Of a DNA stretch of 31,027 bases, positions 1 to 31,027 are shown piece by piece. This stretch comes from a virus. Every line of letters starts with the position of its first letter. The first letter of the stretch is position 1. Position numbers and translations under genes: made by a program. The notes beneath the pieces are model-generated. The model worked only from the letters and a program-made list of their open reading frames with translations, was not told the DNA's origin and did no database searches. Location of the stretch: positions 1 to 31,027 of IMG/VR virus record IMGVR_UViG_3300006802_000066. The stretch is one strand, 5' to 3'.

Positions 1-163
1 AATTTCTGACAAAACCGGCACAAATTAGTTGCATCTTTTCACCGAATTAGTTCAAACTAATTTCTGACAAAACCGGCACAAATTAGTTGCATCTTTTCAC
101 CGAATTAGTTCAAACTAATCCCGAATTAACATCAACTAATTTTCTACCGATAAAGCTGTGACA
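1..163. repeat. Left part of tandem dyad-repeat array (continues from window end)
   Basis: A 58-bp unit repeats in tandem (starts at 1 and 59). Each unit carries an 18-bp dyad, AATTAGTTCAAACTAATT (8-bp arms, 2-bp centre), and a linker containing ACAAAACCGGCAC. From about 119 the array passes into a diverged end unit (AACATCAACTAATTTTCT, then CCGATAAAGCTGTGA). Bases 1-108 are identical to 30920-31027, so this is the same array as at the window end and the contig closes into a circle here. A reverse-complement, diverged version lies at 6661-6877. Possible roles are replication origin iterons, recombination site or regulatory region; none is proven. Copy number may be under-counted by assembly. 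Confidence 0.9.
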
Positions 164-191
164 GCGTTTTAAAAAAAATCTTAAAAGACAG

Positions 192-212
192 ATACCGACG
201 TTTAGTCGGTAT
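192..212. other. Short perfect hairpin in the leader of the first operon
   Basis: ATACCGAC-GTTTA-GTCGGTAT forms an 8-bp perfect stem with a 5-base loop. On the plus strand no T-run follows. On the minus strand it is followed by CTTTTAAGATTTTTTTT, so it could end leftward transcription. It could equally be an operator. No gene lies in about 119-408 apart from this hairpin, the ATAAC tract and the promoter. Confidence 0.5.
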
Positions 213-230
213 ACTACTATAGTTATTTAC

Positions 231-265
231 ATAACATAACATAACATAACATAACATAACATAAC
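231..265. repeat. 7x ATAAC microsatellite
   Basis: Seven uninterrupted copies of the pentamer ATAAC occupy these bases, between the array and promoter P1. The tract is prone to length change by slippage and could tune promoter access or bind a protein. An open frame on the opposite strand across it encodes low-complexity sequence and is not a credible gene. Confidence 0.9.
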
Positions 266-344
266 AGTTCATTATGTTAAATAGGGTTTTCAATTCGTTG
301 TGTATCAGTTGTTTGAAAAAAAATAAAAAAAAACACAAAATAAA

Positions 345-378
345 TTAGGCGTTTATTCAAGAATACTAGTTATATTTG
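345..378 (+). promoter_or_regulatory. Promoter P1 with TATTC-NN-GAATA dyad
   Basis: TATATTTG (371-378) matches the Bacteroidota -7 consensus TAnnTTTG exactly. Directly upstream, 354-365 is TATTCAAGAATA, a perfect 5-2-5 dyad. No clear TTG/TTTG -33 element is visible. The same dyad plus -7 box, 4-5 bases apart, recurs at 9040-9063 and on the minus strand at 22069-22093, and P1 and 9031 also share an upstream ATTAGG. P1 would drive the rightward operon beginning at 409. The dyad is a good candidate site for a phage activator or repressor. Confidence 0.75.
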
Positions 379-408
379 CTGAACAAACAATTATAAAAAC
401 AAAAAGCA

Positions 409-768
409 ATGAAAAAATTTAAAGTCCACAACCCATCATGTGATGATACTGAGTATTTTTTAACTTTAGAAGAAGTTCATGAATACATTGATGGAGAATT
501 AAAATTTCTAAATTACGGAGGTTCAGCTGAATACTTTTATGACGAGTTTAGCGTTGAAGAAAGCGTACTAAAGTACTCGGCAATAGTTGTATCGATCTTC
601 TACGCCTCCCCTATTCTCTACATAGATGCCGAAAGTAATGTTCAGGAGTTGATTGAAAATGCTTTTTTTGACTCGTACGATGACGCTTACGCCGCTGCTA
701 TCAACCATGGACTAGAAGACGAGGACATTCATGTTGTCGTGACGAATGTATTTGAATCAAACTTATAA
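409..768 (+). CDS. Acidic protein of unknown function
   Basis: A 119-residue protein, first gene after promoter P1. It is strongly acidic, rich in Asp, Glu, Tyr and Phe, with no membrane segment except a short hydrophobic stretch (about residues 57-73, probably a buried strand). There are no recognisable catalytic motifs. Position directly behind the early-type promoter suggests an early product that could act on host functions, as acidic early phage proteins often do; that is inference only. The ATG follows an A-rich leader (ATAAAAACAAAAAGCA), as is normal in this genome. Confidence 0.75.
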   Translation: MKKFKVHNPSCDDTEYFLTLEEVHEYIDGELKFLNYGGSAEYFYDEFSVEESVLKYSAIVVSIFYASPILYIDAESNVQELIENAFFDSYDDAYAAAINHGLEDEDIHVVVTNVFESNL

Positions 769-776
769 AAATAGAT

Positions 777-1175
777 ATGGCAAGGCAAAAATGGCAAACA
801 AAGCTTACCAAAGCTGAAATGAAAAGCATGGACATCATCCAGATGTCTGTCAGGAAGTTTGGAGAAATACATGAGTTAAAATCTATAGATGAGGTAAGAT
901 TTTCTTACGTTTATGTAAGTGAAGGCTTTAGGTCTGGTGAGTACTTCCCATTATATATAAACTCATATTTCTTAAATGATGGTGAAATAAACACCGTGTT
1001 AAGCGTTATTTTAAATCCTAAAGAAGGTGGCAAGCTGTCTGTTCACGAGTTTCATTATAAAAGCGTAAATAAAAATAACCATTTCGATAGGACTATTTCG
1101 AAAATAACCCGCGAATTGGTTAAACTGACTGGCGACAATAAATTTATAAACAATGGCGTTACTACTAATAATTAG
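777..1175 (+). CDS. Hypothetical early protein
   Basis: A 132-residue protein starting 8 bases after the previous stop, so in the same operon. The N-terminal 25 residues are basic (MARQKWQTKLTKAEMK), then there is a mixed alpha/beta pattern without a motif I recognise. The low-complexity Asn/Thr tail (after residue 121) overlaps the start of a tiny membrane-protein frame at 1153. No function is proposed. Confidence 0.7.
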   Translation: MARQKWQTKLTKAEMKSMDIIQMSVRKFGEIHELKSIDEVRFSYVYVSEGFRSGEYFPLYINSYFLNDGEINTVLSVILNPKEGGKLSVHEFHYKSVNKNNHFDRTISKITRELVKLTGDNKFINNGVTTNN

Positions 1176-1233
1176 CGGCGCATCGCTTGTCATCGCTTTG
1201 ATGGTCGAAATATTTAATGGTAAAAATAAATAA
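1153..1233 (+). CDS. Putative 26-residue single-span membrane peptide
   Basis: ATG at 1153 opens a 26-codon frame ending in TAA at 1231-1233. It encodes a hydrophobic segment (residues 2-19, ALLLIISGASLVIALMVE) followed by a short basic tail (GKNK). This is the shape of a one-helix membrane peptide. It overlaps the 3' end of the 777 gene in another frame and ends 10 bases before the next ATG (1244), so it fills what would otherwise be a 68-base gap. Tiny membrane peptides in phage early regions can act as holin-like or superinfection-exclusion factors, but nothing here decides that. The small size leaves real doubt. Confidence 0.5.
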   Translation: MALLLIISGASLVIALMVEIFNGKNK

Positions 1234-1243
1234 CAATAAAAAA

Positions 1244-1702
1244 ATGAGTAAAAGAAAAACGTATACAACCGTACTGAAGTCAGGCGGATTCATAACTACA
1301 CATAGCAGTCTAAAATCAGCCTGCGAAGCTTCGGGGCTTGATTACAAGAAGTTGTCCAGAAAAAAGATGCCGTTCACGCATCAGGATATAGACTTCTTTA
1401 AGGTTGAAAACAATATCTCCTTTCATGATATGTTAGTTAAAGTATCGCTTGATTCCGGTGAGTTATTTTGCGGTTATAATTTCGATAAAATCAGTGATTA
1501 CGACCAAATAGAAGAAGTATTCATTCTTCATAATGAATACGGGATCGAATACGAGATAGAGGTGAATATTGACACGTTTTCAGAGGGTGAGTATGAGCTT
1601 GAAATAGGTGTTGTTAGGACTTTTGAAGGTGTCGAGGTGGATTTATCAAACGAAACAATGTCCTTGCTTTTGTTCGAGATAAATGAATACATTCAGCAAT
1701 GA
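1244..1702 (+). CDS. Hypothetical protein with N-terminal NUMOD/HTH-like segment
   Basis: A 152-residue protein. I chose ATG 1244 over an upstream in-frame ATG at 1217 because 1217 lies inside the preceding small frame, and because the residues after 1244 (MSKRKTYTTVLKSGGF) start a segment seen in many small Bacteroidota phage proteins. In that segment a short beta part is followed by 'SLKSACEASGLDYKKLSRKK', a likely helix-turn-helix. The C-terminal half (residues about 55-150) is acidic and unrecognised. It is possibly a small DNA-binding regulator. The stop overlaps the next start by 4 bases (ATGA). Confidence 0.65.
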   Translation: MSKRKTYTTVLKSGGFITTHSSLKSACEASGLDYKKLSRKKMPFTHQDIDFFKVENNISFHDMLVKVSLDSGELFCGYNFDKISDYDQIEEVFILHNEYGIEYEIEVNIDTFSEGEYELEIGVVRTFEGVEVDLSNETMSLLLFEINEYIQQ

Positions 1703-1926
1703 AAGTCGAACTAAGCAAAGGTCAAATAGTTAACGATCAGCATCACTCCAGAGCATCTATACGAATACTATCTTTTCAGTTGTCGCAGTTAGCTAGGGAC
1801 TATGAGAGGCTCGCAACGAACATGACGACAGGATCAAGCTCACTTAATGAGTTAGCCATGTTGGAAATACGCACAACTATGGTTGAATTAGAAGCCGATA
1901 TTGATCTTTTTAAACAAATAATATAA
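1699..1926 (+). CDS. Small helical hypothetical protein
   Basis: A 75-residue, predicted all-helical protein with heptad-like spacing of Leu/Ile in residues 20-75, perhaps a coiled-coil dimer. It starts by ATGA overlap with the upstream gene, so translation is probably coupled. No family recognised. Its place directly ahead of the recombination genes suggests an accessory part of the replication module. Confidence 0.65.
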   Translation: MKVELSKGQIVNDQHHSRASIRILSFQLSQLARDYERLATNMTTGSSSLNELAMLEIRTTMVELEADIDLFKQII

Positions 1927-1937
1927 ATCAAAAACAA

Positions 1938-2447
1938 ATGGAAAAAGAAACTAAAACGCATTGGAAGTCTATGTTGACAAACCTAGATTACATAGGTGCT
2001 TACGCGCTTAATTACGGAGAAGACCTAACCGTTAAAATAACCTCCGTATCGAAAGAAAAAGTGAAGGGAGATAAAGGAAAAGAGGAGGTTTGCACGGTTG
2101 CGCACTTGGAGGGTCAGAAGCCTTTTATCTTGAATCGAACTAATTCTAAGATGATACAGAGGCTTTATAAAAGCCCGTACGTTGAGGACTGGATAGGTAA
2201 GGAAATTACTTTATACGCCACAGTGACTAAAGTTGCCGGAGAGCTTGTCGAGTGTTTAAGGATTAGAAATGAAGTGCCAAGTAAAGAAGTTAAAGACAGA
2301 AGGTTGGATATTAGTAATGAGCGTCTGGAAGCTGCTTTAGACAATATTTTGCAGAAAAAATATACGTACGAAAAACTGGTCAAAACTTTCAAATTAACGG
2401 AAAATCAACGATTAGCTGCAGAATCTAAATTAAATAAACAATCATGA
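1938..2447 (+). CDS. OB-fold-like DNA-binding protein next to the exonuclease
   Basis: A 169-residue protein. The beta-rich core (residues about 25-115) contains the pattern 'KPFILNRTNSKMIQRLYKSP' followed by 'YVEDWIGKEITLYA', which I recognise from a widespread phage protein family encoded next to YqaJ-type exonucleases and likely to be an OB-fold ssDNA-binding partner. A basic, helical C-terminal tail (residues 115-169) follows. It overlaps the exonuclease gene by 4 bases. Likely role: helping the exonuclease in strand annealing or DNA protection. The family link is from memory of sequence patterns; the function is inferred from the neighbour. Confidence 0.6.
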   Translation: MEKETKTHWKSMLTNLDYIGAYALNYGEDLTVKITSVSKEKVKGDKGKEEVCTVAHLEGQKPFILNRTNSKMIQRLYKSPYVEDWIGKEITLYATVTKVAGELVECLRIRNEVPSKEVKDRRLDISNERLEAALDNILQKKYTYEKLVKTFKLTENQRLAAESKLNKQS

Positions 2448-3247
2448 ATAAAGAATCAGCTAAAGAATTAATTAACAATCTTAAGATCAGGTGTTCAGAG
2501 ATACATTTGATAATGGGGGGATCAAAAACCCCTAACTCCTTCACCGAAGCAAACGCAAGGAAGTTGGAGGAGCTGAAATCTAAGGAGAATCGAACTGAAA
2601 AAGAAAAAGAAGAGCTTAGAGAGCTATTGAAAAAGAAAGCTTTCAAACCTAAATACGCGCTCTCTGAAACGGCTAAGTCTCATGTCAGAAGCTTAGTTAA
2701 ACAAATCGTTTTAGGGTATGTGAAAGATATTAATACTAAGGAGATGGAGAAGGGTGTTGCTTGTGAAAATGACAGTATAGATATTTATAACTCCGTGTTT
2801 TTTAAAAGCACATCGAAGAATGAAGAATCTAAGAGCAACGAGTATATAACCACCTTAGGCTGCGACATCAACGAGCTGGACGAGGGTATGGTTACAGATA
2901 TTAAGACGCCCTGGTCTAAAGAAACTTTCCCACTAACCGATACGGAGGCTGCTAAGGCTTGTAAAAAATCAGGCTATAATTGGCAGTTAAACGGCTATGC
3001 TTGGCTTTACAACAAAAGTAAGGCACAAGTTGCCTACTGCCTTGTAGATACTCCGGATTATTTGATAGAATACGAGGACAACGTGACACCTCACGTAATG
3101 AGTGACGTGCCTTTACATTTACGAGTGACAACCACGCCTGTTGAGGTGAATGAAAAAAACTTTCAACTAATCAAATCAAAGGTTGTTGAATGTCGTATAT
3201 TTGCCTTAGAGTACCTAGAAGAAATTTATAATAAAAACAAAAAATAA
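2444..3247 (+). CDS. YqaJ/lambda-exonuclease-type PD-(D/E)XK nuclease
   Basis: A 267-residue protein with the recombination exonuclease pattern. There is a metal-binding Glu region 'GVACENDSIDIYN' (about residues 102-114), the Asp/Lys core 'GMVTDIKTPWSKETF' (about 144-158), and a following 'YNWQLNGYAWLYN' (about 174-186) matching the conserved Gln-containing motif of YqaJ-like nucleases. An N-terminal helical, highly charged segment (residues 25-65) precedes the domain. It probably resects double-stranded DNA ends 5' to 3' for annealing-type recombination together with the flanking OB-like protein and SSB. The stop and the next ATG overlap by one base (TAATG). Confidence 0.8.
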   Translation: MNKESAKELINNLKIRCSEIHLIMGGSKTPNSFTEANARKLEELKSKENRTEKEKEELRELLKKKAFKPKYALSETAKSHVRSLVKQIVLGYVKDINTKEMEKGVACENDSIDIYNSVFFKSTSKNEESKSNEYITTLGCDINELDEGMVTDIKTPWSKETFPLTDTEAAKACKKSGYNWQLNGYAWLYNKSKAQVAYCLVDTPDYLIEYEDNVTPHVMSDVPLHLRVTTTPVEVNEKNFQLIKSKVVECRIFALEYLEEIYNKNKK

Positions 3248-3621
3248 TGAACAAACATTTTATAGACGGCAGGGTCGGGAATGATCCTGAAATACACGCA
3301 TTCCCCGACGGATCAAAGGTCGCGAACTTTTCTATAGCTACCACTAAGCGATGGACAGACAGTGACGGACAGAAGCAGGAGCGAACTACTTGGCACTCAA
3401 TTAAAGCTACGGGCGGAGTTGTTGGTGTGGTTGAAAAATACCTAAAGAAAGGTGATAAGGTTACTGTTATGGGCGAACCTTTCAATCATGAATGGGAATC
3501 GTCTGACGGCAGTAAGAGGAGTCGAACGGTTGTACACCTAAAAGAGATAGAGCTGCAACCAAACGGCAGAAATGAGGGTTCAGAGACTAATCATAACCAA
3601 GGAGTAGAAGCTCCTTTTTAA
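3247..3621 (+). CDS. ssb: Single-stranded DNA-binding protein
   Basis: A 124-residue SSB of the bacterial type. It has the N-terminal 'GRVGNDPEI' strand, 'VANFSIATTKRW', the 'TTWHSIKATG' strand, 'VVEKYLKKGDKVTVMGE' and 'VHLKEIELQ'. The C-terminal tail is short and ends Val-Glu-Ala-Pro-Phe, a reduced form of the usual acidic tip that recruits partner proteins. It coats ssDNA during replication and recombination. It is co-transcribed with the exonuclease (one-base overlap) and followed by a structured untranslated stretch and a terminator. Confidence 0.93.
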   Translation: MNKHFIDGRVGNDPEIHAFPDGSKVANFSIATTKRWTDSDGQKQERTTWHSIKATGGVVGVVEKYLKKGDKVTVMGEPFNHEWESSDGSKRSRTVVHLKEIELQPNGRNEGSETNHNQGVEAPF

Positions 3622-3625
3622 TAAT

Positions 3626-3674
3626 ATCACCCTCGCTGCTACGAGGTTGATAAAGAAGTCCACCAAAGAGGTGG
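3626..3674 (+). other. Two hairpins in the region downstream of ssb
   Basis: ATCACCCTCG (3626-3635) pairs with CGAGGTTGAT with one mismatch, and CCACC-AAAGA-GGTGG (3660-3674) forms a second perfect 5-bp stem. Neither is followed by a T-run, so they are not terminators themselves. Together with the terminator downstream they make a structured, gene-free stretch of about 150 bases between ssb and the next gene: perhaps a stabilised mRNA 3' end or a small RNA. Confidence 0.5.
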
Positions 3675-3723
3675 CGAATTAACAATAAATAAATTTTAAA
3701 AAGGGGTTTTTAATATTTGTTTA

Positions 3724-3764
3724 GGGGAGGTATCTATAACCTTTTTATCTCCCCCTTTTTTTTT
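3724..3764 (+). terminator. Rho-independent terminator after ssb
   Basis: GGGGAG (3724-3729) pairs with CTCCCC (3749-3754), with an inner AGGT/ACCT pairing possible, followed by nine T residues (3756-3764). This would end or attenuate the first early operon 11 bases before the next ATG. The next gene would then depend on readthrough or antitermination, since the only upstream promoter-like sequence (AATATTTG near 3710) is imperfect. Confidence 0.75.
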
Positions 3765-3774
3765 AATCAAAAAT

Positions 3775-4512
3775 ATGGCAAAAGGAAAAGATAGCTTTCT
3801 TCTTTACTGCGATCTGATAGACATAATGCCGTCGCTTACTATGAACGATAGAGGCGAGTTGTTTACTTACATACTCCAATACGTTAACGATAATGATCCT
3901 GAAGAACCTGCCTCATGCTCCGAAGCCTTGCGTTTGTCAATAATGATGGTTAGGGGTAAATTAAAGAGAGACTTAAAAAAATGGAATGAAAAGATAGAAA
4001 AGAAGTCATTTGCTGGCAGGAAATCCGGTGAAGTTAGACGCGCTAAAAAGCTATCTAATTCGGTGGATGTTGCGCCCAAAGAAGCTAAGCAGGTAGAGGT
4101 AGAATTAAAGCCTTTGGAAAAACCGAAACCAAAAGACAAGCCTAAGGTCTATCCGTTGAAGGTAGTTAATGGGTGTAAGTCGTTGTTGAAGTACTTTCCC
4201 GAAAACTGCCACCCAAAGAACCTACTATCTTGGGTGAAGGTGTATGACGAGCTGTTGCGTATAGATAAATTAACGCACGAAAGAATAGAGACTATCGTAA
4301 AAAAAACAAGAGAGGACAGTTTTTGGGCGAAAAATTTCCTTAGCTTAGTTAAGTTGAGAAATCTAAACAGCGACAAAGTTAAGTACTGGGTGGTTTACGA
4401 AGAAAAAATAAAGTTAGAAAGCAAAAAAACAAATCAAAATGGACAACAAGTTAGCAATAAGAAATCAACATTTGAGCGTTACACTGAAGCCCGAAGCACC
4501 CGAAGAGGTTAA
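3775..4512 (+). CDS. DUF6291-like phage replication protein
   Basis: A 245-residue protein. The N-terminal 85 residues ('SFLLYCDLIDIMPSLTMNDR', then 'ELFTYILQYVNDNDPEEP' and 'KLKRDLKKWNEKI') match the DUF6291 pattern found in phage replication regions, often as the N-terminal part of replisome organisers. A charged Lys/Pro linker (residues about 95-128) and a helical C-terminal domain (about 130-220) follow. A likely role is origin recognition or recruitment of the host replisome, since no helicase or polymerase gene is seen in the window. Its last 74 bases overlap the next gene in another frame. Confidence 0.6.
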   Translation: MAKGKDSFLLYCDLIDIMPSLTMNDRGELFTYILQYVNDNDPEEPASCSEALRLSIMMVRGKLKRDLKKWNEKIEKKSFAGRKSGEVRRAKKLSNSVDVAPKEAKQVEVELKPLEKPKPKDKPKVYPLKVVNGCKSLLKYFPENCHPKNLLSWVKVYDELLRIDKLTHERIETIVKKTREDSFWAKNFLSLVKLRNLNSDKVKYWVVYEEKIKLESKKTNQNGQQVSNKKSTFERYTEARSTRRG

Positions 4513-5248
4513 GCGAGCTGTTCAGCTTTACAACCCTAATGCTTCATTTAGGACATTCCCTCCAAACCCCACAGCTATTGAATGGGATAGCGTTAAGGAC
4601 TTGTTGCTTGGATTTAGTTTTCAATGTGGGATTAAAGAACCTATCAGCGAGCATGAGGAGGACGCAATGGTTAACCATTTGAGTAGACATTTTAAGTCGT
4701 TAAATCCTTTAGAGTTATCTGAGGCGTTTAGTCTTTACGCTGCGCAGAAATTAGACTTTAAAGAACCTGCTTATCAAGCTTTTACAAGTCTGTTTGTGAG
4801 TAAAGTTCTGGTTTCTTACATGAATTACCGATCTTCTCAGCTAAGCAAAAGAGAGGTTTACGCAGAACCTAACGTCATGCTGTCCGCTCCTGCTAAAATA
4901 GCTTATTTTGAAAATACGCTATTCAAACAATACCAGTTAGTTTTGGAAGGCAAGAGAGTTGAAAGTGTTTTTGATGATTTCGACTCACACCTTTATTATA
5001 ACTCGTTAGATGACATCGGGTTTATAGATGTTTCAGACGAGGAGAAAATGGAAATATGGCAGTTCGTAACGGATGATTTGCGAGAGAATTTTAAACCTAC
5101 ACGCGCAAAGCCTAAACCTTTAAAGACGGACGCTGTAAAGAGAGCTAAAGCTTTAGCTTTCAGGTCTTGGGTGACTAATTTAGTTTTTGACGAAATAGAT
5201 TTAAGGTTGGTTTTGTTAGATTATTGTAAAGAAAAAAAAATAAGGTAA
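4439..5248 (+). CDS. Putative replication protein (helicase-loader position)
   Basis: A 269-residue protein, mostly helical. The middle part (residues about 45-135) includes 'MVNHLSRHFKSLNPLELSEA' and a 'FKEPAYQAFTSLFVSKVLVSYMNYR' type pattern that I associate with Bacteroidota phage replication proteins encoded behind an initiator-like gene. No Walker motif is visible, so it is not an ATPase loader of the DnaC type. It overlaps the upstream gene by 74 bases. The start at 4439 is favoured because the frame is coding-like from its first residues and no better internal Met is nearby. The 3' end overlaps the next ATG by one base. Confidence 0.55.
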   Translation: MDNKLAIRNQHLSVTLKPEAPEEVKRAVQLYNPNASFRTFPPNPTAIEWDSVKDLLLGFSFQCGIKEPISEHEEDAMVNHLSRHFKSLNPLELSEAFSLYAAQKLDFKEPAYQAFTSLFVSKVLVSYMNYRSSQLSKREVYAEPNVMLSAPAKIAYFENTLFKQYQLVLEGKRVESVFDDFDSHLYYNSLDDIGFIDVSDEEKMEIWQFVTDDLRENFKPTRAKPKPLKTDAVKRAKALAFRSWVTNLVFDEIDLRLVLLDYCKEKKIR

Positions 5249-5382
5249 TGAAAAAAATAAAAAAGCAAGAAAGCCTTGTAGTCCGGTGTAAAAACTGTAA
5301 AAAGCAAGACGCTGAATACGAGGGTGATTTATGTGTAGATTGCTATTGCTTAGAGAAGCAAAGCGTTGATTTTGATAATTAA
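5248..5382 (+). CDS. 44-residue zinc-ribbon-like protein
   Basis: This short frame starts in TAATG overlap with the upstream stop and ends with TAA at 5380-5382. It encodes 44 residues with Cys at 14, 17, 29, 32 and 34, that is CxxC-x11-CxxC, a small zinc-ribbon layout, with a basic N-terminus (MKKIKKQE) and an acidic C-terminus. Such mini-ribbons often bind nucleic acid or RNA polymerase. The Cys spacing and tight coupling argue that it is real despite its size. Confidence 0.7.
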   Translation: MKKIKKQESLVVRCKNCKKQDAEYEGDLCVDCYCLEKQSVDFDN

Positions 5383-5398
5383 TTTAAAATTGAAAATA

Positions 5399-5836
5399 AT
5401 GGATAATTTATTAGATTTGAAAATGAATAAAGTAGATTTAGCGACCATAGCAGGTATAAACGTGAAGGAAGCTGAATGGATGTTTCAAACTCTTACTGAG
5501 ACAAAAAAAGTTGAAAAGGATGTCTATTTTGAAGCGAGGCATTTATCTGTTTTTTTTAATGAAGATGGATATGGCAGCCTTCTGTCTATGATTAATGCTG
5601 TCAACACTTATTACAGGCTTTCGTTAAAAGAGCTTATTAATTATAAGAATTTAAGGTTCTCAGGCAGGTATAGGATTTATGAAAAAATTTTACATAAATC
5701 TAGTCTGAATCACGCGTTTGAGGCTATGTCTCAACACCACAAGCATAGTTTAGGTGTTAAGTCTTACATAAAAGTTGTAGAAAATATGCCTTCAGACATA
5801 TTGGAATTATATAGCATTCAACCGTGGTGGGTTTAA
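5399..5836 (+). CDS. Hypothetical protein with probable N-terminal HTH
   Basis: A 145-residue protein. I use ATG 5399 (MDNLLDLKMNKVDLATIAGI) rather than an in-frame start at 5366, which would lie inside the preceding zinc-ribbon gene. Residues about 10-30 (VDLATIAGINVKEAEWMF) resemble a helix-turn-helix. The rest is helical with aromatic residues and a repeated basic/aromatic pattern (RYRIYEKILH). No family recognised; a DNA-binding or regulatory role is possible. Confidence 0.6.
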   Translation: MDNLLDLKMNKVDLATIAGINVKEAEWMFQTLTETKKVEKDVYFEARHLSVFFNEDGYGSLLSMINAVNTYYRLSLKELINYKNLRFSGRYRIYEKILHKSSLNHAFEAMSQHHKHSLGVKSYIKVVENMPSDILELYSIQPWWV

Positions 5837-5867
5837 ATAATAGTGTTAATTTTATAAAAAAAAATAT

Positions 5868-6122
5868 ATGAAGTTTGAAAAATTAGGAATAGAAGTAGCG
5901 GACAAAGTTACGTTAATGACTGGAATTATAACGGCGAGAGCCTCGTATATAACTGGTTGCGATCAATACCTAGTTCAACCTAGAGGCGACGGGTCTAAAT
6001 ATCCAGAACCTAGTTGGATAGATGAAGGCAGGTTAGACGCCACTAATTCAGGTATCATAATTACACCATGTTCGGTTCGGTCAAATGATAACGGTTGCGA
6101 CATCTCCGCGCCCATTAAGTAA
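5868..6122 (+). CDS. Small conserved phage protein (GCDQYLVQP type)
   Basis: An 84-residue beta-rich protein. The pattern 'KVTLMTGIITARASYITGCD' with 'YLVQP' and 'DEGRL' is typical of a small phage protein family present in many tailed phages, whose function is unknown to me. It has four Cys residues. It is spaced 31 bases from the previous gene and 17 from the next, consistent with one transcript. Confidence 0.65.
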   Translation: MKFEKLGIEVADKVTLMTGIITARASYITGCDQYLVQPRGDGSKYPEPSWIDEGRLDATNSGIIITPCSVRSNDNGCDISAPIK

Positions 6123-6139
6123 TAATAAAAATAAATAAA

Positions 6140-6640
6140 ATGAGCAAAAAATTATCGCCGCAGCAAAAAGCGGCTATCACTAGAAAAAAGAATGCTGAAG
6201 CTGCTAGATTAGGCGAATTAGATAAAGCTAAAAAGTTGGTTGAAGCTATTGATCTCGAAAATGAACTTGAGGCTGTTGAAGCCGTTGAGGCTGTTGAAGC
6301 CGTTGAGGCTGTTGAAGCCGTTGAGGCTGTTGAAGCAGAGGTGGAAGCTAGAGAGAAATTGTTCGTTGTATCTGTAAATTACAAAGGCAACAAGTTCGTT
6401 AAGTTGATCGGGTCAGAAAAAGAATTGGAAGAGCTATGTAATGGTGTGAACATTAAAGGCGTTTATTGTGAGGAGGTTACTTTAGTCAAAGAGTTAAATG
6501 TTATTAATCTTAAAGGGTTCGTTAAGCGATTTCTTGTTTTGAATGAGCCTTTTGAGCTTGCTAACGGCTGGATTTCTGAACACTGGGTAAGAAGAAGCAG
6601 GGTTTACGATAAGCTATTTGAAATAGAAAGGTTAGATTAA
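6140..6640 (+). CDS. Hypothetical protein with Glu-Ala-Val repeat linker
   Basis: A 166-residue protein in three parts. First comes a basic N-terminal helix 'SPQQKAAITRKKNAEAARLG' (residues about 6-25). Next is a low-complexity Glu-Ala-Val repeat helix (about 44-66) made by an 18-bp tandem repeat in the DNA. Last is a small beta/alpha domain (about 73-166, 'EKLFVVSVNYKGNKFVKLIG'). The last gene before the inverted array at 6661. The repeat probably varies in length between relatives and acts as a spacer. Function unknown. Confidence 0.65.
   Translation: MSKKLSPQQKAAITRKKNAEAARLGELDKAKKLVEAIDLENELEAVEAVEAVEAVEAVEAVEAVEAEVEAREKLFVVSVNYKGNKFVKLIGSEKELEELCNGVNIKGVYCEEVTLVKELNVINLKGFVKRFLVLNEPFELANGWISEHWVRRSRVYDKLFEIERLD
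6269..6336 (+). repeat. 18-bp in-frame tandem repeat (3.7 copies)
   Basis: GAGGCTGTTGAAGCCGTT repeats at 6269, 6287 and 6305, with a partial copy from 6323. Being a multiple of three, changes in copy number keep the frame. The copies are identical, so expansion is recent. Confidence 0.95.
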
Positions 6641-6660
6641 AAACTGAAATATTAAGACCA

Positions 6661-6877
6661 ATTAATCACAGCTTTATCGGCAGAAAATTAGTTGATGTTA
6701 ATTCTGTATTAGTCTAAACTAATTTGTGTCGGATTTGTCAGAAATTAGTTTGAACTAATTCAGTGAAAAGCTGTAACTAATTTGTGCCGGATTTCAACAA
6801 ATTAAGTTTAAACTAAACAGTGAATAGTTTCAACTTAATTTGTTATAAAAAATAAACAAAACGAACAACTGTTAATT
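6661..6877. repeat. Inverted, diverged copy of the end array (IR-R)
   Basis: The reverse complement of this stretch aligns, unit by unit, with the sequence running from 30791 through the window end into 1-163. The matched parts are the GTTCGTTTTGTTTATTTTT tract, the AACAAATTAAGTT...AACTTAATTTGTT dyad unit (arms 6796-6808 and 6832-6844), one AATTAGTT-NN-AACTAATT unit, and the end unit with AACATCAACTAATTTTCTGCCGATAAAGCTGTGA. Only one central unit is present here, against at least three in the other copy. The two copies differ at many positions, so the repeat is old but maintained. The gene-free gap 6641-6877 is almost entirely this element. Confidence 0.9.
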
Positions 6878-7348
6878 ATGATACACACAGCAAAAGAGCT
6901 TGAGGCAATGCTTGGTACTCCCGAGGAAGCTAAAGCGGACATAGTAAAATTAACACTTCCATTCCCTATGCGATTGTCTTGGGATAAAAAAACAGTAATA
7001 ACAACTGTTAGATGTCATGAAGCGGTAGCTTCAAGTCTAAAAGCAGCTCTTGAGGAGATATTATTTCATTACGGTTTTGGAATTATTCGAGAGTTGGGAA
7101 TGGATTTGTTTGGGGGGATTTATAATGTCCGTAAAACTAGAGGTGGGAATGATTTTTCTTCTCATTCTTGGGGGGTATCTATAGATTTGGACCCCGAAAG
7201 AAATAGGCTTAAAGAAACTTCCCGTACAGCTAGATTTGCAAGACCTGAGTACTCTCACATGATAGATATATTTGAACAAAATGGGTTCACTTCAATGGGT
7301 AGAGAAAGAAATTACGACTGGATGCACTTTCAGTTTACGAATTTTTAA
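6878..7348 (+). CDS. M15-family peptidase endolysin
   Basis: A 156-residue cell-wall peptidase of the VanY/M15 type. The zinc ligands are visible: 'SSHSWGVSIDLDP' (His-x6-Asp, about residues 106-118) and 'DWMHFQF' (final His, about 148-154). The Arg-rich stretch 'YNVRKTRGG' before the first motif also fits. It would cut the stem peptide of peptidoglycan at the end of infection. There is no signal peptide, so it needs the holin encoded directly downstream. The start ATG follows the inverted array by a single A-rich stretch. Confidence 0.85.
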   Translation: MIHTAKELEAMLGTPEEAKADIVKLTLPFPMRLSWDKKTVITTVRCHEAVASSLKAALEEILFHYGFGIIRELGMDLFGGIYNVRKTRGGNDFSSHSWGVSIDLDPERNRLKETSRTARFARPEYSHMIDIFEQNGFTSMGRERNYDWMHFQFTNF

Positions 7349-7353
7349 ACGTC

Positions 7354-7779
7354 ATGAAAAAAGGAAGGGTTCGAAATTTTTTAAAAAGCAAAGGGAAGTC
7401 GTTTGCTGGCAACCTACTTAAAGAGGTTGGCGGAGACATACCTATAGCGGGTAGATTTATTGAGGCTATAGGCGAGGTTATAGCTCCTTCGGTTGAGTTA
7501 ACAAGTGAAGAGGTGGCTAAGATAGAGAATTTAATAGCTGACAGAGACAAAGAGTTGACCGCTAGATGGGTGTCAGACAACTCAACAAGCTTAAAGCTTC
7601 CTAGGATTGTCCGTCCTATTATATTAATTTACGCATGGATAATTACCACGCTAATAGTAGTATTAGAGGCTTGCGCTATCTCGATGCCGTCAACCTCTAT
7701 AATTCTAGGGATGATTGGTGCGGTTAATGCAGGCTACTTCGGGTTAGTTACTTACGAAAAGAAAAGGGGGGTGAGATGA
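7354..7779 (+). CDS. Holin, GTA_holin_3TM-like
   Basis: A 141-residue protein. A soluble basic/amphipathic N-terminus (residues 1-60) is followed by 'DKELTARWVSDNSTSLKLPR', a pattern typical of the Holin_3TM family, then 'IVRPIILIYAWIITTLIVVL' and a second hydrophobic segment (about 108-130). A basic tail (KKRGVR) ends it. It lies 5 bases after the endolysin gene, forming a lysis cassette. A second, unrelated holin lies at 22210. The last codons overlap the HNH gene start (ATGATA at 7776). Confidence 0.75.
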   Translation: MKKGRVRNFLKSKGKSFAGNLLKEVGGDIPIAGRFIEAIGEVIAPSVELTSEEVAKIENLIADRDKELTARWVSDNSTSLKLPRIVRPIILIYAWIITTLIVVLEACAISMPSTSIILGMIGAVNAGYFGLVTYEKKRGVR

Positions 7780-8141
7780 TATTTAGAGAGGTTTTAGAAT
7801 GCCCTGATTACTATATAAGTAGTTGTGGCGTATTGTTTAATACTAGTACTGGTAAGGTTGTTAAAGGTTGGGAGAATGAACAAGGTTATCGACGCGCTAG
7901 GTTAAAGCTTAGAAATGGTTGTTTTCGAGATTATTACATACATAGGTTAGTTGCGGCGTATTGGTGTGAGAATCCTAATGGATTAAATGAGGTAGATCAT
8001 TTGAACGAAAGAAGGTCAGGTAATAGGTGTGAGAATCTCAAATGGGTAAGCAGAAGGGAAAATATGAGTTTTGTTCACAATAAGGGGTTGAGATTTAAAA
8101 ATGATCTACCTGCTGTACCTATAAATAATTTATTTTTATGA
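7776..8141 (+). CDS. HNH homing endonuclease (NUMOD4 type)
   Basis: A 121-residue free-standing HNH nuclease. The N-terminal NUMOD4-like segment is 'REVLECPDYYISSCGVLFNT', and the HNH core is 'YIHRLVAAYWCENP' - 'NEVDHLNERRSGNRCENLKW' - 'VSRRENM' (His, Asp-His, Asn residues as expected). It is probably a mobile gene that makes a break in related phages lacking it. It fits between holin and the next gene with 4-base overlaps on both sides, so it is translationally integrated into the operon. Confidence 0.85.
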   Translation: MIFREVLECPDYYISSCGVLFNTSTGKVVKGWENEQGYRRARLKLRNGCFRDYYIHRLVAAYWCENPNGLNEVDHLNERRSGNRCENLKWVSRRENMSFVHNKGLRFKNDLPAVPINNLFL

Positions 8142-8524
8142 ACAAGCTAACGAGCGATCAAATAGAGTGGTTACGTCAATTGCAACGCGGAATTGTTGTT
8201 AGAGCATCTGACCACGATAACATCTTAAAAATAGGTAGAAGTATTGATCCTACATTTAGCTTTTGTAGGCAATGTCCGGGGGCAATAAATCCGTCTGTGG
8301 CAAGGCTTTATGCTGTCGCTGAAAAGCAAATAGGGGGCAGGCTCTCTGATTATCGCGGGGAAATGACAATTGAAACTAATTATCCTGAAAAATTTTTCGA
8401 TAATACACCTACTAATAAAATTAAAGGATTGGTCGTATTAACTTGCGGTAAGGTGATGGGTATTGACACCGATGATCGGAAGCAGATGATTAAAGAGGCT
8501 TTAAAACTGCTAAATGAAAAATAA
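8138..8524 (+). CDS. Hypothetical protein ahead of the small terminase
   Basis: A 128-residue protein beginning in ATGA overlap with the HNH gene and overlapping the small terminase start by 11 bases. It has a motif 'FCRQCPGAINPSVARLYAVA' and is basic and probably helical at the N-terminus. No family recognised. The position suggests a role in packaging or lysis timing, but nothing in the sequence proves it. Confidence 0.6.
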   Translation: MNKLTSDQIEWLRQLQRGIVVRASDHDNILKIGRSIDPTFSFCRQCPGAINPSVARLYAVAEKQIGGRLSDYRGEMTIETNYPEKFFDNTPTNKIKGLVVLTCGKVMGIDTDDRKQMIKEALKLLNEK

Positions 8525-8990
8525 TAATAATTTAACTCCGAAACAAGTAGTTTTTTCTGACCAATACATAATAACAGGGTCAGCGTCAGAAGCTTATCGG
8601 ATAGCTTTTGATTGCGAAAATATGAAGTCTACGACTATTCATTCGCGTGCTTGTGAGTTGTTGAAAAAAGAGAAAATAATGAGCTACATAAAAGAAGAGC
8701 AAGATAAGCTAATAAAGCAGACGGATGTAACTAAGCAGGTGGTCATAGATAAGTTAATGTCTATAGTTGAACGATCTGAAGGTTATTTAGAGGCTGTTGA
8801 AAAACTTCAATCTAGTGATGGCAACAAATATAAAACTGACAAGTCTAAGTTGTACCTATTATCAAATTTCTGCAAGACCTCTGACGCTATAAACGCGCTG
8901 AAGCAGATAAGTAAGATGCTCGGATTTGATGCTCCGGTTAAAATGGAGCTAGATCAAAGCGTTGTTATCAATATTGTAAAGCCTGATTAA
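8514..8990 (+). CDS. terS: Terminase small subunit
   Basis: A 158-residue protein of the Terminase_2 type. The N-terminus 'LTPKQVVFSDQYIITGSASE' followed by 'AYRIAF' is the classic helix-turn-helix start of these proteins ('LTPKQ..F...Y...GNA..AY..A'). A helical oligomerisation part and a C-terminal tail 'MELDQSVVINIVKPD' follow. It would bind the packaging site and load the large subunit. It is separated from the large subunit (11082) by five small genes, an unusually wide gap. Confidence 0.8.
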   Translation: MKNNNNLTPKQVVFSDQYIITGSASEAYRIAFDCENMKSTTIHSRACELLKKEKIMSYIKEEQDKLIKQTDVTKQVVIDKLMSIVERSEGYLEAVEKLQSSDGNKYKTDKSKLYLLSNFCKTSDAINALKQISKMLGFDAPVKMELDQSVVINIVKPD

Positions 8991-9030
8991 TAGGTGTTTA
9001 TAAAATAATTTAAAAAAATTATAAAAATAA

Positions 9031-9063
9031 TTAGGTTTATATTCAGGAATATAGTTATATTTG
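9031..9063 (+). promoter_or_regulatory. Promoter P2 with TATTC-NN-GAATA dyad
   Basis: TATTCAGGAATA (9040-9051) then TATATTTG (9056-9063) repeats the arrangement of P1 and P3. The dyad arms are perfect and the -7 box matches TAnnTTTG. Upstream bases ATTAGG are also shared with P1. It would drive 9091 onward. The gap 8991-9090 has no gene. Confidence 0.75.
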
Positions 9064-9090
9064 TCAAACACAATAAAAGGATAAACAAAA

Positions 9091-9450
9091 ATGAAAGCAT
9101 TAAAATTTAAAAAAGCCCACGAATTAGCTTCTAACTGGTCGTCTTACAAATCAAGAAAAAAATACGGTAATTGGAAACTTACGTACAGAGATTTTTTCTC
9201 TTTAGCTTTAAAAAGTCTAAACAGAATTAAGGCTAATTCAAAAACGGTACTAATGTCAATTAAGAATCAAATAGCAGGAACTAGACAAGATAGAGGTACT
9301 ATGTTTAATTTTACTGGTGATTTTACAAAAATAATGCAGAAAGCTGACGTAGAAAGGCATTTTGTTGGGGCTATTATTCAGAAAGCTATTGACGGTAGTT
9401 ATATTTCAGAAAAACAAGCGTGGGCAGTAGCTTATTACGCTAGTAAATAA
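9091..9450 (+). CDS. Basic hypothetical protein behind P2
   Basis: A 119-residue, strongly basic protein (many Lys/Arg in residues 1-75) with the pattern 'YGNWKLTYRDFFSLALKSLN' and a helical C-terminus. First gene after promoter P2. The charge suggests nucleic acid binding. Not recognised; an early regulatory or host-takeover role is possible because of its promoter class. Confidence 0.65.
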   Translation: MKALKFKKAHELASNWSSYKSRKKYGNWKLTYRDFFSLALKSLNRIKANSKTVLMSIKNQIAGTRQDRGTMFNFTGDFTKIMQKADVERHFVGAIIQKAIDGSYISEKQAWAVAYYASK

Positions 9451-9468
9451 TCTAATAAAAAATATAGA

Positions 9469-9936
9469 ATGAGCAATTTTAAATGGAGTATAGCCAAAGC
9501 GGCGTATACAAAGGAATTTCCGGATGGAACTTTAAAGAGAGTGCTTGAACACTATATAGTGTCTTCAATGTCCTTTACAGATGCTGAGGCTACTATGTAT
9601 GAACAGCTTGGTGAGTTCGTTAAAGGCGAATTTTTCGTGAAAAGCATAACACCTATTGATATTGCTGATTTGTTTCAGTACGATGATTCGGATGTTTGGT
9701 ATAAAATCAAAGTTGAATATCTAATTGAGGATGCAGACACGGGTAAGGAAAAGACTAGCCGTGACATTTTTTTCGTTACGGCAAGGTCAATAAACCAAGC
9801 TAACGAAAGGGTTGCTGAAAACCTAAAGGAATTACTTGTTAGTTACCGTATAGTCAAGTCCGAAGAGACACCTATACAGGAAGTGTATTTACACTCAAAC
9901 GAACTGGAAGGGGGTAGTTATGATGAGCAGGAGTAA
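9469..9936 (+). CDS. DUF4494-family protein
   Basis: A 155-residue protein that fits the DUF4494 pattern of Bacteroidota phages and mobile elements. An N-terminal 'LEHYIVSSMSFTDAEATMYE' is followed by 'GEFFVKSI' and then 'DVWYKIKVEYLIEDADTGKE'. The fold appears to be two similar alpha/beta halves. Function unknown. The acidic C-terminal tail overlaps the next gene. Confidence 0.75.
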   Translation: MSNFKWSIAKAAYTKEFPDGTLKRVLEHYIVSSMSFTDAEATMYEQLGEFVKGEFFVKSITPIDIADLFQYDDSDVWYKIKVEYLIEDADTGKEKTSRDIFFVTARSINQANERVAENLKELLVSYRIVKSEETPIQEVYLHSNELEGGSYDEQE

Positions 9937-10234
9937 TATAGCGAGAATGAAAGAATTGCCTAGCAAAAGGTCGGCTGAGCGTTTTTTTAAGTCAATTAGC
10001 TCAGTTAGATTAATTGAGCCTCAGGAGGACTTGAAGCATCATTTGAAAAGCAATTTCAAGACACATGAGGGCGTTAAGTTTGTTTGCATTGAGATCACCG
10101 ATATAAATAAGGTTTTAGATGATTTAGCGATCGCTTACATATCTAAATTATCCACTCTTAACGCCCCTATTGTTTGGAGCAAAGTTTCAAGATACAGGGA
10201 GAAAGTTAGGCTTTGCTTGGGATTGCCGAGATAA
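9920..10234 (+). CDS. Basic hypothetical protein following DUF4494
   Basis: A 104-residue protein whose start (ATGATG at 9920) lies 17 bases inside the DUF4494 gene, so expression is probably coupled. Basic residues are frequent at both ends; no motif recognised. The use of 9920 or 9923 as start cannot be decided. Confidence 0.6.
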   Translation: MMSRSNIARMKELPSKRSAERFFKSISSVRLIEPQEDLKHHLKSNFKTHEGVKFVCIEITDINKVLDDLAIAYISKLSTLNAPIVWSKVSRYREKVRLCLGLPR

Positions 10235-10263
10235 ATTAAAACAGTAAATTAAATATAATAAAT

Positions 10264-10572
10264 ATGGAAATGCAAAGATTAAAAGACGAATTAAAGGCGG
10301 CAGGCTTTAACGTGTGTAACCTTAATTGTTCAACTGAAGAAATCGTTGAGAGAAAGGGGTTATTTAGACGGAAAAAGGTAGTAGCCTTAGTTCATGCGCA
10401 TGAGTGCATGATATACGTAAACAAGATCGATAAACGTCAAAATATGCACCTATCGTCGGTGCTGTATAAGCTTCGACAGCGAGGTATACAAATGATCACT
10501 TCAAACGTTAAAGACAAGTCGTTCGGCTTTGGTTTTTTAGTGTTCACCGCGAAAGTTATTGAAAAAAAATAG
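10264..10572 (+). CDS. Hypothetical protein
   Basis: A 102-residue alpha/beta protein with a basic patch 'RKGLFRRKKVVALVHAHE' (about residues 35-52). The length, the strand-helix alternation and the hydrophobic C-terminal strand 'GFGFLVFTAKV' suggest a compact single domain. No family recognised. Confidence 0.6.
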   Translation: MEMQRLKDELKAAGFNVCNLNCSTEEIVERKGLFRRKKVVALVHAHECMIYVNKIDKRQNMHLSSVLYKLRQRGIQMITSNVKDKSFGFGFLVFTAKVIEKK

Positions 10573-10576
10573 AATT

Positions 10577-11008
10577 ATGAAAGTTAGATTAAAAGATGTT
10601 AAATATTCCGGAGTCACAGAAAGGATTCTTCTTAGTGCCAGTATGTTGAATGACCTTGTTGGCGACAATAATAGAGGTATTATTAATATTATTTCAGGTC
10701 TAAATACGGTAATAGATTGCTTAGAAATAGAGGTGCACGAATTGATTAAGATTAAAAACGAAAATACGGCAGGTGTACATCATTTAAAGGTTTTGCCTGA
10801 ATACTATAAGGCTTTAGGTTCTGGTGATAAAAATTTCGAAATAAGAAAGGATGATCGAGGTTACCGTGTTGGCGATATGCTTGTACTCAACGAATGGAGC
10901 GAAAAAAAATATACTGGAAATTTCAACAAACGACGTATAACATACATTCTTAAGGACTGTGAAAAGTTTGGCTTAATGGACGGCTACGTAATACTAGGGC
11001 TTGATTAA
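10577..11008 (+). CDS. DUF3850 (ASCH/PUA-like) domain protein
   Basis: A 143-residue protein. I start at ATG 10577 (MKVRLKDVKY); an in-frame TTG at 10559 lies inside the previous gene. The C-terminal 75 residues carry the DUF3850 signature: 'HHLKVLPEYYKALGSGDKNF', 'EIRKDDRGYRVGDMLVLNEW' and 'DGYVILGLD'. This ASCH-superfamily fold is thought to bind RNA or modified nucleotides. The N-terminal helical half (1-68) is unrecognised. Last gene before a strong terminator. Confidence 0.8.
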   Translation: MKVRLKDVKYSGVTERILLSASMLNDLVGDNNRGIINIISGLNTVIDCLEIEVHELIKIKNENTAGVHHLKVLPEYYKALGSGDKNFEIRKDDRGYRVGDMLVLNEWSEKKYTGNFNKRRITYILKDCEKFGLMDGYVILGLD

Positions 11009-11032
11009 TTAAAATCACAAACGATCCTTAAA

Positions 11033-11065
11033 CCCCGACAGATTTCTATTCCGTCGGGGTTTTTT
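11033..11065 (+). terminator. Rho-independent terminator before large terminase
   Basis: CCCCGAC (11033-11039) pairs perfectly with GTCGGGG (11053-11059), followed by six T residues. This closes the P2 operon. The terminase ATG is only 17 bases past the T-run, so the late genes need their own promoter or readthrough. Confidence 0.9.
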
Positions 11066-11066
11066 G

Positions 11067-11074
11067 TATTTTTG
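11067..11074 (+). promoter_or_regulatory. Possible late promoter -7 box at the terminator edge
   Basis: TATTTTTG matches TAnnTTTG directly after the terminator T-run. If used, transcription would begin about where the terminase ATG (11082) lies, giving a leaderless or nearly leaderless mRNA. There is no clear -33 element and no TATTC-NN-GAATA dyad. A chance match in AT-rich DNA cannot be excluded. Confidence 0.35.
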
Positions 11075-11081
11075 ATCCCGT

Positions 11082-12395
11082 ATGCAAATAGACTTCAAAC
11101 CTACTTTAAAGCAGTATGAAATGTTCGAGGCATGGGATGATGCCACTAGTACCTCTATACTGTTCGGTGGTGGTGTTGGTTCGGCGAAGTCCTACGGTTT
11201 AATGTCTCTTGCCGTAATCAAAGCGTTGCAGTATAAAGGGGTTAGATTCTTAATTGGACGTAAGACTTACAGAGACTTGATAGACACCACTATTCAAACG
11301 TTGTTTAAAGTGTTTGAGTCGTTCGGCATGAAGTCAGGGATTCATTATATTTACAATCAGAATGCAAAGACTATTACATTTAATAATGGAAGTAGTTTTA
11401 TCCTAAGGCACATAGACTACGTGCCGAGCGACCCGAATGGCGCAGCTCTAGGATCACTCGAACTTACCGCAGCTTTTTTAGATGAAGTAGGAGAGATGGA
11501 CGGGAGAGTTGTTCGAGTTGTTCACTCCAGAACTGGAAGGTGGAAAAATGAAGAATTAGGTATAAAGCCCATGACGTTCATGTCTTGTAATCCTAGCCGA
11601 AATTTCTTGTTTAATGACTTTTACAAGCCTTGGCAAAAAGGCGAACTTGCCGCGCACCGCAAGTTCGTTCATTCCACTTTAAAGGACAACCCATACCTAG
11701 GTGAAGCTTATAGAAGTAACTTAATAAACACGCTTAGCCTAGAAGAAAAGAGGCGTTTAGTCGATGGTTTATGGGAGTTTGACGGCGACCATAACTCGTT
11801 GACTAAGTACGATAATGTGTCGGATATGTTCGGTTATTTAAAACCAACATCATGGGCAGGGAAATGGTGTATAACTGCCGATATAGCATTCGAACACGAC
11901 AAGTGTTTAGTGATCTTGTGGAATGATTTCGATGTTGTTAAAATAGTCTCTGTAAAACCTGACGAAAAGCCGGAAGACGTTGTACTGTCATTGCAGAAAG
12001 AATATAAGGTGTTAGGTCGTAATATCGTTTATGATGCTACGGGTGCTGGCTTGTATTTAAAGAATTACTTAAGAGGTGCTTACGTCTTTCATTCAGGAGC
12101 TAAAGCGATTAAAGATGTGAAAAATTTCGAACACCTTAAGACACAATGCTACTACAAGTTAGCTGAACGTATAATGGACGGGGGGGTGCGTGTTTTTGAC
12201 GAATCTCTTAAAGAGCAAACGATAGACGAATGCTTGCAAATAAAGACTATCCCAAGGGAGAAGCTGGACGGAGTTATTAAGCTAATTAAAAAAGATGAAA
12301 TAAAAGCTAACATAGGAAGGTCGCCTGATATACTGGACACTCTAGCTATGCGGGAGGTGTTAGAGTTGAAGGGAGGGTTCTCGATTGGGCTTTAG
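11082..12395 (+). CDS. terL: Terminase large subunit
   Basis: A 437-residue DNA-packaging motor. The ATPase half has Walker A 'LFGGGVGSAKSYG' (about residues 27-39), Walker B 'LTAAFLDEVGE' (about 128-138) and the coupling motif 'FMSCNPS' (about 166-172). The nuclease half has 'ITADIAFEHDKCLVILW' (first catalytic Asp), 'IVYDATGAG' (second Asp) and 'DILDTLAMRE' (third Asp region). Full length for the family. It cuts concatemers and pumps DNA through the portal, whose gene is far away at 29084. Confidence 0.95.
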   Translation: MQIDFKPTLKQYEMFEAWDDATSTSILFGGGVGSAKSYGLMSLAVIKALQYKGVRFLIGRKTYRDLIDTTIQTLFKVFESFGMKSGIHYIYNQNAKTITFNNGSSFILRHIDYVPSDPNGAALGSLELTAAFLDEVGEMDGRVVRVVHSRTGRWKNEELGIKPMTFMSCNPSRNFLFNDFYKPWQKGELAAHRKFVHSTLKDNPYLGEAYRSNLINTLSLEEKRRLVDGLWEFDGDHNSLTKYDNVSDMFGYLKPTSWAGKWCITADIAFEHDKCLVILWNDFDVVKIVSVKPDEKPEDVVLSLQKEYKVLGRNIVYDATGAGLYLKNYLRGAYVFHSGAKAIKDVKNFEHLKTQCYYKLAERIMDGGVRVFDESLKEQTIDECLQIKTIPREKLDGVIKLIKKDEIKANIGRSPDILDTLAMREVLELKGGFSIGL

Positions 12396-12467
12396 TTTTT
12401 TTTTACGCATAGTATGTGCGACTTGGTTATTTTGGCTATTTTTGTTATTAAAAATAATTATAATGCT

Positions 12468-12788
12468 ATGGGGAAAAGGGTTACTTTGAAAAATACTATA
12501 AAATTGAAAAACACAAACAACTGGCAGGCTACGGGGTCTTTCGAGTCAAAAAGGGAGTTTGTTAAGATGCTTCTCAGCTCAGGCTTCTTGTTATTTGACG
12601 AAAAAAAAACGCTGAAAAATATGTATGTAGACGGCGCAATTATTAAAGCAGTCGACATCGACCGTAAAGGCAATAAGGGCAACTTTCTTATCTCTTCTGA
12701 CGATATAGACAAGAGACTTACCCACTTCGCGTTAGATAGGATTACAGACAAAAGTTGGTTGCTCGAATTTATTTACAATATAAAATAA
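12468..12788 (+). CDS. Hypothetical protein after large terminase
   Basis: A 106-residue basic protein if ATG 12468 (MGKRVTLKNTIKL) is the start. An earlier in-frame ATG at 12414 would add 18 residues with a hydrophobic stretch. I prefer 12468 because TATTTTTG at 12437-12444, a possible -7 box, lies within that extension. Alternating charged and hydrophobic residues suggest a beta/alpha fold. No family recognised. Confidence 0.55.
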   Translation: MGKRVTLKNTIKLKNTNNWQATGSFESKREFVKMLLSSGFLLFDEKKTLKNMYVDGAIIKAVDIDRKGNKGNFLISSDDIDKRLTHFALDRITDKSWLLEFIYNIK

Positions 12789-12794
12789 TTTGAA

Positions 12795-13412
12795 ATGAAA
12801 AACGTAGAAATTAAAAACAATTGGAACGAAATCACATTGTCTGATTATTGCAGGTTAGCCGCGATAGAAGGGGAGGAGCATCGGTCGAGCATCGAAAAGA
12901 GGTGTAAGGTAATCGAGGTTCTTTCATCAATGACTTTCAAGGAAATTGTAAACTTAGATCAAGACAGCTTTGGTAAACTTGTTGACAAGATTAGCTTTAT
13001 AGATGGTCAGGCAGAAGCGTATAAAGAAGAATTCTTTGAAATAGATGGAGTAAAGTATATGAAGCTTCACAACCTTGATAAGCTAACTGTGGGAGAATCT
13101 ATAAGTATCGAACAACTTATGGTTGATTACGCTACTTTAACTAATGGAGGCGTACCCAAGCTTTACGAGATTCTGCCGGATATACTAGCGGTAATAATTA
13201 GGCAAGCTGTTAAGGTGGGTGATGTATATGAAATAGAGCCTTTTGATGCCGACACTGTGCCCGCTCGAAAAGAAATGTTTTTAAATAATCTTACCGTCCC
13301 TTTTTTCTCGGCGTCGGCGAAGGATATTTCGACTGGCGCGCTGAAACTAGAAAAAATAATCCAACGGTGTTTAACGCCGGAGCAACTACAAATGTTGAGG
13401 GCGAAGAAGTAG
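12795..13412 (+). CDS. Tail assembly chaperone, short form
   Basis: A 205-residue helical protein in the place and with the layout of siphovirus tail assembly chaperones (gpG-like). The N-terminal pattern 'WNEITLSDYCRLAAIEGEE' is typical of Bacteroidota phage versions. It would bind the tape measure during tail assembly. It is read through a T_TTT_TTC slippery site at 13301-13307 in frame; without a shift it ends at 13412. Note that the tape measure gene is not adjacent but 10 kb downstream. Confidence 0.65.
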   Translation: MKNVEIKNNWNEITLSDYCRLAAIEGEEHRSSIEKRCKVIEVLSSMTFKEIVNLDQDSFGKLVDKISFIDGQAEAYKEEFFEIDGVKYMKLHNLDKLTVGESISIEQLMVDYATLTNGGVPKLYEILPDILAVIIRQAVKVGDVYEIEPFDADTVPARKEMFLNNLTVPFFSASAKDISTGALKLEKIIQRCLTPEQLQMLRAKK

Positions 13413-13567
13413 TTGATGTGGATAGGCTTGCTTGGTTCAAATTTATTGATACAATGGCAGGAAGTGACTTAACTACTCACGAGGAATTCTTTAAAGTTAA
13501 TTGGCTTTACGCCACCACGATACTGGCGGCTAGGATTGAAAAAGAAAAGAAAAAAAATGAAAAATGA
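12795..13567 (+). CDS. Tail assembly chaperone, -1 frameshift (gpGT-like) form
   Basis: The -1 frame downstream of 13307 runs open to TGA 13567 and reads like protein from the slip site on: 'LGVGEGYFDWRAETRKNN', 'EEVVDVDRLAWFKFIDTM', 'FFKVNWLYATTILAARIEKE'. A -1 slip on T TTT TTC (13301-13307) would fuse 171 residues of the zero frame to 86 residues of the -1 frame, 257 in total. This matches the conserved lambda G/GT frameshift strategy. A separate gene starting at 13367 is less likely, because it would lack the well-formed segment 13307-13366. Confidence 0.75.
13301..13307 (+). promoter_or_regulatory. T_TTT_TTC slippery heptamer
   Basis: In the zero frame the codons are CCT TTT TTC, giving the canonical X_XXY_YYZ slippery heptamer. 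After the slip the next codon is CTC at 13307. A GC-rich stretch (CTCGGCGTCGGCGAAGG) follows at a suitable distance and may help pausing. Confidence 0.75.
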
Positions 13568-14037
13568 ACAAAACCTTAAATAATATTACCGATAAAATAG
13601 AAGAGCTTGCCGAGGCTCACGAAATGATAAACGATTATTCCGGAGGCAATACTGCCAACATGGGGACAGACGTTGAAGAGGCTAGAGACTTGAAATATCC
13701 CTACCTCTGGTGGGATTATCGTGATACCGGGTATTTGTTGACTCAGAATACCCGGGGAATCGCTGAAAAAGTGTACGCGATAAGCGTGTGCATAATGGAC
13801 AAGATGACTCCCAACATAAATAATACCTCGGAGGTAATGTCTGATACGGAATTCATATTGTCAAATATCGTTCAGAAAATCGCTAACGACAAGGATTTGA
13901 GAGAGTTTAGGCTCGACTATAACAACATACAGGTATTACCTGTCTCTGACGACGAGATAGATGGTGCTATGGGGTGGTGCGCTGTTCTGAACTTTAAAAT
14001 CCCTTACGATTTTTGCGCAACTCAACTACCTATGTAA
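13564..14037 (+). CDS. Tail completion/terminator-like protein
   Basis: A 157-residue protein starting in ATGA overlap with the chaperone frameshift product. The pattern 'LKYPYLWWDYRDTGYLLTQN' and the alternating strands that follow resemble small tail terminator or neck proteins of Bacteroidota phages. It would cap the tail tube or join it to the head. Family assignment rests mainly on position between chaperone and the gp10-like gene. Confidence 0.5.
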   Translation: MNKTLNNITDKIEELAEAHEMINDYSGGNTANMGTDVEEARDLKYPYLWWDYRDTGYLLTQNTRGIAEKVYAISVCIMDKMTPNINNTSEVMSDTEFILSNIVQKIANDKDLREFRLDYNNIQVLPVSDDEIDGAMGWCAVLNFKIPYDFCATQLPM

Positions 14038-14528
14038 TGGCTATCCAGACGAGAGTAAACAGGTCGTTAGCATCATTGTTCGATGAGTACGGCGAGAAGC
14101 TAGTTGAAAACCTAAAAAGAGCACTTGTCGATGTTGGTAAGTACTCTACCGGAGGGCTTGTTGACTCGATCAGCTATAACGTTAAAGTGGCTGACGGAAA
14201 GGTGTTGGTAGAGCTTGACGCGCAGGACTATCTTAGATTCGTGGATAAGGGTCGCCGCCCCGGGACTTTTCCCAATATCTCAGCTATCGAGAGATGGGCG
14301 AATGCCCGGGGAATATCGCAGCGTTACGTCTTTCCAATAGCTTTAAAGATCAAAGAGGAAGGCATCCCTGCCACCAATGTTGTAAAGAAAAGTCTTGACA
14401 AAACCAATAAGGAGTTCATGCCTATTTACCGTGAGCAACTGTCTAAGATGATCGGATTAGTCTTAGTTAATGACGTATTTAATCAAACGACTACGCAAGG
14501 TCGAATAATATCTAAAAAATTCAAATAA
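14037..14528 (+). CDS. HK97 gp10-like head-tail/tail completion protein
   Basis: A 163-residue protein. ATG 14037 overlaps the previous stop (TAATG), so I prefer it to an in-frame TTG at 14013. The central part (residues about 30-80, 'LVDSISYNVKVADGKVLVEL' then 'YLRFVDKGRRPG') fits the HK97 gp10/minor tail fold, in which a strand pair precedes a conserved 'fvd.Gr' turn. The C-terminal helical region would contact neighbours. Role: head-tail joining. Confidence 0.6.
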   Translation: MAIQTRVNRSLASLFDEYGEKLVENLKRALVDVGKYSTGGLVDSISYNVKVADGKVLVELDAQDYLRFVDKGRRPGTFPNISAIERWANARGISQRYVFPIALKIKEEGIPATNVVKKSLDKTNKEFMPIYREQLSKMIGLVLVNDVFNQTTTQGRIISKKFK

Positions 14529-15706
14529 TGGCAATAACGATGTTCGTTGAACCTGATAGCTATCAGCCTATCCACACCCCGATAGTCTTCCTTTTGGGAT
14601 CAACTATCTCTGATTTTTCAAACTTCAAATACAGATTTCGAATAACTGTCGGTGCGCAAGAGAGGTCTATATACGTGTCTCCCCGACCTTCAGACGCGAA
14701 GGGAGAGATCGACATTTCTAGGCATTTACGAGACTTCTTAGACACTCACGAGTTCGATATTGAAAATACGTCCAACTCTTTTACGGCGCAATTCGTAAAG
14801 TATCAGGTTGTTGTAGATGAAGTTTGGACAGATGCAGGCGTGACTGTTACAAACCCTAGCGCGTATTCATTTACCGACAATCCTATAGCTTACAACTCTG
14901 TGCTGAACAGGACTGAATGGGTTAACTTCACACCTTACGATTACAAGCTTCGTGACGACTTGCTTTTGCCGTTGCAAACAAAGATACTTCTATCTCGTGA
15001 TAGCAGGTCAGGGTATCACAAGGACGATGTTATACGTATGCACATCGTGGGAGATACCGAGGGGATCGGTAGACGTGTGAGAATTGTTGAATACGATGCT
15101 GCCGGAGGCATTAACATTGGCGAATACATCACTATAACCAACAACAGCAAGTGCGTTTACTTCTTTCTTGACTTATCAAACAGAGCTTGGGTAGCTTCAA
15201 CCAAGAGCTTTAGCTTACAAGTGTTTGACCTCATCGGTAACGAGGTTTCACTCATGAAGACATTTGACCTGTTAGACGCTGTATGTTCGTCGTTCGATAA
15301 TTACCGATTTATTTACATAGACAGCTTAGGGTCTTACGATTGCATCAACCTCAGCAGAGCGAGCACCTCAGAGCTAAACGTCAAATCGACCACATTCGAC
15401 AAACGAGAGGATTATTTTAGCAACCTTGGAAGTGAGCGGATCCGGACGGTGTCGAACATTGTAGCTTTTGACTCGTTCACCGCCAATACCGACAACCTGA
15501 AAACTTACCAGACCAAGCAGGTTGAGGAGTTGATTTTGAGTAACAACACATTCCTAGACGTGCGCAACATGGAAGGATTCGAAGGTATAAACTACATTCC
15601 CGTTATTATCACCACCACCAAACTAAAGCGAGCAAAATCCGAGAATCAAGAAATCCCGCAGTACACGATCTCGTTTGTGCCTGCGTACAATAAACGTACA
15701 CGATGA
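14528..15706 (+). CDS. Tail protein, distal-tail/baseplate type
   Basis: A 392-residue beta-rich protein with no membrane segment. Its context (after tail completion genes, before a 963-residue tail protein with a 4-base overlap) fits a distal tail or tail-tip component. The pattern 'QPIHTPIVFLLGSTISDFSN' near the N-terminus is characteristic of a Bacteroidota phage structural protein group I know only by pattern. Codon use here is richer in GC than in the early genes, as for the other structural genes. Confidence 0.55.
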   Translation: MAITMFVEPDSYQPIHTPIVFLLGSTISDFSNFKYRFRITVGAQERSIYVSPRPSDAKGEIDISRHLRDFLDTHEFDIENTSNSFTAQFVKYQVVVDEVWTDAGVTVTNPSAYSFTDNPIAYNSVLNRTEWVNFTPYDYKLRDDLLLPLQTKILLSRDSRSGYHKDDVIRMHIVGDTEGIGRRVRIVEYDAAGGINIGEYITITNNSKCVYFFLDLSNRAWVASTKSFSLQVFDLIGNEVSLMKTFDLLDAVCSSFDNYRFIYIDSLGSYDCINLSRASTSELNVKSTTFDKREDYFSNLGSERIRTVSNIVAFDSFTANTDNLKTYQTKQVEELILSNNTFLDVRNMEGFEGINYIPVIITTTKLKRAKSENQEIPQYTISFVPAYNKRTR

Positions 15707-18594
15707 TAGACAAATTAACGATATACAACAGCGACTTTTCAGAGGCTATACGAGAGTTAGATTTGGGTAAGGACCAACCGTTCCAAATTATATTTAGAAT
15801 GTCGGACATTCGAAACCCATCCAAGCGTGGAGGGTCGCATAGCTACACAGTGACGCTGCCTAGTACTCAGGTTAACGACGAGTTTTTCGGAGGTCTTTAT
15901 GATCCCAATGCAGGCTACGAGGTGTTTAATCCTAACTTTAAAACCTATTGCATATTAACAGTTGACAGTGAAGAGTTGCTTGTCGGCTACTTTGAGTTAA
16001 AAACGGTTAAGGTGAATGACTTGGGCGAGATCGAATACGCTTGTGTTTTTTTCGATAATGCGGTTAGCTTGTTTAGCAAGCTGAATAAGCTAAAGGTTGT
16101 GGGTAATACTGACCCCGCGGATGATATTGACTTTTCCGACCTCAACCATGTTTGGAACAAAGATAGTATAGTCAACTCATTCACGGGAGACTGGCTGAAT
16201 ACAGGCTACTACTACCCTCATTTATTGACCAACAAAGCTATTATGACGGTCGAGGACTTCCAGCCTGCTATTTACGAAAAGAGGCTACTCGACAAGATCG
16301 TTAGCAAGCATGGATTTACTTGGGGAGGGTCGCTAAAAGAAGATCCTAATTTCGCTAATGTCGTGATCCCCTACACCGGAGAAGTACCGAGCCTTACTGA
16401 GGAGGTCGCAGCAGCTCGGGCAATGACAGCTAAACGAGCTACGGACGTTGATCCGTTCATTGCTGTGACAAGCAGCTCTGGATATTTTAGCACAGGCATC
16501 TCACCTATTGATTTGAATGAGGAAATTGATCCCAACGGGCTTTGGTCCGAAGGCTACAAGTATACAGCACCTGACGATGGACGGTTCTTTTTTGAATATA
16601 AGTTCGATTTTCGTGCAGGTATAGACTACTTTAAAGGCATCGGTATAGTGACTGGGAAAGACCTTAATTTCTACGGTGAGATCAAGGTTGTCGCACGAGT
16701 ATATAACGACGTTGGAGCTTGGCAGTATTCGACTTACCCTATTTTGGTAGGGACTAATTCTATCATATTAACAGGTGACGACTACGACAATACCATGCAC
16801 TATTTGAGGCAGGATATTGATATGGCTGAACCTTTAAACTTCTCGGTAGCTTCAAGCTTCGACGGTGTTCCTGATGCCGATTTCTTCGAATTATCAGCGG
16901 GATGGGAAGTTCGGTTCTTTTTTCAATTTAGAGGCTTCGGGCTTAGACGGGCTGACGGATCACTTTACGATGGTAGCGTTATAGACCTTGACGGTTGGGT
17001 AGCCAATCTAAAGACCTCATCATTCATCCGTTGCAAAGAGAAGTTAGACGCATTAGGTGAATGGTCAACGCCTGACTATTCCAATTTTATAAATAAGTCA
17101 ATGCTTCAGATGGATGTGTTCAACGATATTATCGCTCGGTATGATTGCTACATATACCAAGACCCCACCAATGCGAGCAACATTATCTTTGATATTGGCG
17201 AGGATTTCCGGAACAGTGGGGCGGTGGTTGACTGGTCGAATATTCATCGACGTGAAGACATGGATGTGATTAAGCCGATAGCTGAACTTCAAGACGAAAA
17301 GCTTCAATTAACCTATAAGCCAGCCAAAGATTCGTTTAACGGTGTTTACACAGAGGCAACTACGGACGTTTACGGCGAGTACGAATACACCTTTGCGAAC
17401 GAGTTTGTTAAGAAAAAAACACGAGTAGTTCAAACGCCTTTTGAGCCTACCCCATTGGTTAGGTTGAGGCGTAACAATACGCCTATCGGAACGCCGTACG
17501 AGCAAAGCCTTATTACCTCTAAATTGGTCGGAGCACCTAAGCCAATAGTACCCTCTATAAATCCGTCGTCTAAGGTATCTAACCTTCGATTGCTTTATAA
17601 AGGCGGATTAATCAATCCAATGAACGTTCCGGCGTCAAAGGCATCTTTCATTTTGAAATACAGACCTACCGCCTTCGGAGAGGATTACACCTATTATATG
17701 CCACAAGGCTATCCATACGCAGGTCACTACGATGATCCAGTGAACCCTACTCATGACCTCAACTTTGGTACACTGCAAATGCACATGGACAACTTCGTGT
17801 CTGTTGGCACTGCGAATAACGCGAGAAACATATATTGGCGTAACTCCATCGAGCAAATGGCTAAAGGCAAGCTCATGACCTCATACCTCGAATTGTCGTC
17901 TGCTAACGTGTCACAAATAAGGCAAAAGCCTAACACCTTGGTTTGGTTGAAAAAAAAGTATTGGCGAGTTGATAACATTGGTTTTGAGGCGAATAGCAAA
18001 CTGCGAAAAGTTACGAAGGTAGATTTGGTGAGTGCTGAAAGCGGGATTTCCATAGATACTAGCGATTCGTTTTACCGACCTGATGCGGAGGTCGAATACA
18101 GTGATAGTAACTTTGGCATCACTCCGAACACTGGAGGTGGTATAGTTAAAACCGATACCGACACGAACGGAAACACCGTATCGAACGCCACCGGAGGTAT
18201 CACAATAACCGGATCAGGCAACATTGTCGGCAGTGGATCAACAAACGTATCAATAATTGGATCAGGAAACACAATCGGATCAAACACTAGTAATACTACT
18301 CTCACGGGCAGTAACGGAAATACGATCCTAGCTTCTAATGTGACTATTATAAATACTGATAACGTGGTGGTAACGACTGACAATACCACGATAATCGACG
18401 GCGTTTTAATTATCGGTGACGAATCGTTAACTTTGTTTAATATCGTTGAGGGAGGCGAGGACAATGTGTACGTATCAGGCGCGACAGGTAGCCACGATCT
18501 GATCCAAACAGAGCCTGACACTGTATACGACGACGCAGCAACTACCTTGGTTCATGTTTTGGATGGAAATACGAACAGTAAAATCAATATTTAA
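15703..18594 (+). CDS. Large tail-tip protein with Gly/Ser/Asn-rich C-terminal repeats
   Basis: A 963-residue protein. The N-terminal part (to about residue 150) begins 'KLTIYNSDFSEAIRELDLGK' and contains 'KRGGSHSYTVTLPSTQVNDE', typical of the large baseplate/tail-tip proteins of Bacteroidota siphoviruses. The middle (150-800) is mixed beta. Residues about 815-910 are a low-complexity stretch of short beta repeats (GSGN, GSGSTN, IIGSGNTIG, TGSNGNT), as in beta-helix or beta-roll stalks. It probably forms the tail-tip hub with an extended trimer-like tip on which the fibres sit. Confidence 0.65.
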   Translation: MIDKLTIYNSDFSEAIRELDLGKDQPFQIIFRMSDIRNPSKRGGSHSYTVTLPSTQVNDEFFGGLYDPNAGYEVFNPNFKTYCILTVDSEELLVGYFELKTVKVNDLGEIEYACVFFDNAVSLFSKLNKLKVVGNTDPADDIDFSDLNHVWNKDSIVNSFTGDWLNTGYYYPHLLTNKAIMTVEDFQPAIYEKRLLDKIVSKHGFTWGGSLKEDPNFANVVIPYTGEVPSLTEEVAAARAMTAKRATDVDPFIAVTSSSGYFSTGISPIDLNEEIDPNGLWSEGYKYTAPDDGRFFFEYKFDFRAGIDYFKGIGIVTGKDLNFYGEIKVVARVYNDVGAWQYSTYPILVGTNSIILTGDDYDNTMHYLRQDIDMAEPLNFSVASSFDGVPDADFFELSAGWEVRFFFQFRGFGLRRADGSLYDGSVIDLDGWVANLKTSSFIRCKEKLDALGEWSTPDYSNFINKSMLQMDVFNDIIARYDCYIYQDPTNASNIIFDIGEDFRNSGAVVDWSNIHRREDMDVIKPIAELQDEKLQLTYKPAKDSFNGVYTEATTDVYGEYEYTFANEFVKKKTRVVQTPFEPTPLVRLRRNNTPIGTPYEQSLITSKLVGAPKPIVPSINPSSKVSNLRLLYKGGLINPMNVPASKASFILKYRPTAFGEDYTYYMPQGYPYAGHYDDPVNPTHDLNFGTLQMHMDNFVSVGTANNARNIYWRNSIEQMAKGKLMTSYLELSSANVSQIRQKPNTLVWLKKKYWRVDNIGFEANSKLRKVTKVDLVSAESGISIDTSDSFYRPDAEVEYSDSNFGITPNTGGGIVKTDTDTNGNTVSNATGGITITGSGNIVGSGSTNVSIIGSGNTIGSNTSNTTLTGSNGNTILASNVTIINTDNVVVTTDNTTIIDGVLIIGDESLTLFNIVEGGEDNVYVSGATGSHDLIQTEPDTVYDDAATTLVHVLDGNTNSKINI

Positions 18595-19040
18595 TGAGTC
18601 TATTAAAAATATTAAACGCTCGGTTTCGAGTTAAACGAACTTCGGAGACCGGGGTGTCCCCTACGGTAGCACCTTCTGAGGATTTTTTGGATGGGACATG
18701 GACGACTGAAGACGTATACGACGGCGAATTCTTTGCCAACAGCACCGACGGTCTGCTTTGGATAAATATCGGAGGAACTATTTACCCAGTCCAACTAGGT
18801 GTAGACGGTGGAGGAGGTTCGAACGGGGTGTCTGTAACCGGAGTTATTGCCGGAGGCGGGGGAGTTATAACGGCAGCTCATAACCTCAACTTAGCTATAC
18901 CAACAGCAATGATCGTTCAGGTCGTTAATTCGGCAGGCGAGATGGTATTGGCAGATAAGGTTGATAATTTCACGGCGAACACGGTGGACGTGACCTTATT
19001 TAAGGCAGACACTTACCGTGTAAACATGATTAAAATCTAA
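18594..19040 (+). CDS. Small tail appendage/fibre protein
   Basis: A 148-residue beta-rich protein with Gly-rich turns ('LGVDGGGGSNGVSV', 'GVIAGGGG'). An N-terminal 'LDGTWTTEDVYDGEFFANST' with 'GLLWINIGG' resembles the small ligand- or particle-display domains common in phage fibres. It overlaps the stop of the large tail protein (TAATGA) and leads the fibre gene group, so it is probably an adaptor or fibre subunit. Confidence 0.6.
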   Translation: MSLLKILNARFRVKRTSETGVSPTVAPSEDFLDGTWTTEDVYDGEFFANSTDGLLWINIGGTIYPVQLGVDGGGGSNGVSVTGVIAGGGGVITAAHNLNLAIPTAMIVQVVNSAGEMVLADKVDNFTANTVDVTLFKADTYRVNMIKI

Positions 19041-19045
19041 TAAAA

Positions 19046-19984
19046 ATGGAATCACACGGAAAATTAAATATAATTCAAGCGGCAGCGGTAAATTTCGGTG
19101 AAATATCCCCGGTACTAACTGACGCAGCTCTTCAGGTTAGAGGTCTGTTGAGTAATGGGACGTCTAAAATATTGAGTTTTCAAAGTTCGACAGGCGTTGA
19201 AAGGGCTTTGATGTATGACGACGGTAGGTTTTTCACGGGGTCAGGTATAGGATTAATCGAGATCGCCAACTTCCAACAGGTTCACGCAACGAAATTCGGC
19301 AATTACGGCGTTGGATTTTACAGCTACGACCATAATAGTGCGGGCGTGACCTACCAAGGGCAAGGCTCGACACCTGTTGAATTATCTGTTTCTAATCAAG
19401 GGTCTGCTGGAAGTAAGACAGCCTTAGAGGCTTCATGTGTGTCATCTGCCCCTTCAACCAATAGGGCTGGGTATTTTAAAGCTAGAGACGGATCGTCGGT
19501 ATGCGAAGCCCTTAAGGCTCATGTTGTTGGCGGGGGTTCGATAGCTAGCTCAACAGGCAAGAAAGCATTCGTTGCGGTGAACGAGTCTTCAGTGCCATCA
19601 AGTGAAAAGGTCGGAGCGGAGATCATCGTTAAAGAGAATTCAAATACGGTTGTGTACACTGGCGATCAGGCAGCTCTAAAGGTGTCTGCCCAAGGTTCAA
19701 CGAATGTAGGCTCAACGAATAAGTCTCATGCTATCATCGCTTCAGCAGCTAATAGCACCGTTGAGTCTGTCGCTATATTAGTACCTGCGATATTGGCAGG
19801 TGTTCAAGAAGGAAATGTAGTTCTTGGGGCAGATCAATCAACTGCCAACAATTCAATGCTAGAGGTTACTGGAGATGCTGAACTCGTCGGTAATTCAAGC
19901 CGCTTGATAATGACAAAACCGGACGGCGGTAGGGTATCGCTGACGGTCGATAATTCAAACACTTTAATCATAACACCACTGTAA
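19046..19984 (+). CDS. Tail fibre, putative receptor-binding protein
   Basis: A 312-residue protein rich in Ser, Ala, Gly, Val and Asn with short beta repeats and no enzymatic motif. The N-terminal 45 residues contain 'ALQVRGLLSNGTSKILSFQS', typical of a fibre shaft start. The C-terminus has 'LIMTKPDGGRVSLTVDNSNT', like the end of fibre shaft domains. It probably forms a trimeric fibre that touches the host surface. Confidence 0.6.
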   Translation: MESHGKLNIIQAAAVNFGEISPVLTDAALQVRGLLSNGTSKILSFQSSTGVERALMYDDGRFFTGSGIGLIEIANFQQVHATKFGNYGVGFYSYDHNSAGVTYQGQGSTPVELSVSNQGSAGSKTALEASCVSSAPSTNRAGYFKARDGSSVCEALKAHVVGGGSIASSTGKKAFVAVNESSVPSSEKVGAEIIVKENSNTVVYTGDQAALKVSAQGSTNVGSTNKSHAIIASAANSTVESVAILVPAILAGVQEGNVVLGADQSTANNSMLEVTGDAELVGNSSRLIMTKPDGGRVSLTVDNSNTLIITPL

Positions 19985-20271
19985 TGGCAATAGTAAAAGA
20001 ACTTGGAGAAGTAACTCAAACAGCACTCTTAAGACGTCGGTTTGCGGGGTCAGATTGGAATGTAGAAAAAAAAAGAATACAAGTATTATACGTCGAAGAG
20101 AAGTACGTGGTTGACCTTGACGGCAACCAAACTATTATCGACAGTTATATGAAAAATTTCTTTTTAGAGGAAGATTTTTTCACTTCCGGAATAGGTGCGG
20201 CAATGGTCGACGGCATCAATGAAAGGCTTGCACAAGCTGATCCTTCAGAACAAATAGACCCAGTTGTATAA
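19984..20271 (+). CDS. Hypothetical protein in the fibre group
   Basis: A 95-residue acidic protein that overlaps the fibre stop (TAATG). Residues 20-60 are strand-like, and the end is helical with an acidic tail (QADPSEQIDPVV). The co-translation with the fibre genes suggests a fibre chaperone or an adaptor. No family recognised. Confidence 0.6.
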   Translation: MAIVKELGEVTQTALLRRRFAGSDWNVEKKRIQVLYVEEKYVVDLDGNQTIIDSYMKNFFLEEDFFTSGIGAAMVDGINERLAQADPSEQIDPVV

Positions 20272-20290
20272 TAATTAAATCAAATAAAAA

Positions 20291-20628
20291 ATGGCAAACG
20301 AATTCATTAAAAACCCCATCCTATAAGCGACGGGAGCACTAAGTTAATCATAACTAGGACGGCTCAATTTGGGACTTCCGCAAGCGTGCAATTAATTACC
20401 TCAGCCGACTTCGACGGAACTACTTCAACAGCTCGTCTGATCCAGTCTAACGACATTGACCTCGCTATTGATGATTGGAACTTTTTACCGGAAGGAGTGC
20501 TCGGGTTAATCGTAGGATCAAACCTACTTCAAACAGAGTCATTCACTTGTAAATACCTCGCTATAGTTATAGACATTGGGGATGCTACATTAGGAAGTAT
20601 CAATATAGTTAATCATTTCAACTCTTAA
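20291..20628 (+). pseudogene. Small fibre/appendage gene interrupted by a one-base frameshift
   Basis: ATG 20291 reads MANEFIKNPIL and stops at TAA 20324-20326. The -1 frame takes over at once with 'ISDGSTKLIITRTAQFGTSA' and continues in good coding sequence to TAA 20628 (about 112 residues in total). One extra C near 20320 (ATC CCT ATA AGC) would give an unbroken reading 'KNPIPISDGST'. Either a base is missing (mutation or sequence error), or ribosomes shift -1 on the C4 run (CCC at 20315-20317). Translation from GTG 20386 would give only an 80-residue fragment. The protein is beta-rich and resembles its fibre neighbours. Confidence 0.7.
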
Positions 20629-20630
20629 GC

Positions 20631-21140
20631 ATGAGAAAAGAGCAATTTATATACATCCCATCAACCAGTCACGGTGTAGCTGATTACAGCGATACCGCAA
20701 CGTCTGTCACCCCACTAGTTGTAACTGGTGGGGGTGCTCGGGTTAAGCTTACAAACGACGGGCTAGGGGCATTCACCAACTTAGACCACTTACCGGATGG
20801 CGTTGGGGACGTTTGGAATCCGGTAACTAGCCAGTTTGATTTTTCAGACCTGCCTTTAGGATCGGTCATACATGGAAGGGTTGACCTTCAGATCACCACG
20901 ATAGGTACTAATGCAGAGTTCAGGATCGAGCAAGATTTGGCTATCGGAGGTTTTGCGTACACTTTAACAGGTGGTGGAGAAACCTATAAGAGCGCAGGGA
21001 CTTATCAATTCATTTCGGTTGGGTTCGTCTACATCGGCGACGACAACACTCGCTTCAATCCTGCGGAGCTATATTGCAAATGCACCAACGACTGCACCGT
21101 AGTAGTTAACGGATGGGCATTAGCTCTTAACCTTAAATAA
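20631..21140 (+). CDS. Fibre tip/appendage protein
   Basis: A 169-residue beta-rich protein with a jelly-roll-like pattern: 'LPLGSVIHGRVDLQITTIGT', 'FRIEQDLAIGG', 'YQFISVGFVYIGDDNTRFNP', ending in a pair of Cys-containing strands ('YCKCTNDCTVVVNGWALAL'). This shape is common in terminal receptor-binding or decoration domains of phage fibres. Last gene of the rightward tail operon; a bidirectional terminator follows 7 bases after the stop. Confidence 0.6.
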   Translation: MRKEQFIYIPSTSHGVADYSDTATSVTPLVVTGGGARVKLTNDGLGAFTNLDHLPDGVGDVWNPVTSQFDFSDLPLGSVIHGRVDLQITTIGTNAEFRIEQDLAIGGFAYTLTGGGETYKSAGTYQFISVGFVYIGDDNTRFNPAELYCKCTNDCTVVVNGWALALNLK

Positions 21141-21147
21141 AAAAAAA

Positions 21148-21175
21148 GCCGCATCAATTACGACGCGGCTTTTTT
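21148..21175. terminator. Bidirectional terminator between convergent operons
   Basis: GCCGC (21148-21152) pairs with GCGGC (21165-21169), extended by A/T pairs. It is followed by TTTTTT on the plus strand and preceded by nine A, which are T residues for leftward transcription. It ends the tail/fibre operon from the left and the minus-strand cassette from the right. Confidence 0.9.
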
Positions 21176-21193
21176 AATACTTAAATATGATTG

Positions 21194-21331
21194 TTACTCA
21201 GGAGTTCCGATACCTGAAAGTCCTGATCCCATCGCTCTAGCACAAGGGTAGTACTCCCATTGTATGCAATCTATATTATTCAAATAAGCTAAATCCCCGC
21301 CCAAGCAAGTAGCAAAGGCGGGGTGATTAAT
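21194..21331 (-). CDS. Possible 45-residue protein with ATT start
   Basis: On the minus strand an open frame ends at TAA (21194-21196) just before the terminator. It reads 'NHPAFATCLGGDLAYLNNID' then 'CIQWEYYPCARAMGSGLSGI' and GTPE. The composition is protein-like, with three Cys (9, 22, 30). There is no ATG at the front. ATT at 21331-21329 overlaps the stop of the upstream gene as TAATT, in the manner of a coupled TAATG; TTG codons at 21304-21302 or 21283-21281 are other starts. The CCCCGCC/GGCGGGG inverted repeat at 21295-21323 lies inside it and may instead be a leftover hairpin. Confidence 0.4.
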   Translation of the reverse strand: MNHPAFATCLGGDLAYLNNIDCIQWEYYPCARAMGSGLSGIGTPE

Positions 21332-21762
21332 TATTTATTAGCTATCTTATACCAGTATTCTGAACCTTCACGTGTTCGGTAAAAACTAAAAGCGTTTAAA
21401 CAAAAGTCTTGAAATGTTCCAAAATCTTTTTTCATGTGAGCTTTAAACTTGTCTTCTTTTTTTTCGTTAAGACCGTTCGTGTATCGCTTGAATGCATTTC
21501 TAACTTTCTCGGGCATCATGAAAAAGTATTCGATATTCTGATTTTCAACATTGCGCATACTCGCTAAATCAAACCAGTAAGCCGTTTGATTGGTTTCAAA
21601 AAATAAAAAAGCGGACATCGTAAAGTCGTAAAAAGTTTCGTATTCTTTTGACATAAAGTCTTCAAAGTCAAGGTGTGACGATGAGTGTTTTCTCACATTT
21701 AATTTAAAAACTTCCCTTTTCTTTTTCGGTATTAATTTGAAGTACATTTCGTTTTTTTTCAT
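21331..21762 (-). CDS. Accessory protein made of two copies of a ~36-residue motif
   Basis: A 143-residue basic protein on the minus strand. Residues 33-67 and 106-141 are clearly duplicates: both follow F-x3-M-x-K-[ED]-[YF]-x-T-F-x-D-F-x3-A-F-x-F-x2-T, then an aromatic 'YW' and a final Ala. The N-terminal 30 residues are very basic. I do not recognise the motif. The gene shares a promoter (P3) with the upstream coiled-coil gene and lies in an island of opposite strand within the structural region, which suggests an accessory (moron-like) function such as counter-defence or superinfection control. Confidence 0.65.
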   Translation of the reverse strand: MKKNEMYFKLIPKKKREVFKLNVRKHSSSHLDFEDFMSKEYETFYDFTMSAFLFFETNQTAYWFDLASMRNVENQNIEYFFMMPEKVRNAFKRYTNGLNEKKEDKFKAHMKKDFGTFQDFCLNAFSFYRTREGSEYWYKIANK

Positions 21763-21781
21763 ATTTTTTTTTTTTATTTTA

Positions 21782-21811
21782 AATCCCCCACCTAAATGGG
21801 GGATTCTTTTT
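21782..21811. other. Hairpin between the two minus-strand genes
   Basis: ATCCCCCA (21783-21790) pairs with TGGGGGAT (21797-21804) with a 6-base loop. On the plus strand TTCTTTTTG follows, so it is a terminator for rightward RNA. For the minus-strand mRNA it is an intergenic stem without a T-run, perhaps limiting or protecting the downstream message. Confidence 0.65.
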
Positions 21812-21812
21812 G

Positions 21813-22031
21813 TTAACCTATTATGTCAATTATTTTAGACGCTGTATTTGCCTCGTCAACACTCATCATGTTTACTAGCACCATAGTAGCTTCTATTTGC
21901 GCTATCTCACTACGCATCCTTTTTATTTGGTTTTTAGATTCTTCTATACCTTGCTTCTCTTCAGCTATTGCGTTAGCAAGGTTCTTTCTACATTCGTTCA
22001 ATAGATAGGTCATTCTTTCTTTTTCATTCAT
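21813..22031 (-). CDS. 72-residue coiled-coil protein
   Basis: First gene behind minus-strand promoter P3. Residues 4-52 are a charged amphipathic helix with heptad spacing ('KERMTYLLNECRKNLANAIA', 'SKNQIKRMRSEIAQIEATMV'), predicting a coiled-coil dimer. A short C-terminal part ends in IIDIIG. No known family. Small coiled-coil proteins with early promoters can be regulators or inhibitors of host enzymes, but this is inference. Confidence 0.65.
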   Translation of the reverse strand: MNEKERMTYLLNECRKNLANAIAEEKQGIEESKNQIKRMRSEIAQIEATMVLVNMMSVDEANTASKIIDIIG

Positions 22032-22068
22032 AAACTTTAATTTTTAGTTATTAATTAATTGCTTGGAG

Positions 22069-22093
22069 CAAATATAGTTACTATTCTTGAATA
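22069..22093 (-). promoter_or_regulatory. Promoter P3 (minus strand) with TATTC-NN-GAATA dyad
   Basis: Read leftward: TATTCAAGAATA (22093-22082), five bases, then TATATTTG (22076-22069). The dyad and -7 box are identical to P1, with the same 5-base spacing. It would drive the 72-residue coiled-coil gene, the duplicated-motif gene and the small frame at 21194. Confidence 0.75.
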
Positions 22094-22209
22094 ACGAGCT
22101 ATTTTTTTGAACTTTTTTTTATTTTTTTTTTTGGTTACATTTTTTTCTACGTATTTATACCTATACATTTACATTAAATCAAACCTATAAACGAATTAAT
22201 TTGCTGCAC
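22094..22209. other. T-rich divergent intergenic region
   Basis: This gap separates the minus-strand cassette from the rightward holin gene. It has long T-runs, then TACATTTA (22164-22171), an imperfect -7 box with TTGG 29 bases upstream. That spacing is too long for a confident promoter. Some rightward promoter is expected here, because the terminators at 21148 and 21782 should stop RNA coming from the left. Confidence 0.4.
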
Positions 22210-22689
22210 ATGGATGGACTGACTATTTTTGAACGGAGAAAAAACTATAAAAACATGGTCGAAAACGAATGGCTGCTAAAGGTTGCAGGATTAATTGCGG
22301 GGAGTATAATAGCTTATTGCTCGCCTGTGATGGAGATATGTATGTACGTGTCATTTCTGATCGTGGCGGACACTTATACTGGTTTTATAAAGTACCGTCG
22401 AAAAAACGAGTCCGCCAACTTCTTTAGAGCTGTTCGGTCAGCGGAACTATTTACGGCAGTATCTAAATGGTCGGTGTACATGACTTGCGTAATGATCGCT
22501 CACGGCGTTCAATTATATATATCGCCAGACTTACCTATTGATAAGACTATGCTTGTAATACTTTGCTCGATCGAGTTCCGGAGTATCGACGAAAACATTT
22601 TCGAGATAACAGGTAAGAGCATTATAAAAATTTTCATCAGCGCGTTATCGCGCAATAAATCAAATATAAATGGAAAAGATCAAAAATAA
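22210..22689 (+). CDS. Second holin, phage_holin_4 (TcdE/phi29-like)
   Basis: A 159-residue membrane protein from ATG 22210; an in-frame TTG at 22201 would add three residues. Hydrophobic segments lie at about 26-50, 76-98 and 106-122. The patterns 'VADTYTGFIKYRRKNESANF' and 'EFRSIDENIFEITGKS' match the phage_holin_4 family ('D..tG', then 'ElkSi.EN'). It is unlike the Holin_3TM protein at 7354. It leads the second structural operon (tape measure, capsid, portal) and overlaps the next gene by 20 bases. Confidence 0.75.
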   Translation: MDGLTIFERRKNYKNMVENEWLLKVAGLIAGSIIAYCSPVMEICMYVSFLIVADTYTGFIKYRRKNESANFFRAVRSAELFTAVSKWSVYMTCVMIAHGVQLYISPDLPIDKTMLVILCSIEFRSIDENIFEITGKSIIKIFISALSRNKSNINGKDQK

Positions 22690-22924
22690 CGAAGTAGTTG
22701 TCACATCACCTTCGAAGGGTGACGTTGTAAAGTTAAGGCTGTACAGGGATAATATCGCTCAGATGCAGAGAAGAATAGGCGTTATAACTAGTGTTAGGAA
22801 AGGCGTTATCAATTATTCATTTGATAACATTGAAGGAAAGAAATTGAAAGCCTCGGTGGACGTTAATTCATTAGCTCGTAACGGGTATTGTTACGCAGGT
22901 TTTGAGCCAAAAGAATTAATATAA
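22670..22924 (+). CDS. Small hypothetical protein before tape measure
   Basis: An 84-residue basic beta-rich protein ('NEVVVTSPSKGDVVKLRLYR' and 'VITSVRKGVINYSFDNIEGK') starting inside the holin gene and ending 7 bases before the tape measure start. It may be a small tail or chaperone-related protein, but I recognise no family. Confidence 0.6.
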   Translation: MEKIKNNEVVVTSPSKGDVVKLRLYRDNIAQMQRRIGVITSVRKGVINYSFDNIEGKKLKASVDVNSLARNGYCYAGFEPKELI

Positions 22925-22931
22925 TCAACGT

Positions 22932-25292
22932 ATGGCTGAGGTAGTTCAGATAAAGACGGAGTTCGACGGCAAGCAGGCTGTTGGAGGATTGATCCAAATA
23001 GAGAAAGAAGCAAAGAAAGGAGGGAAGTCGTTAGCGCAAATGCAAGCTGACGCGGAGGAGTTAAGGGAGCAATTGGAGTCTACCGCGTCCGGAACCAAGG
23101 AGTTCGAACGCCTAAGAAAAGAGGTAGTAAAGGCAGATAGTGAGATTCAAACATTGTCTAAGACGATGGAGGGTATGGATGCCGAAGGGAAGGCGGGTGA
23201 GTTAGGTAAGGTCGCTGGAGGTATTGGATCAATAGCTACAGCCTCAGCTTTAGCGTTTGGCAACAATGAGGACGCGGAAGCTTTCTTCGAGACATTCGCT
23301 ACGGGTTTAGCTGTTACAGAAGCGTTTAAAGGAGGTATTGAGGCTGCGTCGGGAGTGATGAGGTTATTCCAATTAGGGGTTATTCAGGACACTGCGGCAA
23401 AGATAGCTAACACTGTAGCAACTATCGGGATGACTATCGCAACTGGCGCGCTTAATGTAGCGGTTGGAGTAGCTACGGCTGCCCAATGGCTATGGAATGC
23501 AGCTATGACAGCCAACCCTATCGGACTTATTGTTGTTGGTGTGGCAGCTCTCGCCGCAGGGGTGCTTTATGCGGTCGGAGCATTGGATGGAATTATCGAC
23601 GGTTTCACTGAATGGGGTAAAGCTATCTTGATCATGTTACCGCCGATATGGCTACTCGTTGAGGCTTACGACGCTTTATTCGGAGAGGAAGCTAAGAAGC
23701 AGGAGCAAATCAAAAAGGGCATACGCGACGAAGCTAAGGCGAGAGATCAAAGGATTAATGATATTAACCGAGTCCGCAAAGCGGAAAAGAAAGCTCACGA
23801 AGACAGGCAGAAGGCTTACGATGTCTATATAGACACCTTAGAGGCTGCCGGAGAGTCATCATTCAAAGCTAGGCTAAGTCAGTTAAAAGACATTTTAGCT
23901 GAAAAGGAAGCTGTTCTTGAATCATCAAACGCTAAGCTCCAGTCTTATATTGATTACTACATGAACGTCGCGGCTTTGCGAGGTCAATCAACTGACGACT
24001 TTAAGGCGCAAATGAAAAGGCAAGGCGTTGACTTCGATAAGTTACAGGCTCGTTTCAAAAAAGCTCAACAAGATCAAGTGAACGGCGTTCAGTATGCACA
24101 AAATGAAATTACGAGGCTCACGCGAGAGCACAACAAAGAGTTAGCGGATGAAGCTAAAGCCAAGCAGGATGAATTGGATAAACTCGCGGACGACGCTTTA
24201 AAAAGGCAAAGAGAGATATTTAAACAGCTTGATGATTTAGAGGTTCAGGATGACCCCGTAGCAAAGGCTATGCTAGATTTCGAAAGAAAAACCGAATTCT
24301 TAAACGAAGCCCTGCCGGAAGAGAATGCTTTAAGGATCGCGTTTGAAAAAGAGTTATACAAACAGCTTGACGAGATCGAGGAAGAGCGTCTGAAGAAGTT
24401 AGAGGAGGAGAGAGAGAAGTTAAGAGAATTAGAAGAAGAGGACTTGCAAAGGCGGATTGATGCGATAAGAGCATTGGACGACGTGGAAGCTGAGCGTGAT
24501 CCTGTAGCTAAAGCGATGCTCGATTTCGAAAGAAAAATAGAAACGCTCGACGCTACCATACCTGAAGAAAACGCATTGATAGTAGCTTATGAACAGCAGC
24601 TTATAGATGAATTAGCGTTACTGGATCAAGAAGCGAAGGACGCTGAGGTAGACAGAGCTAAAGAGGCAGCGGAAGAGATCGAGAAAATACGTAATGAAAA
24701 GATAGAGGCAGCAAAAAATGGAATCGAGTCGATCGCTAACGTGTCAAACATTGTTGAAGAACTACAAGTTGCTCAGGCGGGCGATAATGAGGAGAAAAAG
24801 GAGCGTATAAGAAAGGCATCGTTCAAGCGAACTAAAGCACTTCAACTTAGTTTAGCTATAGTGGATGGCTTTAAGGCTGTCACTTCATCACTAGCTTTGT
24901 CACCTATTGCACTCGGTCCTGTGCCCAACCCTGCGGGTATCGCTTCACTAGCCTTTGCAGTCACCACTTCGGCGGCTAATATCGCTAAGATAGCGACGTC
25001 TAAATACAGTGGAGGAGGTGCAGCTCCCGTATCTTCCCCTAGCTTATCCGGTGCTAGCGGTAGCGTGGGTGGAGGCTCAATTAATTCAGCAGCTTCAACC
25101 GTGCCTTCGGGAGGTGCTGACTTTAATTTAGACAGCTCGCCGCAAGTTAGTTCAGGGTCTGATCCACAGTCATCTGGACAAAGCCAGACAGGTAGCGGAG
25201 AAATTAAGGTCAGGGCGGTAGTTGTTGAGTCAGATGTAACGAACTCACAGCTTGCGGTAGGCGCAATAAATAGTCAAGCTAGTTTTAATTAA
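22932..25292 (+). CDS. Tail tape measure protein
   Basis: A 786-residue protein. Residues 1-90 are a charged N-terminus with coiled coil ('AQMQADAEELREQLESTASG'). Residues about 130-260 are a hydrophobic region with several membrane-like segments ('GMTIATGALNVAVGVATAAQ', 'NPIGLIVVGVAALAAGVLYA'). A long charged coiled coil (270-650) and a Gly/Ser-rich tail follow. The stretch 'DPVAKAMLDFERK' begins two copies of a 39-residue motif at about 441 and 523. It sets tail length; by the usual ruler rule 786 residues suggest a long flexible tail. Confidence 0.85.
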   Translation: MAEVVQIKTEFDGKQAVGGLIQIEKEAKKGGKSLAQMQADAEELREQLESTASGTKEFERLRKEVVKADSEIQTLSKTMEGMDAEGKAGELGKVAGGIGSIATASALAFGNNEDAEAFFETFATGLAVTEAFKGGIEAASGVMRLFQLGVIQDTAAKIANTVATIGMTIATGALNVAVGVATAAQWLWNAAMTANPIGLIVVGVAALAAGVLYAVGALDGIIDGFTEWGKAILIMLPPIWLLVEAYDALFGEEAKKQEQIKKGIRDEAKARDQRINDINRVRKAEKKAHEDRQKAYDVYIDTLEAAGESSFKARLSQLKDILAEKEAVLESSNAKLQSYIDYYMNVAALRGQSTDDFKAQMKRQGVDFDKLQARFKKAQQDQVNGVQYAQNEITRLTREHNKELADEAKAKQDELDKLADDALKRQREIFKQLDDLEVQDDPVAKAMLDFERKTEFLNEALPEENALRIAFEKELYKQLDEIEEERLKKLEEEREKLRELEEEDLQRRIDAIRALDDVEAERDPVAKAMLDFERKIETLDATIPEENALIVAYEQQLIDELALLDQEAKDAEVDRAKEAAEEIEKIRNEKIEAAKNGIESIANVSNIVEELQVAQAGDNEEKKERIRKASFKRTKALQLSLAIVDGFKAVTSSLALSPIALGPVPNPAGIASLAFAVTTSAANIAKIATSKYSGGGAAPVSSPSLSGASGSVGGGSINSAASTVPSGGADFNLDSSPQVSSGSDPQSSGQSQTGSGEIKVRAVVVESDVTNSQLAVGAINSQASFN

Positions 25293-25304
25293 TAAATAAA
25301 AAAA

Positions 25305-26009
25305 ATGAAAAAAGATAATTTACCCGTTTACAACGCTGTTGTAGATGTGATGGACGAGAAGAGTGGGACTAATAAGATTTCGTTCGTAAAAAACCCCGCA
25401 AACAAAAGTGTCAGCCTATTATTTAAAGACCAAGTTAAGAAGGCAGCAGTAAAGCTGTCCAACGAAGGTGATAAGAGATTGGCGACGGCTTTAGTGATGT
25501 CGCCGGACATTCCTATTTACCGATCTGATGAAAATTTGGGGGAGTTTTACGTAAACTATCCCGCCAAAACCATAGAGTTAATGCGGGACAAGTATATGTT
25601 TATGAAGAAAACTGACCTTTTCGATGTGGAGCATTCGAAAGACGTTGAAGGCGTGTATATGGTTGAGACTGGTATTGTTGATAGTACTAGAGGTATGGCA
25701 GCTCCTGACGGGTTAATGGATGCGGAAGGTAAGGCACTTGCTGATGGTAGTTGGTGGGCGACGTTCAGAGTGTTGAATGATGAGGTTTGGAACGGACTTA
25801 AAAGCGGAGAGTTGACGGGGGTTTCACTAGATGGCGTATTCGACCTTTACGAGACAGAAATATCAAGCGACAACGCAGATGTAGAGAAGAAAAAAGAGGA
25901 GAAAATGAAAAATGAAGAAAAAAAGAAAATTAGCCTATCTATATTTGATACAGATAAAAGCAAGTTTGAACGACTAACAGCGATCAGGCAGCTTGAAAAT
26001 ATTAAATAA
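25305..26009 (+). CDS. XkdF-like prohead protease
   Basis: A 234-residue protein with the phage XkdF/serine protease pattern: 'KISFVKNPANKSVSLLF' at the start, 'ATALVMSPDIPIYRSDENLG' in the middle, a candidate His in 'FDVEHSKDVEG' and a candidate Ser in 'LTGVSLDGVF'. A charged Lys/Glu tail (about 190-234) may be a scaffold-like extension. It would cut scaffold and capsid proteins during head maturation. The stop overlaps the next ATG (TAATG). Confidence 0.75.
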   Translation: MKKDNLPVYNAVVDVMDEKSGTNKISFVKNPANKSVSLLFKDQVKKAAVKLSNEGDKRLATALVMSPDIPIYRSDENLGEFYVNYPAKTIELMRDKYMFMKKTDLFDVEHSKDVEGVYMVETGIVDSTRGMAAPDGLMDAEGKALADGSWWATFRVLNDEVWNGLKSGELTGVSLDGVFDLYETEISSDNADVEKKKEEKMKNEEKKKISLSIFDTDKSKFERLTAIRQLENIK

Positions 26010-27139
26010 TGAAGAGGAACAAGGGCAATGTATTAGCTGACACCGAAAAGGTTATGGTACTCAATGCGCTTGCTTCGAAAGGTTACAAAAAGCCGTCTAA
26101 CTACAAGCTTATTCATTCCGAAATTTGCGACGAAAACGAGGATCTATACGACTACGATTCGTATATCAAAAAGGTTGTTAAATCATACGGTGAAAAGCTG
26201 TCGGTTAGTACGGTGTCTAACCCTAACGAATCCAGCCGTTTAGATTATGGTCAGTACAAAGTTAGGTTCAGATATGTGCTTTCACCTCTTCACGCTGGTG
26301 AGGCTACGATTAAAGAAAATAGTCGCGAGTTTTGTCAAGTACTTATTGGTGAAGGGAAGTTATACAGGATCGAAGACATTAACATAATGTCGTTCAGAGG
26401 TGTTAACCCCATCACTAATAAGAATTATTCAATATTCAAGCTCAAAGGTCATTGGAATTGCAGACACGCTTGGCAACGCGAAGTTTACATAATTGAGCGT
26501 GATAATCAAGAGGTTGGCAACAACCCTATTGTTGAACAAAACATTTTACTTAAAATGAAAAAAAAATTATTTGAGATGGCTAGAAAGCTATCAAACACTA
26601 ATGTTAAGTTGACGGATGCGGAAAAATTGGAGTTATCAGAAATGATTGCAAAAAAAGCTGCTGACGCTAATTTGAAATTTTTAGACGCGGTTTCCGGTGA
26701 CACTGTAATGAAAATTGAAGGCGAAGAATTAACCGTAGGGGCATCTGTTACGACTGTTGATGCTGAGGGAAATGAGGTAGAGACTGCGGACGGAACTTAC
26801 GAGGTTAAGGTTGGGGAAAAAGATTTTTCTATCGTTATTAAAGACAGTATGATCGAGTCATTCGCTGAGGTGGTGGCTACAGCGGAGGGTGAGCAATTTA
26901 ATGCAGAAAAGAGCTACGGCGATCTAATTAAAAAGTTGGACGACATTTCTAGCAGACTTCCAAAAAAAGAAGATAGCGTTGACGCAAAAATGACCAAAGC
27001 TATTAAGGATTTAAAAGCTGAAATGTCAGAGATTATAGATGAAAAGTTATCTAAAGCCCCTGCATTCAAAAACAGACAGCAAGCCTATTCTTCGCAAGGA
27101 TCGGGATTCGGCGACATTCTAGAGAGGTCTAAAGCATAA
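26009..27139 (+). CDS. Mu gpF-like head protein fused to a scaffold-like C-terminus
   Basis: A 376-residue protein with two parts. Residues about 80-165 carry the C-terminal signature of Mu gpF-type head morphogenesis proteins: 'FRYVLSPLHAGEATIKENSR', 'FCQVLIGEGKLYRIEDIN' and 'GHWNCRHAWQREVYI'. Residues 183-376 are acidic and helical with a coiled coil ('EDSVDAKMTKAIKDLKAEMS') and an internal Met (183, ATG 26555) followed by an AT-rich start-like context, like a scaffold produced by an internal start. It sits between protease and capsid, the usual place for scaffold. Confidence 0.65.
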   Translation: MKRNKGNVLADTEKVMVLNALASKGYKKPSNYKLIHSEICDENEDLYDYDSYIKKVVKSYGEKLSVSTVSNPNESSRLDYGQYKVRFRYVLSPLHAGEATIKENSREFCQVLIGEGKLYRIEDINIMSFRGVNPITNKNYSIFKLKGHWNCRHAWQREVYIIERDNQEVGNNPIVEQNILLKMKKKLFEMARKLSNTNVKLTDAEKLELSEMIAKKAADANLKFLDAVSGDTVMKIEGEELTVGASVTTVDAEGNEVETADGTYEVKVGEKDFSIVIKDSMIESFAEVVATAEGEQFNAEKSYGDLIKKLDDISSRLPKKEDSVDAKMTKAIKDLKAEMSEIIDEKLSKAPAFKNRQQAYSSQGSGFGDILERSKA

Positions 27140-27193
27140 GGTCGGTAGCCACCTTTAAAAAGGCTTATTATTTAAAATTAAAACAAAAAACAA

Positions 27194-28093
27194 ATGTCAT
27201 TAAACATCGCGGCTATAACGCCATACGTAAAGGAGAATGCTAAAAATATTATCTCCCGCTCCATTCTGGGAATGGAATCATTAAAGTACTTAACTGTTCA
27301 GCCAAATATTAAGAGTTCTGAAAATCTAACCAACATCGTTACACAAGCTTCTCTTCAAGCAGGGTCTTGTGGATGGTCACCTTCAGGTGTCACCACTTTA
27401 GGTAAGCGTACTATTACGGTAACCGACATCATGTCCCAAGAGTCCATTTGTATGAAGATTTTGGAAAATACTTTGTTCCAATTAATAGCTACGGCAGGAA
27501 CTATTGCGGGTAACGAAAACTTCGTGCTAGAGCAAGCATACATGGATAATAAAATCCTAACCATTCAGGAGCAGTTGGAGTCTGATATTTGGGCAGGAAC
27601 AGTTGTTGGAGGGAGGTTCTTTGATGGATTGTTAGAGGTTATCAATACTGACGTTGTTCCTTTAGGGGTGAGCAATGTGATTGCTCGTACTGGGTCTATA
27701 ATTGACGACATCGACTCTCTAATTGCCTTGCTTCCTAAAGGGGCTTTGAAGGCTAAGGATTTGCACATCTATTTAGATTCGGCAAACTACCTTAAATTAA
27801 TGATCGAGGTAAGAGACAAGAATTGGTTTCATGTCACAACCGGAGACTCTCAGAAAATGGAGTATGTTTATCCGGGCACTAACATTAAGGTTGTTGGTGT
27901 TAACGGTTTTGACGGTGACAACTCGATCGTTTTAGCTTCGAAGTCTAACTTGGTTATTGGTACTGACCTTGCGGGAGACTTTGAGACTGCGAAATTCTGG
28001 TATTCTGAGGACAATTTAGAGCACAGATTTCACATGAATTTCCGTCTAGGAAACCAAATAGCTATACCTGCTGAGGTTGTAGTAGCTCAATAA
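27194..28093 (+). CDS. Major capsid protein
   Basis: A 299-residue protein right after the scaffold-like gene. It has a helical N-terminus ('MSLNIAAITPYVKENAKNII'), a beta-rich core and 'FVLEQAYMDNKILTIQEQLE' like the spine helix of HK97-fold capsids, plus 'WFHVTTGDSQ' and a C-terminal 'LGNQIAIPAEVVVAQ'. Its length and position (after protease and scaffold, before tail tube) fit the main shell protein. No decoration protein is seen near it. Confidence 0.75.
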   Translation: MSLNIAAITPYVKENAKNIISRSILGMESLKYLTVQPNIKSSENLTNIVTQASLQAGSCGWSPSGVTTLGKRTITVTDIMSQESICMKILENTLFQLIATAGTIAGNENFVLEQAYMDNKILTIQEQLESDIWAGTVVGGRFFDGLLEVINTDVVPLGVSNVIARTGSIIDDIDSLIALLPKGALKAKDLHIYLDSANYLKLMIEVRDKNWFHVTTGDSQKMEYVYPGTNIKVVGVNGFDGDNSIVLASKSNLVIGTDLAGDFETAKFWYSEDNLEHRFHMNFRLGNQIAIPAEVVVAQ

Positions 28094-28105
28094 ATTAAAA
28101 ACAAT

Positions 28106-28136
28106 TAGCCGGACAATTTTTCGAATCGTCCGGCTA
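28106..28136 (+). other. Hairpin between capsid and tail tube genes
   Basis: TAGCCGGAC (28106-28114) pairs perfectly with GTCCGGCTA (28128-28136), 9-bp stem. An A-run rather than a T-run follows on the plus strand, so it is not a standard terminator for the capsid transcript. It may protect the capsid mRNA 3' end or set relative levels of capsid and tube messages. For leftward RNA it is followed by a T-rich tract. Confidence 0.6.
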
Positions 28137-28153
28137 TGTAAAAAAAATATAAT

Positions 28154-28729
28154 ATGGCAGGATGCGTATTAACAAGCGGCTATCAGTTAGCTTGCCAAGC
28201 AGGATCGGCAGGAGTTCACACGGTGTACATCGCTGGTCATTTTAAGGGAGTAGTCTACTACTCCGAAGCAGATAACGGAGGAGCTTCAACAGGGATATTG
28301 GAAAGTTGGGAAGACCCGTTAGCGGTTTCAACTTTAGATTTTAAAACTTTCGAGCAAGATGTTCAGATAGCTGCGGGCACTGAGAATGTTGTAGCTGATC
28401 GAGTTAACCAAACGGTTTACATTGAGCAATCTGTTGAGATTACTATACACTACGGAAAAGACCCTTTAGTTAACGATGCGAATAGAACTATGATGCAGGA
28501 GTTAATCAAAGGCAATATGGCTATCATTGTTCGTGAAAACAATGGCAACCACAGGCTTTACGGAGCTGAAAATGGCTTACGAGTTACGGCGGGAGCTGGT
28601 GGTACAGGAAAAGCTTTTGGAGATTTAAACGGAATTGTCCTAACATTGTCAGGCATGGAACCTGACTTCGCCCCTTTAGTTAACTTAGGTATTACAGCTC
28701 CAGTTAACGGTCAACCATTCACGATTTAA
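28154..28729 (+). CDS. Major tail tube protein
   Basis: A 191-residue beta-rich protein with the pattern of Bacteroidota phage tube proteins: 'MAGCVLTSGYQLACQAGSAG' at the N-terminus, 'STLDFKTFEQDVQIAAGTEN' in the middle and 'GLRVTAGAGGTGKAFGDLNG' then 'IVLTLSGMEPDF' near the end. It would form the hexameric tube stack. The stop overlaps the next ATG by one base. Confidence 0.7.
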   Translation: MAGCVLTSGYQLACQAGSAGVHTVYIAGHFKGVVYYSEADNGGASTGILESWEDPLAVSTLDFKTFEQDVQIAAGTENVVADRVNQTVYIEQSVEITIHYGKDPLVNDANRTMMQELIKGNMAIIVRENNGNHRLYGAENGLRVTAGAGGTGKAFGDLNGIVLTLSGMEPDFAPLVNLGITAPVNGQPFTI

Positions 28730-29118
28730 TGATCGTAGTTAAACAAGGACTAAATGAGGTGTTGGCTACTTTATCTGAACGGGTAACGTTGCCAGCACCT
28801 TATTTTTTATTGCTGAGAGTTACCAACGTGTCAGACGAATTATTCGAAAAGATAGTATTGGTTAATAATCTAACGACAAGCGAGGCGATTGATCGAATAG
28901 GGCTAGAGCTAGTCGCTGATAAGCTGTTAGAAGACCTCTCAGGAGCTAAAATACATCTGAATGAAGGTGAGTACCGTTATGAGTTTTATGAAAGCTTAGA
29001 CACCTCCTTAGATGTGTCCGGTAAAACTTTGCTTGAAGTTGGGTTGTTGAGGTATTACGGATTAAAAACAGAAACACTATACAATGAACAAATCACAGAA
29101 AAAACCTACAGAGGTTAG
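28729..29118 (+). CDS. Hypothetical structural protein between tube and portal
   Basis: A 129-residue mixed alpha/beta protein. N-terminal strands ('MIVVKQGLNEVLATLSERVT', 'PYFLLLRVTNVSD') and the C-terminal 'GEYRYEFYESLDTSLDVSGK' look like a small virion component. It overlaps the portal gene by 35 bases if the portal starts at 29084. No family recognised. Confidence 0.55.
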   Translation: MIVVKQGLNEVLATLSERVTLPAPYFLLLRVTNVSDELFEKIVLVNNLTTSEAIDRIGLELVADKLLEDLSGAKIHLNEGEYRYEFYESLDTSLDVSGKTLLEVGLLRYYGLKTETLYNEQITEKTYRG

Positions 29119-30259
29119 AAGGGTGGCTATGGAGTCTGTCAGTCTCGACTTCTCGGACAGCATCCCTGCGATGTCATTTAAAGAAGATAAGAGACTGGGT
29201 ATCATTAAGGCAGGTGATGACAATGCTTATTTCGATTTTTTAGAAGAGCTTGTAACTGATGGGTCAGGCAAGCATTCGGCTATCATATCTAAAAAAACAA
29301 AGATGATAGCAGGCAACGGCTTTCAGAACGATAGGAATGGGGTTCTGAAAGACTTTATCCGAAACTCGAACGGAAACGGAACGCTGACTAACATAGCTAA
29401 ATTAGTAGCTATGGACTTGGAAGTGTTTAATGCTTTCGCTTTAATTGTTCGATGGAACAATGATAAGACTTATATTTCAGCCATCGACCATAAGTCTGTG
29501 AAAGAAGTTAGAAAAGGTATTCAGGAAGGGGTGTGGAAGGTGTCGGACGACTGGAAAAACCCGAATAAGCCAGAGTCTAATACTCGTAGTTACAGGGAGT
29601 TTACAGGCAAAAAAGGATTGCCTGCAGATTTTGAAAGCCTGAACGACGAGGAAAAGGAAATGCAACTTGTTGAGGTTATTTATTACAAAGTTGCAGGCAT
29701 CGGGTCGAAGCACTACGGAGTGCCTTACTACAAGCCTTCTATCGACTGGATATTAACGGATAAGGAATGTGGTAAATATTCCTTCAATAACGTTAATAAC
29801 AACTTTGTTGGAGGTTATCATATCGACTTTATAAGCGAAGTACTGCCGACAAATGACGAGCGACGAGATATTAAGCAAAAATTCAAAAAAGAATACACGG
29901 GAGCGGAAGCAGAGAAGGTTATAATGACTTTCTCAGAAGCAGGCAGTAAGACGCAAATAACCCCCCTGCCTACTAACGGTAGCGAGGACGCTTTTATGAA
30001 TACTGAAATGCGTGCTCAGGAAAATATTTTCATTATACATGAAGTAGTTAATCCTTTACTTTTCGGAATCAGAGTGCCCGGACAACTTGGCGGTGGAGAT
30101 GAGCTTGAAGAGAGCCTGAGTATTTTTCAATCAACGTACATAGACTCTAAGCAGGAGATCATAGAAGACGTGCTCAACATGTTAGCTAGGATCAACGGCT
30201 TAGTCGAGGAATTAAAGCTAAAGCCTTACGTAGTGACTAAACCTAAACAATCTATTTAA
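29084..30259 (+). CDS. Portal protein
   Basis: A 391-residue protein of the portal type used by Bacteroidota siphoviruses: 'DFLEELVTDGSGKHSAIISK' followed by 'KTKMIAGNGF' in the N-terminal part, 'VPYYKPSIDWILTDKECGKY' in the middle wing, and 'IHEVVNPLLFGIRVPGQLGG' in the crown region. It forms the dodecameric DNA gate at one capsid vertex. An internal Met at 29129 would avoid the 35-base overlap; I keep 29084 because it is closer to the preceding gene's open reading. A head gene placed after the tail genes is unusual. Confidence 0.75.
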   Translation: MNKSQKKPTEVRRVAMESVSLDFSDSIPAMSFKEDKRLGIIKAGDDNAYFDFLEELVTDGSGKHSAIISKKTKMIAGNGFQNDRNGVLKDFIRNSNGNGTLTNIAKLVAMDLEVFNAFALIVRWNNDKTYISAIDHKSVKEVRKGIQEGVWKVSDDWKNPNKPESNTRSYREFTGKKGLPADFESLNDEEKEMQLVEVIYYKVAGIGSKHYGVPYYKPSIDWILTDKECGKYSFNNVNNNFVGGYHIDFISEVLPTNDERRDIKQKFKKEYTGAEAEKVIMTFSEAGSKTQITPLPTNGSEDAFMNTEMRAQENIFIIHEVVNPLLFGIRVPGQLGGGDELEESLSIFQSTYIDSKQEIIEDVLNMLARINGLVEELKLKPYVVTKPKQSI

Positions 30260-30260
30260 T

Positions 30261-30776
30261 ATGGAAATAGTAAGATTCCTGACTGTCGAAAGTCTCAAAA
30301 ATACGATGCCGATAAATATCGACGTCGATTCGAAAATTATTCGCGACGTTATACAGGTTGAGCAAGATGTTGAGGTGATGCAGTTACTAGGTTCTGAGCT
30401 GTATGAAAAAATAACGAGTCTAGTTTCTTCAGGCGATATCTCGTTGGTTGAGAACGCAGACTACAAGAAATTGTTGGACGATCATATAATAAAGGTATTG
30501 ACTTACCTTTCTTACTCATCGTTAGTTTCTCACACGTCTTTTCAATTCACTGATAAAGGTATTCAGCTTAGAGGATCGGATAATTCTCAGGCAGCTTCAA
30601 TTGAACAGGTAAACAGCATTAGAAAGAAGTACCGAAACAGCGGCGAACTATTTGCTAACATGATGGTGGATTTTATTCATTGCAACCTTGAAAAATTCCC
30701 TGAATACTGCCCCGAAGAACCCGAAAGCATGAAGCCTACAGGCAGGGGTTACACTTGCCCAATCCAATTTGATTAA
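30261..30776 (+). CDS. Head-tail connector, DUF6712-like
   Basis: A 171-residue protein, helical in the middle ('DSKIIRDVIQVEQDVEVMQL', 'YKKLLDDHIIKVLTYLSYSS'), with a Pro-rich C-terminus 'CPEEPESMKPTGRGYTCPIQ'. The order (after portal) and the shape fit a portal adaptor that joins head to tail. Last gene before the terminator and array. Confidence 0.65.
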   Translation: MEIVRFLTVESLKNTMPINIDVDSKIIRDVIQVEQDVEVMQLLGSELYEKITSLVSSGDISLVENADYKKLLDDHIIKVLTYLSYSSLVSHTSFQFTDKGIQLRGSDNSQAASIEQVNSIRKKYRNSGELFANMMVDFIHCNLEKFPEYCPEEPESMKPTGRGYTCPIQFD

Positions 30777-30819
30777 ACAAAATGAACAGAATTAACACCT
30801 GTTCGTTTTGTTTATTTTT
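30775..30819 (+). terminator. Strong terminator of the structural operon
   Basis: AAACAAAATGAACAG (30775-30789) pairs with CTGTTCGTTTTGTTT (30799-30813) over 15 positions with one G-U wobble, followed by ATTTTTAC. The stem begins inside the connector stop codon. Part of the right arm reappears, inverted and without its partner, at 6851-6877 as part of the inverted array. Confidence 0.9.
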
Positions 30820-31027
30820 ACAACAAATTAAGTTGAGACTATTCACTATTTAGTTCCAACTTAATTTGTTAAAAACCGGCACAAATTAGTTGCATCTTTT
30901 CACTGAATTAGTTCAAACTAATTTCTGACAAAACCGGCACAAATTAGTTGCATCTTTTCACCGAATTAGTTCAAACTAATTTCTGACAAAACCGGCACAA
31001 ATTAGTTGCATCTTTTCACCGAATTAG
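30820..31027. repeat. Right part of tandem dyad-repeat array (joins to base 1)
   Basis: The array starts with a larger dyad: AACAAATTAAGTTG (30822-30835) and CAACTTAATTTGTT (30857-30870), 14-bp perfect arms around 21 bases. Then come 58-bp units at 30883 (variant with CACTG), 30941 and 30999 (cut by the window end). Bases 30920-31027 equal 1-108, showing circular closure. At least three 58-bp units exist; more may be collapsed. Confidence 0.92.

Follow-up and report, generated by a model that had tools for sequence, protein, structure and literature searches.

Inverted dyad-repeat arrays at both ends of a phage replication module: candidate paired initiator-binding or origin-type elements

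Why would a small tailed phage carry a long array of dyad repeats at one end of its early replication genes and an inverted copy of the same array at the other? We asked this of IMG/VR virus record IMGVR_UViG_3300006802_000066, all 31,027 bases of which were taken as the window analyzed here. The initial annotation of this DNA had offered, among other ideas, a paired origin or iteron system and an invertible module.

The window holds a tailed-phage gene set, including small and large terminases, a portal, a head maturation protease, a tape measure, and an endolysin. Similarities of the terminase, portal, endolysin, and initiator proteins indicate kinship with phages of Flavobacteria and other Bacteroidota, and the host is probably a member of the Bacteroidota. 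At the DNA level, the first 12 kb had no match among the records of the phage collection, and a similarity search against phage and plasmid DNA returned only chance-level matches. Two IMG/VR contigs of another assembly belong to the same virus (100% identity or nearly); in this second assembly, L018 covers window positions 21440-31020 and L075/L123 covers 292-9885. The genes on which the argument depends are as follows:

1938..2447, plus strand, early gene of PHROG 21613, beside the exonuclease gene (family scan)
2444..3247, plus strand, exonuclease, PHROG 5715 (family scan)
3247..3621, plus strand, single-strand DNA-binding protein, SSB (family scan)
3775..4512, plus strand, DUF6291 protein with DnaD-like, replisome-organizer, and O-like similarity (family similarity)
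6878..7348, plus strand, endolysin-type protein, PHROG 6584 / 17001, first gene right of the right array (family scan)
30261..30776, plus strand, last late-operon gene, PHROG 35048, left of the left array (family scan)

No helicase or polymerase of the phage's own was recognized, and this includes both DnaB-type helicases and alpha-type primase-helicases. The last early gene (6140-6640) contains an 18-bp tandem repeat at 6267-6336 that encodes a (VEA)n stretch. The sole two minus-strand genes (21331-22031) lie inside the structural operon with their own copy of a repeated promoter and are a moron-like insert.

The right array, R (6666-6880), is an inverted copy of the left array, L (30787-31027 plus 1-161). 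Repeat searches and BLAST paired 6717-6880 with 30787-30949 (164 bp, 91% identity) and 6666-6724 with 103-161 (59 bp, 92% identity) as inverted arms, and the sub-units follow an identical order in both arrays. Alignment thus confirmed the initial description of two reverse complements with scattered differences and a common sub-unit order, although the limits first given (6661-6877, 30791-31027, and 1-163) had to be corrected to those above. The size of about 215 bp also given there fits the right copy (215 bp) but not the left, which is longer because the 58-bp unit has been amplified on that side. The top inverted-repeat score was 225 bits, compared with at most 42.8 bits in 40 dinucleotide-preserving shuffles of the window, so the similarity of the arms exceeds chance and AT-richness is not its cause. 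That the two arrays bracket the early/replication module, with its exonuclease, SSB, and DUF6291 genes, was also borne out. One contiguous right array matches both contig ends, which supports a circular or circularly permuted genome. The parts of the arrays and the adjoining terminator are located as follows:

6666..6844, minus strand, right dyad array R: conserved inner end (6666-6700), double dyad (6704-6763), further half-site (6775), and 49-bp dyad (6796-6844) (repeat search, alignment, and folding)
6845..6880, no strand, A-rich outer tract of R, which also serves the 6878 endolysin gene as leader as far as its ATG (inverted-repeat pair)
30787..31027, plus strand, first part of left dyad array L, broken off at the contig end: outer tract (30787-30821), 49-bp dyad (30822-30870), and 58-bp units starting at 30883
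1..161, plus strand, second part of L: 58-bp units and conserved inner end (119-161)
30774..30814, plus strand, late-operon terminator hairpin, a 16-bp stem followed by a T-rich run, overlapping the outer tract of L (folding)

From the outside inward, each array consists of an A/T-rich outer tract, a 49-bp dyad (AACAAATTAAGTT...AACTTAATTTGTT), 58-bp units, and an inner end of the form AATTAACATCAACTAATTTTCT-N-CCGATAAAGCTGTGA. The 58-bp units carry AATTAGTT half-sites, two of which form the palindrome AATTAGTT-CA-AACTAATT; the half-site approximates ACAAATTAGTT and is arranged both as palindromes and as 58-bp direct repeats. To judge by its length and layout, the 49-bp dyad may belong to a variant form of the 58-bp unit. 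L has extra 58-bp copies, and R has fewer units, the last of which is 22 bp shorter. Positions 1-108 are identical to 30920-31027, the contig ends cutting L inside the 58-bp tandem repeat, and the copy number of L can therefore not be read from the assembly; L018 likewise stops inside L, at window position 31020. The outer tract of R (6845..6880) shares 91% with 30787-30819 in inverted orientation, and next to the 49-bp dyad both copies have an AT-rich tract (GC content of 0.28 and 0.19), in a genome that is AT-rich as a whole and has its least stable sites elsewhere.

Several simple identities for the arrays were considered and set aside. The outer tract had been described as a terminator arm, which holds on the left, where there is a 16-bp hairpin with a T-run, but not on the right, where the A-rich leader formed no terminator hairpin on folding. 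A bidirectional terminator pair is therefore rejected, since hairpin and T-run occur in the left copy only (30774-30814). The array folds beat those of shuffled sequences (z of -6.3 and -7.1), but the dyads explain this, and a structured RNA was not retained as a candidate; the arrays gave no Rfam match and no tRNA. A transposon with long terminal inverted repeats was likewise discarded, as no transposase was recognized and inspection of the outer ends revealed no target duplication.

The differences between the copies are not spread evenly. Between the aligned arms, half-site columns changed in 1 of 81 cases and spacer columns in 19 of 142 (Fisher p=0.0013), the half-site columns having been chosen after the repeats were seen and the sample being small. 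Half-sites that are kept while spacers diverge suggest selection on the sites in both copies, and this pattern points to sequence-specific protein binding at both ends of the module. Exact AATTAGTT or AACTAATT words are also concentrated here, with 18 of the 20 in the window falling within the arrays (positions 1-108 counted twice), and perfect 8-2-8 dyads of this sequence were found only in the arrays. On these patterns, L and R are probably functional protein-binding arrays.

On the left, the end of the late operon (30776) is followed by the terminator, L, a microsatellite, a candidate promoter, and the early genes; on the right, the end of the last early gene (6640) is followed by R, the dyad part of which ends about 34 bp upstream of the ATG of the 6878 endolysin gene. 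The elements in these flanks are as follows:

229..266, no strand, 5-bp (ACATA) microsatellite that separates L from the early promoter
303..378, plus strand, candidate early promoter: an A-rich tract, ATTCAAGAATA, and TATATTTG (-7 box, Bacteroidota type) (repeat and motif search)
6836..6843, plus strand, TTAATTTG, weak candidate -7 box at the edge of the R 49-bp dyad (read from the sequence)

The promoter-like element occurs in three copies (303-423, 8992-9111, and 22129-22042 on the minus strand), which precede the early operon, the genes from 9091, and the two minus-strand open reading frames, respectively, and it is likely the phage's main promoter class. None of the three contains a AATTAGTT array or any dyad array, so the arrays are an element separate from these promoters. 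TTAATTTG lies 34 nt ahead of the endolysin ATG with one mismatch to TAnnTTTG. Contig L075, from the same virus, stops at 292, just past the microsatellite at 229-266, the length of which may therefore vary.

Relatives of the phage do not appear to share the arrays. A major-capsid profile scan recovered three loci with 48% capsid identity and matching gene order (L228, L229, and L230). Two of these, L228 and L229, have a convergent early module after the late operon, and their late/early junction contains no array. In the more distant relatives G005, G006, G007, and G010, the early module runs in the direction of the late genes; L201 has three early-gene homologues in common with the window, and these are oriented against its late genes. 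For none of the window's early genes was a homologue found in L228, so exchange of whole early modules, in either orientation, seems to take place in this phage group. No such arrays were seen in relatives that have homologous initiator or exonuclease genes. Of 283 loci that were 6 kb or longer (3.9 Mb), many of them fragments and only distantly related, none had a distant inverted pair (more than 1 kb apart, E<=1e-6) at the same settings that recover the pair in the window. AATTAGTTNNAACTAATT is present in 82 viral loci, 80 of which were retrieved (L007-L086), and among these the array was found only in two fragments of this same virus. L021 was rejected as a carrier: an AT-rich TTAGTTNNAACTAA dyad cluster lies between its terminase and portal genes (3588-3960), but the phage is unrelated. 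Judged by this survey, the arrays are rare or lineage-specific. The initial annotation held that absence from relatives would speak against a paired element; absence is what we found, and it does so only weakly, since the early modules of the nearest relatives are nonhomologous and cannot refute a function tied to this one.

The same relatives bear on whether the 6.5-kb early segment could flip by recombination between the inverted arrays. Its geometry fits, the orientation of early relative to late genes varies among relatives (L228/L229; G005/G006/G007/G010; L201), and an SPP1 mutant with inverted replication genes is viable (PMC6316719). However, the arms are about 9% diverged and share no more than 37 identical bases in a row; they are therefore not being homogenized. 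An actively flipping segment is expected to have near-identical arms or a recombinase, and family scans, in which many genes had no family, recognized no site-specific recombinase, integrase, invertase, or transposase. Nor would the phage's own exonuclease and annealing proteins serve, as had been proposed, because such a pair acts at ends and direct repeats and alone would not flip a segment between inverted repeats. Both assemblies show one orientation (the second read across the right array), a flipped early operon would run into the late operon, and, with nonhomologous early modules in the nearest relatives, the orientation differences there reflect module exchange. We therefore reject the invertible segment put forward initially as highly improbable. 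It is also quite improbable, if less so, that the arrays are a relic, the product of a neutral inverted duplication of the DNA ahead of the endolysin gene, without any present function as a pair. Such a relic would agree with the arrays' absence from every relative examined and with array expansion through 58-bp tandem slippage, but the conservation between copies is specific to half-sites (p=0.0013) and long dyads persist in both.

The main and serious rival to a replication role is an operator or promoter array, at which a phage or host transcription regulator would bind the dyads, L timing the early operon and R the lysis/small-terminase operon; R would hold the promoter of the 6878 gene, and L would be an inverted copy recruited as a control region. 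We rate this somewhat unlikely, and it stays serious because of where the arrays lie, immediately ahead of the early promoter and of the endolysin gene. L has the late terminator on one side and the candidate early promoter (303-378) on the other, and about 34 bp separate the end of R from the 6878 ATG. Within the 49-bp dyad of R, TTAATTTG occupies the place of the -7 box in the other candidate promoters, and a search turned up no further promoter-like site for genes 6878-8990; the conservation of half-sites would suit an operator just as well. Yet the three clear repeated promoters (303-423, 8992-9111, and 22129-22042 on the minus strand) lack AATTAGTT arrays, the promoter-like end of L faces outward and would read the late operon in antisense, and no helix-turn-helix regulator was recognized in the early genes. 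Replication fork barriers with no origin role, likened to Tus/Ter or RTP sites and blocking forks that enter the early module from either side, are very doubtful. The mutually inverted placement at the module ends, the repeated dyads, and the barrier model for SPP1 oriR (PMC3485210) agree with them, whereas the main sites are palindromic with no obvious polarity, no Tus- or RTP-like protein was recognized, and there is no skew change.

We tentatively favor, with slightly less than even confidence, paired initiator-binding or origin-type arrays that resemble SPP1 oriL/oriR but are mutually inverted and lie outside the initiator gene. Origin function is plausible given the location of the arrays around the replication module with its exonuclease, SSB, and DnaD/O-like genes, their palindromic repeats, and the conservation of their half-sites. 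It also draws on the absence of iterons in or near the initiator gene (3600-5420), which makes the arrays the best iteron candidates. Against the paired origin or iteron system first suggested, neither GC skew nor third-position GC skew switched sign at either array, so the proposed skew check gave no sign of an origin and a bidirectional origin on this basis was rejected; no DnaA boxes were found at or near the arrays. Predicted structures of the products of genes 5402 and 3775 (pLDDT of 36 and 45) were too poor to reveal a DNA-binding fold, and a search of solved structures with the gene-3775 profile found no credible relative.

Under the paired-origin reading, both arrays would derive from a single ancestral intergenic element through an inverted duplication, and each end of the replication module would have retained one copy. 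The ligand of the arrays would be a phage-encoded initiator, the top candidate being the DUF6291/DnaD-O-like protein of gene 3775-4512; we infer both this identity and the origin or fork-barrier activity of the arrays. One array might load the host replisome, while the other might start a second fork or, once bound, stall a fork, and a stalled fork would trigger, with the help of the exonuclease and SSB, a switch to concatemer synthesis; this is the model put forward for SPP1 oriL/oriR. A stricter version, in which each initiator-bound array is an origin and a fork barrier for the other and the two set the theta-to-concatemer switch, seems to us unlikely.

Very little work has been done on origins and fork control in phages of the Bacteroidota, the likely host phylum, and paired inverted arrays around a self-contained replication module are a compact system in which to test how a small phage with no recognized helicase or polymerase of its own might direct host forks and switch to concatemers. 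Should the arrays be operators instead, they would define the early/lysis control region for such phages.

Among known systems, halovirus HF2 is reported to have 58-bp intergenic AT-rich repeats that are dispersed promoters (PMC8707807). The likeness lies in repeated intergenic AT-rich elements, the shared length of 58 bp being coincidental; the HF2 repeats differ in being dispersed promoters, whereas the dispersed promoter repeat of this phage (303, 8992, and 22129) is another element. Lambda-type O iterons are palindromic and form a single cluster inside the O gene. Repeated palindromic sites and the O-like initiator similarity of gene 3775 recall them, but here two arrays lie outside the initiator gene. 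Satellite phage P4 has two separated iteron regions, ori1 and crr, several kb apart and bound by one initiator, an alpha-type primase-helicase. The spacing of the repeat regions is alike, but no such enzyme was recognized here and the arrays are long inverted homologues. In Bacillus phage SPP1, two initiator-binding repeat arrays with an AT-rich element lie about 13 kb apart and are bound by gp38 (G38P), and the second is proposed to act by stalling forks and initiating recombination-dependent replication, in which the phage exonuclease, annealing protein, and SSB take part (PMC6316719, PMC3485210). The likeness to oriL/oriR lies in two distant initiator-type repeat arrays on one genome, next to DNA that is AT-rich (though so is the whole of the genome studied here), exonuclease and SSB genes in the early region, and genes on one strand (PMC6316719, PMC3485210). 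In contrast to SPP1, the arrays here are long inverted homologous dyad repeats, no DnaB-type helicase was recognized, and the initiator, the binding of which has been shown in SPP1, is a candidate from family similarity. Like repeats do occur at two distant loci, but SPP1 oriL lies inside the initiator gene and neither array does so here, each instead bounding the module, and we therefore do not class the pair as an SPP1-type origin. To our knowledge, a paired, inverted origin architecture has not been described for tailed phages.
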